Shown: in pieces, positions 1 to 64,000 of the stretch
How positions within the stretch are numbered: the first letter of the stretch is position 1
Layout: the number at the start of each line of letters is the position of its first letter
Origin: Lachnospiraceae bacterium V9D3004
GTDB lineage: Bacteria; Bacillota; Clostridia; Lachnospirales; Lachnospiraceae
Direction of reading: 5' to 3'
DNA: 64,000 nucleotides
Assembly (NCBI GenBank): GCA_000621985.1
Contig: JHWW01000005.1
Location: 62,001 to 126,000 of the forward strand
Notes under the pieces: generated by a model
The model's database searches: none
What the model saw: only the letters and a program-made list of their open reading frames with translations
Told to the model about the DNA's origin: nothing
Position numbers and translations under genes: made by a program

Positions 1-412
1 CCTTACACTCATAGGAGAAGAATCCAGTATTATAATCCTCCACACGATTGACTACTTCTGTCCTGGCAATAAGACCAAGATAATTCATGATCTTCTCCGC
101 ACCAGACTTAAGGAGAGTCGGTTTATTACAGTGTGGGATAACACCATAATCCACACCAGAGATAAGAACCGTATCTATAAAACGATTCATGTCATCATCA
201 AACTGCTTTGCCTCTTCAACTGTGAGGCCTCTTGCAGTAGTAGCCGTTACAGCCTTCGTCTCTGGCTTAAACTCCGTACTTTCAGAATCAAACATAAGAT
301 TCTTGGGTACAACAGTTTCAGCACGCTCTATGGCTGTCTGGGTTTCTTCCATGGGAGTAATGCTTCCCATCTTGCTCTCTAACAACGCCTTAAGATCCAT
401 CTGTTTTGTCAT
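1..412 (-). CDS. Phage-type recombination protein, partial
   Basis: The 3' end lies beyond the left edge; 137 codons are visible. The start at 412 is the first ATG (MTKQMDLKALL) and follows a GGTGAT-type site. About 75 residues in is a segment reading GVDYGVIPHCNKPTLLKSGA, then EKIMNYLGL. This DYG-I-P-KPTLLK-GAEK signature recurs in phage and plasmid proteins of unknown role that sit next to YqaJ/RecT recombination genes. It lies 21 bp downstream of a YqaJ exonuclease, so a part in single-strand annealing or DNA repair is plausible but inferred. The C-terminal part cannot be seen. Confidence 0.7.
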   Translation of the reverse strand, partial: MTKQMDLKALLESKMGSITPMEETQTAIERAETVVPKNLMFDSESTEFKPETKAVTATTARGLTVEEAKQFDDDMNRFIDTVLISGVDYGVIPHCNKPTLLKSGAEKIMNYLGLIARTEVVNRVEDYNTGFFSYECK

Positions 413-433
413 AATGATCACCAATCCTTTCTT

Positions 434-1369
434 TTATTTGAGTGTAAAACGCCTACTGATACTACTCTTTATGTACTTCGAGTAAATCTCAGGCTCCTTT
501 TCTTTAAGAGCCTTAGTGTCCAGACGCTCTGATGTTACGGTTTTCCAGCTGATGCTATGTCCCATACAGGAAGCTTTATCATAATCACCCATGATTTCCT
601 TCAGATGATTAGAAGCCTCCTGTTTCTTGGCTTTTGCATTATCTTCATCAGCAGATGCTTCAATATATGCATCCACCCACTCAACAGCTTCCTCTGGTAA
701 TATGATCTCCTCTTCAACACCACCACGATAAATCTGGTCAAGAAGATCCTTGGCAGCGTCAGATCCATCCATGTCTGGTCTGACCATATTCTGAACCTTA
801 TCCCAGAAGTTCTTCTCTACAGCGATAAGCATCTGCTGTACCTCTGGATCAGCATCAACCTCGTAAATACGAAAACTGTTGCCGCCGATCAGCACAGCCA
901 CATATGCTTTTGATACTCCCGTAACACAGAGATAATGCTGCACCTGGGTCTGATAATATGTTGGTACTCCATCTGACCATTCATCACGCTTATACTCGCT
1001 GGCAGTCTTGATCTCCAAAATAGCAGGATTACCATTATCATCAGTGGTAACTCCGTCAACATCAGCAAGCATGAAGGGATAGTCAGGATGCTGTAACATA
1101 GCTTTAACTTCCATGACAGCCTTACCCGTAACAGCAGCAAAATGATCTCTAATGATGGGTTCAAGGATCGTTCCCCACTGCATTGCTTCATTTACTTCTA
1201 CTGGATCGTTCTTCTGGTTGGTCTTATCCAGCCAAAGCTCGATAGCAGATGTCCACTTGTTGATACCAAGAATCGCAGATACATCAGATCCTCCGATACC
1301 TTTCTTACGCCAGCGTAACCATTCCTCATGAGATAAGCCTTCAGTTTCCACTAAGATATTTGCATTCAT
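434..1369 (-). CDS. YqaJ-family lambda-exonuclease-like nuclease
   Basis: 311 aa if started at ATG 1369 (site GTGAGG nine bases upstream); an in-frame GTG lies at 1384. The family degrades one DNA strand from double-strand ends to make substrate for an annealase. Visible motifs are GIGGSDVSAILG near residues 24-35, the Asp of FMLADVDG near 105, and EIKTAS near 118-123, which together form the usual PD-(D/E)xK core. Gene start lies 4 bp past the ArdC-like gene, so the two are cotranscribed. A second, divergent member of the family is on the other mobile element at 40935-41885. Confidence 0.9.
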   Translation of the reverse strand: MNANILVETEGLSHEEWLRWRKKGIGGSDVSAILGINKWTSAIELWLDKTNQKNDPVEVNEAMQWGTILEPIIRDHFAAVTGKAVMEVKAMLQHPDYPFMLADVDGVTTDDNGNPAILEIKTASEYKRDEWSDGVPTYYQTQVQHYLCVTGVSKAYVAVLIGGNSFRIYEVDADPEVQQMLIAVEKNFWDKVQNMVRPDMDGSDAAKDLLDQIYRGGVEEEIILPEEAVEWVDAYIEASADEDNAKAKKQEASNHLKEIMGDYDKASCMGHSISWKTVTSERLDTKALKEKEPEIYSKYIKSSISRRFTLK

Positions 1370-1373
1370 ATTC

Positions 1374-2255
1374 TTAATCCTCACTTTCCATTAAATTAGA
1401 AAAGGCGGAGTCCTCTGACTCCGCCAACATATTGATGATTCTGTACGATACCTTTTGAACAGTATCAGCTATTGTTTTAAGTTCCTCCTTGGTCTTAAGC
1501 CATGACTGTAAATACGACATGGTGTAAGAGGTCGTATCAAGTCCTAACCGCATACTGACCACATAGGCTACAGATTCCGCCACGAGTTCTCTACGGTTCC
1601 TTGGAATATCTTCTTCTGGATTCATTTCAAAATCGTATGCGTGAGCTGTTTCATGAAGAAGAGTCTTGATACGCTGGAGGTATTCGAGATCAGATCTGAT
1701 AGATATAATACGGGATTCGAGATTATAACTACCCTTACTGGCTGTCCCAGATACTTCTTGTATAGTAAATTCCTTGGATAAAACAGAATACAGACGATCA
1801 TATATTTCTTTTTCTGTATCTCCGTTACCAGATAAACCTTTTACAAGAACAGGCAGCATTTCATCTGATCCATCAGTATCTGCGATATCGTATACATAAG
1901 CGATCCGAAAACCAGATAATACTTTCTTGGTCTCTTTCTCACCCTCCTGATCATGATATTCAGACTTATTCTCAGGCTCCTTAAAGACTTCAACCCTTTT
2001 AATACAAGGGGCCAGTATAGCCAGCCCCTTGCTTCCTTTTCTTACATACCGTCCCAGTTTATTCCATGATTTATAGCCCATAACATAGGAAGCTTCTGGA
2101 TTCTGTAAAAAAATCAGTATTGTGTTCCCATATGAATATCTATAAAATAGTGACTGGAACTTAAGAAACTTCAGCCAGTCCTCGTTAGTATTGATGATCG
2201 CCAAACCTTCTTCAATACGATTGAGGGCTGCTTTTATTTTCTCTGCATTATTCAT
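1374..2255 (-). CDS. ArdC-like antirestriction protein with zincin domain
   Basis: 293 aa. The ATG at 2255 follows a strong GGAGGA site, so the longer upstream reading frame is not used. The N-terminal half (NAEKIKAALNRIEEGL, YSYGNTILIFLQNPEASYVMGYKSWNK) matches the ArdC-type ssDNA-binding domain found in conjugative and phage-like elements. The C-terminal half has HETAHAYD with a downstream glutamate in RELVAESVAY, the zinc-metallopeptidase signature. Such proteins protect entering single-stranded DNA from restriction. It overlaps a small Cys-rich gene upstream by 8 bp and precedes yqaJ by 4 bp. Function is assigned by family resemblance. Confidence 0.85.
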   Translation of the reverse strand: MNNAEKIKAALNRIEEGLAIINTNEDWLKFLKFQSLFYRYSYGNTILIFLQNPEASYVMGYKSWNKLGRYVRKGSKGLAILAPCIKRVEVFKEPENKSEYHDQEGEKETKKVLSGFRIAYVYDIADTDGSDEMLPVLVKGLSGNGDTEKEIYDRLYSVLSKEFTIQEVSGTASKGSYNLESRIISIRSDLEYLQRIKTLLHETAHAYDFEMNPEEDIPRNRRELVAESVAYVVSMRLGLDTTSYTMSYLQSWLKTKEELKTIADTVQKVSYRIINMLAESEDSAFSNLMESED

Positions 2256-2448
2256 ACGGTGTCCTCCTTCCTTCTCCATATGAATTACAATCCTCGTAAT
2301 AAGGGCACTCTTCGCAAAAATCGTTGTCACACTCTCCAAAAAGAAAACCATGATCCACAACGGGCATACAGGTATTCAAGTAGAGCGAACAACGATTACA
2401 GGTGCCAGCGATCTCTGGACTAACACTCTTTCCCTGCATCAAGCACAT
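2248..2448 (-). CDS. Small cysteine-rich protein
   Basis: 66 aa. Start ATG 2448 has GGTGAT upstream; ATG 2439 is an alternative. Cysteines are arranged as CNRCSLYLNTC and CDNDFCEECPYYEDC, which suggests one or two metal-binding clusters. It overlaps the upstream gene (2420-2722) by 29 bp and the ArdC-like gene by 8 bp, as expected in a compact operon of short mobile-element genes. No family is recognised. Confidence 0.6.
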   Translation of the reverse strand: MCLMQGKSVSPEIAGTCNRCSLYLNTCMPVVDHGFLFGECDNDFCEECPYYEDCNSYGEGRRTPYE

Positions 2449-2722
2449 CTACATCACCGCCTTTCTTCTCATGGTTGATAGAGAACGTCCATCCACCAAG
2501 CTTTATGCTCTTGGCAAAGTTGCCGATACCTTCAAACTTCTTGCGATATACCGCAAACGAACCACCAGTGAGACTGTGGAAGAATATGGTCTCCATATCA
2601 GAAGCACCCTCGATCTCTACCAGAGAACCGTCCATCATAACCATGAAAACAGGCTCACCGTTCATCATGTACTCACCAACCTTATTCATTTTGATCATCT
2701 TCATTTCTTTCTTATCAAACAT
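2420..2722 (-). CDS. Hypothetical protein, 100 aa
   Basis: The start at ATG 2722 (MFDKKEMKMIKMNKVGEY) has AAGGAG upstream; the longer frame from 2845 lacks a site. The protein begins with a short Lys/Met-rich stretch followed by a beta-rich region (GEPVFMVMMDGSLVEIEG, GGSFAVYRKKFEGI). There is no signal peptide or membrane segment. It opens the operon that continues through the Cys-rich protein, the ArdC-like protein and YqaJ. Family not recognised. Confidence 0.6.
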   Translation of the reverse strand: MFDKKEMKMIKMNKVGEYMMNGEPVFMVMMDGSLVEIEGASDMETIFFHSLTGGSFAVYRKKFEGIGNFAKSIKLGGWTFSINHEKKGGDVDVLDAGKEC

Positions 2723-2884
2723 AGCTATGTCTCCTTTTCTTGATTTAGATTTATTTGGTTTCAACAAGCTCCAGATGCTCTGGAGGTCTTTATCAAAAGT
2801 AAGATAAAGACCAGTCCAGAGAAGCATCCTTATTACAAAAAACAAAATATTATCTGCCAGTAGGCATCACTCCCTTCTGAAAGC

Positions 2885-2910
2885 AAAAAAATAAGACCTA
2901 TTACGGTCTT
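2885..2910 (-). terminator. Intrinsic terminator hairpin
   Basis: On the minus strand AAGACC-GTAATA-GGTCTT is followed by ATTTTTTT. It lies between the DUF5688 gene (stop 2942) and the next gene's start at 2722, so it could end the former or attenuate the latter. Similar AGACC/GGTCT hairpins occur at 4821-4869 and 8911-8934. Confidence 0.7.
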
Positions 2911-2941
2911 AGGGCTTCGGCAGTGAGAAACCAGCACTTAA

Positions 2942-3955
2942 TTATGCAAGGCTGATCTTATCGTCCTCTCTGCGGTAGATATACACGTTATCAGAAAGTA
3001 CTTCTTCGGGAGCGACCTGGGTAGCATTAACCTCACGCACCATGCTTCTTAAGGCTTCAACCTCCATCTGGTCAGATACAGGAACCAACAGAGTTTCATG
3101 GATAGAAGAAGGAAGGATATAGAAATCACTTCCAGTCTTTTCAGCAAACTGCTTTAAAAGATCCTTGTACAGGATCACACCAGCACCATTGACCTTCTGG
3201 CTGTTCGAGCAGACATACATCGGTACCATGTCCTCTGATACGACCATATCAAAGAACTCGCTTGAATACTCATCGTCCATACGGTCAGAAAGAAGATCCA
3301 TCATAACCGATGCCATAGACATTACTGATCCTCTGAACAGACGCTGGGTATTGAGAAGGGCGATCTTAAAGAGTTCATCCTCTTCCACTCCCCAAAGATC
3401 AGTCATGTTGTTACGGACAGTGATGGTCGCAGTACCTTCTCCATCATTGGATACCAAGATATAGAAAAGAACCGCCAGATCATCACACACGATGATATGA
3501 GGAGCATCGGCAAGCAGTTCCCTGTTGCGATCAGCGTTCACCAGCTTATAGCAGATCCTCTCCTTGCAGGCAGAGAAGTCTGTAACCAGTGAAGCGTCAA
3601 AAGACATCGTGGTCTTATGGCTCTCATATACGGACAGGATCTCCGATACGATAACAGGAACAGCTGCATCACCAGCCTTATATCTCTCGAAAGAGCCCTC
3701 CAAATAGATGGTCGGAGCGATATTGCTCTCCTCAGTTCTGATGGTCAGACCAGTGAGATGGGTATCATTGTTCTTCAATACCTCATGGATAGAAACCTCA
3801 TATCCATCACCCAAGGATGCCTCTACTGCTTCCTTAACTACCTGTGCAAATACGTCCATAGTCTTAATTGTTGCGTTCATCATGATCATACCTCCGTTAT
3901 TCTCTGAATTGTTATTAGCTGCTGCGTTAATGGAATCGAAATTGTTGTTCTTCAT
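2942..3955 (-). CDS. DUF5688-family protein
   Basis: 337 aa. Start ATG 3955 (MKNNNFDSINAAANNN) has AAAGGAAA upstream. The body (VFAQVVKEAVEASLGDGYEVSIHEVLKNN..., then YVCSNSQKVNGAGVILYKDLL and FYILPSSIHETLLVP) matches the DUF5688 family of clostridial mobile elements, whose biochemical role is unknown. A paralogue with the same closing motifs (MNGAASILDTFF, FYVLPSSIHECIAIP) is encoded at 40052-40942 on the other element. In both places the gene is close to DNA-recombination genes. The Asn-rich N-terminal tail is specific to this copy. Confidence 0.8.
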   Translation of the reverse strand: MKNNNFDSINAAANNNSENNGGMIMMNATIKTMDVFAQVVKEAVEASLGDGYEVSIHEVLKNNDTHLTGLTIRTEESNIAPTIYLEGSFERYKAGDAAVPVIVSEILSVYESHKTTMSFDASLVTDFSACKERICYKLVNADRNRELLADAPHIIVCDDLAVLFYILVSNDGEGTATITVRNNMTDLWGVEEDELFKIALLNTQRLFRGSVMSMASVMMDLLSDRMDDEYSSEFFDMVVSEDMVPMYVCSNSQKVNGAGVILYKDLLKQFAEKTGSDFYILPSSIHETLLVPVSDQMEVEALRSMVREVNATQVAPEEVLSDNVYIYRREDDKISLA

Positions 3956-3970
3956 AATAATTTCCTTTCT

Positions 3971-4081
3971 GTGCATCTGTGCACGTAGATCTACTTGATT
4001 GAAAAAATTAAAATAGTTACAGATAGTCGTGCACATTTGCACATTTTACACATGTGCGTGTTGTGCACGCTGTGCACGACA
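3971..4081. repeat. Cluster of GTGCAC repeats
   Basis: GTGCAC or close variants occur repeatedly between 3971 and 4081 in the leader of the DUF5688 gene, including TGTGCACG near 3978, CGTGCAC at 4028-4034 and two tandem copies at 4062-4080. The outer copies form an inverted repeat (TCGTGCAC ... GTGCACGA). Similar words appear in the intergenic stretch near 13480-13500. They may be binding sites for an element-encoded protein. Confidence 0.45.
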
Positions 4082-4092
4082 TTTTAAAAGAA

Positions 4093-4218
4093 TTATTCAG
4101 TTTTCCATGCATCATAATAAGCTGCACATGCACATACCATGCACTTGATCATCTTATAAATACGATATCTCTGGCGGTAAAGCACCGTCAGAAGAAGTAC
4201 GGTAAAGATAAACTTCAT
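4093..4218 (-). CDS. Small membrane peptide
   Basis: 41 aa, started at ATG 4218, which has a strong AAAGGAGGA site eight bases upstream. The N-terminus MKFIFTVLLLTVLYRQRYR is one hydrophobic helix followed by basic residues, then a Cys-containing tail (CMVCACAAYYDAW). Probably a single-span membrane peptide. Function unknown. Confidence 0.5.
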   Translation of the reverse strand: MKFIFTVLLLTVLYRQRYRIYKMIKCMVCACAAYYDAWKTE

Positions 4219-4322
4219 GATCAGCTTCCTCCTTTCCTTTGGATTTGATTGCTCTCCCAGCTCCTTTCCAATTCTGGGCATAAGAAATAAGCCTTTTAAC
4301 GTCTTGCTCAGGACGATAATTC

Positions 4323-4760
4323 TTAAAGATACTGACGGATCGTTTCCACATTAAATCGCAGGCCGTTAGGGGCAATGATATACATGGTTTTCGCTTTTGA
4401 ATAACCAAGATCAGACAGTCTAACCATGTATTCTGCTGCAACAGTCCAGTCGATCTTCATGAATACGGACATAACATGGAGCATAGCCTTATGAACAAGG
4501 AATCTGCTCATCTTCTTTACTGCATATGAATCTGCTTCCAGCTCCTGTGACAGATCACGCTTATGAGGATGGCCAGCGATAATATGACCTTCCTCGTGAA
4601 GAAGCAGATATGTTCTTACGTATAGGGGCATCTGCTGGAAAAGATCATCGACATAGATCTTCTCGTTGTCTGTAGCTGCAAGATAGATGTGGTTGCTCTT
4701 TAACAGAGCAGGATCGTAATTTACGGTTGCCTTGATTGTGGGTGTTTTGAATGTCTTCAT
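4323..4760 (-). CDS. ImmA/IrrE-like zinc metallopeptidase
   Basis: 145 aa. The motif LLHEEGHIIAGHP near residues 53-66 is the HExxH zinc signature, and ELEADSYAVKKMSRFL supplies the third ligand and the usual ExxAD pattern. Members such as ImmA cleave repressors to switch on mobile elements after DNA damage; others cut host regulators. No repressor is encoded next to it, the nearest XRE gene being 3 kb away (7751-8182), so its target is unknown. The start is preceded by AAGGAG. A terminator-like hairpin lies about 60 bp upstream. Confidence 0.75.
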   Translation of the reverse strand: MKTFKTPTIKATVNYDPALLKSNHIYLAATDNEKIYVDDLFQQMPLYVRTYLLLHEEGHIIAGHPHKRDLSQELEADSYAVKKMSRFLVHKAMLHVMSVFMKIDWTVAAEYMVRLSDLGYSKAKTMYIIAPNGLRFNVETIRQYL

Positions 4761-4820
4761 AATGAGTTCTCCTTTCGATTTTGAAATGAATGTTTACTTT
4801 TCCACCGCTGTTTGACGCAA

Positions 4821-4869
4821 TAAAAAAAGACCGCTGTATCGGCTACATCTGTAACCTTTACAACGGTCT
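4821..4869 (-). terminator. Leader hairpin with U-tract
   Basis: On the minus strand AGACCG (4864-4869 complement) pairs with CGGTCT and is followed by TTTTTTTA; smaller helices fill the loop. It stands upstream of the metallopeptidase gene and downstream of the gene at 4992-5405, so it may terminate the latter or act as an attenuator. Confidence 0.6.
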
Positions 4870-4991
4870 CACTGTGTCAGAGGGGGTGGGGTCTCGAACT
4901 AAAGAAGCACTTAAAAATGTAATGACCAGGTGCTCAGAAAAAATATATAAATTTTTCCTATATACTGGCGGCTGTAGCTTTATGCTACATT

Positions 4992-5405
4992 TTAACAATT
5001 ACCATAACCATCATCGTTTACCCATAGACCTCTGTCAAAATACCGATTTCCTCTTTTATTCGTATACACTTCCACGCCTGATCCTGGCTTAACAATACAT
5101 TCGCTACATTTTGCCAGTTCATAACGTCCTACATATTTTCTGTATTCTGTCAGCTTACAACCAACAGGAATATCATTTACTACATAGGAATGCGGATTCT
5201 CATGATGCACTCGGCAAAATAATAAATCATCGACATAAATATATGTCTCATACTCTGGCATTGCAACAAGCTGAAGTGTAACATATTGCGAGTAATTATT
5301 TGCCTTTGTGGAATTTTGAAAAGAATTATTCTCTGCTTTTGTGTTATCACTGACTTTACCTAGTACCGCTAGTCCTGCGGCTCCTAATAACATCCAACCT
5401 AACAT
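4992..5405 (-). CDS. Membrane-anchored hypothetical protein
   Basis: 137 aa, start ATG 5405 with TGGAGGA upstream. Residues 1-17 (MLGWMLLGAAGLAVLGK) form one hydrophobic segment, either an uncleaved anchor or a signal peptide. The remainder is a soluble, Tyr-rich domain with short beta-like stretches (YIYVDDLLFCRVHHENPH, GCKLTEYRKYVGRYEL). It lies 24 bp downstream of the flagellin stop codon on the same strand, so it may be coexpressed with it. Family not recognised. Confidence 0.6.
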   Translation of the reverse strand: MLGWMLLGAAGLAVLGKVSDNTKAENNSFQNSTKANNYSQYVTLQLVAMPEYETYIYVDDLLFCRVHHENPHSYVVNDIPVGCKLTEYRKYVGRYELAKCSECIVKPGSGVEVYTNKRGNRYFDRGLWVNDDGYGNC

Positions 5406-5429
5406 TTATTCCATCCTCCATAAAATAGA

Positions 5430-7583
5430 TTATTGTAACAAATTCAATACTCCTTGGTTTGACTGATTCGCCTGTGCGATCATGGATGTTCCAACCTGCT
5501 CTAAAATATTATGTTTTGACAACTCTACCATTTCTTTTGCCATATCCGTATCTCTTATACGAGATTCAGCTGCCTGAGTGTTTTCAGCAGTATTAGTAAC
5601 ATTCTTGTAGGTGTGTTCAAGGCGGTTCTGCTGAGCACCTATATTGGATCTCATTCCCGAAATGATATCTATTGCCTTTGAAACAGCATCTATCGATTTC
5701 CCAGCATTTTCATAGGAAGAAACATCCAAATCTTTTACTCCCAATATCTGTGAGTTCATGGAGCCAATTACAATAAACATACCGTCGCCCACTTCAGCTC
5801 CTGATTGGATCCATAGTTCACGTTGTTCGATTTCTTCTTCGTCATCATCTATATATACTTTTTTCTCAATTACCTCTTCCCTTGTTCTTTCTTCATCATG
5901 ATATGTTATTTCTTCCCGTGTAACAGTCTCGTCTGGGGCATCATTAAGGCCGTCAATCGAATACCTCTTTGTTGTGACTACGCCACTACTAGCTCCAATA
6001 TATGTACTCTGAGGCGTATATTCACTGGCAAATGATATAGAAACCATACGATTATAGAGATCCTGTCTTGTTTCACTGGCCGTCATATCTCTTGTATATT
6101 TTATCGGTATTTCGACATACGCATTGCTCATGGACTTATCCTGTTTTTGATAATAGAATCTATAGAGAAACGATTCTCCCGCACTTGTACTTCTATCCAA
6201 TCTGACATCACCAGTATCATCCAGATAAAATCTCATTTTTTTATTGTTAGCATACAAATCAAAATATATATCATGCACACCATGTGAATATATTGTACCT
6301 GTGGCTTTTTTATTCTCTACAACAGTACCACCTGTAAAACCTACATCCGATAGAGCCTCCTCCAAATTATAAACTCCCATCTTGTAAGTCGAGCTTCCTA
6401 CTGTAATCGTATAATCACTGACAGGGCCATATTTATAATCTCCATGATATGATATGGATGGAGCTGCATTGCTCTGTAGTATTGTCTTAAAATCTTCTAC
6501 ATAATTATCCGTCTTATTTAATGTAAAGGTTACAGGAATACTTGATTTTATTTTAGCTTCAACGGTATCTGTTCCTTCAGTAAACTCAACCCTTGACCAA
6601 GGCACCGTATTTACGGTTTTAGTTCCATTCTTAAACAAGATTGAATTCTCATTAGCAGAAAAAGATATGGTTGTATTATCGCCACTGTCAACATTCCATG
6701 TCTTTGGATTTGACATGATAAAAGGATCCGCCGATATAGATAATATGGGCGATGTAACACTTCTCGAATTCTCCGTATAGTTTATTTCTACGCCATCCAA
6801 AGAATTTATAAGGCTCTTAATGTCAGCACAATCCGCTGTATTTATCGTAATGGTGCTCCCATTATATGCAATATTGTAGCTTTGAAATTGTCCGAGAGAA
6901 CTAAGTATATCTCCTCCCGATGAATAGATTTCACTCCATTTATAAAGATCCGAGTTAATATGCAAACCTGTTTCATCCGCCGTCAGTAAAAACCTATTAT
7001 TGGATGAATCTGTAAGCTGACCACTGGCATTTACAGAAGATACCCCATAATGAGCTGGAACAGTCTCTGTATATGTGTTTACGTCTTCTACTGTTTCCGT
7101 ATACGTTGTCGTGATGGTCTCGTACTCTATTCTATATTTTCTACCTGTTTCATCTGTTCCGACTGGTTGTCCCTTAAAAAGTTTCCTTGTGTTGAATTCC
7201 GTATCATTTCCTATTCGATCTATCTCGGATACAATCTGATCTATCTCTTGCTGGATTGCAGCTCTATCAGAGCTTGTGTTGGTATCATTTGCCGCTTGTA
7301 TAGAAAGCTCATTCATTCTATGAAGCATATCATGAACTTCACTTAGGGCTCCATCAGCCACCTGCAAAAGGGATATTCCATCTTGGGTGTTACGAGCACC
7401 CTGATCAAGCCCTCTGATCTGTCTCCGCATCTTTTCAGATATAGCAAGACCAGCCGCATCATCGGCAGCTCTATTGATCTTGTAGCCAGATGCGAGCTTC
7501 TCAGTAGATTTCTTCTTTTTGGTTCCAGTTATATTAAATTGTCTTTGGGCATTCATAGCCAATAAGTTATGACTGATTACCAT
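5430..7583 (-). CDS. Flagellin with a very large variable domain
   Basis: 717 aa, against roughly 270-500 for common flagellins. The N-terminus (MVISHNLLAMNAQRQFNI..., LASGYKINRAADDAAGLAIS, GISLLQVADGALSEV) and the last 100 residues (IGAQQNRLEHTYKNV, AESRIRDTDMAKEM, ISLQ-type tail QGVLNLLQ) are the conserved D0/D1 helices needed for filament assembly. Residues about 150-610 form an unusual surface domain rich in Thr, Tyr and acidic residues and contain a charged segment near EERTREEVIEKKVYIDDDEEE. The gene is single, away from any flagellar cluster, and carried by a Tn7-like element. A perfect palindrome and a divergent XRE regulator lie just upstream. It probably changes filament surface properties. 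Confidence 0.93.
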   Translation of the reverse strand: MVISHNLLAMNAQRQFNITGTKKKKSTEKLASGYKINRAADDAAGLAISEKMRRQIRGLDQGARNTQDGISLLQVADGALSEVHDMLHRMNELSIQAANDTNTSSDRAAIQQEIDQIVSEIDRIGNDTEFNTRKLFKGQPVGTDETGRKYRIEYETITTTYTETVEDVNTYTETVPAHYGVSSVNASGQLTDSSNNRFLLTADETGLHINSDLYKWSEIYSSGGDILSSLGQFQSYNIAYNGSTITINTADCADIKSLINSLDGVEINYTENSRSVTSPILSISADPFIMSNPKTWNVDSGDNTTISFSANENSILFKNGTKTVNTVPWSRVEFTEGTDTVEAKIKSSIPVTFTLNKTDNYVEDFKTILQSNAAPSISYHGDYKYGPVSDYTITVGSSTYKMGVYNLEEALSDVGFTGGTVVENKKATGTIYSHGVHDIYFDLYANNKKMRFYLDDTGDVRLDRSTSAGESFLYRFYYQKQDKSMSNAYVEIPIKYTRDMTASETRQDLYNRMVSISFASEYTPQSTYIGASSGVVTTKRYSIDGLNDAPDETVTREEITYHDEERTREEVIEKKVYIDDDEEEIEQRELWIQSGAEVGDGMFIVIGSMNSQILGVKDLDVSSYENAGKSIDAVSKAIDIISGMRSNIGAQQNRLEHTYKNVTNTAENTQAAESRIRDTDMAKEMVELSKHNILEQVGTSMIAQANQSNQGVLNLLQ

Positions 7584-7610
7584 AAGACACCTCGATTAGT
7601 AACACAATTA

Positions 7611-7629
7611 ACGAGACGCAACGTCTCGT
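7611..7629. promoter_or_regulatory. Perfect inverted repeat, candidate operator
   Basis: ACGAGACG-CAA-CGTCTCGT, 8 bp arms with a 3 bp spacer, 28 bp upstream of the flagellin start and between two divergent genes. The size suits a dimeric XRE repressor such as the product of 7751-8182. There is no U-tract, so it does not look like a terminator. Confidence 0.6.
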
Positions 7630-7750
7630 ATCATTTATATCGTCACAAAGATACATTTTCTTAACATGTTTGATATCAAAATGATACAGATCGTTGAATA
7701 GAAAAATATGCCGACATTTATACTAAAAAAGGTATAAAGGTGGTGATTTT

Positions 7751-8182
7751 ATGGCAAATTCATTATTGCCTCAGAGGCTTAAAGAGCTACGCAAAGTTAA
7801 CAATTATACTCAGGACTATGTAGCAGAAGCATTAGGGACGACAAGACAGACCTATTCTCATTATGAAACAGGCAGGCGTAAGCCATCCCCAGAGACGATT
7901 TATAAACTTGCACTACTTTATAATGTCTCCGCCGATGACCTACTCCACCTATCCATAGAATTTGACGAAAAAGTCTTCTATGAAGCTCCAGGTCCCTCTC
8001 AAAGTAGCGAGGATCTGGCAGCATACCTCGAATACTTCAACGATCCAAAAAACCAGAAGAAGTATCAATACCATACAAACCTTGAGAAAGAGCTGCTATA
8101 CTACTTTCAGAAGATAACTGATAAAGATAAGCGGGAATTGATTGAAATCGCCAAAATCAAGAATAAAAGCAAGAGCCAGTAA
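7751..8182 (+). CDS. XRE-family transcriptional regulator
   Basis: 143 aa with AAGGTGGTGA upstream. Residues 8-62 (QRLKELRKVNNYTQDYVAEALGTTRQTYSHYETGRRKPSPETIYKLA, quoted here in overlapping sense only as an HTH_3 fold) include TTRQTYSHYETGRRKPS, a typical recognition helix. The rest is helical and acidic. It is divergent from the flagellin gene with a 168 bp shared region holding a perfect palindrome, which suggests control of the flagellin and of itself. The regulatory link is inference from position. Confidence 0.88.
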   Translation: MANSLLPQRLKELRKVNNYTQDYVAEALGTTRQTYSHYETGRRKPSPETIYKLALLYNVSADDLLHLSIEFDEKVFYEAPGPSQSSEDLAAYLEYFNDPKNQKKYQYHTNLEKELLYYFQKITDKDKRELIEIAKIKNKSKSQ

Positions 8183-8229
8183 AACATCAACATGGATGTT
8201 ACTGGCTCTTATCGTATTCTGCCTCATTG

Positions 8230-8859
8230 TTATGCCTTGATCCTCTCAACATAACGGTAGTAGGTGCTCTTGCTGATTCCAAGCTGCTTCATCAGCTCAC
8301 TAGGACGCATCTGTCCGTCAATAACCTTCTGATAATGGATCTTGAAGTCTTCGATATCAATAGCTGACGGTCTGCCGTAATCATCCCAATCTCCTCTTGC
8401 TTTCTTTGCCTCGATACCCTCACGCTGACGCTTTTCTTTCTTCTCGATCTCAGCCTGTGCCATAGCAGCATACAGCTCGATCAGCATATTATTGACGGTT
8501 TCCATTAACATCTGAGCCATGGTATTGTCCAGCTTGGATATGTCCATAAGTGTGGTCGGAAGCTCCAGTATCTTCACTCTGATATTATGATCACGAAAAT
8601 ACTGTAACTCCTTAAGGGTATCCCGCTTATTTCTGCCAAGACGGTCTACTTCTGTGATGATCAGCTCGTCACCAGACCGCAAGACATCCTCTTTAAGGAC
8701 TTGGTATCTGGGACGGTTGAAATTCTTACCAGTTTGCTGGTCGGTAAAGATCCTCTCCAGCTCCAACTGGTTCTGTTCGCAGTAAGCTGTAATCTCAGCG
8801 ATACCTCGATCCAGATGCTGCTCCCTCGTGCTTGTTCTGTGATAACCATAACGTTTCAT
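8230..8859 (-). CDS. Serine recombinase, resolvase type
   Basis: 209 aa. Start ATG 8859 (MKRYGYHRTSTREQ) has AAAGGAG upstream. The catalytic Ser is in the R-T-S-T segment near residue 10; GDELIITEVDRLGRNKRDT and the long E helix (AAMAQAEIEKKEKRQREG) are classical for the resolvase/invertase group. The C-terminus (RPSELMKQLGISKSTYYRYVERIKA) is an HTH for site binding. Length fits small resolvases rather than large serine integrases. Probable role: dimer resolution of the element or a plasmid ancestor. Confidence 0.9.
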   Translation of the reverse strand: MKRYGYHRTSTREQHLDRGIAEITAYCEQNQLELERIFTDQQTGKNFNRPRYQVLKEDVLRSGDELIITEVDRLGRNKRDTLKELQYFRDHNIRVKILELPTTLMDISKLDNTMAQMLMETVNNMLIELYAAMAQAEIEKKEKRQREGIEAKKARGDWDDYGRPSAIDIEDFKIHYQKVIDGQMRPSELMKQLGISKSTYYRYVERIKA

Positions 8860-8910
8860 AAAAATGTTCTCCTTTCTGTGAGTTCCTAAATGTGTACATT
8901 TTGATACCAC

Positions 8911-8934
8911 TAAAAAAAGACCGATAAACGGTCT
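8911..8934 (-). terminator. Leader hairpin with U-tract
   Basis: Minus strand AGACCG-TTTAT-CGGTCT followed by TTTTTTTA, 52 bp upstream of the resolvase start. No gene lies upstream on this strand before the divergent methyltransferase, so it appears to sit in a leader RNA, as an attenuator or a stop for a short transcript. The leader (about 8935-9000) also holds a TCCCGAAAGGG stem. Confidence 0.6.
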
Positions 8935-9204
8935 CTAAATCTATGGACAAACCCTTTCGGGACGTCCCACTTGATGTGCATACTTTTTGACATCACCTCC
9001 TTTATTTCGTATAAATGAAATCAACATACGGATTCCACGCATTTACACATCGCAATGTCCAAAAATCCCGCTTATATACTGCCATTATTGATATTTGCAT
9101 AACAATTATACGAAATGTCAACATACAGATATTCTTGACTTTTCTCAAGGCAAATAGTATTCTTTATACTGTATTATTTTGTTTCTAGAGAGAGAGGATT
9201 ACTT

Positions 9205-10512
9205 ATGCAAGTAAGCTACAAACCCTTATGGCACACCTTGTTAGAAAAAGGCATGACAAAAGAAGATCTGCGTACTAAAGCAAAGCTAACTACTAATGCC
9301 ATTGCTAACATGGGAAAGAATCAAAACATCAGCATGGCAACGCTTGTAAAAATCTGTGAAGCTTTACAATGCGGTCTTGATGATGTAGTTGAGATAGATG
9401 GTGCTGACGAAAATGTTAGCATAGAGGAAACCCTTAAGGCATCTGCAAATGCATCAAAAAAGAAAAAGGTCTCAAAAAGAATCAGCAAAAAGAATCAGCC
9501 TCGGTTAGTATCACTTTTTTCGGGATGCGGAGGTATGGATAAAGGCTTCGAGATGGCTGGTTTCAATCGTGTTTGGGCAAACGACTTCGATAAGGATGCT
9601 CAAGCTGTATTTCGTCTAAACTTAGGCGAAATCGATGGTCGGGACATCACTCAAGTCCCCGTAGAAGATATTCCTGATTGCGACATACTAACTGCTGGAT
9701 TCCCCTGTCAGCCCTTTTCAAATGCAGGCAACCGACGTGGTGTTTACGATGAACGAGGTGAACTATACCTTGAATGTCTTAGAATAATCGAGCAGAAGAA
9801 GCCTCGTGCCGTACTGTTCGAAAACGTAAAAGGCTTGTTATCATCAAAACATCAAAGCGGTCAAAGGCTTATAGATGTTATAAAACAAGATCTTGAGGAC
9901 TTGGGATATAACGTCAACTACCAGCTAGTCAATGCATCTGATTATGGAGTTCCCCAAAACAGAGAACGTATGATACTTGTCGCTTTGGATAAAAATCTCG
10001 AAAAAACTTTTGTTTTTCCTCCTATCCAAGAGAACAAAAGCAAGCTAACGTTAAGACATATTCTTGATATTCCAGAGGATATTCCGAATCAATCATACTG
10101 GCCGTATTCTCCTCAAGCACAAAGCATGATTGAACAGATACCAGAAGGAGGATCATGGAAAAGCATTCCATACGAAAATCTTTCTCCAAGGTTCCAACGA
10201 ATACGCGATGATATGAAACGTTACCACGCTCCTAATTTTTACAGGAGATTTAGTAGGGATGAGATCAACGGGACGATAACAGCATCTGCCCAACCCGAGA
10301 ATTGTGGTATTACACATCCTACTGAAAATAGAAGGTATACAATTAGAGAAATTGCACGTATTCAAACATTCCCAGATGATTTTATTTTTATCGATGATAC
10401 TTTAAAGGATATCGTTGCCATGTATAAAGTAATAGGGAATGCTGTTCCTTGTCACCTTGCAGAAGTTATAGCAAACGCAATTTATGATCAAGCTTTTAAG
10501 GAGGATAGATAG
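9205..10512 (+). CDS. HTH-fused cytosine-5 DNA methyltransferase
   Basis: 435 aa with GAGAGGATT upstream. Residues 1-65 form an XRE-type HTH (MTKEDLRTKAKLTTNAIANM). A Lys-rich linker follows, then a complete m5C methyltransferase: FSGCGGMDKGFEMAG near 103, the catalytic PCQP near 167, FENVKG near 204, and the C-terminal motif YKVIGNAVPCHLAEVIA. The fused HTH allows repression of its own transcription until the genome is methylated. It is followed after 3 bp by mcrB-like and mcrC-like genes, the arrangement of LlaJI-type systems in which McrBC homologues cut unmethylated sites. Confidence 0.95.
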   Translation: MQVSYKPLWHTLLEKGMTKEDLRTKAKLTTNAIANMGKNQNISMATLVKICEALQCGLDDVVEIDGADENVSIEETLKASANASKKKKVSKRISKKNQPRLVSLFSGCGGMDKGFEMAGFNRVWANDFDKDAQAVFRLNLGEIDGRDITQVPVEDIPDCDILTAGFPCQPFSNAGNRRGVYDERGELYLECLRIIEQKKPRAVLFENVKGLLSSKHQSGQRLIDVIKQDLEDLGYNVNYQLVNASDYGVPQNRERMILVALDKNLEKTFVFPPIQENKSKLTLRHILDIPEDIPNQSYWPYSPQAQSMIEQIPEGGSWKSIPYENLSPRFQRIRDDMKRYHAPNFYRRFSRDEINGTITASAQPENCGITHPTENRRYTIREIARIQTFPDDFIFIDDTLKDIVAMYKVIGNAVPCHLAEVIANAIYDQAFKEDR

Positions 10513-10515
10513 AAT

Positions 10516-12144
10516 ATGAATTATTATATTTCAAGAGAAAATGTTGAATCTTCTATTGAATACTTTAAGAATGCTGAATTTGATACAGATGATATGTTAT
10601 TTCTGTATCTTCTCAGTAAACACTTCGGGATTACAACAACCTTCCCCGTTACATATCTTGTCGGCAACCTATCCGATGAAAAGAAACGAGATTATTTCAA
10701 CTCAATATGGTTATTAGGCGGTCTGTTTGATTCATCCGAAAAATGCAGTAAAAGAGGCCTAATGTTCCCCACTGCATTTAAACGGTTATCTCAGTATCAA
10801 CCTGGTACTGATTTTTCTGGAGTGCTTGGCCGTATCAAAGATACCGTTGAAAAAAAGAATATTAACATTCCAATCTATAATGATAATGATTCCTCGCTCA
10901 CACTGAAGCATAATTATCGTGATCTTATTACCGAAAACTATCTAAAAGGAAATAAGATATCTTTGTCAAATTTAGCAGCGTGGATTTTCAGATATACCTG
11001 TTTTGAGTTTGATAACGCTCCAACTGACAAACAATTCACAAGAGTTATCGAAAAAGCGATAAGAAAATTTCTTAAAATAACCAAAAACGACTTTTTATGG
11101 CTTTTTGAAAATGATTTATCAGTTAATCGTCTTCACGCTTCAACTGAGGGTATTACAGGAGCACAGATACGTAATCAATTCGATTTCGATGACGGAAAAC
11201 AACCAGAAGTAGATTTAGCCACAACCCCTTCAGATAGCCAACATAGCATTGTGGCTCATGAAGAAGTTGAGAGATATCTCGCTCTCAACGGTGACAACCC
11301 TAGTGATAAGGATATTATCGGCACATTAAAAACCAAAAAGCAAATTGTTTTAACAGGTGTACCAGGTGTTGGTAAGTCTAGATATACCCAGATGCTCTGT
11401 GACAGCGATTTTTTCAACGAGACAAGGACTGTACAGTTTCATGCAAGTTATGCTTATGAAGACTTTATTGGAGCCGAAATACTGAAATCAGATATAGATG
11501 GTACCTACGTTACTACGAGAAAGGGAGCTTTTCTTGATTTTGTTGATAAAGCTATTAGCAACCCTTCTCAAAATTACCTTTTTGTCATTGATGAATTGAA
11601 CCGTGGTAACATTGCCGAAATATTTGGCGAAACCATATTGGCACTCGATCGGAATTATACTGTGGAGTTGACCAAAGAATATGAAGGAACAGCAACGCTC
11701 CATCTTCCTAATAACTTGTATATAGTTGCAACAATGAATACCAGCGACAGAAACATTGCTTTTCTTGATCTCGCTATTAGGAGAAGATTCGGTTTCATAC
11801 CGTTAACACCTAATTATGATTTTCTATCAGAAGAAGTCGAATTAGATGATATAGATCTCGGCAATGTGCTTCGCATCATTAATCAACGCATACTGGATAC
11901 ACTAAAAGATCCCGAACTAATTCTCGGACAATCGTATTTTATTCCTGAAAAGACAAGCGATAGATATACATGGGATACAGAAACCTTTAAGAACCACTTT
12001 AACTTTGTTCTTCTTCCTACACTTAAGGAGTACAGCTTTAATAACCCTTCCGCAATAAGCACGATTGTAGGCGAGAATCTTAGCGACAGTATCCAGGATA
12101 CAGACGAGTTCATGGTTTCATTTAGAGCGGAATTTTCTGTATAG
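10516..12144 (+). CDS. McrB-like AAA+ restriction GTPase/ATPase
   Basis: 542 aa. The AAA domain has Walker A GVPGVGKS near residue 280, Walker B FVIDELNRGNIAEIFGE near 355, and the sensor segment ATMNTSDRNIAFLDLAIRRR. The N-terminal 220 residues are unlike the EcoKMcrB 5mC-recognition domain and presumably recognise the target of the partner methyltransferase. McrB-type motors translocate DNA and activate McrC for cleavage. RBS AAGGAGG lies inside the end of the methyltransferase gene. Third-position base use is slightly more AT-rich than the host uvr genes. Confidence 0.9.
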   Translation: MNYYISRENVESSIEYFKNAEFDTDDMLFLYLLSKHFGITTTFPVTYLVGNLSDEKKRDYFNSIWLLGGLFDSSEKCSKRGLMFPTAFKRLSQYQPGTDFSGVLGRIKDTVEKKNINIPIYNDNDSSLTLKHNYRDLITENYLKGNKISLSNLAAWIFRYTCFEFDNAPTDKQFTRVIEKAIRKFLKITKNDFLWLFENDLSVNRLHASTEGITGAQIRNQFDFDDGKQPEVDLATTPSDSQHSIVAHEEVERYLALNGDNPSDKDIIGTLKTKKQIVLTGVPGVGKSRYTQMLCDSDFFNETRTVQFHASYAYEDFIGAEILKSDIDGTYVTTRKGAFLDFVDKAISNPSQNYLFVIDELNRGNIAEIFGETILALDRNYTVELTKEYEGTATLHLPNNLYIVATMNTSDRNIAFLDLAIRRRFGFIPLTPNYDFLSEEVELDDIDLGNVLRIINQRILDTLKDPELILGQSYFIPEKTSDRYTWDTETFKNHFNFVLLPTLKEYSFNNPSAISTIVGENLSDSIQDTDEFMVSFRAEFSV

Positions 12145-12156
12145 GAGGTTTTAAGT

Positions 12157-13410
12157 ATGGCTCTTATACATGAAACGTCAGAGCAAAACATAATAACCAT
12201 ACAAGATGGTGAGTTCTCTTTTTTTGAAGATTTTACGAAAAAGCATAATATAGCATGGACATACGAAGAAAAAAGAAGCGGATTACTTCCTCTAAGCAAG
12301 TCATACGTTGGTTATATTACTACTCCAAATAGAATAATCACGCTCAAACCCAAGTATTCCGAAATCGGTTTTGAACATATAATACGACTTTATCTGTACG
12401 TGTACGGTTATCGTCCAACCGATAGTGCCTCTATTTTAGATGTGTCGGATTCTGATACAAGTGCAGATGTAGCTGATATGTTTATAAAAAACCTTAAACG
12501 AAATATCCAAGAGGGTATTATTCGTTCTTACGAGCGAGATTCTGTAAATGCTCGTTCGATAAAAGGAAAGGTCAATTATGTTAATACATATAAAAATCTT
12601 CTGTTCCGCAAGAGAAGCTTTGTTGATACTAAGGTCTCAACACTATCGTTAAAAAACGACTATAACGACCTAATACTAAGTGCTTTAGCAAAATTGCAAA
12701 AAGTAAATGATTATTCTCCCGTTGCAACCGAACTATCAATGTACTTTGAAGGAGCTGATTCTAATGTACCAAACGGCAGTATTGTCCTAGAAAAAATTAA
12801 TTTCAATTCTAATACTGCTCGATACAGAAGAACTCTTACCTATGCAGCTATGATAATTGATCAGTTATCTTATAGTGATAGTGGAGCAGAAGTCGGCACA
12901 GATAGTTTTATCATCAATTTTGATAGGCTATTTGAAGATTTTGTTATAAAGGTATTGAAGGATTTACCAGAAAAAAAAGAATTCTCTACATGGGCAAATA
13001 AACGAAAATTTGCTGATATAATTGGCATTGATGGTTCCCACGAGGAACGAGAGTATCAACCAGATATTCTATTTCGTTTTAATGCTGAAGACGAAAATTA
13101 TGACTATATGCCATCAGCTTACGCTGTATTAGATGTTAAGAATAAAGCATATGGACAATTTAAGAATGCTGACATTTTTCAAATGCTTACTTATGTCAAA
13201 CTATTGCATAGCAAGAAAGCGTTATTACTGTATCCTTCCTTTTATAACAAAAAACCAGAAAAGCTCTTATTAGAATCATCTATATTTTCTCCATCCGATA
13301 TAACGGCTTGCTTCGTAAATATCGCAGATAAGAACGGTTCTGACTTTCTGGAATCAATACACTGGTTCTCAGAAGTCGTTGTTAAAACCGTATTAGACAT
13401 CCCATTATAG
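12157..13410 (+). CDS. McrC-like restriction endonuclease subunit
   Basis: 417 aa, 12 bp after mcrB with AGGAGG upstream. The C-terminal half carries a PD-(D/E)xK nuclease site: YQPDILF near residue 301 and VLDVKNKAYG near 324, as in McrC. The N-terminal half (residues 1-150) is the family-typical beta-rich domain that docks onto the McrB ring. Together with the two preceding genes it makes a three-gene restriction-modification unit. A terminator follows 5 bp after the stop codon. Confidence 0.92.
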   Translation: MALIHETSEQNIITIQDGEFSFFEDFTKKHNIAWTYEEKRSGLLPLSKSYVGYITTPNRIITLKPKYSEIGFEHIIRLYLYVYGYRPTDSASILDVSDSDTSADVADMFIKNLKRNIQEGIIRSYERDSVNARSIKGKVNYVNTYKNLLFRKRSFVDTKVSTLSLKNDYNDLILSALAKLQKVNDYSPVATELSMYFEGADSNVPNGSIVLEKINFNSNTARYRRTLTYAAMIIDQLSYSDSGAEVGTDSFIINFDRLFEDFVIKVLKDLPEKKEFSTWANKRKFADIIGIDGSHEEREYQPDILFRFNAEDENYDYMPSAYAVLDVKNKAYGQFKNADIFQMLTYVKLLHSKKALLLYPSFYNKKPEKLLLESSIFSPSDITACFVNIADKNGSDFLESIHWFSEVVVKTVLDIPL

Positions 13411-13414
13411 AAGC

Positions 13415-13458
13415 AAAATACCCTACTGTAACCGATTGCGATTGCAGTAGGGTATTTT
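13415..13458. terminator. Strong bidirectional terminator
   Basis: AAAATACCCTACTG pairs perfectly with CAGTAGGGTATTTT (14 bp). The A/T-rich flanks allow use on both strands, for mcrC on the plus strand and for the convergent gene at 13528-14508 on the minus strand. Confidence 0.85.
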
Positions 13459-13527
13459 CATGATAAGTATTTCAAGAATCTACGCACAATGTGCATATCG
13501 TGCACATTATCCCAACTTACCGTACCG

Positions 13528-14508
13528 CTATTCTAGGATCGTTGTTATATTAGGAACAACAATATTTTCACCATAATCATGAGCTACAGGGTTTATACCA
13601 AGTTCATCTAGGCACCGCAGATAATCCATAGCGGACTTTCTGTTAGAAATATATTCTACCTCTCCCAATGATGCAGCATCCAAAAACGCTCCTATATCAT
13701 CATATTCCTGGATAGAAGCAAAGATTTCTTTCAGTCTGTCTTTCTTTTTTCTTGTATATCCGCTTTCTTCAATCCGTCCTTTTGCAGCTTCCAACGAATA
13801 ATTATCCCCACTACCTGTTATAGCGGTCAGATAGTCAGATACTATTTGATTCTCCAGATCCTTCCAATTACTGATCATTGTTTCGACAGAGCGATCCTTA
13901 TAACCATATTTTCGAATACATGAGTGAATCTTCCCTTTTCTTATCATTAATCTTATCTGAATATTCCAGTCGCTCATATCCGAGAGTCTTGTATATACTT
14001 TTTGATCCGCTTCAACCGTATCATGATAATCACCCGCAAATCTGATATTCACTTCCATATCTTCGTTCTTATAGCTTATAGTCTTTCCCGATGGACTGAT
14101 ACTACGCTCCATAGATCGACTTTCAAGATTAAACCCTTTTAGGATTAGCTTTTTCCATTCGTTTGCTGCATTACTCTTAATGAAGAATCTGAAAACAAAC
14201 CCAGATAACTTATACTGCTTTCTATAACTATTCTGGAAGAACGTCTTCTGTATCCTGTTGTCTATATATTTACGAGTAATAATCTCCGTATTGAAGCCAA
14301 CAAATGTTATTGAAAGTTGACGATACAAGAAACCATTACCCATTCCATCACCCTTACTAATTCTGGATATTGCTACAGAATCTATCCCTTCCTTCTTCCA
14401 TTTTCTGTTGACAAGAGTGTTTCCTTGATATGACCAGCTATCATCTGCAACCAACATATTATATTCGTCTTCTGTAATCATTGCGGTGATACTCATTTTG
14501 TATAACAT
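13528..14508 (-). CDS. Hypothetical protein, possible replication factor
   Basis: 326 aa, starting MLYKMSITAMITEDEYNML; ATG 14496 (MSITAM) is an alternative start. It has mixed alpha/beta character with many aromatic and basic residues and no signal peptide. It faces the primase-helicase gene across a 231 bp region with two small palindromes, a layout often seen with replication initiators. I do not recognise the family and the replication role rests only on position. Confidence 0.6.
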   Translation of the reverse strand: MLYKMSITAMITEDEYNMLVADDSWSYQGNTLVNRKWKKEGIDSVAISRISKGDGMGNGFLYRQLSITFVGFNTEIITRKYIDNRIQKTFFQNSYRKQYKLSGFVFRFFIKSNAANEWKKLILKGFNLESRSMERSISPSGKTISYKNEDMEVNIRFAGDYHDTVEADQKVYTRLSDMSDWNIQIRLMIRKGKIHSCIRKYGYKDRSVETMISNWKDLENQIVSDYLTAITGSGDNYSLEAAKGRIEESGYTRKKKDRLKEIFASIQEYDDIGAFLDAASLGEVEYISNRKSAMDYLRCLDELGINPVAHDYGENIVVPNITTILE

Positions 14509-14739
14509 GTCATCAGCTCCATTTTATGATTTCTTTAACACATTATATACTATCGTATATTTGTTGAATATACAATACTATTTCCTTTTTGGTCTTTTCT
14601 ATCCCTCTGACAGTTATATCCACAAATAGGGTAACCGTATTGTAATGTCCTCTCTTTTTACTGATGCCGCCTAACGGCGGCACGATGAAAGATCTTTCCA
14701 TTAACTAATAGTCAATGAACTAATCATAAGGAGGTCAAA
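14509..14739. other. Divergent intergenic region with palindromes
   Basis: AT-rich spacer between divergent genes. It contains GTATATT-TGTTG-AATATAC (14555-14573) and a perfect hairpin TGCCGCC-TAAC-GGCGGCA (14665-14682). It may hold promoters for both genes, and possibly an origin used by the adjacent primase-helicase. Confidence 0.4.
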
Positions 14740-16404
14740 ATGACTAAAATATCAAAAGAGCTCTTAAACACGGTAGATTCGCTCACTACCATTGATGAAA
14801 AACTGAATATTTTGAAGCCCGAGATTAATTACGATCTTAATGATCGGGAGTACTCACGTATGTTTTCTGAGGTCGTTCACTCGAACCTGCTCTACAACGT
14901 CACACTTAAGGAATGGATGTATTATAATGGCAAATATTGGTCTCGTGATATAGGAAGTATCCACGCCAAAAGAGCCATGAAAGAATTTACTAGGTCTTTA
15001 TCTGTATATGTCAGTTCTTTGGATCCTACAATAAACAAAGATATGCTCTCGTTTATTGATGACCTTGGGAAGTCAAGCAGGCGAACCGCACTACTTAAGG
15101 ATGCATATGATGAATACACTGTAAAAGATGAGGATTTCGATACTGATATTCTTCTTTTCAACTGCTCTAATTGTACTATCAATCTGGCTGATGGTACAAA
15201 ACACGCTCATACTGCATCAGATATGATAACAAAGATTTCCCCTGTAGTTTATGATCCTAAATCATCTTCTTCAAAGCTTGATAAGTTCATGAATGATATC
15301 TTTCAGAATGATCAATCGTTAATTGACTATCTTTACAGAGTTATGGGGTATTCAATCACTGGGTTGACTAAAGAAGAGTGCTTCTTTATCCTTCTCGGAG
15401 AGAGCTCAAGGAACGGTAAAACTGCATTACTTTCCATGTTTTCCTACCTACTTGGTGGCGATTCAGAATCTGGATATATGAAGGATATAAATATCGAGAC
15501 ATTAGCTCAAAGGAAATATATGGACGGATCTTCACCCAAACCCGACATAGCCAAGTTAAAAGGTGCTCGAATGGTCACTTGTGGCGAATCGTCTGAGGAT
15601 TTCAATATGGATGAGGCAAAGCTTAAGACAATGACTGGTAGAGACAGGATAACTGCACGACTGTTACACAAGAACGATGTTTCTTTCTACCCGACTTTCA
15701 AGATCTTTATGGCAACAAATCATCGACCTTATATACAAGATGACAGCCTTCTTGAAAGCCACAGGATAAGAGTCATTCCATTTCATAGGCACTTTTCTGA
15801 TGATGAACAGGACAAGGATCTCAAAGATACCCTCATAAGCTCAGAAGTTCAATCAGCTCTTCTCAACAAGTGTTTATTAGGTTATCTTCGCTATTGTGAG
15901 ATTGGATTAAGTGAGCCAAAGGCAGTAATAGATGCCACTTCCAAGTATAAAACAGCAAAGGAAATCTTAGATCTTTTTATCCATGAATCATTAGTCCAAA
16001 GTCCAGATGCACTTATGAAAATGAAAGACTTTTATGATCTTTATGTTGAATGGTGTGAGGGGCGGGGAATGGTTCCTCAACCGAAGCGTAAAATAATGAC
16101 CTCTATGAGAGTTAAAGGGCTCCTAAGAGAGCGTGCAACTATCAACGGTCAAACAATAAGAAATGTTGTTAAGGGATATTGTGAAAAGACGGTGGTTGAA
16201 TCCGCAATGGCTGTTAATCCTGTTAGCACCACTAAGGTAACAAAAGTTGAACCAAAGCCTATTCCCGTTCCAGACATTCCTCTTTCAGCCTCAAAACAAA
16301 CATTTCCCATTGTTTCCAACGAATCAAACATTGAGTCTGAGCCATTCCCATTCCCAAATCCATTCACCGATTACGAAGATTTATTTGATCCCATCAAACA
16401 ATAA
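14740..16404 (+). CDS. P4/D5-type primase-helicase
   Basis: 554 aa, AAGGAGG upstream. The middle region holds an SF3 helicase/D5 ATPase: Walker A GESSRNGKTALL near residue 220, ARMVTCGESSED near 285 and KIFMATNHRPYIQ near 330. The N-terminal 180 residues match the D5_N region (LLFNCSNCTINLADGT). Such proteins open and unwind origins of phages, plasmids and satellites. No separate primase zinc/Toprim motif is visible, so priming may rely on a partner. The C-terminal 70 residues are Pro-rich and low complexity. Its presence suggests that the Tn7-like element captured a plasmid- or phage-like replicon. Confidence 0.9.
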   Translation: MTKISKELLNTVDSLTTIDEKLNILKPEINYDLNDREYSRMFSEVVHSNLLYNVTLKEWMYYNGKYWSRDIGSIHAKRAMKEFTRSLSVYVSSLDPTINKDMLSFIDDLGKSSRRTALLKDAYDEYTVKDEDFDTDILLFNCSNCTINLADGTKHAHTASDMITKISPVVYDPKSSSSKLDKFMNDIFQNDQSLIDYLYRVMGYSITGLTKEECFFILLGESSRNGKTALLSMFSYLLGGDSESGYMKDINIETLAQRKYMDGSSPKPDIAKLKGARMVTCGESSEDFNMDEAKLKTMTGRDRITARLLHKNDVSFYPTFKIFMATNHRPYIQDDSLLESHRIRVIPFHRHFSDDEQDKDLKDTLISSEVQSALLNKCLLGYLRYCEIGLSEPKAVIDATSKYKTAKEILDLFIHESLVQSPDALMKMKDFYDLYVEWCEGRGMVPQPKRKIMTSMRVKGLLRERATINGQTIRNVVKGYCEKTVVESAMAVNPVSTTKVTKVEPKPIPVPDIPLSASKQTFPIVSNESNIESEPFPFPNPFTDYEDLFDPIKQ

Positions 16405-16475
16405 TAGAAATATGCGGTGTGTTATCTATCCCGATAGCACACCGCCATACTGCATTTTTACAGGAGGAAAATAAT

Positions 16476-16754
16476 ATGTCAGCTTTATCACAAACAGAAA
16501 AAAACAGAATATCAGCTCTTAAGGAACAATTGGCTAAAGAAATTATACAGACAAGCACATTAAGCACACTAACGCAAATTGAAAAAGATTTTCTAAACGA
16601 AATACTAGCAAGACATCTTAAAGACAAAATCGGGAACTATGACGCGAGGATTAAGGAACTCTTCCAAGACATCTATATTGTTCGAGGAATAAAGTATCGA
16701 AACATTCATCTTTTAAATCAAAGTACTTATTCTATTTCTGAACAGAATTCTTGA
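16476..16754 (+). CDS. Small helical hypothetical protein
   Basis: 92 aa with start ATG 16476 (MSALSQTEKNRISALKEQL) and AGGAGG six bases upstream; the longer frame from 16419 has no site. Predominantly helical and charged, possibly a coiled coil over residues 5-60. It follows the primase-helicase by 72 bp and converges on tniQ across a terminator. Function unknown. Confidence 0.6.
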   Translation: MSALSQTEKNRISALKEQLAKEIIQTSTLSTLTQIEKDFLNEILARHLKDKIGNYDARIKELFQDIYIVRGIKYRNIHLLNQSTYSISEQNS

Positions 16755-16765
16755 TTTATTCTCTA

Positions 16766-16797
16766 TATATCGGGAGCCTTCTTTTGCTCCCGATATA
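16766..16797. terminator. Stem-loop between convergent genes
   Basis: TATATCGGGAGC pairs perfectly with GCTCCCGATATA around an 8 base loop. It lies between the plus-strand small gene and tniQ on the minus strand. There is no clear U-tract on either side, so termination efficiency is uncertain. Confidence 0.65.
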
Positions 16798-16801
16798 GCC
16801 T

Positions 16802-18190
16802 TTATAACAATGACATAAGTACATCATAAATACGGCTATCTCGTCTTTTCAAAGTTTCCAGACTATCTACCATATTATCTCTCCTAAGATTCGTTAAATC
16901 TTGGATATGGCTGAAACTGAGAGAGTCACCGTCATGCTCCGATTTCTTGACAGCCCACACCAGTTCTCTCGCCCAGTATTCTTCCTGGCTCTCGTAGTAC
17001 TGGTCAAAAAACTCCATGCAACGCTTCATTTTTTTGAGCCTATGAGAATCAACATTCAAAATCCTACTGATAGCAGATATAGAAATCTTACGTGGTCTGG
17101 CGTCACCTTCGCCATACAAATTTATCACAGCCTCTCGTAACCGTGGTAAAAGCTCATAATCAGCTTGATCAATATTATCCTTTTGGCGTGTTCCTTTTAT
17201 GAATTGAACGCTTTCCTTTTTAAGCTCAGCAATAACAGCATCTCCTATAATTCGGACACGCTCCAAAGGCTCTCCCGTCATCTGAGATACACGCTGAAAT
17301 ATATCATAATCTTGCTCGTCACCCTTATTTACGAGATCAGACGAATCAATATCCAACATCATTCCCAGCTGACAGATATATGCGAATATGCCTCTATGTC
17401 CACCTAATAATCTGCACATAGAGTTTTCACTCATAAGTTCTGATGGACCCAATGCTTTATAGAAAGACGCATAATCTGCATATAAGGCATACATCTTTCT
17501 GTTTCCGTTGTCATATAAGTATTTGGAAGAAATCTGGCTGTTTATATAACGACCTATCTGTTCATATCCATATTTCTCATTCTCAAATACAGCAACCATA
17601 TATATCGCCAGTTTTATGATTATCTCGTCCTCGCACTTCGTTATGATAGTCTCCCGGGGTATGATGATCTCAGCCGCCTTGAGTCTGGTAAGGTTCCTGT
17701 TGATCAAAACATCACTGTCTTGTAGATACACCTTATGCTTCGTACAGATCTTAATTCCTATGATCTGGTGCTTTCGATGCCAAAAAGCTTCGCCATGGCT
17801 ATCACGATCCTCTTTAACACATAAAGGGCAGTATTTAAGATATCGTTCTCCAATAGAGGTAGGTATCATAAGACTGTTGATCCAATTCCCTCTTGAAAAG
17901 TCAGCTTCTGATACAAGTTTCTCACGCTTTGCAGGATCTATGAAACGTCCATACTCTGGAAAAAGGGTATGTTTATGGATCAGATCCTCCATGGACATAT
18001 ATTTTGTCATTACCGTCTTAGCGTCATCAAGCACATTATTCATAAGCTCCACAGACGGTCTTAGATTCTTATTGAAATATAAATCCTGATAAGTATCCGC
18101 AGCAGATGTATAACCAGAATGCACAAGATAACGGGCAATCCAGCTATAAATAAGCTCATCTTCGTATAGCTCTGGGAAGTAACCGATCAT
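16802..18190 (-). CDS. tniQ: TniQ/TnsD-family target-selection protein
   Basis: 462 aa. The N-terminus (IGYFPELYEDELIYSWIARY) is the standard TniQ opening (poly-aromatic, E-D-E-L-x-SW). A zinc site is formed by CPLC at 121-124 and CTKH at 149-152. The length is that of a TnsD-like protein that binds a fixed attachment site, longer than a minimal CRISPR-linked TniQ. The start overlaps the tnsC stop as ATGA. Since the element abuts the end of guaA, recognition of the guaA 3' end is the natural hypothesis. Confidence 0.92.
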   Translation of the reverse strand: MIGYFPELYEDELIYSWIARYLVHSGYTSAADTYQDLYFNKNLRPSVELMNNVLDDAKTVMTKYMSMEDLIHKHTLFPEYGRFIDPAKREKLVSEADFSRGNWINSLMIPTSIGERYLKYCPLCVKEDRDSHGEAFWHRKHQIIGIKICTKHKVYLQDSDVLINRNLTRLKAAEIIIPRETIITKCEDEIIIKLAIYMVAVFENEKYGYEQIGRYINSQISSKYLYDNGNRKMYALYADYASFYKALGPSELMSENSMCRLLGGHRGIFAYICQLGMMLDIDSSDLVNKGDEQDYDIFQRVSQMTGEPLERVRIIGDAVIAELKKESVQFIKGTRQKDNIDQADYELLPRLREAVINLYGEGDARPRKISISAISRILNVDSHRLKKMKRCMEFFDQYYESQEEYWARELVWAVKKSEHDGDSLSFSHIQDLTNLRRDNMVDSLETLKRRDSRIYDVLMSLL

Positions 18191-19419
18191 TCGACAGATA
18201 CCTCCTCAATATGAATATGCCTGCATAAGAAATCAAGTGCATCAATACCTCTGTTCTTTGCTATCTCAACCATTTCGAGAATAGACTGATATTCTTTTAA
18301 TTCCTTCTCCTCAAAAGGATCAGCTTTATTATTCACCTTTGGATGTGATACTGGTTCCACTGTATCTATGAATTTATGCATAAACGACAGGCGATTCTTA
18401 TATGCGATACCCAAAGTGATCAGATCCAACTTTTCATGTCCTTCCAAGATGGCTATCTCCTGTGCATCATGGAGCAACGATACCACATTAGCAACAACGC
18501 CCCCGCTATGTTCGTAAAGCCATTCCATGATTCCAGCATCTATTTCTGTATAATCTTTTGTATATTGGTACCGCCAGAGTATTTTACAGAAATCTCCAAA
18601 ATAAGAATCATAGGGTAATGCATCATATTTTAGTCCTTGTGCACGACGTGCAATTTGTGCAGCATTTTCTAAAACTCTTAAAATTTCCTCAGTACCTACA
18701 AGAGCAATGCTTATTCCAGAAGAATTGATAAGTTGGATGATCATAGCCATAAGAGAACTTCCACTCTTACGACCATATACGTTCTGGATCTCATCAATAA
18801 CCAGAAGTCCTATATGATTCAATAATACCTGGCTGACAGTACCAATAAGAACATCAGTAGTATCAGAAGCTTTTCTGGATCTCTCATAATACTTCGTACC
18901 CAACACAGAGTCTACGTTGCGTAAGATTTCAAGTAGTAGTCCTTTTGGAGATGCATCATAAGGACATTGTACTTGCAGACAGGGAATTATCTTTGAAAAT
19001 GGTTTCTCTATCTCAATGATCTGTCCTCCAGATATAAGATTCAATGCTTTCTGGATAGCAGAAGTCTTACCAATACCAGAGGAGCCAATAATACTTAAAC
19101 TGTCTGCTCCTCCTATGATTCCATGATATTCTCTGTCACTGATCATGGCTCTATAAGTATCATTTCTCTGTTCTATGGCTATCTTCGTATTTTTCTTCTT
19201 TAAGGAAAGTACTGTAGCCAAATAGAGCTTATTATAAATCTCTATCGCCATTGAAAAAGGATAATACACTCTGTAAACATCAGCTAACGCTCCCAGTCTT
19301 TCATATGGTTCAGCAGTTCTAATACTTTCATCGTACTCTGGATAATTACTGAGGCTGTCTATAAGAGTCTGTCCAGACATTAAAGGCGGTAATAGTTTTT
19401 CATAATGGATATCACACAT
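18187..19419 (-). CDS. tnsC: TnsC-like AAA+ transposition regulator
   Basis: 410 aa when started at ATG 19419 (MCDIHYEKLLPP), which has AAAGGAGG upstream; the stop of tnsB overlaps this start by 8 bp. Walker A is GSSGIGKTS near residue 113 and Walker B LLVIDEIQNV near 200, with AQIARRAQG as a likely arginine-finger region. TnsC bridges target-bound TniQ and the transposase and provides target immunity. Confidence 0.93.
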   Translation of the reverse strand: MCDIHYEKLLPPLMSGQTLIDSLSNYPEYDESIRTAEPYERLGALADVYRVYYPFSMAIEIYNKLYLATVLSLKKKNTKIAIEQRNDTYRAMISDREYHGIIGGADSLSIIGSSGIGKTSAIQKALNLISGGQIIEIEKPFSKIIPCLQVQCPYDASPKGLLLEILRNVDSVLGTKYYERSRKASDTTDVLIGTVSQVLLNHIGLLVIDEIQNVYGRKSGSSLMAMIIQLINSSGISIALVGTEEILRVLENAAQIARRAQGLKYDALPYDSYFGDFCKILWRYQYTKDYTEIDAGIMEWLYEHSGGVVANVVSLLHDAQEIAILEGHEKLDLITLGIAYKNRLSFMHKFIDTVEPVSHPKVNNKADPFEEKELKEYQSILEMVEIAKNRGIDALDFLCRHIHIEEVSVE

Positions 19420-21241
19420 ATAAACCAGCCTCCTTTGCATGTTCCTTATGATCTTTAAGAGTCTCAGTAATCCTTGTATCCTTAATCCTCTTGATATTTG
19501 TATCAGTTGAAATAGCAGTAGTTTCTACTATGCTCTGAATATGACTAGCAAGGTCGATCTCTGACTGTAATCTGTTATGAGATTCTGATTTTATCAGAAG
19601 ATTTGTAGAATCGTGCACAAGCTGCACATCCTGCACAGACTTATCTTTAAAGCGACTCTCTATAAGATCGAATCGTATGTATTCTCCTTTTTCTATCACC
19701 CAGACATAATTTGAATTATCTGGATCGTAAGCAACGATAGCTTCTCCACCAGATAAGTACTTCTCCTTAAAAGAGACATTTTTATAATGCATCTTATTTA
19801 CAGAGAGACCATTTCTTGAATACGTTCCCAATGTCCTTGGTAACAGACAAAGGGTTAGTTTCTCTTTGCTCGTACTGATCAGATTGGTTCCAGACAGAGA
19901 GCAGCCATAATCCCACACAGCATTAGAATATGGCTTTATATTCTTCTCCAGCATATCCTCCGTAAAAGGGTAATCTTCCAGTATATTAGCGGTGTTATAG
20001 TAGATGATGCACCGTAATATGATCTTTTCGAAGTTCTGCATGGTTATACAGGCATCCTTACGATAATCATGAGCACCACGCTCTTGGAAGTCTGGCTCAA
20101 TGACTCCTTTTCCTTTAAGATTCTTTTTGTAGAGATTCTGGATCACATCAAAGAATTTCTCAATCGGACCCTTTAGATCTGGTCGATATGGTGGTAGATT
20201 TTCGAGTGTAACACCAAGCTCAGCGATCTGCTCAAAGGTATAGCCAATATACTCGCTTCCCTGATCTGATATAATCCGTCCAGGTAATTTATCAACAGGC
20301 CATGCTGCCTCATCGATATGAATTCCATGCTTAAGACAGAGCTTCTCCTTATCTTCGATGATGTTCAAAGTCATATCTCTGATCGAATAAACTCCACCTT
20401 CCCAACCAAGAGAATATCCCATGCAGATACCAGAATAAGCATCCACACAGGCGGTTAAGATAGGTCTTCCTACTACTTGTCCAGATTCATTGACCAAATA
20501 AATATCACAGACAGTAGCATCAACCATTCCAAGCCCAGGTGCTGATGCATATACACGAACATTATCACCAACACAAGGACGGTCATTACGCTGGTAATTG
20601 GTAAGACCATTACGTGAGATATAATAATTTTCCAGTTTACGTGTCTTACGATAGAAATAGCGATATTGATAAAAGCTGGGGTAAGTATCCATAAGCTGAC
20701 CAGCTTCATCACAGTATTTCTCCTTCAGCATCTTCACATAGGCTGTTTTTAAGGAGTGTTTCTCAAAGGTGTAAAAATGCTTGTTTAACGACCATCGCAT
20801 ATTCTTCTGATCCTTGGTGAGAACAGTATCATACTCCCGCTCTTTTGGAAGCAGCACTTGGATATTCTGGATCACCAGATACTTCTTCAAGAAGCTCCTA
20901 ATACTCTGCTTTGAAATATTATTCTCAGCAGCGATTATATTTATCACATGGCTTCTGGTATTCTCATCCCCAATGAACGATAAGACAGGTGCGATCATGG
21001 TGTAACGCTCATGCATTATCTTCTTTCGTTCTGGAGACACCATATCGTCCTCTACAGGCTCAAAACCTAATAGGGTATATAAATCCTCATCTGTCATGAT
21101 AGAGGCGTCCCAAAAAGTCGCTACAGGCTTCCAGACGGGCATAGAATTATTCTTGCAGTCAATAACAAGGCAATTATCTTCTTTTACGATCAGGATCCTA
21201 TAAATCTGATCCTCATGGGTGTATATCTCATTTCTTTTCAT
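19412..21241 (-). CDS. tnsB: TnsB-like DDE transposase
   Basis: 609 aa. The retroviral-integrase-type core has an Asp at 240 or 246 (MVDATVCDIYLV), Asp 326 in GRIISDQGSEYIG and Glu 361 in PDLKGPIEKFFD, giving an exact DD(35)E spacing. The N-terminal 200 residues carry the end-binding helices and the C-terminal beta-barrel/tail follows. It overlaps tnsA by 14 bp. It cuts the 3' ends and joins them to target DNA. Probable binding sites are the 24-25 bp repeats at 21800-21847 and 22024-22071. Confidence 0.95.
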   Translation of the reverse strand: MKRNEIYTHEDQIYRILIVKEDNCLVIDCKNNSMPVWKPVATFWDASIMTDEDLYTLLGFEPVEDDMVSPERKKIMHERYTMIAPVLSFIGDENTRSHVINIIAAENNISKQSIRSFLKKYLVIQNIQVLLPKEREYDTVLTKDQKNMRWSLNKHFYTFEKHSLKTAYVKMLKEKYCDEAGQLMDTYPSFYQYRYFYRKTRKLENYYISRNGLTNYQRNDRPCVGDNVRVYASAPGLGMVDATVCDIYLVNESGQVVGRPILTACVDAYSGICMGYSLGWEGGVYSIRDMTLNIIEDKEKLCLKHGIHIDEAAWPVDKLPGRIISDQGSEYIGYTFEQIAELGVTLENLPPYRPDLKGPIEKFFDVIQNLYKKNLKGKGVIEPDFQERGAHDYRKDACITMQNFEKIILRCIIYYNTANILEDYPFTEDMLEKNIKPYSNAVWDYGCSLSGTNLISTSKEKLTLCLLPRTLGTYSRNGLSVNKMHYKNVSFKEKYLSGGEAIVAYDPDNSNYVWVIEKGEYIRFDLIESRFKDKSVQDVQLVHDSTNLLIKSESHNRLQSEIDLASHIQSIVETTAISTDTNIKRIKDTRITETLKDHKEHAKEAGLYV

Positions 21242-21575
21242 TGATCACACACCCCCAGTCCACGATACCTCTGTGTAACCAATAACTCCTTGAAAGCTCT
21301 AGCAGTTTATAATGCATAGGCTTCGTGATACGACTACGATAAACGCATTCTCGAACCATGAAGGTTCCGTCTTTCATTTTGACAAGAAAGTCAGTAGTAT
21401 AATCTCCCTCTGTAAGACCTTCAAGATAGACATTACATCTGAATTCTTCTACTACTTCCATCTTGGATACAAGATCTGCGTATGCAGTCATGATAGGATC
21501 ATAGGTTCTACAAATGTCATTACATTTTGGTAAGTACCTCTTAGTTACTCGTCCCTTGTAGTTCTTCTTTCGCAT
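21228..21575 (-). CDS. tnsA: Short TnsA-like endonuclease subunit
   Basis: 115 aa from ATG 21575 (MRKKNYKGRVTKRYLP), which has AAAGGAGGAG upstream. E. coli TnsA is 273 aa; only the core remains here. TTDFLVKMKDG supplies the conserved Asp, but the position of the Q-x-K or E-x-K motif reads MVRECVYR, without the usual lysine, and the first catalytic Glu is not obvious. The tail YWLHRGIVDWGCVI is family-typical. First gene of the tns operon. The loss may reduce 5' strand cutting, unless the Arg substitutes. Confidence 0.82.
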   Translation of the reverse strand: MRKKNYKGRVTKRYLPKCNDICRTYDPIMTAYADLVSKMEVVEEFRCNVYLEGLTEGDYTTDFLVKMKDGTFMVRECVYRSRITKPMHYKLLELSRSYWLHRGIVDWGCVINEKK

Positions 21576-21799
21576 AGATTCGCTCCTCCTTTGCTTAGTT
21601 GACAGGTGAAGCGTCAATAAGATTTAATTCCCCAAAAAGCTCCCAGATTTGTCCCAAATCCTTCCCAAAAACGAAATAAAAGCAAAAAATCCAATATAAT
21701 TCAAAATAATTCGTTTTAAAAGAATCCAGTAATATCAGGGCTTAAGAGTACTTTTACAGAATCCCCAAAAACAAGAAGAAGAAAAAGTACTATATCCCT
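21576..21799. promoter_or_regulatory. Region upstream of the tns operon
   Basis: AT-rich leader that must hold the tns promoter. An inverted repeat AGAGTACTTTTACAG (21745-21759) / CTGTAAAATACTCT (21887-21900) brackets the first repeat pair. No gene is visible. Confidence 0.4.
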
Positions 21800-21847
21800 G
21801 GGCACTCTACTTTATCCTCCAAAGGGCAAAGCAGCTTATCCTCCAAC
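21800..21847 (+). repeat. Two tandem TnsB-site-like repeats
   Basis: Two directly abutting 24-25 bp copies (21800-21824 and 21824-21847) of a motif beginning GGGCA and ending TTATCCTCCAA. They match the pair on the opposite strand at 22024-22071 and face it. Spacing and length fit Tn7-type TnsB binding sites. Confidence 0.7.
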
Positions 21848-21958
21848 CATAGATAAAGAGTACCCATAATACTTATTATTGGTTATCTGTAAAATACTCT
21901 CAAACAAGAGTAATAAATCCCATCAACGCCTTATACTACAAGGATTAATAAACAAAAG

Positions 21959-22004
21959 AACAGACCTTGGAAAGACAGTTTAGTGATCTTTCACAAGGTC
22001 TGTT
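21959..22004 (-). terminator. Terminator downstream of guaA
   Basis: AACAGACCTTG pairs with CAAGGTCTGTT around a 24 base loop; on the minus strand it is followed by CTTTTGTTT. It sits 80 bp beyond the guaA stop, inside the interval bounded by the repeat pairs. Confidence 0.75.
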
Positions 22005-22023
22005 ACTATTGTTTTATTTTATT

Positions 22024-22084
22024 CTTTCAGGATAAGACAGTTTACCTCTTGGAGGATAATCTGCTTTGCCCTTGGACAAATACA
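22024..22084 (-). mobile_element. Right end of Tn7-like element
   Basis: Read on the minus strand, TGTATTTGTCC begins one base after the guaA stop, and two tandem 24-25 bp repeats follow (22048-22071 and 22024-22048; consensus GG-AAA-x4-TTATCCT-x2-AAG). The 5' TGT terminus and tandem repeats are the layout of Tn7-type ends. The opposite end is not in the window. Confidence 0.65.
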
Positions 22085-23638
22085 TTATTCCATCTCAATC
22101 GTAGCCGGTGGCTTTCCGGTACAATCATACAGTACCCTGTTGACCCCTTTAACTTCATTAACGATTCTGTTGGTTACCTTGGCAAGTACTTCCCATGGTA
22201 ACTGTGCAGCCTCTGCGGTCATAAAATCAGAAGTGCATACTGCTCTTAATGCTACAGCATAATCATAGGTTCTGAAGTCTCCCATTACGCCGACTGAACG
22301 CATGTTGGTGAGTGCTGCATAATATTGGGCAAGTTCCTTGTCAATTCCGGCCTTTGCTATCTCTTCACGGTATATGTAATCTGCTTCCTGAACAATCTTA
22401 ACTTTTTCGGCGGTTACTTCACCGATTATTCTTATGCCGAGTCCCGGTCCCGGGAATGGCTGGCGGTCTACAAGATAGTCCGGTATGCCAAGCTCACGTC
22501 CTGCTTTGCGGACTTCGTCTTTGAACAACATGCGGAGCGGTTCGACTATCTCTTTGAAATCTACTACGTCCGGAAGTCCACCAACGTTGTGATGACTCTT
22601 GATAACGGCTGATTTGCCAAGTCCGCTCTCTATTACGTCAGGATAGATTGTACCTTGTACAAGGAAATCAACTGCGCCGATCTTCTTGGCTTCTTCTTCG
22701 AATATTCTTATGAATTCCTCGCCGATTATCTTACGTTTCTGTTCGGGTTCGGTCACACCCGCAAGTTTTTTATAATATCTTTCCTGTGCATTTACTCTAA
22801 TAAAATTAAGCTCATAAGGACCGTTTGGACCGAATACTTCTTCGACTTCGTCACCTTCGTTCTTTCGAAGAAGTCCATGGTCTACAAATACGCAGGTAAG
22901 CTGTTTGCCTACTGCTTTTGATAAAAGAACTGCTGCTACCGAGCTGTCAACACCACCGGATAATGCGCAGAGTACCTTGCCTGTTCCAATCTTTTCGCGA
23001 AGCTGTTCAATGGTTGAATCTACGAAGCTGTCCATCTTCCAGTCCCCTGAGCATCCGCATACGTCATACACAAAGTTTCGAAGCATCTTCATTCCTTCTT
23101 TGGTATGCATAACTTCAGGATGGAACTGGGTTGCGTAGAGCTTTCTGTCAGCGTTCTCCATTGCAGCAACAGGGCAATTATCTGTATGCGCAACAATACG
23201 GAAACCTTCGGGAACTTCCGCTATGTAATCCGTGTGACTCATCCAGCATACGGTGTCACCGTTTTCATCCGTATCCACGTCCTTAAACAGAACGGAAGTC
23301 TTGTCAACATTTACATTAGTATGTCCGTATTCACTGACCGGCGCTGTCTTAACCGTTCCGTTAAGGCTGTGTGCCATAAGCTGTGAACCGTAGCATATTC
23401 CAAGGATAGGGATGCCAAGTTCATATATGCTGTTCTCATATCTCGGGGACTCTTCGTCATATACGCTGTTTGGTCCGCCGGTGAATATTATTCCTTTCGG
23501 GTTCATTGCCTTGATCTCATCAAGTGACATTGAATACGGCTTTACCTCACAATATACGTTGCACTCGCGGACACGCCTTGCTATAAGCTGGTTGTATTGT
23601 CCACCAAAATCAAGTACGATAACAAGTTCTTTTTCCAT
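22085..23638 (-). CDS. guaA: GMP synthase (glutamine-hydrolysing)
   Basis: 517 aa, full length. Converts XMP, glutamine and ATP to GMP in purine synthesis. The N-terminal class I amidotransferase has the nucleophile Cys in [11 protein letters not shown] with QFHPEVMHT supplying His and Glu. The ATP-pyrophosphatase P-loop is [15 protein letters not shown], and the C-terminal dimerisation domain ends KPPATIEME. The start has GAGGT upstream. The Tn7-like element begins right after its stop, leaving the coding sequence intact, as expected for an essential-gene attachment site. Confidence 0.98.
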
Positions 23639-23673
23639 GTATTTATACCTCTTTCTCTATTATCTGCTACTCA

Positions 23674-24015
23674 TCAGAAATTTCTTCCGTTCCAACCCCA
23701 GTCACTTACAGGATGATAGGTAACATATATTGAATTGCCGGGAATTCCCAGCTTGTCAGAGTACAGATCACATATCTGACCGGTGAGAGTATCATAATCT
23801 CCGGACGATGCATTTCCATATAAGCTTACTGATACATACGCGCCTTTGTCAAGCTTCTTTCCTCCAAGCCACAGGTCGTAAGAGTCCTCTATTCCGACCA
23901 TGAGGTATGTCTCACTTTTGTGAAGTGTTGTTATCAATTTTCCAAGTTCGCTCTTAAGTTCCTCTTTTACTTCAGGTGCAACAGGCACCGTAATCTTCGA
24001 ATCAATAAATGGCAT
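23674..24015 (-). CDS. MIF/tautomerase-superfamily protein
   Basis: 113 aa with GGGGAGGT upstream. It starts MPFIDSKITVPV, so after Met removal Pro is N-terminal, the catalytic base of the MIF and 4-oxalocrotonate tautomerase fold. SETYLMVGIEDSYDLWLGG and NSIYVTYHPVSDWGWNGRNF match the MIF subgroup. The natural substrate in bacteria is unknown; phenylpyruvate or dopachrome tautomerase activity is usual in vitro. It lies 35 bp before guaA on the same strand. Confidence 0.85.
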   Translation of the reverse strand: MPFIDSKITVPVAPEVKEELKSELGKLITTLHKSETYLMVGIEDSYDLWLGGKKLDKGAYVSVSLYGNASSGDYDTLTGQICDLYSDKLGIPGNSIYVTYHPVSDWGWNGRNF

Positions 24016-24111
24016 AATATGACCTCCCCTGTGTATTGTGTTGTTATATTATTTATTCATTAGACTTATGTATTGTTCCCTACATTCCGGGCGCATACTT
24101 ATTATACTATC

Positions 24112-24696
24112 TTACCCCTGCAGTTCGTCAAGTGTCATATAGTACGAACCGAGGAATTCTTCTCTGAATATATCAACTTCCTTAAGGTTCATTGCGTCAA
24201 GTGCTTTTTCTGTAGATTCTTTTGCGCTCGCAAATTCCCTGTTTCCGGTCTTTTCCTCTTCGATGCATTTTATAAGGGCCGATATCTTGTCTGCCGCTTT
24301 TACAAGCTTGCGAATATATTCATCTTCCTTATTTTTTTTGAATACCGGTTCATAGTATCCACGCATATCCTCCGGAATGAGTGCCAGAAGCTTATCTGCA
24401 GCAACACCTTCTATCTCTTTATATGCTGACTTGATATCTGCATTGAAATACTTTATCGGTGTAGGAAGATCTCCTGTTATTATCTCGGTAGCATCATGAT
24501 ACATTCCAATAAGTGCTGCCTTTCCGACATCTAATCTGCTTCCAAGTCGTACATTACTTATAACCGCAAGTGCATGGGCTATCATTCCCACTTCAAGCGA
24601 ATGTTCCGACAGATTCTCTGCGTCTGAATTACGCATCAGCGCCCATCTTTCGATATATTTCATACGTGCCATCATAGCAAAAAAATGTGAATTCAT
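24112..24696 (-). CDS. YfbR-like HD-domain 5'-nucleotidase
   Basis: 194 aa. The HD metal site is built from SEHSLEV near residue 31 and MYHDATEIITGDLPTPIKY near 66-83, and KAADKISALIKCIEEE supplies the last Asp. MARMKYIERWALMRN is the characteristic start of the YfbR 5'-deoxynucleotidase group, which removes phosphate from dNMPs. It follows uvrA by 16 bp, which suggests cotranscription with the uvr genes and a role in nucleotide balance during repair. Confidence 0.88.
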   Translation of the reverse strand: MNSHFFAMMARMKYIERWALMRNSDAENLSEHSLEVGMIAHALAVISNVRLGSRLDVGKAALIGMYHDATEIITGDLPTPIKYFNADIKSAYKEIEGVAADKLLALIPEDMRGYYEPVFKKNKEDEYIRKLVKAADKISALIKCIEEEKTGNREFASAKESTEKALDAMNLKEVDIFREEFLGSYYMTLDELQG

Positions 24697-24712
24697 ATCT
24701 TTATTCTCCTCT

Positions 24713-27532
24713 TTACAACATTTTCTTCAGGAATTCTCCGGTATAACTGTTCTCATTCTCCGCGACTTCCTCCGGTGTTCCCGTAGCAATGATAGTTCCT
24801 CCGCGGTCGCCCCCTTCGGGTCCGATATCAATTATATAATCCGCTGTCTTGATCACATCAAGATTATGCTCTATTACGATTACCGTATTGCCGCCGTCCG
24901 TAAGTCTCTTAAGTATCTCTATGAGCTTATGAACATCCGCAAAATGAAGTCCCGTAGTCGGCTCATCAAGAATATATACGGTCTTTCCGGTACTGCGCCT
25001 GCTAAGCTCTGTAGCAAGCTTGATCCTCTGCGCTTCTCCGCCTGATAACTGTGTTGAAGGCTGTCCTAATTTTATATAGGACAATCCGACATCATACAGT
25101 GTCTGCATCTTATTCTTAATGGAAGGTATATTCTCGAAGAAATGTAGCGCTTCCTCAACAGTCATGTCAAGTACATCATATATATTCTTTCCTTTATACT
25201 TAACTTCCAATGTCTCTCTGTTATAGCGCTTGCCGTTACATACCTCGCATGGAACATATATGTCCGGCAGGAAGTTCATTTCTATCTTGATTATTCCGTC
25301 ACCGCTGCAGGCTTCACATCTGCCGCCCTTTACGTTAAATGAAAATCTTCCTTTCTTATAGCTGTGCATCTTGGCGTCCGGAGTAGATGCGAACAAATCT
25401 CTTATCATGTCGAATACACCTGTATACGTTGCAGGATTGGAACGTGGTGTACGTCCGATCGGAGACTGATCAATATTGATCACTTTGTCTGCCTGTTCGA
25501 TTCCTTTTATCGTCTTATGTTTTCCGGGAATCGTCCTTGCACGGTTAAGTTTTTTGGCAAGAGTTTTGTACAGCACTTCATTCACAAGAGAACTCTTACC
25601 CGATCCGGATACTCCCGTCACACAGGTCATTACTCCAAGAGGAAAATCCACATCAATATTCTTAAGATTATTCTCTGCTGCCTGAACGACCGTTATCCAG
25701 CCTGACGGTTCTTTTCTTGTGTCCGGGACAGGGATCACCAGGCGCTTGCCAAGATAAGCTCCCGTAATGGAACGCTTGCATTTTATAATGTCTTTGGCCT
25801 TACCGACAGCCACAACTTCCCCGCCGTGTTCTCCGGCACCGGGACCGATATCAACTATATAATCCGCTGCAAGCATAGTATCCTCGTCATGTTCCACAAC
25901 AATTAATGTATTACCGAGATTCTTGAGATCGATAAGGGCGGATAACAACTTGTTATTGTCTCTCTGATGAAGTCCTATACTCGGTTCGTCCAGAATATAT
26001 GCGACTCCCACAAGCCCCGATCCTATCTGGGTTGCAAGTCTTATTCTCTGCGCTTCTCCACCGGATAGAGTTCCCGCCGAACGCGACAATGTCAGATAAT
26101 CAAGTCCGACATTTACAAGGAATCCCAGTCTTGCGCGAATCTCTTTCATAATCTCTGCACCGATCTTTTGCTGCATGTCAGTTAATTCAATATTATTAAG
26201 AAAATCATATAATTCATGTACGGGAAGTTCTGTAAGTTCTGCAATATTCCTGTCTCCTACGGTTACTGCAAGTATCTCTTTTTTAAGCCTTCTTCCACCA
26301 CACTCACGACAGGGTGTTATCTTCATGAATTCCTCATACTCAGCCCTGCTTGTCTCGGACGCGGTTTCTCTGTATCTTCTCTCAACATTTTTAATAAGAC
26401 CCTCAAATAATATGTTATATACACCTTCGCCACGCTGGCTCTTATAATGTACATCAACATTTCTGTCCGCTCCGTGTAGTATTATATCCTTTATCTTATC
26501 CGGATATTCTCCGAACGGTGTATTAAGATCAAAACCATATTCCTTTGCCAGTGCATCCATAGTACATCCCGTATAGCTTGTAGGATCAGTAACAGACTGC
26601 CATCCCATTACTGCTATCGCACCTCCTGCAATACTGAGTGTATCATCGGGAATAAGAAGCTCCGGATCGAATTCCATCTTGAATCCGATTCCGTTACACA
26701 CCGGGCATGCACCAAAGGGATTGTTAAATGAAAAGCTTCTCGGTTCTATCTCATCAATGCTCACACCACAGTCGGGACATGCAAAACTGTCACTGTAATT
26801 CATTCTCTCGCCATCTATCACGTCAACAACAAGAAGCCCCTCGGCAAGCTTCATTACATTTTCAATGGAATCGGCAAGACGGTTCTCAATGCCTTCCTTA
26901 ATAACAAGCCTGTCAACGATTACTTCTATCGTATGCTTGATATTCTTATCAAGCGTAATATCCTCTGACAGTTCATACACATTGCCGTCAACGATCACTC
27001 GCACGTACCCGCTTTTTCTTGCATTCTCGAGAAGCTTTGCGTGAGTTCCTTTCCTTCCGCGAACTACCGGCGCAAGAAGTTGTATCTTCGTTCTCTCCGG
27101 CAGTTTCATTACTTCATCGACCATCTGATCGACAGTCTGTCTCTTGATCTCTTTGCCGCATTTTGGACAGTGAGGTATTCCGATCCTTGCGAACAATAGT
27201 CGCATGTAGTCATATATCTCCGTTACCGTTCCGACTGTTGAACGGGGATTCCTGTTGGTTGACTTCTGGTCGATCGATATCGCAGGGGATAAACCTTCAA
27301 TATTCTCGACATCAGGCTTCTCCATTCTTCCAAGGAACATTCTTGCGTAAGAAGACAGAGACTCCATATAACGTCTCTGCCCTTCGGCATATATCGTGTC
27401 AAATGCAAGAGAGGATTTGCCCGAACCTGACAGTCCCGTTAACACAACAAATGAATCTCTTGGTATATCTACATTGATCCCTTTCAGGTTGTGCTCCCTT
27501 GCACCTCGTATTCTTATATAATTGTCTTTCAT
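24713..27532 (-). CDS. uvrA: Excinuclease ABC subunit A
   Basis: 939 aa, full length. Two ABC ATPase modules: Walker [15 protein letters not shown] near residue 32 and [14 protein letters not shown] near 640; signatures [13 protein letters not shown] and [13 protein letters not shown]; zinc modules [17 protein letters not shown] and [14 protein letters not shown]. UvrA detects bulky lesions and loads UvrB. It follows uvrB by 47 bp with AAGGAGG upstream and shares its SOS-controlled promoter. Confidence 0.98.
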
Positions 27533-27579
27533 TTTTCAAATAAACCTCCGGTAATCTGACAGCGTTACTTGACATACTA

Positions 27580-29559
27580 TCAAATCTCTGCCAGTTGTTT
27601 TCTCAACTCAACTATCGCATCCCTAAGCTCGGCTGCTATCTCGAAATTAAGCTCAGCAGCCGCCTTATGCATGCGCTTGCTGTATTCCTTGATAAGCCTG
27701 TTGATCTCCTTTGCTGACATGGATTCGATATCCTTGTCGAGCTCATCCTTAACAGACGGCACTTCTTTGGAGATTCTTATAAGATCACGCACCGCTTTCC
27801 TGATGGTAGTCGGCGTAATTCCATGGTCCTCGTTATACTTCTGCTGGATCGCGCGTCTTCGGTTAGTCTCATCTATCGCTCTCTTCATTGATTCTGTAAT
27901 CACATCGGCATACATTATAACATGTCCGTCAACATTACGCGCAGCACGTCCTATAGTCTGAATAAGCGAAGTCTCCGATCGAAGAAATCCTTCCTTATCC
28001 GCATCAAGTATCGCAACAAGAGTGATCTCAGGTATATCAAGCCCTTCTCTGAGCAGATTGATACCCACAAGCACATCGAATACATCCATTCGCATGTCCC
28101 TTATTATCTCAGAACGCTCAAGCGTGTCGATATCGGAATGAAGATACCTGACTCTTACACCATTTTCCGCCAGATATGTCGTAAGTTCTTCTGCCATCCT
28201 CTTGGTTAACGTTGTGATCATGACTTTATTATGCTTCTTGGTCTCCTTATTAACCTCGGTCAGAAGATCGTCGATCTGACCCTTGACGGGTCTTACATCA
28301 ACCTCGGGATCAAGAAGTCCTGTAGGTCTTATGATCTGCTCCACACGAAGCAACTCGTGCTCCTTCTCATACACCGAAGGCGTGGCGGATACACATAACA
28401 TCTGATTAATGTGTGATTCGAATTCATCGAAATTAAGCGGTCTGTTATCGAGCGCCGATGGTAGTCTGAAACCATATTCTACAAGCGTAGTCTTGCGTGA
28501 TCTGTCTCCCGAATACATGCCTCCGACCTGTGGAATTGTCATATGCGACTCATCTATTATTATAAGAAAATCATCAGGGAAATAATCAAGCAGTGTATAT
28601 GGGCTCGTTCCCGGTGCGGTTCCGGCAAGCGGTCTTGAATAGTTCTCAATTCCCGAACAAAATCCCGTCTCCCTTAACATCTCTATATCAAAATTAGTCC
28701 TCTCGGATATTCTCTGGGCTTCGATTAATTTATCTTCGCTCTTAAAATACTTCACACGTTCTTCAAGTTCCGCCTCGATACTCTTTATCGCGTTCGCCAT
28801 CTTATCTTCAGCCACAACGTAGTGTGATGCCGGAAAGATAACAACATGTTCCATGTCACATTTTATCTTGCCGGTAAGCGGATCTATCTCTGATATCCTG
28901 TCTATCTCATCTCCAAAAAACTCAATCCTTACGGCAGTATCCGTCGCAGCCGCCGGATATACCTCAACAACATCCCCATGCACCCTGAACGTTCCTCTGT
29001 GAAAATCCATATCATTCCTGTCATATTGAATGTCCACAAGTCTTCTAAGTATCTCATCGCGTTCCTTCATCATACCCGGTCTGATCGATACGGTCATGTT
29101 CTGATAATCAATCGGACTTCCAAGACCATATATACATGACACGCTGGATACCACAATAACATCATTCCTCTCGGTAAGTGATGCCGTTGCAGAATGCCTT
29201 AGCTTATCTATCTCATCATTTATCGATGAATCCTTCGCAATATAAGTATCGGTCGAAGGCACATAAGCCTCCGGCTGGTAATAGTCGTAGTAGCTCACAA
29301 AATACTCAACCGCATTCTCAGGGAAGAATTCCTTGAATTCCCCGTAGAGCTGCGCCGCAAGCGTCTTGTTGTGAGCAATTATCAATGTCGGCTTCTGGAG
29401 CCGTTCTATGACATTCGCCATCGTGAAGGTCTTGCCGGAGCCAGTGACACCGAGGAGCGTCTGTACCTGGTTGCCTTCCTTAAAGCCCTGTACTAAGGCA
29501 TCTATGGCTTCTGGCTGGTCGCCTGTTGGGGCGAAGTCGGAGTGGAGTTTAAAGTTCAT
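27580..29559 (-). CDS. uvrB: Excinuclease ABC subunit B, chimeric gene
   Basis: 659 aa, full length. Walker A GVTGSGKT near residue 40, the beta-hairpin region [12 protein letters not shown] near 95, DESHMTIPQ (motif II), helicase motif QTIGRAARN, and the C-terminal UVR motif ([17 protein letters not shown]). UvrB verifies damage and recruits UvrC. Codons 1-89 and everything upstream (29291-29559 and beyond) belong to the integrated element, because the element's 23 bp core ends the shared segment; the 3' part is host. The protein is intact across the junction. The displaced host 5' end is at 60388-60657 and differs by only two residues (2 and 24). Confidence 0.97.
29291..29313. other. Left attachment core (att) inside uvrB
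   Basis: 23 bp (starts TAGCTCACAA, ends TCAACCGC) identical to 60389-60411. It encodes the VEYFVS part of UvrB. To its right both copies continue as uvrB 5' sequence with mainly synonymous differences; to its left they are unrelated, which places the crossover in or next to this core. Confidence 0.85.
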
Positions 29560-29732
29560 GGGTGGGTTCCTTTCTGTGTTGTTGGTTGGTGAAGGGGTGT
29601 GTGGTGGCAGGAGGATAGGTCAGTAATTTTAACAAAAAATAAATAATTCAGTAAAATAATATGATTACTATTCGCCATTTATTCGTCCACATCATTTCTA
29701 TATTCTTACATTTAATGGATAAAAATACAAAG

Positions 29733-29753
29733 TGGACGAATCCATGTCACCCA
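29733..29753 (+). repeat. Left copy of 21 bp direct repeat
   Basis: 21 bp (TGGACGAATCC then ATGTCACCCA) identical to 60254-60274 in the same orientation. An inverted half copy ATTCGTCCAC lies at 29681-29690. Candidate arm-type site for the recombinase or excisionase, or a second att site. Confidence 0.65.
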
Positions 29754-29833
29754 AATCAAATTTGCGAACCACACGGCACGCAGTGTAACCAAATGAAAAT
29801 ATTGCACAATATTGATAACTCATATGAGATTTC

Positions 29834-29885
29834 ATTATATCAAATAATATGATAAATGTACAGAGTCAGCCCGAACTTTTGTTCT
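29834..29885 (-). promoter_or_regulatory. uvrB promoter with LexA box
   Basis: Minus strand: -35 TGTACA (29857-29862), 17 bp spacer, -10 TATAAT (29834-29839). The LexA site AGAACAAAAGTTCG (29872-29885) sits directly upstream of the -35. An identical arrangement precedes the stranded uvrB end at 60746-60797. SOS control of uvrBA is well established for Gram-positives. Confidence 0.85.
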
Positions 29886-29894
29886 GATAGTGTA

Positions 29895-29927
29895 ATAGGA
29901 GTATTCCAATCAACGGAATACTCCTAT
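29895..29927. terminator. Hairpin upstream of uvrB promoter
   Basis: ATAGGAGTATTCC pairs perfectly with GGAATACTCCTAT. It ends the XRE gene at 29948-30265. The same hairpin, slightly diverged in its loop, is at 60811-60841, so it is part of the duplicated uvrB upstream segment. Confidence 0.75.
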
Positions 29928-29947
29928 CCATTATTTATTATAGCTAA

Positions 29948-30265
29948 TTATACTCTCTTCACTACCACAAACTCCGTGTTATCAAGTTCACCGGCAGCCA
30001 ACATATTCAATAGTCTGAATGCGGGACCTGTAGGATGCGTTCTTCCACCTTCCCATGCTTCGATAGTCTTTTTTGATACTCCCATGTAGGCAGCAAATAC
30101 ACTCTGTGTCATACCTGATTTCAATCTGATATCTCTTATTTCTGTACCTGAAAACTCCTTAACAGGCATGATCATATATGTCTTTACTCTTGCTTCACCC
30201 TGTCCTCGCTCATAGTCAACAGCTTCCTGCAATCCCTGCTTTAAGTCATCAAATAATGTGCTCAT
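29948..30265 (-). CDS. HigA/NadS-like XRE regulator
   Basis: 105 aa from ATG 30265 (MSTLFDDLKQGLQEAVDYERG), preceded by GGGGATGA; a longer frame starts at 30292. The HTH is in IRDIRLKSGMTQSVFAAYMGVSKKTIEAWEGGRTHP. The N-terminal SxxxDLxxGLxEAxxYxxG pattern is typical of antitoxins of RelE/HigB-type modules. No toxin gene is next to it, so it may act alone as a regulator of the adjacent recombinases. Confidence 0.82.
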   Translation of the reverse strand: MSTLFDDLKQGLQEAVDYERGQGEARVKTYMIMPVKEFSGTEIRDIRLKSGMTQSVFAAYMGVSKKTIEAWEGGRTHPTGPAFRLLNMLAAGELDNTEFVVVKRV

Positions 30266-30366
30266 ACTATCATCCCCTAACCCAAATTTCATTCTATCGT
30301 CTTGTAAAAACTCGGAACTTCAATAAAGGTTCTTACCATAAGCATATTCATCTCTTATATGTCTAT

Positions 30367-30406
30367 ACACAATAATACACCCTATATTCTAGGGTGTCAA
30401 TTGTGT
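30367..30406. promoter_or_regulatory. Nested palindrome between XRE and integrase genes
   Basis: ACACAAT...ACACCCT-ATATTCT-AGGGTGT..ATTGTGT: two nested 7 bp inverted repeats centred on 30387. It may be the operator of the XRE regulator downstream or the end of the integrase transcript. No U-tract of length follows. Confidence 0.5.
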
Positions 30407-30442
30407 TTGATGTAATATTAATGAACTAACTTATCTCTTATA

Positions 30443-31720
30443 TTATGGAAGATAAGGTGTCACATCAATAACAATATCTTCCAATTCATAATCTTCTTCC
30501 TGTGGTGCCACTTCATCAATGAATGCCTGAAGTTCCGGTGTTGCATCGTTAATAATATTTTTGTTATCGGCATATACATCAAGAGTAATTATTTCCTTTG
30601 AATGTCCCATAAGTTTGGAAACTGCTTTCGGACTAAAGTCATTCTTGATAAGCAAAGTACAATATGTACTTCTAAGATCATGCCATCTGATATCCGGCAA
30701 ACCACAATCCTTAAGCAATTTCTTGTAATGCTTGCTATGATATGTACTGCAACGTGGTCTTCCATATGATGAACAGCATATATAATCATCATCTTGAAAA
30801 GCTGTACTCCTCCTGCTTCTGTTCCTCTCATATATACCCCTTTGCTCTATTATAGCCTCCATTACATAATCTGGTATTGGAAGGATTCTTTCGCTTGACC
30901 TTGTTTTCATTGGTATTTCCTGTTTTGTATAGGTCTTAGGCGGCAGATCTTCCTTTTTCACACCAATCATTCTTCCTAGCTGTGTATGAAGCCTTAATTC
31001 TTTATTGAGGAAATCCACATCAGAATATTTAACAGCTATTATCTCGGATCTTCGCAGTCCCATCAGCACGTTGAACAACAGCATCATGTGTATCTTCGTC
31101 TCCCTGCTCTTTTCAATCAACAGCATTATCTGATCAAGGGTAAGTGTCTTCCGTGTATCTATTACTCTGTTATGGTAACCGCTTGTTTCATTATTTGTTT
31201 TATCTTTTGGAATACTGACTCCTTCAGCTACATTAACGCTTGCCACTTTTATTTCCACAGCGTAACTGAACGCTGCACATAATACTGTCTTTATGAGATT
31301 AAGCGTAGACTTTGATAGTTCTTTTTTTCTATAATACAGTTTCTGGACATCTCCCCTGCCCACTTCATCCATCTTCTTATTACCAAGTTCCGGTAGAATA
31401 TGGTTATTATATATTCGCTTATATGTATCATATGTGCTGAAGCTGTTCACCTTAACAGCTAGTTCTTCTTCAACCCAATATTCAAATAATTCACTAACCT
31501 TAACATCCCTGTTGACAATGTATGTTCCGTTATGTAATAATGCTATCGTTTCTTCCCTTTTTCTCTCAGCTTCTTTTTTAGTTCCAAAACCTGATTGCTG
31601 CTGCTGTTTAATAGAGCCATCCCCATACTTGAGGATGACTCTGAATCCGTATGCATCATTGATATGCATGACACCTTTTACATTCCATTCGACATAATTA
31701 TTCATGTCCTTGTTAATCAT
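30443..31720 (-). CDS. Tyrosine recombinase/integrase (second of pair)
   Basis: 425 aa from ATG 31720 (MINKDMNNYVEW), with AAGGAG upstream; the preceding gene ends 1 bp before. The catalytic set is complete: Arg in MGLRRSEIIAVK, HDLRSTYCTLL, LMGHS and the nucleophile Tyr in ITLDVYAD. The N-terminal AP2-like arm-binding region and SAM-like core-binding domain are in place. With the preceding recombinase it lies next to attL, the usual place for an integrase. Which of the two catalyses uvrB integration is not known. Confidence 0.93.
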   Translation of the reverse strand: MINKDMNNYVEWNVKGVMHINDAYGFRVILKYGDGSIKQQQQSGFGTKKEAERKREETIALLHNGTYIVNRDVKVSELFEYWVEEELAVKVNSFSTYDTYKRIYNNHILPELGNKKMDEVGRGDVQKLYYRKKELSKSTLNLIKTVLCAAFSYAVEIKVASVNVAEGVSIPKDKTNNETSGYHNRVIDTRKTLTLDQIMLLIEKSRETKIHMMLLFNVLMGLRRSEIIAVKYSDVDFLNKELRLHTQLGRMIGVKKEDLPPKTYTKQEIPMKTRSSERILPIPDYVMEAIIEQRGIYERNRSRRSTAFQDDDYICCSSYGRPRCSTYHSKHYKKLLKDCGLPDIRWHDLRSTYCTLLIKNDFSPKAVSKLMGHSKEIITLDVYADNKNIINDATPELQAFIDEVAPQEEDYELEDIVIDVTPYLP

Positions 31721-31721
31721 A

Positions 31722-32915
31722 TTATTCACTCTCCTTATCGCTTTGAATATTAAACGTCTCATTCAAAAATGAGAGAATCTTGCTGTTCTCATCTATCACT
31801 TCGCAATAATATTCAAATGTTGTTGCAACACTCTTATGTCCAAGCAATGCTGATATCTTAATCAGCGGAACCCCTTGTTCTATAAGAATAGTTGCGTACA
31901 TATGACGTAGTCCATGAACCGTTATGTGCGGAAGTCCGTTTTTATCACATATTCTTGATAAGGCCATATTAAATGATGTTACCGAATGTGGGACTCCATC
32001 AGCCCTGCACGAAATGTATCCATTATCACTGTAGTCCTCTCCTAATCTCTCCTTATCCTCTTGGATCTTCTCAAACCGCTTTATGAATTCTCGCATTAAT
32101 ATATCTGGCACCTTCAGCTTTCTTATGCTGTTGGCTGTCTTTGGAGCTTTTTCAGCAGTCTCGTACTTCTCAATATTACTTGTTCCTTTTGAAATTATCG
32201 GATTCGATGTCACCTGTCTCTCCACATTGACATAGCAGTTTTCTATATCAACATCACTCACCTTCAAACCGGCAATCTCACCCTTGCGCAACCCAAGAAA
32301 AAGTGCACACATTATCTCAAGATACCAATTTGAAGTAGCTGCAGCCTTTAGCAACACCTTTATCTTAACTTTGCTCAATACATTAACGTTCGGAGCATTT
32401 CTTGGAAACCTTGTAGCAGATTCTACAGGATTGCTCTTAATATATCCTTGTATTACAGCTTCTTTAAATGCCTGATTCAACAACTCCCTGCACTTGTTAC
32501 CGGCTGATGCAGTCAGATGTGAAGCCCTTAGCAGTAGTTCGTCAATATATTCTGCATTCACAAACTTAAGATATATGTCCTTTTCAACTGAAGGAAGTAT
32601 CATGTCATACAGAACATACGAAGCAACCAACCTCGTCGTATTCTCAATCCTATGTGCATAGACTTCTTCAAACCACCCAGTAAGATACGCTGAAAATGTT
32701 ATATCTTTTTTATGAGAATTGGCATGTCCACATTGTTCACCTCGTGCCTGATCAAATTCCCGGTTATGAATGGCCAGGGCGGCTTCCGCATCTTCCCTAG
32801 TTGCAAATCCGCCCTTTTTTGAATATTTAACCGTTCCATCGGGCTGTAAAATTTTGGTTCGATGACACCATTTGTTACCTCTCTTAAACACTCCACCGGA
32901 ATTTATGCTTGTCAT
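31722..32915 (-). CDS. Tyrosine recombinase/integrase (first of pair)
   Basis: 397 aa. It begins MTSINSGGVFKRGNKWCHRTKILQ, an AP2-like arm-binding domain. Catalytic residues: Arg in LFLGLRKGEIAGLK, HGLRHMYATIL, LLGHKS and Tyr in ATTFEYYCE. It is related to but clearly distinct from the recombinase that follows 1 bp later. The start is 3 bp after the excisionase-like gene, so three genes form one unit. Confidence 0.93.
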   Translation of the reverse strand: MTSINSGGVFKRGNKWCHRTKILQPDGTVKYSKKGGFATREDAEAALAIHNREFDQARGEQCGHANSHKKDITFSAYLTGWFEEVYAHRIENTTRLVASYVLYDMILPSVEKDIYLKFVNAEYIDELLLRASHLTASAGNKCRELLNQAFKEAVIQGYIKSNPVESATRFPRNAPNVNVLSKVKIKVLLKAAATSNWYLEIMCALFLGLRKGEIAGLKVSDVDIENCYVNVERQVTSNPIISKGTSNIEKYETAEKAPKTANSIRKLKVPDILMREFIKRFEKIQEDKERLGEDYSDNGYISCRADGVPHSVTSFNMALSRICDKNGLPHITVHGLRHMYATILIEQGVPLIKISALLGHKSVATTFEYYCEVIDENSKILSFLNETFNIQSDKESE

Positions 32916-32918
32916 CTT

Positions 32919-33128
32919 TCATACTTCCCCCTTATCCGCATCTCTTAACCACTTATCGAACGATTCCTTGGGTATTCGAACATTTGTTCCGATCCTAATT
33001 ACACGGAACGGCTCCTTGTTCCTATAAGTTTCATCTAGGAATTGGTACGTTTTTGTTCTTCCCAATTTGAGAATTTTACGTATATCCTCCGCAGTATAAA
33101 CCTGTGAATCTAATGAATTATTATTCAT
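32919..33128 (-). CDS. Excisionase-like HTH protein
   Basis: 69 aa, GAAGGAGGGTT upstream. YTAEDIRKILKLGRTKTYQFLD and IRIGTNVRIPKESFDKWL form the MerR-like winged helix of the HTH_17/excisionase family. Directly upstream of two integrase genes, so it is the likely directionality factor. Confidence 0.85.
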   Translation of the reverse strand: MNNNSLDSQVYTAEDIRKILKLGRTKTYQFLDETYRNKEPFRVIRIGTNVRIPKESFDKWLRDADKGEV

Positions 33129-33207
33129 AATAACCCTCCTTCTCTTTATTTATTATAAATATAATATATATTCTAAAAATCAAACTATATCAGCATGCGA
33201 CTGAAAT

Positions 33208-35070
33208 TCAATCACTAAAAATCCTGTCCTTGAAGAAGAATAAATATCGCTTATTTCCGCTCAATTTATGTGTGTAACGATTTTTGGGTTTTCCATTCTT
33301 CATCTGCTCTTGTTTAATAAGAACAAGACCTTTCGAAGCGCAGAACCTCGAAAATTCCTCATCCGAAGCAAACATATCTTGAATACCCTGCGAAGCGAGA
33401 TAACCTGTTACAATTTCATGTGCACTCGCTGCTGCTAAACAGACATAATTACCTTTATCAATAACTTCAAATCTTTTTTCAGGCTTACCTGTTTGAATTT
33501 CATCCAAATATGCCCGCAAAGCCTGAATAATTAGGTATTCTTTGCTTTTTCGTTTTACAATATGATCTGTATAACCAACTACTTCATTAATAATATTTAT
33601 CGCCTCTTGCCTGAATTCATCGATCTTATAAAACCCAACAGCAGACAAAAATGCTGATAAGATTTCAACGGCAGTGTATATTAATGCAGCAGCTTCCGCA
33701 TATCTCGGCTTAGAATACTGTCCCATAAATTCATCTCGCATTCCTGGAACAGATTCTGCGATATATCTAATAATATCCGCCTGTTTCTCACATGCAAATT
33801 TTATAAAACTCGCATAAAATTTTATTAAGATTTCCGGATTATCTTGTAAGTATTTCAACTTTTTTAAATCAACATCACCAGCATTAATATTCAGAATCAA
33901 CAACCTAGAAATCGTCGATTCTATACCAGTAAAGTATTCTCCGGTGAACATGACGCCACCTCTTACTTTGTAATCGATCTTTTTTTTCTGTTCATCCGGC
34001 ATAAAATCAGTATTCCGATTCTTCTGAAATCCGTCACCAAGAAGACGCGAGATGAGTTCAAGATTTGATTCCATCTGCTTTTTCTTCTTTCTATCATCCG
34101 AAGGAAACAAATCATCAATCAGATATACCAAATCATGGTGTTCGGCAAATCCACTCTCAAGGCCAGCGGCTGTGCCATGAAAGCTGAAATTCGGGGACTG
34201 TATCCCTCGTTTTCTTCCTATAATCTTTGTCAAAGCAACAGCAACCGACGTTTTAAAGCTGTTTGTATGTCCAGATAGGAATAGCGCAAATCTAGGCTTG
34301 AATCCTGCAATATCAAAGAATCGATAAAGTATTGAAATAACCGAATATAGCATTAACAACAAGCTCTTTTTCCCGGCAACCGAAAGTAACATTTGAATAT
34401 CATTTGCTACTATATCACCGCTTATACCAAGCGAAATATCCTGTCTGCAATTAGCCTTAATCTCAGGACAACCAACTGCACCATTTTTATCCAAGTAATA
34501 CCAACGACCATTAATATTCTGCCATCCTCCATGAAGCCAAATGGTCTCCGCTGGTAAATCTATTTCTTCAATTATAGCGTCCATAACCGCCTTGAAACCT
34601 GCAGCATTATCAACAACTAAATTAGGAAATTCCACCAACTTCCTATAAAAAGCTGGTTCTCGTAGTTCTTCAATACTAGCTTTATTAATCATGCTACTCT
34701 TATTCCTATTTGAAATCTTTATTTGATATTCCTTTCCCACTACTTCATTATCATCATTTAATAAAATGACGTATTTTACTACCTCAACCGTGAAGTTGCA
34801 GACTCTCTTATCCTTGTAATACATTCCATATTGTGAAAAAGAAGATATACCAATCGCCCGTTTCCACGATGAGTTATCATTGAAATTATTGTAGAAATAT
34901 GCCAAGTTGCGCTGTTCCTGAATTGCATATTCAGTTTCTGTCTGAATAATGTCATACGTAATCCTGTCGGTTGACTTTTGATCGTCTATTAAAATCGGAT
35001 TCTCGTATTCATCCTTCATACCTTTATTAAATTTTTTATACATTTCTATTATATTAGTTAATGAACTCAT
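33208..35070 (-). CDS. DUF927/D5-like replication ATPase
   Basis: 620 aa. A P-loop LSGHTNSFKTSVAVAL near residue 268 and an acidic Walker B-like LVYLIDDLF near 315 mark an ATPase; GGVMFTGEYFTGIESTISRLL follows. HGGWQNINGRWYYLDKNGAVG upstream of the ATPase matches the layout of DUF927-type proteins found in phages and integrative elements, thought to be replicative helicases. The N-terminal 180 residues are unassigned. Starts inside the end of the 88 aa gene (17 bp overlap). Confidence 0.75.
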   Translation of the reverse strand: MSSLTNIIEMYKKFNKGMKDEYENPILIDDQKSTDRITYDIIQTETEYAIQEQRNLAYFYNNFNDNSSWKRAIGISSFSQYGMYYKDKRVCNFTVEVVKYVILLNDDNEVVGKEYQIKISNRNKSSMINKASIEELREPAFYRKLVEFPNLVVDNAAGFKAVMDAIIEEIDLPAETIWLHGGWQNINGRWYYLDKNGAVGCPEIKANCRQDISLGISGDIVANDIQMLLSVAGKKSLLLMLYSVISILYRFFDIAGFKPRFALFLSGHTNSFKTSVAVALTKIIGRKRGIQSPNFSFHGTAAGLESGFAEHHDLVYLIDDLFPSDDRKKKKQMESNLELISRLLGDGFQKNRNTDFMPDEQKKKIDYKVRGGVMFTGEYFTGIESTISRLLILNINAGDVDLKKLKYLQDNPEILIKFYASFIKFACEKQADIIRYIAESVPGMRDEFMGQYSKPRYAEAAALIYTAVEILSAFLSAVGFYKIDEFRQEAINIINEVVGYTDHIVKRKSKEYLIIQALRAYLDEIQTGKPEKRFEVIDKGNYVCLAAASAHEIVTGYLASQGIQDMFASDEEFSRFCASKGLVLIKQEQMKNGKPKNRYTHKLSGNKRYLFFFKDRIFSD

Positions 35071-35320
35071 TGCTCATCCTCCCCCTCATTGCATCTAAAG
35101 CAGTTGACATCGCTACAACCTCCCTGAACCTCATATCACCGAGATATTTGAAGTTCTCATCTGGTGAATGTTGAATTGCGAATTTACAATATCTGTAAAT
35201 AGCAAGCTGTCCCGGCGTTCCCCAAACGATAGCAGGCTTTCTTCCTATTTTTTCCGGATCCTCCATATTTTGAATAATCACTTGCAATTCACTGCTATTA
35301 ACGCCTAATGTGTCATACAT
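35054..35320 (-). CDS. Small hypothetical protein
   Basis: 88 aa with GGGAGG upstream of ATG 35320. Mixed helices, no membrane segment: VIIQNMEDPEKIGRKPAIVW, then GDMRFREVVAMSTALDAMRG. It overlaps the ATPase gene by 17 bp, so the two are translationally coupled and may act together. Confidence 0.65.
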   Translation of the reverse strand: MYDTLGVNSSELQVIIQNMEDPEKIGRKPAIVWGTPGQLAIYRYCKFAIQHSPDENFKYLGDMRFREVVAMSTALDAMRGRMSNEFIN

Positions 35321-35484
35321 AAATATTTCCTCCCTTTATTTTTTTTTCGTCTCTGACGTTAAAAACAGAATAATCTAAACTCCTCAATTTTTCACTGTCG
35401 CTCGAATTTGAAGATTTAATCCATATAAATATGGCGGAAAAAAGTGAATAATCCGGACGGAATTACACCGCCTGTCCGGTCTGA

Positions 35485-35639
35485 GGAAACCGTTTTATGT
35501 ATAACATTATTCTGCAACAAACATGCTGCTTATATTGTATATCTTTGTAAAGCCTGCTACGCACCGCTTATGCGGCAAGGGCTTGACAATCATATACAAT
35601 ATAAGCTTATGACACTTATGCAGAATTATGTCGGTTTCC
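35485..35639. repeat. Long imperfect palindrome
   Basis: Symmetry centre near 35567. Matching arms: GGAAACCG (35485-35492) with CGGTTTCC (35632-35639); ATTCTGCA (35509-35516) with TGCAGAAT (35619-35626); a perfect 15 bp arm starting GCTTATATTG (35528-35542) with its complement at 35592-35606; and CCGC-TTA-TGCGG near the centre. It could form a cruciform or a long RNA hairpin. Most of the 460 bp gap 35321-35780 is this structure. Confidence 0.7.
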
Positions 35640-35704
35640 GGCATCCGGAATACCGGTTTCCAATTTACCGGAATCGAAGTTTCTTTAAGCAAGAATATTC
35701 AAAA

Positions 35705-35729
35705 AGAGCATGCCAGTTACAACATGCTC
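35705..35729 (-). terminator. Terminator of the 638 aa gene
   Basis: Minus strand GAGCATG-loop-CATGCTC followed by TTTTT, 52 bp after the stop codon at 35781. Confidence 0.75.
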
Positions 35730-35780
35730 CGTTTAATTACAATAATAAAATTAATAATAATGATATAAATATTTATATGC

Positions 35781-37697
35781 TTATATTACTACCCCATCTT
35801 CATATTCAACTGGCAGTCCATCAAATACCACCTGTTCCACAGATATTTCTTTCAAATCCGGTTCAATGCATAATTCAAAGTATATTACAACTGGCAACAA
35901 CAGATACCCATGTTGAATCTCCAACTCATATTCGTAATACATAGTTCTCCTTTCCCTATCTGCAACTAACAGACATTCACTCAGCCCCATTGCAAATCCC
36001 GAAAACATGCTCTCAGGCATTACCGATATAAAGAGCCAACTGTAGTCATTACGATTATTCGTGACCTTAAACCTATATGGTAACGTATTTTCACCAATAC
36101 ATTTATTAAATGCCTCTTCCTTATCAAGCTTTCTTTTTTCTGTCATTAGTAATGCTTCCATCTTCAACAATAAAAACTCACAGTTCTTGCGCATATCAAA
36201 CAGATTATTCTGTCGTAATACACATATCATCATTTCGTCAATATGTTTCTCAATGCTTCGCAATGCTTGATAATCACCTCTTTCTAATAGTAATATGTTG
36301 AACCGTCCCATAACCACCTCGATCCATGATATTTTTGACTTCTCCAATATTGGGTCATATTCCGTTTCCTTATGCATTTCAGCCCTAAATGATTTAATGT
36401 GTTTCGAAGAATATCTAAAAAAATGATTCCTAATTTTATCAGATCCACTAAGCTCACAGTATACCTGAACAAAAGCAACAATCAAAAGCGGTGATAAATA
36501 TTCTTCATAACAATACTTCGTATTTTCATCAAGCATTATCATAAAATCAGGAAAATGTTTGACTGCATTATCAAATTTGCGATACTCATTTCCGCCAACT
36601 TTAACACCCACAAAAGATAGTTCTGCTAATTCCTTACGATGCTCTTGTATATATTTTTCTGCTTCTTTTTTTAGTACACATTCAGTTAATATTTTGTACT
36701 TTGATGTATCAAGCGGCACATTAACTTCCCGTTCCAATATAAAGTTTGCTGAATCCATTATATCTATTTCACGTCCAATGTTTTCGTGAGCAATTAATTT
36801 AAGATAAAATCCCTGCAAAAGTCCTTCAGAATAATCATTGGAATCAGGCTGGAGATTTTCAAATTCTTTCTGAAAAACCTCAATTGCATCTTTAGACTTA
36901 TATAAGTCACGCTTAGAAACTCCCTTATAATGGTCATAATCAGCCAGAATTCTGACTTTAATCATAACACTTTCCCATTGTTGTATCATATTGGAAAGCA
37001 ACCATTTAGAAGCTCCTATGTATTCCTCAGGCAACGCCTTTTCTATCTCTCTTTTTAATTCCTCATTTATTTCACCATTATAAGTTTTTTTCCCAACAAA
37101 AGAATTATCAACATTTTCAAGCGAAGGCTTTCCGAGCATTTCAGAAATAAATACATTATACTTTTTTTCTACACTTGCAATAAGATATAGCAATCGGAGT
37201 TTATTATCCTCTTCTTCGAATGAATCCACATCAAAACCCATTCTGTTTTTTAACCTTGCAATTATACCTGCTCCATCACTTCTTTCAAACCACTTATAAA
37301 TCTCCTCCGTAGTAAGCATTTTAATATCATCTGACCAATTCTGATTAATATACTTGCTCATAGCCCATAATGAACATTCTTCTAACGTTAATGACCTTGT
37401 GCAACACATAGCGTAAGGACCATATATCTGCTCCAACCTGTTTTCATCAATATAATTCTTCTCATACCACCACGCTGAAGTGATCGAATAATTGTTTTGA
37501 AGAATATAACTCTTCTTCAATTCCTCAAATCTTGGATCATCCACATAATTATTTTGAGAAAAATCAATGCCTGTCTTCAATATGCTTTCCTTTAAGAATA
37601 GCTTCTGTGGATTTTCTTCATAGTTCATTCCATTTACATGTTTTGTAGATTTACTCACAGCGCACCTCACCCTCGTTTTTTTGTCATACCAACACAT
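35781..37697 (-). CDS. Large hypothetical protein, 638 aa
   Basis: 638 aa from ATG 37697 (AGTAAGG upstream); GTG 37658 is an alternative start. The protein is acidic, rich in Glu, Tyr and Trp, and mostly helical by composition, with no signal peptide, membrane segment or catalytic motif I can identify. It stands alone between the long palindrome and the 333 bp inverted-repeat element, with its own terminator. Size and isolation resemble single-gene cargo. Family not recognised. Confidence 0.75.
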   Translation of the reverse strand: MCWYDKKTRVRCAVSKSTKHVNGMNYEENPQKLFLKESILKTGIDFSQNNYVDDPRFEELKKSYILQNNYSITSAWWYEKNYIDENRLEQIYGPYAMCCTRSLTLEECSLWAMSKYINQNWSDDIKMLTTEEIYKWFERSDGAGIIARLKNRMGFDVDSFEEEDNKLRLLYLIASVEKKYNVFISEMLGKPSLENVDNSFVGKKTYNGEINEELKREIEKALPEEYIGASKWLLSNMIQQWESVMIKVRILADYDHYKGVSKRDLYKSKDAIEVFQKEFENLQPDSNDYSEGLLQGFYLKLIAHENIGREIDIMDSANFILEREVNVPLDTSKYKILTECVLKKEAEKYIQEHRKELAELSFVGVKVGGNEYRKFDNAVKHFPDFMIMLDENTKYCYEEYLSPLLIVAFVQVYCELSGSDKIRNHFFRYSSKHIKSFRAEMHKETEYDPILEKSKISWIEVVMGRFNILLLERGDYQALRSIEKHIDEMMICVLRQNNLFDMRKNCEFLLLKMEALLMTEKRKLDKEEAFNKCIGENTLPYRFKVTNNRNDYSWLFISVMPESMFSGFAMGLSECLLVADRERRTMYYEYELEIQHGYLLLPVVIYFELCIEPDLKEISVEQVVFDGLPVEYEDGVVI

Positions 37698-37731
37698 TAT
37701 ATGCCTTACTCACAGCCAGATAAGCTATTCA

Positions 37732-38064
37732 TCCCACCTTTCCCCCAAATAGAATACCCCGATACTAAGCGGCTTTCAGCATTATGGGGGAATTCGAACT
37801 GATACCTTTGCATCAATATATTCATATTATAATATATCTTAAAGAATAATACACTGGTGGATATTACAGCATGACAGCAATAACTCCACTGCTATGATTA
37901 CATAAGTAACATATGATGAGTTCTTTACCATATAATAACCTGGTTGCCAGTTATTTTTCAGTAATAATCATCTCAATACCTTTCCGGACGAATCAATCAA
38001 ATCTTCCCCCACCCTATAAAAAGCTACCTATTTCCGGGGTATTCTATTTGTGGGAAAGGTGGGA
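37732..38064. repeat. 333 bp element with 30 bp inverted ends
   Basis: 37732-37761 (TCCCACCTTTCCC...) is the reverse complement of 38035-38064 with 29 of 30 bases matching, and weaker symmetry continues about 20 bp inwards. No gene is inside. No target duplication is evident. It occupies the point where the element's genes diverge, so it may be a MITE-like insertion or a replication/partition site. The remainder of the 580 bp gap shows only AT-rich sequence and the promoter of the following gene. Confidence 0.75.
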
Positions 38065-38277
38065 ACAGAGTATCAAAATGTTTGTATTGCATATATTCAC
38101 TAAAATCACTTTAACTAAATAAGGCGTGCATTGCACGCCCAAACTACTTCTCATCGTGATATGTTTCTTCCTTTTCCAAAACATATTCAATTATATCATC
38201 TTTCTATGAATCTCTATATTAATTGTTAATTATAACAACATATTAATAACAAACAAAAATGAAGGAAGTGACTGAAA

Positions 38278-38586
38278 ATGGCTATAGAAAACAATTCAAA
38301 GCCACAGACACGTACTTACGTATTGGCTAATCCAAAGGCAAGAAAAAGTATTGATCTGACAAAACACAAAGAACTCTTAAATACCGTAATCCACACACAT
38401 ATACCCGACGCAGTTGTAACAGTGTACGAACACTCATATACCGTATACGGAATAACAAAAGGTGATGCCATAAAAATAGGCAGAAGCCTTAGTCAGTGTT
38501 TTGATGAAGAAGCTTTCCTTAAACGGATGTGCTTATTCATAAGCTCACAGGGCGAGACCTTCAAAGAATACAAGCCTAAACCATAA
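38278..38586 (+). CDS. Small hypothetical protein
   Basis: 102 aa with GAAGGAAGTGA upstream. IDLTKHKELLNTVIHTHIPDAVVTVYEHSYTVYGITKGDAIKIGRSLSQ reads as alternating helices and strands; no motif recognised. First gene of the rightward block. Confidence 0.65.
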   Translation: MAIENNSKPQTRTYVLANPKARKSIDLTKHKELLNTVIHTHIPDAVVTVYEHSYTVYGITKGDAIKIGRSLSQCFDEEAFLKRMCLFISSQGETFKEYKPKP

Positions 38587-38652
38587 TGAATATTATTCAA
38601 TAACCATATAACATCTTAGTAATCTACCAAAATATATGAGGGGGTTCTTAAT

Positions 38653-38844
38653 ATGTTGGAAAATTATGAGTTAATTATGGTTCCGGAAGAAGTATGCGAA
38701 GTATTGCGAATAGGCAGTACAGAATGTTATAAGATGCTCAAGGATGGGACTATCAAGGGCTACAGGGTTGGCAAAACATGGCGAATCCCCAAAGCAAACC
38801 TTGAAGAATATATAAACTCTAAAATATCAACTCAAATTAAATAA
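38653..38844 (+). CDS. Excisionase-like HTH protein
   Basis: 63 aa, GAGGGGG upstream. MVPEEVCEVLRIGSTECYKMLKDGTIKGYRVGKTWRIPKANLEEYI is the HTH_17 winged helix. A second such protein lies at the integrase end (32919-33128). Here it is followed by a terminator and is more likely a regulator of the rightward operon or a second directionality factor. Confidence 0.85.
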   Translation: MLENYELIMVPEEVCEVLRIGSTECYKMLKDGTIKGYRVGKTWRIPKANLEEYINSKISTQIK

Positions 38845-38892
38845 TACTTTATAAGATAATTTACTTTACTAATATCACTTATTATTATTTAT

Positions 38893-38925
38893 CGGAGTAT
38901 GCAAACAGCATACTCCACCTTTTTT
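38893..38925 (+). terminator. Intrinsic terminator
   Basis: GGAGTATGC-AAACA-GCATACTCC followed after two bases by CTTTTTTT. Ends the excisionase-like transcript. Confidence 0.9.
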
Positions 38926-38980
38926 TCGCCTGCCATTCCTTCACTGTATTATTCAAAATAATTGTTTGTATATTATCTTT

Positions 38981-39049
38981 GTGAGGAGGGCTGAGCACGG
39001 TTTTGCATCCCGTAACATAGACAAAAAACCGCATTTTGGTCCCTCTCAC
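38981..39049 (+). ncRNA. Structured leader of the DUF932 operon
   Basis: A promoter-like TATTAT (38970-38975) is followed at 38981 by GTGAGGAGGG, which pairs with CCCTCTCAC at 39041-39049. Inside, CGGTTTT (38998-39004) can pair with AAAACCG (39025-39031). The structure ends 38 bp before the DUF932 start. It does not match a riboswitch I know. Confidence 0.45.
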
Positions 39050-39087
39050 TGCTGTTAAAAATAATAAAAAGAATGGAGGAATGACAA

Positions 39088-40023
39088 ATGGCAGTAAAAG
39101 TCGAAACTATGTTTTATGTAGGAAGAGAAAAACCCTGGCATGGGCTTGGAACCTCTGTCGAGGAGTCTCCGGATTCACGTGAGGCACTTATTTTAGCCGG
39201 CCTTGATTGGGACGTAATACAGAGACCTGTCTACACTGAAGATGGCGTCATAGTTGACGGTTACAAGGCAAATGTACGGGCACAGGATCACAGCATACTC
39301 GGTATCGTCACCGACAGATATAAGGTCGTTCAGAACCGTGATGCCTTTGAATTTACCGATGAGTTGCTTGGCAAGGGTATACGTTATGAAACTGCGGGCA
39401 GTCTTATGAATGGCAGAAAAGTATGGCTCCTGGCAAAACTGCCTACACGCTACATTATTAATGGTGATAGCGTTATGCCTTACCTTGTTTTCTCAAATAC
39501 CCACGACGGCTCCGGAGCCATCAAGATAGCAATGACACCGATTCGTGTTGTCTGTAACAACACATTGAACCTTGCACTGAATAGTGCCAAGAGGATATGG
39601 TCGTTCAACCATGTAGGTAATATCGAGAACAAACTCTATGAGGCAAAAGAGACACTTTTTATGGCGGAGAACTACATGAGCGAGCTTGGCAAAGCCTTTG
39701 AAAAACTCAGCAGGATTAAGATTACTGACGCTGCTGCAGATGAATACATCAAGGCAGTTCTTCCGATTGATGATGATGCTTCTTCAACCACAGAAAAGAA
39801 TATCAAGAAACAGCGTGAAGACTTGAAAAGACGTTATATGCATGCCCCAGATCTGAGGTCTGTCGGTAAGAACGGTTACAGGTTTATCAATGCTGTCAGC
39901 GACTTCGCTACTCACGCAAGACCAATCCGCGAAACAAAGAAATACAAGGAAACCATGTTCAACAAAACAATGGAAGGCAACCCATTGACTGATAAGGCTT
40001 ACAAGCTTCTTATGACTGCATAA
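39088..40023 (+). CDS. DUF932-family phage/plasmid-like protein
   Basis: 311 aa, AATGGAGGA upstream. The N-terminus (MFYVGREKPWHGLGTSVEE) and the centre (YLVFSNTHDGSGAIKIAMTPIRVVCNNTLNLAL) are diagnostic of DUF932, also called phage/plasmid-like protein TIGR03299. It is widespread near recombination genes on mobile elements; its activity is unknown. First gene of the operon DUF932, DUF5688, YqaJ, RecT. Confidence 0.93.
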   Translation: MAVKVETMFYVGREKPWHGLGTSVEESPDSREALILAGLDWDVIQRPVYTEDGVIVDGYKANVRAQDHSILGIVTDRYKVVQNRDAFEFTDELLGKGIRYETAGSLMNGRKVWLLAKLPTRYIINGDSVMPYLVFSNTHDGSGAIKIAMTPIRVVCNNTLNLALNSAKRIWSFNHVGNIENKLYEAKETLFMAENYMSELGKAFEKLSRIKITDAAADEYIKAVLPIDDDASSTTEKNIKKQREDLKRRYMHAPDLRSVGKNGYRFINAVSDFATHARPIRETKKYKETMFNKTMEGNPLTDKAYKLLMTA

Positions 40024-40051
40024 CAAAAAAATCGAAGGGAGTTGAAGAAAT

Positions 40052-40942
40052 ATGGACAAAGAGACTTTTGCCGATTACCTAAAAAATATGCTGACGCATA
40101 TCAACGGATATGCTGTAAAAATCAAGGTTGTTACCAAGACAAAAAATAACGGAGTTCAGTCAACCGGATTATTGATGGAGAACAGCAACGGCTGCTCTCC
40201 CATTTTATTTATTGACAGGTATTACGAAGACTATATGAACGGACGTGCACTTGAAGATATCGTTAATTCTGTAACGTCTTCCGCAGAACTTGCCGACGAA
40301 GTAAAGAATGATATCGACCTCACCCTTATCGAATCGTGGGAGAAGGCAAAAAACTACCTTGATGTCCGCATATTATCACTGGATAAGAATTATGATATGC
40401 TGCAGAATTATGTATATATGGAACATCTCGATTTTGCTGTAATCCCAATCTTATCCTTTGTATCTGATGATTCAATACACACGGTTAAGATCTCCAATGA
40501 ATTAGTAAAAATGTGGAATGTTTCCACAACCGACGTATTCAGCAATGCCATATATAATTCAAGAGCAAAAAAACAATATATTGCAAGATACATCAAAGAC
40601 TCAATCTCTGAATACTGCAAGCATAGTTCTGTGGAAATTCCCAAAATGATAGTGCTTTCAAATATACACCTTATGAATGGTGCAGCTTCAATTCTTGATA
40701 CCTTTTTCATGGAAGAAGTGTATGAAGAATATGGTGGTCCATTTTATGTACTGCCCTCTTCTATTCACGAGTGCATCGCCATCCCTGCATATGATAACGT
40801 AAATCCTGATAATCTTCGTGAATTAGTAAAAAGCATTAATGATGATGTCGTGTCGAAAGAAGAAATCTTATCTTATAGCGTATATTTCTTTGATGGCGAA
40901 GAACTCAGCATAGCTGCGAAAGGGGAGTGGGATAATGTATAA
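40052..40942 (+). CDS. DUF5688-family protein
   Basis: 296 aa, AAGGGAG upstream. Homologue of 2942-3955: both share MIV-SN-x-NGA, FYVLPSSIHECIAIP and a terminal SVYFFDGEELSIA-type ending. It lies between DUF932 and yqaJ, overlapping the latter by 8 bp. The recurring association of the family with YqaJ suggests a part in the same recombination process. Confidence 0.82.
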   Translation: MDKETFADYLKNMLTHINGYAVKIKVVTKTKNNGVQSTGLLMENSNGCSPILFIDRYYEDYMNGRALEDIVNSVTSSAELADEVKNDIDLTLIESWEKAKNYLDVRILSLDKNYDMLQNYVYMEHLDFAVIPILSFVSDDSIHTVKISNELVKMWNVSTTDVFSNAIYNSRAKKQYIARYIKDSISEYCKHSSVEIPKMIVLSNIHLMNGAASILDTFFMEEVYEEYGGPFYVLPSSIHECIAIPAYDNVNPDNLRELVKSINDDVVSKEEILSYSVYFFDGEELSIAAKGEWDNV

Positions 40943-41885
40943 AATAATCGCAAAGACAAAGGAATTATCCACACATGACTGGCTTATGTTACGCAAACAG
41001 GGCATAGGCGGTTCTGATGCCGGTGCGGTATGCGGGTTCAATCCTTATGTATCCCCGATAGATACATATATGGATAAAATAAGTGCTGATATAATTCCAC
41101 AGGAAGAAAACGAAGCCGTGAGGTCAGGCAGGGATCTTGAGGAATATGTTGCACGAAGATTTTCAGAAGCCACAGGACTTAAGATACGGAGAGCCAATGT
41201 AATGTATGCGAGCAGAGAATACCCTTTTATGATTGCTGATGTTGACAGGCTTATAGTCGGCAAAGATACAGAAGGACAGGTCATAGGTCTTGAATGTAAG
41301 ACTGCAAGCCCCTATTCTGCCGACAAATGGAAAGATGGGCAGATTCCGGCTCATTATCTTACACAGTGCTACCATTATATGGCTGTACTTGATGCAAATG
41401 TATGGTATATAGCAGTCCTGATATATGGCAGGGAATTCAAGTATATTAAGATTGAGCGTGATGAAGATATAATAAACTCCCTTGTAGAAGTTGAGAAAGA
41501 CTTCTGGTATAACAATGTCCTTGCAGGGATAATGCCTGCACCTGATGGAACAGAAGCAACGACCAAGGCAATTAACAGGCTGTTTGGCAACAGCATAGAA
41601 CATTCATCGAAAAAACTTATCGGTTTTGATGAACAGCTTAAGAGAAGGTCAGAGATAGACGGACTGATTGAGAAGCTGAATACAGAGAAGAATACGATCG
41701 ACCAGGAGATTAAGACCTATATGGAAAATGCCGAAGTAGCCGAAAATGACAATTATATCATTACGTGGAAGACAATTATAAGCAACCGTATCAATTCATC
41801 AAAGCTGAAAGAGGAAGAACCAGATATATATAATAAGTATCTGAATCCGATACCGCAAAGAAGATTCATGGTAAAGGCTGTGTAG
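40935..41885 (+). CDS. YqaJ-family lambda-exonuclease-like nuclease
   Basis: 316 aa, GGGGAGTGG upstream. Motifs: GIGGSDAGAVCGFNPY near residues 21-36, FMIADVDRL near 98, GLECKTASPYSADKW near 115, and the Tyr-rich HYLTQCYHYMAVL. Together these form the PD-(D/E)xK nuclease that resects double-strand ends for the RecT annealase encoded 51 bp downstream. The C-terminal SKLKEEEPDIYNKYLNPIPQRRFMVK ending is shared with the copy at 434-1369. Confidence 0.93.
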   Translation: MYKIIAKTKELSTHDWLMLRKQGIGGSDAGAVCGFNPYVSPIDTYMDKISADIIPQEENEAVRSGRDLEEYVARRFSEATGLKIRRANVMYASREYPFMIADVDRLIVGKDTEGQVIGLECKTASPYSADKWKDGQIPAHYLTQCYHYMAVLDANVWYIAVLIYGREFKYIKIERDEDIINSLVEVEKDFWYNNVLAGIMPAPDGTEATTKAINRLFGNSIEHSSKKLIGFDEQLKRRSEIDGLIEKLNTEKNTIDQEIKTYMENAEVAENDNYIITWKTIISNRINSSKLKEEEPDIYNKYLNPIPQRRFMVKAV

Positions 41886-41936
41886 TTACATAATACTATG
41901 CAGCCTTATTTTATTACGAAGGGAGATTATAATTAT

Positions 41937-42794
41937 ATGGATTTCAAAGAAAAAATAACGAACAAGGCAGCAAAAACCACAACAGTTGAAAATGCACCTG
42001 CAGTTAAGAAAAGTACCAATGTGCTGAAATCATCCATGAGCATAGCAGAGATCATAAAAGCAATTGAACCCGAGATCAAAAGGGCTCTTCCGGCTGTAAT
42101 TACCCCTGAACGATTTACAAGGATGGCTCTTAATGCCATTTCCAATACACCTGCACTTAATAAATGTACCCCTATGTCTTTTATAGCGGCACTCATGAAT
42201 GCTGCACAGTTAGGTCTTGAACCCAATACCCCTCTCGGACAGGCTTATCTCATTCCGTATAATAACAAGAAGAAAGGCGTTACAGAATGTCAGTTCCAGA
42301 TTGGTTATAAGGGGATGATAGACCTGGTATACCGCAACGAGAATGTTCAGACCATTCAGGCACAGGTCGTATATGAAAATGACGCATTTGAATACGAGCT
42401 TGGAATAAACAGTAAACTCCGACACATTCCGGCAATGAATGACAGGGGAGAGATGATATATGTATACGCATTGTTCAAACTGCAGAATGGCGGTTATGGT
42501 TTTGAGGTAATGAACCGTGAAAGTGTCATAGCCCATGCAGAGAGATATTCCAAATCATTTGACAGCTACAGCCCCTGGAAGACTGATTTTGAGGCTATGG
42601 CAAAAAAGACAGTAATCAAGAAGCTTCTTAAGTTCGCACCACTTAAAGCTGATTTCCAGAGGGCAATAGCCACTGACGAGACTATCAAGAACGAGCTTGC
42701 AGTCGATATGACAGAGCTGAATGGTGAAGATTATTATGATTTGGATGAAGCAAATGAAGGTACTTTGATACCTGACACACAATTTGCCATGTAG
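41937..42794 (+). CDS. recT: RecT-family single-strand annealing protein
   Basis: 285 aa from ATG 41937 (MDFKEKITNKAAK), which has GAAGGGAG upstream; the earlier ATG at 41898 has no site. ITPERFTRMALNAISNTPAL, MSFIAALMNAAQLGLEPNTPLGQAYLIPY and QIGYKGMIDLVYRN are the classic RecT core. It anneals complementary single strands after YqaJ resection. The partial protein at the left edge (1-412) may be the functional counterpart on the other element. Confidence 0.95.
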   Translation: MDFKEKITNKAAKTTTVENAPAVKKSTNVLKSSMSIAEIIKAIEPEIKRALPAVITPERFTRMALNAISNTPALNKCTPMSFIAALMNAAQLGLEPNTPLGQAYLIPYNNKKKGVTECQFQIGYKGMIDLVYRNENVQTIQAQVVYENDAFEYELGINSKLRHIPAMNDRGEMIYVYALFKLQNGGYGFEVMNRESVIAHAERYSKSFDSYSPWKTDFEAMAKKTVIKKLLKFAPLKADFQRAIATDETIKNELAVDMTELNGEDYYDLDEANEGTLIPDTQFAM

Positions 42795-42832
42795 GGATAC
42801 TGGGATAAATCAAAAGAAAGGAGCTGCCACCA

Positions 42833-43174
42833 ATGCGAAACAGCACATATAGCAGTCAACTCAGGCATCTGCGTAAAAAAGTATTAAGGGAGCACAATCA
42901 ATACCGCAAGCGCATGATGTTCTCTACTCCAAAAGAAATCTACGACAACTGCAATGAAATTCAGTTTTACGAATGTGTATCAGAATACTTTCGGTATAAC
43001 GAACACATTAATCCGGAATATTTATCAGCATGCAATATGTATCCTCATGTAATCAAGCATCTACACAACCTGTATCTTAAGTACGAGAATCTTCAGGTCA
43101 ACACATGGGAAGGCATTGATGAACTGCTTAACTGCCTTGTCTATAGACAGAAGTCATATCTAAGGGCATGCTGA
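42833..43174 (+). CDS. Hypothetical protein, 113 aa
   Basis: AAAGGAG upstream of ATG 42833. Basic, Arg/Tyr-rich helical N-terminus (SSQLRHLRKKVLREHNQYRKRMM) suggests nucleic-acid binding; the remainder is helical with several Tyr and Asn. It follows recT by 38 bp and is probably the last gene of that operon. Family not recognised. Confidence 0.65.
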   Translation: MRNSTYSSQLRHLRKKVLREHNQYRKRMMFSTPKEIYDNCNEIQFYECVSEYFRYNEHINPEYLSACNMYPHVIKHLHNLYLKYENLQVNTWEGIDELLNCLVYRQKSYLRAC

Positions 43175-43242
43175 TAATAGAATATCGGAAGCATGGTCAA
43201 AACTCAAAAGTTTTGGCTATGTTTTCTTCTGTCCCATTTTAA

Positions 43243-43293
43243 GCCATTTCTGCGTGGTCAATACTTATTGTCAAAAGTAAGCGTGGAAATGGC
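43243..43293. repeat. Inverted repeat upstream of the resolvase genes
   Basis: GCCATTTC (43243-43250) pairs with GAAATGGC (43286-43293) around a 35 base loop, 280 bp before a serine resolvase gene. It could be a subsite of a res region or a transcript-end hairpin. Confidence 0.4.
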
Positions 43294-43339
43294 GTATTAT
43301 TCTTGCCATTATTAACCAATTCCGAAAGGGTGTGAAAAT

Positions 43340-43576
43340 ATGTATGACGCTGATATGTGGGTAGGGTGTAAGGCACATACATCAAGACAGTTAATGAAGT
43401 ATTTAATACTGAAAACGAATCCTGATACACGTATATGTATATGCGGCTCCGGTAATGTCTATCTTCACCTTACCGGTGATAAATCAGTAATGAGCCTTGA
43501 TAATGATTCATTATCAGAGCTTGAAGAATACGATGGCAGGGAGCCATTAAAGATAACGGAGGTGCTGCATATATGA
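43340..43576 (+). CDS. Hypothetical protein, 78 aa
   Basis: AAAGGGTGTG upstream. Short strands and helices ([33 protein letters not shown]). Its stop overlaps the resolvase start by 4 bp (ATGA), so the two are coupled. Function unknown. Confidence 0.6.
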
Positions 43577-44202
43577 AGATCGGGTATGCGAGGGTAAGCA
43601 CGACCAAACAGGCAAAGGACGGCAACAGTCTTGAACATCAGGAATCCGCATTAAAGGCCGCAGGTGCGGAATGCATATACAGTGACGCTTTTACCGGAAC
43701 CAAGACACACCGACCAGAACTTGATAAGCTTCTTAAGGTTCTGAAAGACGGTGATACCCTTATCGTCACGAAGTTAGACCGAATTGCAAGGAGCACAATA
43801 CAGGGCATTGAGCTTATTGAATCACTTCTTAATAAAGGTATTGTTGTTCATGTCCTTAATATCGGCATTATGGATACGACACCTACCGGACGTCTTATAC
43901 GAAATATCTTCCTTGCCTTTGCAGAATTCGAGCGTGAAATGATTATCGAGAGGACACAGGAAGGCAAGCAGATAGCAAAGAATAATGCCGATTTCAGGGA
44001 AGGGCGACCAAAGAAGTTTTCAAGGGCGCAGATGGAGCATGCAATGACGCTTCTTGAAAACAACTCTTACAGACAGGTATCAGAGATGACCGGAATATCT
44101 ATCAGTAGTCTTACAAGAGAAAGCCGGAGAAGAAAAGAACAGTCCATTTACCTTAATGACGAAGATTTTGGTTTTCTGGAATATAAAAATAAAGGATGGT
44201 GA
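43573..44202 (+). CDS. Serine recombinase, resolvase type
   Basis: 209 aa. Catalytic Ser 9 in [27 protein letters not shown], and the E-helix [16 protein letters not shown]. The C-terminal HTH is [22 protein letters not shown]. Probably resolves multimers of the element's circular form, since integration is better explained by the tyrosine recombinases. Followed after 6 bp by ligA. Confidence 0.93.
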
Positions 44203-44208
44203 TATAAA

Positions 44209-46182
44209 ATGAATAACGACCAATACAACAAGTTACCAAAAATGCGCTCTTTAATAAGAAGAATTACCGAAGCAGATACAGCATACTTCAAGTATGACAA
44301 CCCTATTATAAGTGACCGTGATTATGACCTCATGGTTGAAGAACTGAAGACGCTTGAAAAAGAGACCGGAATTATCCTATCCAACTCTCCGACTAACAGA
44401 GTGTCCGGCGAAGTATTGAGCGAGCTTAAAACGGTTCAGCACTCCAAGCCTATGCTCTCCGCAGATAAGACCAAGTCCGAGGATACGCTTGTATCGTTTG
44501 CAGATAAGGATGACGTTCTTCTCTCGTGGAAGCTTGACGGTCTTACGCTTGTACTCCGATATGATAACGGTAAGTTCAGGCAGGCAATAACAAGGGGTAC
44601 AGATGGTATCTTCGGCGAGGATGTAACACACACAGTTAAGAACTTCCTTAATGTACCGCTTACGATTCCCTGTAAGAAGAAGTTCGAGGTAAGGGGCGAG
44701 GGCGTTATATTGTGGAAGAACTTTGAAAGTATCAACAACAGTCTTGATATTCCCTACTCCCACCCCAGAGGCTTGGCAGCCGGAAGTGTAAGGAAACTTG
44801 ATTCAACGGATTCAAAGGAACGTAAGCTAGAATTCATTGCATTTGAGCTGATTATGCCAAATGACAGGACAGCAAATAAACTGGATCATTTCCAGTTCCT
44901 TACCACTAACGGATTCTCTGTAGTTCCGCATATATACATAAAGGCAGGAACAGGCAGTAATAAGGTGCTACGTGCAATAAAAGACTTCAATCCCGCCGGA
45001 TATGAATATCCTGTAGATGGTCTTATTATGGAATACGCTGACATTGCTTATGGTAAAAGCCTCGGTTCAACCGGACATCACGAGAACAGGCTTATTGCCC
45101 TTAAATGGGAAGATGAATTATATGAGACCAAGTTCACCGGAATTGAGATGGCAGTTACAAGAAGTGGTATGGTAAGCCTGACTGCACTATTTGAACCCGT
45201 GGAGATTGACGGGGCTAAGGTGAGCAGAGCTTATCTGCATAATCTTAATATGGTTGACAACCTTCAGCTCGGCATAGGTGATACTATCAGCGTATACAAG
45301 GCGAATAAGATAATACCACAGATTGCTGACAACCGTACACGCAGCGGAACATATATGATCCGCAGGGAATGTCCGTGTTGTAATGCCAGGCTCACTATCC
45401 ATAAGTCATCAGGTGGAACAAGACAGCTGTTTTGTGACAATCCCCACTGCACAGCAAAGCTTGTAAGGAAGTTTGTTCACTTCTGTAAAAAGACCAGAAT
45501 GAATATAGAAGGTCTTTCAGAGAAGACGTTGACAAAGTTCATATCAAGGGGCTGGATTAAGGACTTCGCTGACCTGTACCGTCTTGAACAGTATAAGGAT
45601 AAGATTATTAATACTGACGGATTCGGAATGAAATCATACGAAAGACTCCAGACATCCATTGAGAAAAGCCGACACTGCACTCTTAATAAGTTCATTGCCG
45701 CTATGGGAATACCGATGGTCGGCAGGACTGCCGGAAGAACTATCAGCAGATACTTCAACGGTTCTTGGAGTGCGTTTGAACAGGCACTTATGGAAAACTT
45801 CGACTTCACCAATCTTAAGGACTTTGGGGAAGTAATGCATGAAAACATGTATCTGTGGTACACGGATAAAGAGAATGAGAAACTGTGGAGACCATTATTA
45901 TCAATATTAGAATTCAGGGAGGATGATATTATAATGACAAATAACGCCAAAACAAATGTATTTACAGGAAAGACCATTGTTACAACTGGAAAGCTTGTTG
46001 GATATACAAGAAACGGTATTAATAACCGGATAATGTCACTTGGAGCAAAAGCAGGTTCTTCTGTTACACGTAATACCGACTATCTCATTGTCGGCGATAA
46101 ACCCGGAAGCAAGCTCACAAAGGCAAGAGAGCTTGGGATTACGATATTGTCGGAGCAGGAGTTTGAATCAATGATTGCCTGA
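44209..46182 (+). CDS. ligA: NAD-dependent DNA ligase, element-borne
   Basis: 657 aa, nearly full length for LigA. Adenylation Lys in SWKLDGLTL near residue 108; GTDGIFGEDVTHTVK and VRGEGVILWKNF complete the nucleotidyltransferase; CPCCNARL...CDNPHC is the zinc finger near 390-412; an HhH region and a C-terminal BRCT domain (FTGKTIVTTGKLVGYTRNG) follow. It is likely a second copy in the cell, since bacteria need a housekeeping ligA elsewhere. Together with YqaJ and RecT it could seal annealed DNA. Confidence 0.95.
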   Translation: MNNDQYNKLPKMRSLIRRITEADTAYFKYDNPIISDRDYDLMVEELKTLEKETGIILSNSPTNRVSGEVLSELKTVQHSKPMLSADKTKSEDTLVSFADKDDVLLSWKLDGLTLVLRYDNGKFRQAITRGTDGIFGEDVTHTVKNFLNVPLTIPCKKKFEVRGEGVILWKNFESINNSLDIPYSHPRGLAAGSVRKLDSTDSKERKLEFIAFELIMPNDRTANKLDHFQFLTTNGFSVVPHIYIKAGTGSNKVLRAIKDFNPAGYEYPVDGLIMEYADIAYGKSLGSTGHHENRLIALKWEDELYETKFTGIEMAVTRSGMVSLTALFEPVEIDGAKVSRAYLHNLNMVDNLQLGIGDTISVYKANKIIPQIADNRTRSGTYMIRRECPCCNARLTIHKSSGGTRQLFCDNPHCTAKLVRKFVHFCKKTRMNIEGLSEKTLTKFISRGWIKDFADLYRLEQYKDKIINTDGFGMKSYERLQTSIEKSRHCTLNKFIAAMGIPMVGRTAGRTISRYFNGSWSAFEQALMENFDFTNLKDFGEVMHENMYLWYTDKENEKLWRPLLSILEFREDDIIMTNNAKTNVFTGKTIVTTGKLVGYTRNGINNRIMSLGAKAGSSVTRNTDYLIVGDKPGSKLTKARELGITILSEQEFESMIA

Positions 46183-46218
46183 TACCTTATAATTAATTGT
46201 ATATTATTTTATTATTTG

Positions 46219-46269
46219 ACAAAACGAGACAGATCGATTACTCTCGGTCTTCCTCGTTTTGTTTTTTTA
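46219..46269 (+). terminator. Terminator of ligA
   Basis: ACAAAACGAG pairs with CTCGTTTTGT around a 24 base loop and runs into TTTTTTT. Confidence 0.88.
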
Positions 46270-46353
46270 TAAACATTATCAAATTAATACTGATTCTACT
46301 TTTATATTATAAACAATTTTATGTTTATGGCAATACAAAATGTATATCATGCT

Positions 46354-46397
46354 ATTGTACGTATGTATTTTCTATATGTAATTTACATATGTACAAT
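46354..46397. promoter_or_regulatory. Palindrome upstream of the Mor-like gene
   Basis: ATTGTACGTATGTA (46354-46367) and TACATATGTACAAT (46384-46397) form an inverted repeat with 13 of 14 matches. No U-tract. Candidate operator for the Mor-like regulator 74 bp downstream. Confidence 0.5.
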
Positions 46398-46470
46398 ACA
46401 CATTTACATTACCACGCAAAAATTATACAATCCAAACAACGAATGTTGTAAAGCGTAGAAAGGAGCAACT

Positions 46471-46761
46471 ATGGAACGCATACTTGAAGACACTGAACCA
46501 TGTGATTTGGCAGGCAACTATCGACTGATTGCCGAAAAGATTGGTGTTAGGAATGCTTACGAGCTGTATTGTTGTTTTCATGGACTGCAGATACAATTCC
46601 CTCAACGATTCTTTTCAAATGAATGCATAGAAAGGCGAATGTCATCTGAAAGAAGTAATGGTGTTCCAATCCGTGAAATCGCAATTAAATATAACTACTC
46701 CGAATCCAGAGTACAGCAGATATTAAGGAAATGCAATAACACGAATATAGAAAATGATTAA
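46471..46761 (+). CDS. Mor-family transcriptional regulator
   Basis: 96 aa, AAAGGAG upstream. AGNYRLIAEKIGVRNAYELYCCFHGLQIQFP is the Mor dimerisation region and REIAIKYNYSESRVQQILRK the C-terminal HTH. Mor of phage Mu activates a middle promoter; clostridial mobile elements carry short homologues. It lies 128 bp before the three-gene cassette 46890-50123 and is the obvious candidate to control it. Confidence 0.8.
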   Translation: MERILEDTEPCDLAGNYRLIAEKIGVRNAYELYCCFHGLQIQFPQRFFSNECIERRMSSERSNGVPIREIAIKYNYSESRVQQILRKCNNTNIEND

Positions 46762-46889
46762 ACAGGGAAAAACAGTTATCTCAGGCAAATTTTGAAAAAA
46801 TTTATAACAGTAGTATTCCATAATAACAAATAGAAACATGTTTATTATTTCGTATTTTATGTTATACAATTAAGACAGAGGGATAGATT

Positions 46890-48278
46890 ATGGGGAAACT
46901 AAATGATATTGATGACAATATTAGAGAAACGGCGGAAAAAGATTGGGGTATCACAAAGGGATATTGTAAAGAAAACAGAGATAAATTATGGGATGATACA
47001 AAAGCTAAAACCAACTATAAAAATATGACTTTTGGTGATAAACAGACATATCGTGATAAAATAAGTGGCAATATCTTACACAAGAGTAATGATGCAGCAA
47101 AAAATAAATATCATATGAAGAACGAAGCAGGCGAAAATATATCTACAAAATGGGCTGGTCACTCGCCAGAGACGGATCATATTAACTCTCTAAAATCTCT
47201 TCACAATAAGGCAAAACAGAATGTATTTTTAAGCGATGATGATTTGAGAGAAATAGCTAATTCAAAAGCTAATTATCGTGTTACTTCTAAGTCATTTAAT
47301 GCCTCTAAGGGTGAAAAAAGCGATTATCTTCTGGCGTTGGATCTTAATAATGACCTCACACATGAAGCAAGAACTGCACTTATTAGTGAAAAACTAAGGT
47401 CAGATATTGTTCTTCAAGGGAAGTTTGCCGAGCGTACTGCTAAGAATATTGGATCAGCATATGCTGTAGGTGCTGTTGACACTGCAGTTGAGAATGTTAT
47501 TCCTTTGACAAATGTTGCTGTTAATAAAATGATGGAAGTAATTAATGGTGAAGAATTATTATCGGATGCAGTCAAAGAATTTGGAAAGTCAACTGCAACA
47601 GTTGCAGCTACCGGAGGTGCTAAAAAAGTTGTTAGCAAAGCAGCCAAAGAATACATACAAAGAAGTCAGAATAGTGCAATTCAATATCTCGCAAATTCCA
47701 ATGCTATTGGAAGCATTGTTGCAGTATCCCAGGTTATAAAGGATTCTGCTGTAAAATATGTTAACGGAGATATTGATGAAAAAGAATTTTTAGTGGAATC
47801 GGCTACAAACGGTTCATCATTATTAATGGCAGTTAAAATAACCGAAAAAACATCAAAAATAGTCTCTAATATGGGTAAGATGGCTGGTCTGACAGCAGGT
47901 GTTCTGCCTGTATTGGCAACTATGATTACAACATCTGCCTGCAGCGCAATCGTATCCGCATTCAAAATATCAAGAAATCACGATTATAAATTAAAAGAGA
48001 ATCAAATAAAGCGTCTTGAAAAAGAAGCCCTCAGCGAAATGGAACTTCAACGCAAGAGATTTAATGAACTGGTAGAAATTGAAAACCAGGAAATGGACAA
48101 AGCTATAAAAGAAGGATTTAATATGATTTTTGAGTGTTCGCTGGAAAAATCGTTCAATGCCGAAGGTGTAGTACAGGGTATTAACCGAATACTTGCAGTA
48201 TTTGATGAGGAGGTGAGGTTTAATTCCATTGATGAATATGAATCTCAATTGGATTCTACATTACAATTAAACTTTTAA
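46890..48278 (+). CDS. HNH-like protein with glycine-zipper C-terminus
   Basis: 462 aa, GAGGGATAG upstream. Residues 90-141 resemble an HNH/His-Me nuclease core: ETDHI (E94, D96, H97), then ANYR with Asn 128, and Asn 137-x-x-Lys-Gly. Residues about 180-370 contain small-residue-rich helices (AVGAVDTAVENVIP, STATVAATGGAKK, MAGLTAGVLPVLATMITT) like membrane-inserting glycine zippers. A coiled coil follows (375-415). First gene of a tight cassette with 48299-49108 and 49122-50123. A nuclease or membrane-active effector is possible. Family not recognised. Confidence 0.75.
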   Translation: MGKLNDIDDNIRETAEKDWGITKGYCKENRDKLWDDTKAKTNYKNMTFGDKQTYRDKISGNILHKSNDAAKNKYHMKNEAGENISTKWAGHSPETDHINSLKSLHNKAKQNVFLSDDDLREIANSKANYRVTSKSFNASKGEKSDYLLALDLNNDLTHEARTALISEKLRSDIVLQGKFAERTAKNIGSAYAVGAVDTAVENVIPLTNVAVNKMMEVINGEELLSDAVKEFGKSTATVAATGGAKKVVSKAAKEYIQRSQNSAIQYLANSNAIGSIVAVSQVIKDSAVKYVNGDIDEKEFLVESATNGSSLLMAVKITEKTSKIVSNMGKMAGLTAGVLPVLATMITTSACSAIVSAFKISRNHDYKLKENQIKRLEKEALSEMELQRKRFNELVEIENQEMDKAIKEGFNMIFECSLEKSFNAEGVVQGINRILAVFDEEVRFNSIDEYESQLDSTLQLNF

Positions 48279-48298
48279 AAATGGGGGTGAGTTTATTT

Positions 48299-49108
48299 AT
48301 GGATCCTATTACACTTGGTATAATAGGTGCAGGTGTTGTAAAATCATTTAGCAATACCAACAAAGCTAATAAGCTGAATGAAAAGGCTTTGGAGAAATAT
48401 GGTAGAGCATTTGAGATTGAAAATGAATCACAGTTACTTGTGCAAAAAAAAGCCGAACTGACAGATAAAAGATTATGTAATGTAGCAAAGAAAAAAAGAG
48501 CGATAATTTCAAATACCTTACCACAATTTGTTGATGTATACAGTCAGATACAAAAAGTTGAAATATCATCAAAGAACGAACAGACAGATTTCGCCATATC
48601 AAAGTATGGCTCTGGTATATCAGTTCTTCAATCCATGTCTATATCATTTGCAAAAAGTATAACTGATACAGACCTGGTATGCGGTTGTATTATGGGACTG
48701 CTGGGTACAACCTCCAAGATGGAATCTGAAAGATTCCATTCGGCAGCAAGCAGTCAGTTGCGTTCAGCAAATGTGGTACATTCACAGGCACAATCAATTG
48801 TTGCTGTGTATGATGCAATAATCGGCAGGGCTGACAGAATTGCCAAACTGCTTATGGCAATGAACACTCTATGGATGAAATCAATTAATCAGACTAAGGA
48901 AACAATTGAACGCAAAGGATTGAATATAAGAAATTATAGTGAGTTTGATAAAGGTGTATTAATGACATGTGTTAATATTGCTGATGCCGTGTCTAAGATA
49001 ATTGATGTTCCCGTTGTGGATGAAAACGGTGAGCTATGTCAGTCAGCAGAGGAAATGATAATGACTGGAGAAAAATATATATCAGAAATGAATACATTAA
49101 TAATGTAG
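48299..49108 (+). CDS. Helical hypothetical protein, cassette gene 2
   Basis: 269 aa. The ATG at 48299 (MDPITLGIIGAGVVKSF) has GGGGGTGA upstream, while the earlier ATG at 48281 overlaps that site. The N-terminus is a short hydrophobic Gly-rich helix; residues 25-75 are charged and likely coiled coil; two hydrophobic stretches follow (SVLQSMSISFAKSI, CGCIMGLLGTTSKM). No catalytic motif is seen. It lies 20 bp after gene 1 and 13 bp before the ferredoxin gene. Confidence 0.7.
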   Translation: MDPITLGIIGAGVVKSFSNTNKANKLNEKALEKYGRAFEIENESQLLVQKKAELTDKRLCNVAKKKRAIISNTLPQFVDVYSQIQKVEISSKNEQTDFAISKYGSGISVLQSMSISFAKSITDTDLVCGCIMGLLGTTSKMESERFHSAASSQLRSANVVHSQAQSIVAVYDAIIGRADRIAKLLMAMNTLWMKSINQTKETIERKGLNIRNYSEFDKGVLMTCVNIADAVSKIIDVPVVDENGELCQSAEEMIMTGEKYISEMNTLIM

Positions 49109-49121
49109 GAGGGTTAAGAAA

Positions 49122-50123
49122 ATGAAGGTATTAAAAGTGAACGAAAATTGCAATGGTTGCGGAATGTGTATTATGAATTGTAATTATTTACAGGAGAATG
49201 ATGATGGCAACGCAGAATTCATCATAGGAAAAAGCATATCAGATACTGATATGCCGACAGTCAGTAAGGTTGTAGAAGAATGCCCCTGTAACGCAATCAG
49301 TATCGTTGAAGAAGGAATTACAGACAAAAGCGGATTAGAGGGTGCAAAAGAAGTAATTAAAAAACTTAAGAAACAGATGGATGATATTATAGTAAAAAGA
49401 ACAGACGACTTAATATTTAACGCCGATAATTTTTTTATTGATTTTCCGGTATCTGCTAAGGAATGTGTTGTTGATTATTCATCAGAAAGTCAGGCAAGAT
49501 CCGCTGCACGAGACGAATTCAAAAGATTATGTTATTCTGAAAGTGCGTACAGACCTATACTTAAGAGATTATTTGTAGAATATAAGGTAAATATTCTTAA
49601 ACCTTATTATGATTGCAGCGACACCGAAGGCAACGTTTATTATAATTATAATAAACAGGTACGGGATATGTTGAAAAGAGCATACGCAGAAATAAAAAGC
49701 TTTATTGGAGATAAGATACCTGAATCATTTACTGATTTTTCTGTGTATCCTTCATCTGCAAACGATATTAATATAATGATGCTTGAAAAATTTGATAATA
49801 GAAGTACTAATTCAGGAATTATTGGTGAGTTATCCAGCTTTGACAGTTATATGTCAGAGGTGGATTATACTGACTATGAAGAATATGTTGGAGAAGGTAA
49901 GTTTGGAAGATCAAAGTATAAAAAGAAGTATCAATTCAATGGACTTAGTAATGCCATAAGCGAATTTATAAAGGATCTAAAATTTGCAATAAAATTACAA
50001 TCAAGAGATATTCAAAACTCGGCAATTGAAATTGCTGATAATGCACTTAAAAACTTCGATAAAAAATTAAGAGAAGAAATGAAGAAGAAAATTGATGAGC
50101 TTGAACGTATAGTTGAAGGATAA
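49122..50123 (+). CDS. Ferredoxin-domain protein, cassette gene 3
   Basis: 333 aa, GTAGGAGGG upstream. Residues 1-62 form a one-cluster ferredoxin: Cys 10, 13 and 16 in CNGCGMCIMNC and Cys 54 in ECPCNAI, enough for one [4Fe-4S] cluster. The remaining 270 residues are a helical domain of unknown type, ending with a coiled coil (NFDKKLREEMKKKIDELERI). Ferredoxin domains usually pass electrons or sense oxidation; here the role is open. The terminator at 50221 ends the cassette. Confidence 0.82.
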   Translation: MKVLKVNENCNGCGMCIMNCNYLQENDDGNAEFIIGKSISDTDMPTVSKVVEECPCNAISIVEEGITDKSGLEGAKEVIKKLKKQMDDIIVKRTDDLIFNADNFFIDFPVSAKECVVDYSSESQARSAARDEFKRLCYSESAYRPILKRLFVEYKVNILKPYYDCSDTEGNVYYNYNKQVRDMLKRAYAEIKSFIGDKIPESFTDFSVYPSSANDINIMMLEKFDNRSTNSGIIGELSSFDSYMSEVDYTDYEEYVGEGKFGRSKYKKKYQFNGLSNAISEFIKDLKFAIKLQSRDIQNSAIEIADNALKNFDKKLREEMKKKIDELERIVEG

Positions 50124-50220
50124 GGATAAAAATGTTTTAACGAGATAGTCCGTACAAATTAATATTTCATTGATTTCAATAATAAAACCCGGAAGACCCA
50201 TTTTTTTGTGGAAAGTTCTC

Positions 50221-50253
50221 AGGGCAGATAGTTCAGACTATTGAACATTCTGC
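50221..50253 (+). terminator. Terminator after the ferredoxin gene
   Basis: AGGGCAGA pairs with TCTGCCCT, with an inner GTTCA/TGAAC stem, then TGTTTT. It closes the plus-strand block; the minus-strand restriction genes begin 90 bp further on. Confidence 0.78.
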
Positions 50254-50342
50254 CCTTGTTTTCCCTTGAAAATGAATATTCTAGCTTTCAAACTAAAATA
50301 TTTATCCTTACTTCAATTAATCTGTAACTATAATCAATCTTT

Positions 50343-52868
50343 TCATCCTTTAATAAGCGGCAATATTACATCATAAAACTTCTTTGTCCACTCCGCATGA
50401 AACCTTGCCATCTGAAGCCAATCAGTTTCATTTTCTATACTGACGTTATTAAGCTGAACATAAATCTTGGATGATTTTTTATCTTCTCCACGATCCCAAA
50501 TCAGCGTTGTCCTCAGCTTGTCTTCTATCTCTGCTTTATGGGCATAAATGCTATCATAAACCGACTTATTCTCTTCTTTACTTCTGTTTAGTTTTATTTC
50601 TGCCCTTGCACAGTCATAGTTTGCCACACAGCACAGATAAAACCCACCTAATCCGAAAAATCCATTGATACTGTTGAACCGGGATGGATTCATATTGCTG
50701 AAAGGACCTTCAGAACCATGCTCCTGTTGGATGATTGGCAGCGCATATGACCAATATTTTCTTCTCAGCTCAAATCTGCTTCCGGGATCGTCCAAATCCT
50801 CTTCGCCTTCATCTCTCAGAAAAAAAACCAAATCCGCCGTATCTTCATCATATAACTTGAACAGACGGCTTAAAACAGATAATTTGCTTTGTGTACTTGT
50901 ATTGGTCCATACATGAATGCCATCTCCAATCTCTAACGATTTTGTGAAAGCATCTTCAGTGGTACTGAAATGAAGCGCAATATTATCGTCATCAGACATT
51001 GCCAGTTTTGTTATGATGGACTTATCCTCTTCATAAAGTATCTGAATAACCTTTTGGAACATTTCAACCCAGCTAGCCACAGGTTGCTCCGTCTTTTTGA
51101 ATGAAAATCTTGCGATCGTCCTTCCAGTCAGTTCACCTTCATCTTCCAACGTATAAGATTCCAACTGCTTTTCTTCCGGTTTATAAGCCGTCACCGGTCT
51201 CTTCCAGATTGTTAATGCTCTTTCTTTTAGGAAGTCGCTTCGCTCTTCTAATTCAGGTAACGACCATTTCTCTTTCCTTGATATCCACATATTAAGACGA
51301 ATACCACTGTCATCAAAGCCGTTTTCCATAGTCTTTTTTTCTATGAATGAACTATTACTGTATTTTGAATTATATGCCGTCAATGTCAGATTTGCGATTC
51401 TGTGAAGCCATGTCTCATGTATCTCGTCATAATCATCCCCCAGTTCCTTCTGCCATACGGGAGTCAGATGCTGTGGCATGATATGCTCGATTGAATAATC
51501 TCCATCATCAAAATGGCGATATACATCTTTATCCTCAGCAGTACCATAGTTTTCAAGGCGTTCCAGTATGTATATCTTATTCTTGCTGTTCATCTGATAA
51601 ACAGCCCTATCCACAAAAGCTTGTGAAAATTCCTCATCACTCGGGAAGCGTGCGCGCTCTTTCTTTGTTATCAGAGCATATTTAACCTTCTCCACATAAT
51701 TATCCTCTGAACCTTCATAACGCACAATCTCCCTGTGAAGCAACAGAAAGATCTTATTCAACGCATTGGTAGGCAGATCACATATATTTCTGCGGAAAAG
51801 ATAATTTTCAGCCATCAGAAATATCTCCGTTACCTGATACAGTGCCAGCTTATTCTCATCATATAACCGCAATACTTCAAGAAAATACGGTCTTGCAACT
51901 GTCGTTTCCAATCTATTCAGTCTGAAAATACAGGCGTTCAATTCCTTGCTCCCTGTATTACCGTCTAAGAGTATCTGATACCGTTTGGCATAAGAAAGCA
52001 TCTCTGTCAATAGCGGTTCAGGTGATGTCTCATTCTGATTAACATATTCCTTAAAAGTTATATAAATCTTCTTCTGCGGTGGAATCGCCTGCTGTTTAAC
52101 ACTTAGATAATCTCTTATAAAAGCACTCACATCGTACTTCGTGTATACCTCAATCTTGTTCCAATATTTATCGTAATAATCCTCCTGCTCTTTGGAAGGA
52201 AGCCCCATAAGAATAAAGTTCCTTATCTTATCACCTTCACTCAGATCCAGACCTGTTGAATTAAGGCTTTCAAATATTAGTTGCGGATTATCATCCTTAT
52301 CAAGCCGAATGTTTATTATTTCCAAACAACAAATAGCGTCATAAAGCTGGTCTATTGTTATTTCCTGCTTCTGAATCCTGTCAAAAAAATAATCATAGTT
52401 CACCGTAAGATTGGATTCACGGATATGATCTGACGGATCATCAAATAGTTTTCCAAAAGCTCGTTGATCATTTTTTACCGGTTTAAGCTTGATGCGGGTT
52501 TCCTCCGGTTTCCATTTGTCAACTAAGTATTCTTCAAAGATCCGCTGTTTCAGATTGGATGTCTCAGAAGACATCACTCCCTTGTCTATCAGGTTATACA
52601 TTGCCAGAAATAACAACGATACTGTAGTCAATCTCTGCTGACCGTCAATTATGAGAAACTCCTCATTATGACCATCAGGATTATACACAGAAACAATGCT
52701 GCCGAAAAAATGGCTTTTACGTTCTCCTTTTACAATCTTTACCAGATCATCGTAAAGCTGTTTACAATTTTCTGTCTTCCAGTCATAATTTCTCTGATAG
52801 ACAGGAATTACAAATCTCTTATCAGACCCCTCCATGTATTTAACAAATTTGCATTCCGAACCCTTCAT
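50343..52868 (-). CDS. GmrSD-like DUF262/DUF1524 restriction protein
   Basis: 841 aa. DUF262 at the N-terminus with FVIPVYQRNYDWK and the nucleotide-binding motif LIIDGQQRLTTVSLLFLA near residue 72. DUF1524 near 455-510 with the HNH-type motif YSIEHIMPQHLTPVWQKE and HRIANLTLTAYNSKYSN. A DUF4268-like domain forms the last 250 residues. The GmrSD class is a type IV restriction system that cuts modified phage DNA. It lies 44 bp after the helicase gene, so it forms part of the restriction operon. Confidence 0.92.
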   Translation of the reverse strand: MKGSECKFVKYMEGSDKRFVIPVYQRNYDWKTENCKQLYDDLVKIVKGERKSHFFGSIVSVYNPDGHNEEFLIIDGQQRLTTVSLLFLAMYNLIDKGVMSSETSNLKQRIFEEYLVDKWKPEETRIKLKPVKNDQRAFGKLFDDPSDHIRESNLTVNYDYFFDRIQKQEITIDQLYDAICCLEIINIRLDKDDNPQLIFESLNSTGLDLSEGDKIRNFILMGLPSKEQEDYYDKYWNKIEVYTKYDVSAFIRDYLSVKQQAIPPQKKIYITFKEYVNQNETSPEPLLTEMLSYAKRYQILLDGNTGSKELNACIFRLNRLETTVARPYFLEVLRLYDENKLALYQVTEIFLMAENYLFRRNICDLPTNALNKIFLLLHREIVRYEGSEDNYVEKVKYALITKKERARFPSDEEFSQAFVDRAVYQMNSKNKIYILERLENYGTAEDKDVYRHFDDGDYSIEHIMPQHLTPVWQKELGDDYDEIHETWLHRIANLTLTAYNSKYSNSSFIEKKTMENGFDDSGIRLNMWISRKEKWSLPELEERSDFLKERALTIWKRPVTAYKPEEKQLESYTLEDEGELTGRTIARFSFKKTEQPVASWVEMFQKVIQILYEEDKSIITKLAMSDDDNIALHFSTTEDAFTKSLEIGDGIHVWTNTSTQSKLSVLSRLFKLYDEDTADLVFFLRDEGEEDLDDPGSRFELRRKYWSYALPIIQQEHGSEGPFSNMNPSRFNSINGFFGLGGFYLCCVANYDCARAEIKLNRSKEENKSVYDSIYAHKAEIEDKLRTTLIWDRGEDKKSSKIYVQLNNVSIENETDWLQMARFHAEWTKKFYDVILPLIKG

Positions 52869-52912
52869 CTATAGTTCCTCCGTCCCTATTCATATCTGTT
52901 ATGCAAGAACAC

Positions 52913-55900
52913 TCACCCGAAACAATCGTTCACGAGAGCCTCCAATGTATCATTTTTTGATGCTTTGGCAGCATCCGCTTCCACGAAATTATGCGTATCA
53001 GCCTTTAGTTCTTCGTCAAATCCAAGAATATAATTCGTAGCTATGAGATAAATAATTCTCGTAGGAGCCATACCATAAACCTGTTTACTCAATATGTGTC
53101 GTATTCTCTCTTTATCATCAGGAATAGCCTTTTTCATACCCTCACTCCGATACAGCCTCTTCACAATTTCCGTGATATACAACCCGGACTTCATATACAG
53201 ATCTGCGTAGGTCTTCGTCGGATCATCAAAACACCCGGGATTATTCTCTTCCAGCTGATCTACCATCTTTTCCACCACCCATCTGGGCGTGAAGATCTGG
53301 TTTGTCTTCTGTGGAGGAATATAGTCAAAGATATCCTCATCCTTTGACTCATCGAAATAATCAGCCAGTTCCTGCTTCTTCTTCCAAAATTCTTCAATGG
53401 AATCGTTGAATACAACCTCATCAAAGAGATGTCCGTCAAAATGCTGTACCTCTCCTGTATCCGGATCTTCATAATCTCCACCATCTCTTAAGAAGCGGAA
53501 ATCATCTTCGGTAATGCCGGTCACTTCAAGGAAAACATCATCCTCGGTATAATCATCGAAGTTTGCAAGAGTCAGATGTCCATCTCCATATGCCATGATA
53601 AAGCTCGGAATAGTGCGTGAAAAACCTCTCAGATGTGCCCTCACCTCATCTTCCACAGTACGCTTTTCCTGTTCTGCCTGAGCTTTCTCCAACTGCTCCA
53701 CAAGCTCCTGCGGCTTCTCTTCAATAGTTTTCTTAACACTCTGCTGTACCGCCTCAGTAAAAGCTTTCATTGCATCTTCCATAACAGCCTTGTACTTATC
53801 CTCAGCCTGTCTTACTTCCTGTGGGTCTTGAGCCTCTTTCTGCTCTCTTTCAAATTCAGCCTGAGCGATTCGAGCCTGTTGTTTATAATCTTTCTTTACT
53901 TTTTCAAAGGTATTATCTATCTCATGCTCCACCTGCCGTTCCAGACGGTTCTGCGTATTCTTCTTCACACTGTATTCATTGACAACTGGAGCAACAACAC
54001 GGTCTTTAATACCCTCTTTAATAGAAGATACCAGCGTATCAAGTTTTTCATCCACACCATTAGGATCTGTATTTTCAGATATTGCCGTTACCTGCGACTG
54101 AATACTATCAGTAAACTCTTCATATATCTTTTCACCGAACAGGTCCTGTGTCTTTCCTATTACAATCTCATTATCAACCTTAACCTCACCATCATCATTC
54201 ACAGATACATTATTCATACCATCCAACACGGAATTATCACGCTTTTTCTGCTGAACTTCTGCTGCCGGTGTGAGTTTCTCCACAATCTCACGCACAATAC
54301 TTGGTGCTCCAAATACATTGCTGATATTTCTGAATAGAAAATTGCACATGAAACCCTTGCGTACCACTTCTGCGCTCTTTAATGCCCTTGGGATGGAAAG
54401 AACGGATGACGCATCCAGTTCCACCATCTTACCCTCGGTATCCTCACCTATAACCGGAAAGAAGTTTAAAAGCCTTCGGATATTATCTTTCCTATCATCA
54501 GTTGTACCCTGCCCACGAACAGTTTCCGGCTGAAGGTTATTGGCAAATTCATCAAAGATGATCAGTGTACGTGCCGGATCAAAGTCAAATACATATGCAG
54601 TCTCTTTCCTGTATCTCTGTCCGTTCTTAGTCAGAATGCACGGATTCTGTGCACGAAATGCAGCTTGCATATAAGATGACGGACTCTTCATATTGCAAAG
54701 CATAAGAACACCGCTCCACTCCGGTATGGTAACACCTACCGTAAGCTGTCCTACCGAAATAGTTATGGTCTTATCATTATTTGCTATAGCAGCTTTAACA
54801 CGGTCAAATGCAGCCTCGGAATCTTCCTCTTCCATAAGCTTTCCGTCACCCGCTGCCAATACAATCTTATATTCTCCAAATACGGGATCATCATTAAGAA
54901 GTTTTGCTAAAGCCTTTGCGCTGGAAACTCTATTCAATATCCACAGAGTGTGGGAAAGTTCATCCCGCAGTTTCTCTGTAGAGAATGGATATTTTTCTTG
55001 TGTAACCAGGGCATGAAGGAATTTCTTTATTTCATCCTCACGAATAAACTTTCCGCTATCGTTTGTACGTAAGAACTCATTCAGGTCAAATGCCGGATCT
55101 ACAGCACCCTCTTCTTCTGAAAGATCCAGCCCTTTTTCCAGTCTTTCCCTTATCATTGGAGAAAGCTGATAGGTATACATCGCCAACCTCGGCAACGCCT
55201 CATAAGGATTATTGTCTTCACCATCCCAATTATCTTTTCTTTCCTGCTCATCAGCATAGGACCAGTTGTAGATCTGATCTCTTGCAAACTGCTCACTGGC
55301 AATAGCCTTAAATGGTGTACCAGACAGATAAAGTGTATGTTTCCTAGCTATATTCCTAAACGCACGATCAGTCCGCATAGTATCCACACCTTCTTGTGCC
55401 TCATCAATCACCAAAAGGTCAAACTGCATTCCATGTTGTTTCTTCCCATACTGATCCGAGTATTCCTTTGCCATCCAGGCAAGCTTATCGTACTTTCCTC
55501 CGAAATATACCGAACCCTTTAAGCCCTGCAATGATTCAAACGCAACCATTCCAAAAGATGCTTCTTCCACTCTTGAGCTCATCGCTTTGAGATATCCTTC
55601 TCTGGAAATCACCCCAGGCTTTCCTCTTAATGCATCTGTCTCAGATACAAAAGATAGTTCACCTCGCCATCCAATAAACTTGTGGAAATCTTCAGCCCAT
55701 GAATTAGCAATACTCGGTCTGTTGGTCACGATCAAGACGTTCTGAAATCCCATTTGTCTTATAAGATCATAGGTAGTCAGCGTCTTTCCAAATCTCGGCT
55801 TAGCATTCCACAAAAATTCTTTGCCACCGTTCTCAAAATATGACTTTGTCATCTCCACGGCTTGTTTCTGCTCATCACGAAGGGCATATTCAAATTTATC

Positions 55901-56269
55901 TTCTTCCTTTTGAAAAGTCTCACGCCTCGCAAATTTGTCAAAATAGGTTCTCAGAACATCCGCACGCTCATTAAACCATTCAGTTCCCGGTGTGCGCTCA
56001 ACCTCACAATCCAATTCCAGAAAAGCATGGAAATCATGATCAGTGAAATACTCCCCGGAACCATCCTTATACATAGCATTATCCTGCCAAGCAAGTACGT
56101 ACTTGATATCAGCAGTATGTGTCTGCTGTTTAATCCGCTTATCCACAGACTGCTTCTCTGTATATCCAACTTTAGTCCAGCCTTCATGATATGCTACGCC
56201 CGGAGTATTGTAGGCATAAATCATGGGAACTACTTTCTTGAACGACTTGATTTTAGGAGTATTCGCCAT
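52913..56269 (-). CDS. GIY-YIG nuclease-SF2 helicase-methylase fusion
   Basis: 1118 aa. Residues about 16-110 are a GIY-YIG-type nuclease (MIYAYNTPG, WTKVGYTEK, GEYFTDHDFHAFLE). An SF2 restriction helicase follows: Walker A NAKPRFGKTLTTYDL, LVIDEAQEGVD, LYLSGTPFKA. A Gln/Glu-rich coiled coil covers about 800-910. The C-terminal 120 residues (IFTPRWVVEKMV, DLYMKSGLYITEIVKRLY, QVYGMAPTRIIY) match the SAM-binding half of an adenine methylase. The start overlaps the upstream stop as TAATG. The Walker A gene context fits the restriction motor of a type I/III-like system. Confidence 0.9.
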   Translation of the reverse strand: MANTPKIKSFKKVVPMIYAYNTPGVAYHEGWTKVGYTEKQSVDKRIKQQTHTADIKYVLAWQDNAMYKDGSGEYFTDHDFHAFLELDCEVERTPGTEWFNERADVLRTYFDKFARRETFQKEEDKFEYALRDEQKQAVEMTKSYFENGGKEFLWNAKPRFGKTLTTYDLIRQMGFQNVLIVTNRPSIANSWAEDFHKFIGWRGELSFVSETDALRGKPGVISREGYLKAMSSRVEEASFGMVAFESLQGLKGSVYFGGKYDKLAWMAKEYSDQYGKKQHGMQFDLLVIDEAQEGVDTMRTDRAFRNIARKHTLYLSGTPFKAIASEQFARDQIYNWSYADEQERKDNWDGEDNNPYEALPRLAMYTYQLSPMIRERLEKGLDLSEEEGAVDPAFDLNEFLRTNDSGKFIREDEIKKFLHALVTQEKYPFSTEKLRDELSHTLWILNRVSSAKALAKLLNDDPVFGEYKIVLAAGDGKLMEEEDSEAAFDRVKAAIANNDKTITISVGQLTVGVTIPEWSGVLMLCNMKSPSSYMQAAFRAQNPCILTKNGQRYRKETAYVFDFDPARTLIIFDEFANNLQPETVRGQGTTDDRKDNIRRLLNFFPVIGEDTEGKMVELDASSVLSIPRALKSAEVVRKGFMCNFLFRNISNVFGAPSIVREIVEKLTPAAEVQQKKRDNSVLDGMNNVSVNDDGEVKVDNEIVIGKTQDLFGEKIYEEFTDSIQSQVTAISENTDPNGVDEKLDTLVSSIKEGIKDRVVAPVVNEYSVKKNTQNRLERQVEHEIDNTFEKVKKDYKQQARIAQAEFEREQKEAQDPQEVRQAEDKYKAVMEDAMKAFTEAVQQSVKKTIEEKPQELVEQLEKAQAEQEKRTVEDEVRAHLRGFSRTIPSFIMAYGDGHLTLANFDDYTEDDVFLEVTGITEDDFRFLRDGGDYEDPDTGEVQHFDGHLFDEVVFNDSIEEFWKKKQELADYFDESKDEDIFDYIPPQKTNQIFTPRWVVEKMVDQLEENNPGCFDDPTKTYADLYMKSGLYITEIVKRLYRSEGMKKAIPDDKERIRHILSKQVYGMAPTRIIYLIATNYILGFDEELKADTHNFVEADAAKASKNDTLEALVNDCFG

Positions 56270-57291
56270 TATGCCATCTCCTTTACATGTGCTTCGATAA
56301 AATGTATCTCTTCATTTGTAAGTCCGTACTTCTTATAGAGTTGCTGATCAATTTCTCTAATACTCTTGTTCCAGTCAATATCAGATGATAATGTAAAATC
56401 TTGTTGTGGAATCCTCGACCATACCACTTTTGATTGATTATTTTGTGTGGTCTTCATTATTCCCAGTAGTGCTCGTGCAAATTTACACTTGATATATTTA
56501 GCAAGCGCCTTAGCTTCGTAATCCGTATCAAACTCACCCATGCTAAGAAATGTCTGTGTATGAGCTGATTCTGGCTCCGCTACTATTGGATTACTTAATA
56601 GTTCTCCAAAAGTACCTGATCCAATAGCTCCAGCCATTAACACTTTCCATTTATGCAAATTGCCTTGATCATTAAAATATTCACGTTTTGCATAGAATGC
56701 AATACGCTCTCCACCCTTTCGTCCAATAACTTTTACATCCCCCTCTTCCTTTTCATTCCTAAAAATCTCCGGATAACGTTCAAAAACACTTGATGCTACG
56801 GCTTTAGCGTGTGCTTTATCAGTTCTACCTATAAGAACAGGATTCTCTTCAAATATAGCATCCGAAAAACGAAAACTATCAGGGCTATGCACCAAATTAC
56901 CAATATTCTTATCAAGAAAAGGTCTAACTTTTTCAAAAATAGTCCGTAATTCTTCAGTCTTTATAAATACTCCAATGGAGCCAAATTCTTTTACATTATC
57001 ATGTAGTGAGACAACTACGCCACCTTTAATATCCACACCATTAAAGATAACCGAACTGTCTTCATAATATGAAAGTACCTTAAAATGCTCATCTTCTAGC
57101 ATTTTTTTATTCCATGCCTTAGGTGTTGCACCTGCCTGTGTCAAAAATCTCGCTGGATGAATCAGTTCAACAACCGAACCAATTTGATATGCATTATCCA
57201 TAAACTGATTATAAATCGGTTTAGCTTGATTATTTTCCCCCACATAATCATCTTGATACGGCGGATTCCCAATAATAAAATCAAACTTCAT
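56269..57291 (-). CDS. Eco57I-type N6-adenine methylase subunit
   Basis: 340 aa from ATG 57291 (MKFDFIIGNPPYQDDY), with GGAGG eight bases upstream. The first 20 residues already contain catalytic motif IV NPPY, so the motif I half of the enzyme is missing at the N-terminus and must come from another polypeptide, most likely the C-terminus of 52913-56269. The remainder (IHPARFLTQAGATPKAWNKK, KGGVVVSLHD) includes a target-recognition region. It overlaps the KilA-N gene by 11 bp. Confidence 0.88.
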   Translation of the reverse strand: MKFDFIIGNPPYQDDYVGENNQAKPIYNQFMDNAYQIGSVVELIHPARFLTQAGATPKAWNKKMLEDEHFKVLSYYEDSSVIFNGVDIKGGVVVSLHDNVKEFGSIGVFIKTEELRTIFEKVRPFLDKNIGNLVHSPDSFRFSDAIFEENPVLIGRTDKAHAKAVASSVFERYPEIFRNEKEEGDVKVIGRKGGERIAFYAKREYFNDQGNLHKWKVLMAGAIGSGTFGELLSNPIVAEPESAHTQTFLSMGEFDTDYEAKALAKYIKCKFARALLGIMKTTQNNQSKVVWSRIPQQDFTLSSDIDWNKSIREIDQQLYKKYGLTNEEIHFIEAHVKEMA

Positions 57292-58174
57292 CTGTGTTTC
57301 CTCCACTTTCAGTATCTTTTGCTGTCTCAATCAGAGACTGTTTCAAGTTCTCAATCACTTTTCCGTTATTTCTAAGAAGCTCTAATTGCCTGTATGCCTT
57401 TTCTCTGAGTATTTTAAGCCGCTCTGTCTGTGACAGCCCCTGTGCAATAAGATCAGCATTTGTATCTTCCAAATTGATGAGCACAACCAGTTCTTCTGCC
57501 GATGCGTAATCCCTTATATTTGGCGACATTCCTTTTGTATCTGTCTCCCGTCTCCACTGAGATGCTGTCTTTCCGAAAAGAGCCATATTGAGCACATCTG
57601 CTTCCGAAGCATATTTATACGATATCTCCTCTGGTGTAAGATCCGGTCTGATAAGAAATCTCTTTACTGCATCAGTATGTATTCGGTAATTAATCTTCGA
57701 CAGTTCCCTTTTTGCATCCCAGCCTATAGACAATCTCTGTGACTCATCTTTTTTCAATCTTTGGTAATCTTTTATCAGATACAGCTTGAACTCCGGAGAT
57801 ATCCACGATGCAAACTCGAAAGCGATATCCGTGTGAGCATATGTGCCACCGTATCTTCCTGATTTAGATATTATACCGATAGCATCGGTTGCACTTATCC
57901 ACTGCTGTGGAGTTAGTGTAAATGCGTTATCTCCGGACTCAAATCTAAACCTACCGAATTCGGTGGGTTTAAAATCCGGATTATGTAATTGCTCCCAAAG
58001 TCCTAAAAAATCAATGGTGGAACGATTCCTCATCCAATGACCTATCACAAGCGAAGCATTATCCTGATTTTTGTACTTTGCAATGTCAGTAAGCGAAATA
58101 TATGCCTCTTCGTCCACTACATTACCCATTACGCTTATTTTAGTGCCATTAGCATCAATTTTATATTTTTTCAT
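57281..58174 (-). CDS. KilA-N domain DNA-binding protein
   Basis: 297 aa. EEAYISLTDIAKYKNQDNASLVIGHWMRNRSTIDFLGLWE and GRYGGTYAHTDIAFEFASWISPEFKLYLI are the two halves of the KilA-N fold. The C-terminal half is a helical domain with a coiled coil (SQTERLKILREKAYRQLELLRNNG). Such proteins are common in phages and next to restriction loci; they bind DNA, but the specific role is unknown. It is inserted between the two methylase genes and overlaps the second. Confidence 0.9.
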   Translation of the reverse strand: MKKYKIDANGTKISVMGNVVDEEAYISLTDIAKYKNQDNASLVIGHWMRNRSTIDFLGLWEQLHNPDFKPTEFGRFRFESGDNAFTLTPQQWISATDAIGIISKSGRYGGTYAHTDIAFEFASWISPEFKLYLIKDYQRLKKDESQRLSIGWDAKRELSKINYRIHTDAVKRFLIRPDLTPEEISYKYASEADVLNMALFGKTASQWRRETDTKGMSPNIRDYASAEELVVLINLEDTNADLIAQGLSQTERLKILREKAYRQLELLRNNGKVIENLKQSLIETAKDTESGGNTDEV

Positions 58175-58216
58175 GATATTTCAACCCCTATCACAATCGT
58201 CTGCATTTCCATATAG

Positions 58217-59143
58217 TTAGCTATTCCTGTTTAATGAATTAAACACAAGGCTGTCCCCTGCTCTCCAGTCATATATTCTGCATAGTGGCTGTCTGTCCTC
58301 ATTTTCTGTTTCAGTTTCAATCCCCAAAATATCAAAAATCGTCATCTGATGGTTTTCCTCTTGTGCCTTACAATATGGAATAGTCCCTGTCAGCCCGTCC
58401 ATTTGCCATATATTCCAATCAATAATATTGATAAGCTTTTTCAGTTCTTCCAGACTGGCTTTTCGCTTCCATCGTTCTTGAATGTTATCATCAAAGGTCA
58501 TCAGCAGATTTACCCTTGCAATCAACAGATTATCACCCTGGAACTCATACCCATATGTTGCCTGATATGCCCTGATAACCCATTTAATCCATTCAATTTC
58601 ATCCTCAACATTTTCGTTGACCACTCGCAGTTTCCTGTCAAGAATCCCAATACGATAAGGAATCGGTATATATTCCCCCGTCTCCACATCATACCTACTC
58701 ACCAGATACGGAGCCTCTCCGCAAGTAATCTCCAATCGTCTGGAATCCACATATTTCTTCCAGTCTGCAGGTTTCTTAAACTCAATGTGTTCCGTCGGCT
58801 CATTATCCTTATTGAATACATCCGGTCTGCCAAACCATACTTCATCAATATGATTGTTCATCATATTGCAGACCCACATTGGAGTAAAAACCTCCCCATG
58901 AGCTTTTGTCCTGTCGGACTGCTGCTCCATCGCTTTCCTTGCCCTTGTCTTTATAACCCCTGCATTCTTTCCGGATATAAACTCTGCCTTTATCTCCTTA
59001 TCCCTGAAGTATTCACTTCCAAGGTCTCCATAAGCATCTGTCGCCCACATTATATTTTTCTTCGTAGTTTTATCCTGCAATATCCTACCGAGGAGACCTA
59101 AGGACTGCAGTTTTAATATGTCATCCTGTATATTGATAACCAC
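58217..59143 (-). CDS. Restriction system subunit M-like protein
   Basis: 308 aa, starting with GTG 59143 after GGAGGA. AHGEVFTPMWVCNMMNNHIDEVWF matches motif X of adenine methylases and EITCGEAPYLVSRYD takes the place of motif I, but no NPPY motif is present. It is annotated in relatives as restriction endonuclease subunit M. It opens the operon M-like, KilA-N, methylase, helicase, GmrSD-like. It may set specificity or bind DNA together with the methylase half encoded downstream. Confidence 0.82.
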   Translation of the reverse strand: MVINIQDDILKLQSLGLLGRILQDKTTKKNIMWATDAYGDLGSEYFRDKEIKAEFISGKNAGVIKTRARKAMEQQSDRTKAHGEVFTPMWVCNMMNNHIDEVWFGRPDVFNKDNEPTEHIEFKKPADWKKYVDSRRLEITCGEAPYLVSRYDVETGEYIPIPYRIGILDRKLRVVNENVEDEIEWIKWVIRAYQATYGYEFQGDNLLIARVNLLMTFDDNIQERWKRKASLEELKKLINIIDWNIWQMDGLTGTIPYCKAQEENHQMTIFDILGIETETENEDRQPLCRIYDWRAGDSLVFNSLNRNS

Positions 59144-59427
59144 GCAGTTTTCCTCCTAACTCTCTACGGTTTCTTCAGCAGATAACAACATATAAACTCA
59201 TTTTTTAATTTAACCTCTTAAACTATTACCTTAAAACTTTTATCGGTTATAATCATTATTCTACATTAATCAACAATTTCCAGCACGGTTATGATAAATT
59301 AATATAAAATTATAGCATATTTTAACTAAAAAAACAAACAATCATTAGACTCAAAGAACAATTATTCACAAAGTGACTAAATAATAAAAGACTCATAAAA
59401 CTATATCTTACATTAGTCTATAAGTCT

Positions 59428-60183
59428 TTATTCATCACACACATAAAAATGATCATTTCTTTTATCCAACAAGATGCCTTTATTAAGTAGTTTATCAATA
59501 TTTACTATGCACGAATCCTTTATCTCTCCAATATTAAAAGAGTATGATAAATCATCTATTTCTTTCGCTTTTTCCCCCCTGACATCATATACACTCATAT
59601 TAGCATTTAATCCAAAAGAATGGTGCACGCATATTCTAAACTCTTTCTGATTACAAAACCTGATATTTTTATAAAAAGGGATATAATATCTTTCGTTATA
59701 GTTTTCTTTCAATAATTGAATTGCTTTATTATATCCTTCCTCATCAACATAAATTACATCGCCGAAAAATACTTCTTCACAATTCTGACAACAAGCATTT
59801 TCAACTTGCTCCAAAAAAGATTTCCATGAGAATAACAACATCGCACCTTCTACATTAAAATCATATATTGCTCTTTTTTCTTCATCTGAGAAAGTAAACT
59901 TATACATTTCATTTCCTATAGGCTGAAAATCATTTTTTTTGCAATGAAAAAAGCATTTTATAAACGTGTTTAACAAAATAATTCTCTCGTTCTTAGTTTC
60001 CCTTCCGGAAATGGTTTTCATAACACCATTAATATCAGGAAATGGAATACTTCCGTCAAAAGGATCACTTCGAGCCAAATCTGCATTATCAGTTTTCTGA
60101 TAATGCAAACTGTTTTTCATATAAAAACTTCCTTGTTGCAGTTCTTTGAGTCGATCTACATGATCAAATCTTATTAATAACAT
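59428..60183 (-). CDS. Hypothetical protein at the element edge
   Basis: 251 aa, AGAGGTGATT upstream. It opens MLLIRFDHVDRLKELQQGSFYMKNSLHYQ; the pattern of a short hydrophobic strand then L-x-x-G-x-FYM-NSL occurs in several uncharacterised phage-defence-associated proteins, but I cannot name the family. Four Cys are clustered in ENACCQNCEEVFFG. It is the last gene before attR and the first one downstream of the stranded uvrB promoter. The 284 bp gap 59144-59427 shows only AT-rich sequence. Confidence 0.7.
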   Translation of the reverse strand: MLLIRFDHVDRLKELQQGSFYMKNSLHYQKTDNADLARSDPFDGSIPFPDINGVMKTISGRETKNERIILLNTFIKCFFHCKKNDFQPIGNEMYKFTFSDEEKRAIYDFNVEGAMLLFSWKSFLEQVENACCQNCEEVFFGDVIYVDEEGYNKAIQLLKENYNERYYIPFYKNIRFCNQKEFRICVHHSFGLNANMSVYDVRGEKAKEIDDLSYSFNIGEIKDSCIVNIDKLLNKGILLDKRNDHFYVCDE

Positions 60184-60253
60184 TCAATCACCTCTGTTAT
60201 ATAAAGATATTTGCACAATATTAATACCCTATTCCATATCCAATCAATATAAC

Positions 60254-60274
60254 TGGACGAATCCATGTCACCCA
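60254..60274 (+). repeat. Right copy of 21 bp direct repeat
   Basis: Identical to 29733-29753, same orientation, 114 bp inside the right att core. Confidence 0.65.
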
Positions 60275-60387
60275 TAGCTATTAATCCATATAGTTTTTAC
60301 CGTTCATATAGTCCACCCATCCCACAATATATTCCGTTCTCATTCCTTTGAATATCTACATCTTGTGCATGCCTTATATTCCCCATA

Positions 60388-60657
60388 CTAGCTCACAAAA
60401 TACTCAACCGCGTTCTCAGGGAAGAACTCTTTGAACTCGCCGTAAAGCTGCGCCGCAAGAGTTTTGTTATGAGCAATTATCAGTGTCGGCTTCTGGAGCC
60501 GTTCTATCACGTTCGCCATTGTAAATGTCTTGCCGGAACCTGTGACACCTAGAAGTGTCTGTACCTGATTGCCTTCCTTAAAGCCATGAACTAAGGCATC
60601 TATGGCTTCCGGCTGGTCACCGGTTGGGGCGAAATCGGAGTGGAGTTTGAATTGCAT
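60388..60657 (-). pseudogene. uvrB: Stranded 5' fragment of uvrB
   Basis: 89 codons of UvrB ending VEYFVS and a stop. It includes Walker A GVTGSGKT but no helicase domains, so it cannot act as UvrB. Compared with the functional copy it differs at residues 2 (Gln for Asn) and 24 (His for Gln) and at many synonymous sites. It is most simply the original host 5' end, cut off when the element integrated and supplied its own. The promoter remains intact. Confidence 0.92.
60389..60411. other. Right attachment core (att)
   Basis: 23 bp identical to 29291-29313. Immediately to its left the reading frame meets a TAG stop, so the stranded uvrB fragment ends here. Confidence 0.85.
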
Positions 60658-60745
60658 GGGGGTAAGTCCTTTCTGTTATTTTGGGTGGGCGGCGTGGGGT
60701 TATGCAGTAGGTTTTTTCAATTGCTCACTCATTAAGATAAGCTAC

Positions 60746-60797
60746 ATTATATCAGATAATATAAAAAATGTACAGATGTAAATCGAACTTTTGTTCT
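60746..60797 (-). promoter_or_regulatory. Stranded uvrB promoter with LexA box
   Basis: Minus strand -35 TGTACA (60769-60774), 17 bp spacer, -10 TATAAT (60746-60751) and LexA site AGAACAAAAGTTCG (60784-60797). It points into the element. No terminator is visible between it and the gene at 59428-60183. Confidence 0.82.
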
Positions 60798-60810
60798 GTT
60801 ACCAAAATGA

Positions 60811-60841
60811 TAGGAGTATTCCCATTGACCGGAATACTCCT
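60811..60841. terminator. Hairpin upstream of stranded uvrB
   Basis: AGGAGTATTCC pairs with GGAATACTCCT. It ends the small gene at 60854-61054 and is homologous to 29895-29927. Confidence 0.75.
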
Positions 60842-60853
60842 GTAATCTTATCT

Positions 60854-61054
60854 TTATCTTGTTTTTCTAAGCAAATTAACAACAAACACCCTTAATAATC
60901 TTCGTCCTCTCAATCTGCGTCCAGACAGTTCTGGGCATATCCGGAATATCTCCCGAATTGCCGTTGCAGTTTCACCTTTATGCTTTATCATCTGTTCATC
61001 AAATATCTGCGAGAACCGGATATATTCCTCGAAGATACCCGTTACATTCTTCAT
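60854..61054 (-). CDS. Small basic protein, possibly a remnant
   Basis: 66 aa with AAAGG upstream and a terminator 13 bp after the stop. The first 45 residues look structured (VTGIFEEYIRFSQIFDEQMIKHKGE), the end is Arg-rich (GRRLRGRRLLRVFVVNLL). It could be a truncated longer gene. Region 61055-61296 shows nothing else. Confidence 0.4.
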   Translation of the reverse strand: MKNVTGIFEEYIRFSQIFDEQMIKHKGETATAIREIFRICPELSGRRLRGRRLLRVFVVNLLRKTR

Positions 61055-61296
61055 GTAGATAACCTTTGCTACTTGTTATACCATAATTACGCACAAATAG
61101 CCACAAGAAAATGGATGAAAATTGACAAAAAAATACAGGCTTTTCAAGGCCTGCAAGGATTTTTCTTTTATTTAACTGTCAAATTACCGGGGATTTATTC
61201 TTTCTCTTCCCTTTTTATGATATTAAGGGATACAATCATGTCTGCCAATGAAAATTATACAATGATCTTGAACTGATCATTGCCTATACTTAGCAT

Positions 61297-61626
61297 ATGA
61301 TATATAATCGTAATCAGATTATTCATATAAAATCTATAAGTTTCTCTTATACGGATACTCTGACCGGTCTTATGAATCGCCGTTGCTTTGATGATGTACT
61401 TGGCCATATATCTTTTCATTCAGCTTTGGGGATCATATTCTGTGATCTGAATAATCTGAAATATATCAATGACCATTTGGGACATGCATCCGGTGATGCT
61501 TATATAGTGCGTTTTGCAGATATTCTTAGGAATATATTTGCTGACAAAGGTGTTATATGCAGGATCAGCGGTGATGAAACGGACACGCAGAATGTAATGT
61601 TTCACATGTATTCTTTTAAAACATAA
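61297..61626 (+). pseudogene. Truncated GGDEF-domain fragment
   Basis: 109 codons. SYTDTLTGLMNRRCFDDVL and IIFCDLNNLKYINDHLGHASGDAYIV are the start of a diguanylate cyclase domain, but the signature reads RISGDETD instead of R-x-GGDEF and the homology stops there. No sensor domain or convincing ribosome binding site precedes it. A decayed c-di-GMP synthase. Confidence 0.75.
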
Positions 61627-61667
61627 TGATGTTATTTCACGAAGTCAGTGTTTTTTGTATCTGCCGG

Positions 61668-62492
61668 TTATATTTTCTTTTCATTCATCTTTCTCAAACT
61701 ACCGGGGCTGCATCCGAATCTTTCTTTAAATCTGTTACAAAAATGAGCTGTGTCGGCAAAATCATACCGATAAGCAATCTCCGATACAATTTCTCCTTTT
61801 TCAAGATCTTTTTTTGCTTCGTCAAGTCGGGTATTCATAATATATCTTCCGATAGTCCCACCTGTATACATCTTGAATAATTTCATAAGATATGTGCGAG
61901 ATATTCCAATACCGTCTGCAATTATATCAATACTGATATCCTCTGTAATATTATCTGATATATACTCCATGCATTTTAATACATACATTTTTTGATTGTC
62001 ATTTTTCTTATTGGCTAATGTCTCCTCATAATAACCATCTGATGCTACATACGAGAATAATGTATACAGATCACGTAATATATCAAAACGTTCAACCATG
62101 CTTTCTACCGGAGATATGTATGATACCAGCTTATCCATTATATCCGTGTATCTGTCCGGAGCAGCATGTATTATTACCGGAAGACTAAATACTCCACGAC
62201 AAATATCTTCAACAGCTCTGTCTATCAGAATATGATATACCAATCCTCCATACTTAAGAAAAGTCCCATGAAGTCTTTGTGATTCAACGAATAATATATC
62301 ACCTCTGTCGAATTCGACATCGTAACCGTCAATCAGTAATCTTCCTCTATGTACCGGATATATAATCTCTATCTCATCATGCCAGTGTACAGGTACCAAA
62401 ACACCCGGATTACCATATAATTCATATCTGAAAAACGGGAAAACATTCTTATCCCTGTCATCTTGTTCCCTGAGTTCACTATAGAATGTCAT
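61668..62492 (-). CDS. AraC-family regulator with cupin domain
   Basis: 274 aa from ATG 62492 (MTFYSELREQDDRDK), with GGAGGTGG upstream. The N-terminal cupin (VPVHWHDEIEIIYPVHRGRLLIDG) binds an effector, often a sugar. The C-terminal pair of HTH motifs is EDISIDIIADGIGISRTYLMKLFKMYTG and VSEIAYRYDFADTAHFCNRFKERFG. It is divergent from the secreted Ig-like/hydrolase gene and may control it. Confidence 0.92.
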   Translation of the reverse strand: MTFYSELREQDDRDKNVFPFFRYELYGNPGVLVPVHWHDEIEIIYPVHRGRLLIDGYDVEFDRGDILFVESQRLHGTFLKYGGLVYHILIDRAVEDICRGVFSLPVIIHAAPDRYTDIMDKLVSYISPVESMVERFDILRDLYTLFSYVASDGYYEETLANKKNDNQKMYVLKCMEYISDNITEDISIDIIADGIGISRTYLMKLFKMYTGGTIGRYIMNTRLDEAKKDLEKGEIVSEIAYRYDFADTAHFCNRFKERFGCSPGSLRKMNEKKI

Positions 62493-62575
62493 TTTTTCCA
62501 CCTCCATGCTACTATTATACAACTTTTTAGCATTTTTATTCAATATATTCAATTAAAAAAAATGTTATAATACAA

Positions 62576-62741
62576 GGGTCAAAAGGTCATCATGCATCGT
62601 GCCCGCACGAAAGCATGTATGATTTCCTGACCTGCCCCACATGGAGCACGAAGTGGATATCTACCCACACGAGAGTGCGGAAGGTGGGAGGATCGTGAAA
62701 GTGCGAAGCACGAAACGCTCCGGATATCACCTTTTGATCCC
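62576..62741 (+). ncRNA. 166 bp structured element
   Basis: The ends GGGTCAAAAGGT and ACCTTTTGATCCC pair with each other. Inside are several short hairpins with shared words (GCACGAA, GTGCG), e.g. CCCAC...GTGGG and GTGC-GAA-GCAC. A perfect TATAAT lies at 62566-62571, so transcription could start at the first paired base. It lies upstream of the gene at 62850. Either a structured leader RNA or a small palindromic repeat element. Confidence 0.5.
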
Positions 62742-62849
62742 AACAACATCATATAAAGGATATTCAAAAAAAAAGCAGGAAAGGAACTTGAATTAACGTG
62801 GTATTAGAAGCAAAACTTTAAAAAACAAATAATTATGGAGGACATGAAA

Positions 62850-64000
62850 ATGCGTAGAATATTCTCAATTATACTGACTATTTCATTATTGTGCACTTCT
62901 TCGGTATCCCTGGCGAAACCGAAACCAAAGGAAATAATCCTGAACAAAAAAAATATAAACTTAAATGTCGGGCAACAATTCAAAATCAAGATCAAAAAGA
63001 TCAAACCGGTCAAAGCAGATAAAACATTATTATTCAAATCCGGTTCAAAAAAGATTGCAAAAGTATCAAAAAAAGGTGTAATTACAGCCATATCCCCCGG
63101 AAAAACCCGGATTACGGTTACAGCCAAAGCAAATAAAAAAGCAAATGCAAGAATAACTGTTAAAGTAAATAAAAAAAATAATTCAATTAAAACTCCGGGT
63201 ACAGTCACACAAATTCAGCCTGTAACCACTTCACAGACTCCGGTCACTCCGCAGACTGTTGCAGGAATACCGCAAAAAACAACCGCAACTGCTACTCCGT
63301 CCTATGATCACAGACCGGTATTCGAAGTAGACAGTGAAAATTTCGTAAGCCGTTCTGATCTATCATATGAAGGACTTATAACCAACAGTCCTGAAGGCAT
63401 GCCGGTCGCAAACGGAAGATTCGGTGGTCCTGTATGGCAAAACAACAACCACTCTCTCGGAATGCAGCTTAACCACACTGATACTTTTATGTTCAATGAT
63501 GCTTCCGCTAATTCGGAATGGGATTACAGAAGCGGTTCCCTCGGTGTACTGGATATTGATTTTGGCGACGATGTCTTCTCAGATGATATCGTCAATCATC
63601 TGTCGCTGTACGATGCACGTCTCAACATCAGGGATGAAGATATTGATGTCAATGTCATATCTGATGTTGATTCGGATACTGTACTTATAGATATCAATGA
63701 CCGGCGTACAACAAGAAAAGACGTCAATATCAATCTGTCCATGTCAAGAGATCCTAATGAAAGAAAGGGTGCATTCAGTGCTTCATCATCATTTGACATT
63801 GACAACTCCGATAACAGTCTCTCGCTAAATCAGGTATTCTCAGAAAAGTGTGATACCGGTATAAGCGAAAATGATTACTATTGTGCCACCTCCGTGACTC
63901 TTAATGTTCCGGATACGGAAGCTGATATCACTACGGTCAGCAATAAAACAGCACGGTATACAATAAAAAATGTTCCTCAAAAATATACCATTGTTATCGG
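62850..64000 (+). CDS. Secreted BIG2-domain protein, GH95-like, partial
   Basis: At least 383 codons, running off the right edge. Start ATG 62850 lies eight bases after GGAGG; ATG 62844 is in frame but too close to the site. A signal peptide (MRRIFSIILTISLLCTSSVS, then LA) is followed by a BIG2 Ig-like domain (residues about 28-110), a Thr/Pro/Gln linker, and a region with GMPVANGRFGGPVW that resembles the N-terminal beta domain of GH95/GH65-type glycosidases. Extracellular polysaccharide hydrolase is likely; substrate unknown. Confidence 0.82.
   Translation, partial: MRRIFSIILTISLLCTSSVSLAKPKPKEIILNKKNINLNVGQQFKIKIKKIKPVKADKTLLFKSGSKKIAKVSKKGVITAISPGKTRITVTAKANKKANARITVKVNKKNNSIKTPGTVTQIQPVTTSQTPVTPQTVAGIPQKTTATATPSYDHRPVFEVDSENFVSRSDLSYEGLITNSPEGMPVANGRFGGPVWQNNNHSLGMQLNHTDTFMFNDASANSEWDYRSGSLGVLDIDFGDDVFSDDIVNHLSLYDARLNIRDEDIDVNVISDVDSDTVLIDINDRRTTRKDVNINLSMSRDPNERKGAFSASSSFDIDNSDNSLSLNQVFSEKCDTGISENDYYCATSVTLNVPDTEADITTVSNKTARYTIKNVPQKYTIVI

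Follow-up and report, generated by a model that had tools for sequence, protein, structure and literature searches.

The window analysed here is a stretch of 64,000 nucleotides (positions 62001-126000 of its contig, in a genome of 3.4 Mb) that contains the 5' end of the excision-repair gene uvrB twice, once as part of an intact gene followed by uvrA and once as a stranded stub, and sequence comparison aligns the stub with the 5' end of the intact gene over 275 nt at 89% identity (Table 1). Transcribed leftward, the right end is ordered as the putative host SOS promoter, 89 uvrB codons, core, arm repeat and cargo genes, and the left end as recombinases, putative element SOS promoter, arm repeat, 89 codons, core and the host part of uvrB. 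The 21-nt arm repeat has only these two copies in the genome at up to three mismatches. Between the two ends, the middle of the region (39088-46182, + strand) encodes DUF932, DUF5688, YqaJ recombinase, RecT, resolvase and NAD-dependent DNA ligase proteins.

Table 1. Coordinates of the features at the uvrB locus, numbered from the first position of the window
Feature	Position	Strand	Remarks
uvrA	24713-27532		Downstream of intact uvrB
Intact uvrB, putatively chimeric	27580-29559	-	Open, 659 aa
Left 23-bp core copy	29291-29313	-	Inside intact uvrB
Left arm-type repeat	29733-29753	-	Leader of intact uvrB
Putative element-borne SOS box and promoter	29834-29884	-	Now serving uvrB; box and promoter scans
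Small HTH regulator	29948-30292	-	114 aa
Tyrosine recombinase 2	30443-31762	-	439 aa; Pfam Phage_integrase
Tyrosine recombinase 1	31722-32915	-	397 aa; Pfam Phage_integrase
Excisionase-like HTH_17 protein	32919-33128	-	69 aa; E 1.2e-5, just under the Pfam cut-off
GmrSD-type restriction protein	50343-52868	-	841 aa; Pfam/PADLOC
ResIII / type IIG-like restriction protein	52913-56269	-	1118 aa; Pfam/PADLOC
Eco57I-type methylase	56269-57330	-	Pfam/PADLOC
KilA-N protein	57281-58174	-	PADLOC candidate PDC-S22
Type II DNA methyltransferase	58217-59143	-	PADLOC MTase_II, E 4.7e-99; no Pfam match
First cargo gene	59428-60183	-	251 aa; no family match
Right arm-type repeat	60254-60274	-	GTGAC-N4-ATTCGT; GTGAC at +119 from codon 89
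Right 23-bp core copy	60389-60411	-	Identical stretch, uvrB codons ...AVEYFVS; putative recombination core
Stranded uvrB 5' stub	60388-60657	-	89 codons, then stop TAG
Putative displaced host uvrB promoter	60746-60774	-	TGTACA-17-TATAAT with extended TG; promoter scan
LexA-type box of the displaced promoter	60784-60796	-	CGAACTTTTGTTC

Judged by its anatomy, the segment from about 29291 to 60388 is a 31-kb integrative element lying in uvrB at codon 89/90 and equipped with paired tyrosine recombinases. It shows the features of a gene-restoring integrative element, namely an adjoining tyrosine recombinase, a core at both ends, a fixed target codon and an intact target with a putative new promoter. 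No relaxase, type IV secretion or conjugation gene was found among the subset of window ORFs scanned with Pfam. We infer that the intact uvrB is chimeric, with about its first 89 codons contributed by the element and the remainder by the host, since the recombinases lie on that side and the left leader carries an arm site that none of three element-free uvrB copies has. The flanking genes gave no guide to the host end, as a comparison of the right flank with nine same-genus loci returned a single weak match of 30%. The 5' piece attributed to the element is closer to the stub than to any other copy compared, which suggests either an origin of the element in a close relative or an exchange of sequence between the two copies. 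An exact SOS-type box at 32977-32989, about 60 nt before recombinase 1, falls within the 69-aa excisionase-like ORF and may be either coincidental to the coding sequence or a sign that excision is under SOS control.

Comparison with related genomes indicates that the window element is one member of a family that inserts at a single uvrB codon, most of its members with paired tyrosine recombinases. Of 397 same-family genomes, 19 (its own included) encode a relative of recombinase 1 (E up to 1e-50), and uvrB or its 5' piece directly adjoins the recombinase genes at 16 of the 19 loci compared (the recombinase match of G219 was left out). G375 has one recombinase instead of two; in G331 the stub lies about 3 kb off on the other side and the full uvrB lies outside the locus; and two loci (L068, L070) run off their contigs. 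At 1e-45, recombinase 1 was found in 2 of 391 class genomes, again including its own, with no uvrB within the short locus of the other genome, and an integrase search of genome contigs found no relative. When the 89-aa stub was searched for (E up to 1e-18), at least two copies of the uvrB 5' end were present in 34 of the 397 family genomes, the window's own among them. The 41 stranded copies compiled from 33 of these genomes (G285, with two uvrB matches, was left out) and from G005, G008 and G009, which were added from a genus search in which G003 (25 uvrB residues at a contig edge) was not used, provided 39 readable junctions, one of them out of register and read by eye (G166b) and one repeating another (G331b and G331a). 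All 39 share the break point, uvrB homology stopping no more than 12 nt past the NAVEYFVS codons. A conserved built-in stop after the core was also considered and rejected: codon 90 is a stop in 23 of the 39 readable rows and the next codon in 7, a frequency near chance because TA is already fixed by the core.

The arm site recurs in the family as well. GTGAC, often followed by ATTCGT, is located at +110 to +121 from codon 89 at 30 of 38 right ends, 26 of which have it at +119 to +121, and it lies 100-220 nt before the intact uvrB at 19 of 26 element-bearing loci versus 0 of 3 element-free ones; as GTGAC has only five bases it is weak alone, and the weight rests on its fixed position at the right end. 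The two ends of the window element (G000) share 24 nt with one mismatch allowed, versus at most 14 with unrelated left ends, and those of G055a share 22 nt, versus at most 18. For G291b (23 nt) and G123 (17 nt) an unrelated pair matched equally well or better, and the remaining end pairs mostly share no more than unrelated pairs do, which makes this repeat test weak beyond a few members.

At both uvrB copies of the window a LexA-type box is followed by TGTACA-17-TATAAT with an extended TG, and over 57 nt around the promoter the two copies are 82% identical. LexA-type boxes number three in the window against 0.22 expected, at 60784 (the stranded copy), 29872 (the promoter attributed to the element) and 32977 (the small excisionase-like ORF). 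The initial annotation had described the stranded promoter as facing leftward with a LexA box and perfect -10 and -35 hexamers. The box is indeed an exact one, and the leftward orientation and the perfect -10 (TATAAT, with extended TG and a 17-nt spacer) were borne out, but the -35 hexamer reads TGTACA, which agrees with the consensus at 4 of 6 positions, so that a perfect -35 had to be discarded. The stranded box sits 9 nt upstream of the -35 and not over it; promoters of the form T(A/G)TAC(A/T)-17-TATAAT or TATACT with TG are common in the relatives, mostly 20-23 nt past the start of the box. The same genome has a lexA gene (above the family cut-off), with AGAACATTTGTTTG located 67 nt before its likely ATG. 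Given the box and the presence of lexA, the stranded promoter is predicted to be regulated as a member of the SOS (LexA) regulon.

The stop of the stub (60388) is separated from the 251-aa gene (60183) by 204 nt, which is best read as DNA of an attachment-site arm. Our own scan found no terminator in this gap, in agreement with the initial claim that no hairpin with a U-tract precedes 60183, a claim that needs qualifying in that a consensus tool flagged one weak 7-bp hairpin at 60274-60254. The 21 nt of this hairpin recur at 29753-29733, between the putative element promoter and uvrB, and a strong stop is thus unlikely. Likewise, no promoter-like site was found on the - strand of the gap, either at score 10 in our own scan (cut-off 10, the TG counting as one) or at 9/12 with the consensus tool. 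From 60800 to 50200, our own scan yielded only hairpins within coding sequence, three weak ones at -6.6 to -8.4 kcal/mol, and no terminator outside it. The co-directionality of the genes from 60183 to 50343, also claimed beforehand, was confirmed: each of the six cargo genes is encoded on the - strand, and the + strand ORFs of this stretch (up to 250 aa) overlap them. The first and second cargo genes are 284 nt apart. An Rfam RNA in 58900-61300 was rejected, the sole match falling under the gathering score and belonging to a eukaryotic-type family. Taken together, the box, the promoter, the lack of a terminator in our own scan, the lack of a gap promoter at 9/12 or better and the co-directional cargo support transcription of the 251-aa gene by read-through from the stranded SOS promoter. 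In this window, induction of that gene by DNA damage is likely, and the read-through could plausibly reach the restriction genes across the 284-nt gap. A point against is that about 200 nt of untranslated RNA before the 251-aa gene could permit Rho-dependent ending.

These features can be joined in one explanation, to which we assign a probability of about 0.6: an element at uvrB, an exchange of promoters and SOS read-through into the 251-aa gene. The recombinase pair would insert the element into uvrB at codon 89/90, and the element would supply the first 89 uvrB codons together with an SOS promoter and a leader containing an arm site. An open uvrB would thus be rebuilt, while the SOS promoter of the host and its 89-codon stub would be displaced to the far end, facing the cargo. 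In the circle formed by excision at the core, the arm and the cargo would be directly preceded by the SOS promoter and 89 codons of the element. Hence, the cargo would stand behind a uvrB-type SOS promoter both in the circle and in the integrated state, and integration would swap the copy that serves uvrB. Transcripts from the stranded promoter would then cross the 204-nt arm into the 251-aa gene and rise upon LexA cleavage, transcription onward into the restriction genes, 284 nt beyond, being a less certain step. The explanation builds on two SOS promoters, a shared core, arm repeats at both ends, co-directional cargo and a 251-aa gene before which neither a terminator nor a promoter was detected, and from these we infer which end is the host's, the place of the promoter in the circle and the rise of read-through upon damage. 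The initial annotation had proposed that the 251-aa protein, and perhaps the restriction operon, come under LexA control on integration. Read-through into the 251-aa gene is supported by the anatomy, but the circle would already carry a uvrB-type SOS promoter at the same spot upstream of the cargo, and the promoter would thus be exchanged and not newly gained.

SOS boxes are also found above chance across the family. An exact GAACN4GTTC lies within 420 nt upstream of 11 of 40 stranded copies (0.18 expected from shuffles), and a box with at most one mismatch upstream of 27 (4.5 expected), leaving 13 without; the 40 copies exclude G031, which is too short upstream, and still include the duplicate G331b. 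Intact uvrB copies have an exact box in 14 of 29 cases (0.1 expected) and one with at most one mismatch in 22 (3.0 expected), and the difference in exact boxes between stranded and intact copies is not significant (P 0.13). Three element-free genomes have the -35 at 60-71 nt before uvrB, and in intact copies beside an element it is mostly 190-360 nt from the gene (exceptions: L114 at -71 and L126 at -415). Distances are mixed for stranded copies, from about -57 to -349, as expected if some of these are themselves element-borne. Within 197 kb of downstream sequence, the sole exact box belongs to the intact uvrB's own promoter in G122; the scarcity of exact boxes in the cargo was dropped as evidence, few being expected anyway.

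The enrichment of boxes in stranded copies speaks against a reading in which the stranded promoter is inert debris, the choice of the site is what matters, read-through is short or terminated by Rho, and the cargo has promoters of its own. This reading is likewise at odds with the window gap, in which our own scan found no terminator and no promoter-like site was detected, and with three recombinase-less relatives, discussed below, that seem to need read-through for uvrB. Nevertheless, several stubs have in-frame stops or shifted frames, and a forward terminator-like hairpin is present in the gap of 11 of 35 elements, compared with 3 in reverse and 1.35 in shuffles (20 rounds), while 15 of 34 have a promoter-like site there, compared with 6 in reverse. 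The set of 35 leaves out the duplicate G331b, G168b (whose cargo is that of G034), G166a, G005 and G354 (downstream sequence too short) and G008 (without an ORF of 100 aa), and that of 34 additionally G396, which is too short. On these counts, the arrangement of promoter and cargo is no fixed rule, many members may run their cargo independently, and in roughly a third of the family the cargo seems to be insulated. Weighed against the boxes and the window gap, the debris reading is rather unlikely. In G044, G365, G315 and G358, the preceding gene ends no more than 12 nt from the stub, which suggests that the cargo there is read by an operon transcript and not from an SOS promoter.

The orientation of the cargo carries less weight. 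The first ORF of at least 100 aa is co-directional in 34 of 35 cases on the cargo side, versus 26 of 31 for the first host gene (Fisher P 0.09), and co-orientation was rejected as decisive evidence because the host side is biased nearly as much. Bacteria of this group have a strong leading-strand gene bias, and the odds are about even that this general bias, together with an avoidance of head-on transcription, accounts for the co-orientation. Such a bias bears on the orientation evidence alone, leaves the boxes of the stranded copies and the missing terminator in the window unexplained, and is compatible with promoter exchange and SOS read-through. Alternatively, the arrangement could concern excision and not cargo, with recombination linked to DNA damage by SOS transcription across the two attachment sites and by the arm site of the leader. 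The arm repeats downstream of both SOS promoters in the window and the box-like site at 32977 before recombinase 1 are consistent with this, but the latter lies within the excisionase-like ORF, where it could have arisen by coding coincidence, and we consider this alternative quite improbable.

Returning to read-through from the stranded promoter, three relatives (G044, G200 and G161; loci L099, L116 and L119) have a short insertion in uvrB that carries cargo and lacks a recombinase. Ten elements were examined for terminators between the stub and the intact uvrB. In these three, that interval has no terminator of -8 kcal/mol or better and the 350 nt next to uvrB hold no promoter-like site, whereas the seven others have such a terminator, a promoter-like site or both. 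Thus, uvrB in these three probably depends on transcription through the cargo; in G200, the end of the last cargo gene lies 20-23 nt from uvrB. In G044 and G161, the sequence upstream of the stub revealed no strong promoter (a one-mismatch box is present in G161 and none in G044), and an operon promoter may thus drive transcription there.

The nature of the cargo varies. The 251-aa protein has no match in Pfam, PADLOC, PHROGs, plasmids or viral contigs and one other match in 397 family genomes, at 23% and with a stop, and its single-sequence structure model reaches a pLDDT of 30.7. A PADLOC scan covered one or two cargo proteins per element in 24 elements, and all six in the window, and returned defence-model matches (1e-10 or better) in 14 of the 24. 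These include AbiU, AbiTi, AbiEii, RhuM-type PDC-S05, PDC-M62A/B, a PD-T4-6-like kinase and the restriction genes of the window; several are matches to candidate systems only, and a DinG-like helicase (G167) and an ABC ATPase (G034) may be generic. An RnlA-like toxin is encoded in one element and a Y-family polymerase in one. The latter (L125:734-2281, G031) is a UmuC-like DNA polymerase with an SOS-type function, located in the cargo after a frame-shifted stranded stub. Cargo content thus differs between elements of the uvrB family. As a tentative generalization, which we hold with less confidence than the reading of the window, uvrB islands, whether circular or integrated, may keep exchangeable defence cargo behind a swapped SOS promoter of the uvrB type, which would lead to co-induction of defence and excision repair, and recombinase-less descendants would transcribe uvrB through defence genes. 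If so, a mobile island would regulate its cargo by a promoter traded with the host at every move, and DNA-damage control would be given to whichever defence gene occupies the first slot. The SOS response would then be linked to phage defence, and the recurrent integration site could serve for finding defence genes.

Several known systems resemble this arrangement in part. The streptococcal islands SpnCI and SmiCI, at the 5' end of uvrA, and SpyCI, at that of mutL, likewise integrate site-specifically at the 5' end or promoter of a gene for excision repair or mismatch repair, and insertion of the SpyCI type is reported to interrupt mutL expression, which excision relieves (PMC4129442, PMC3430984). 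Unlike these islands, the uvrB element appears to re-supply an SOS promoter and 5' codons, its displaced promoter faces the cargo, its target is the uvrB coding sequence and its recombinases are paired. Members of the SXT/R391 group insert in the 5' part of prfC, restore a functional gene and can form tandem arrays (PMC4489591, PMC12210918), but prfC encodes a peptide release factor and not a DNA repair protein. SXT is conjugative, whereas the window element has no conjugation gene among the ORFs scanned. Islands at dusA similarly belong to an integrase family that always targets one conserved gene at its 5' end, with putative promoter regions upstream of dusA before and after integration, but no SOS promoter or displaced promoter facing the cargo is described in the sections available (PMC4482086). 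In group B Streptococcus, one ICE is reported to lie between uvrB and secA (PMC12441131). The literature searched on uvrB integration yielded no element at the 5' end of uvrB.

Tandem arrangements occur in the uvrB family too. A relative of recombinase 2 lies just upstream of the stranded 5' piece in G168, G291 (both copies) and G379, and two 5' pieces stand in series in G055 and G166; in these cases, the piece before the cargo seems to have come with another element. The serial pieces of G055 (L097, L066) share a contig with the intact uvrB but lie roughly 4 Mb away from it and run in the opposite direction, a layout that suggests a large inversion or an assembly fault. In G331 (L113, L130), a single contig holds two copies of the stub and its neighbours, which would be about 22 kb from each other if the contig is circular and which represent either two insertions or an assembly duplication.
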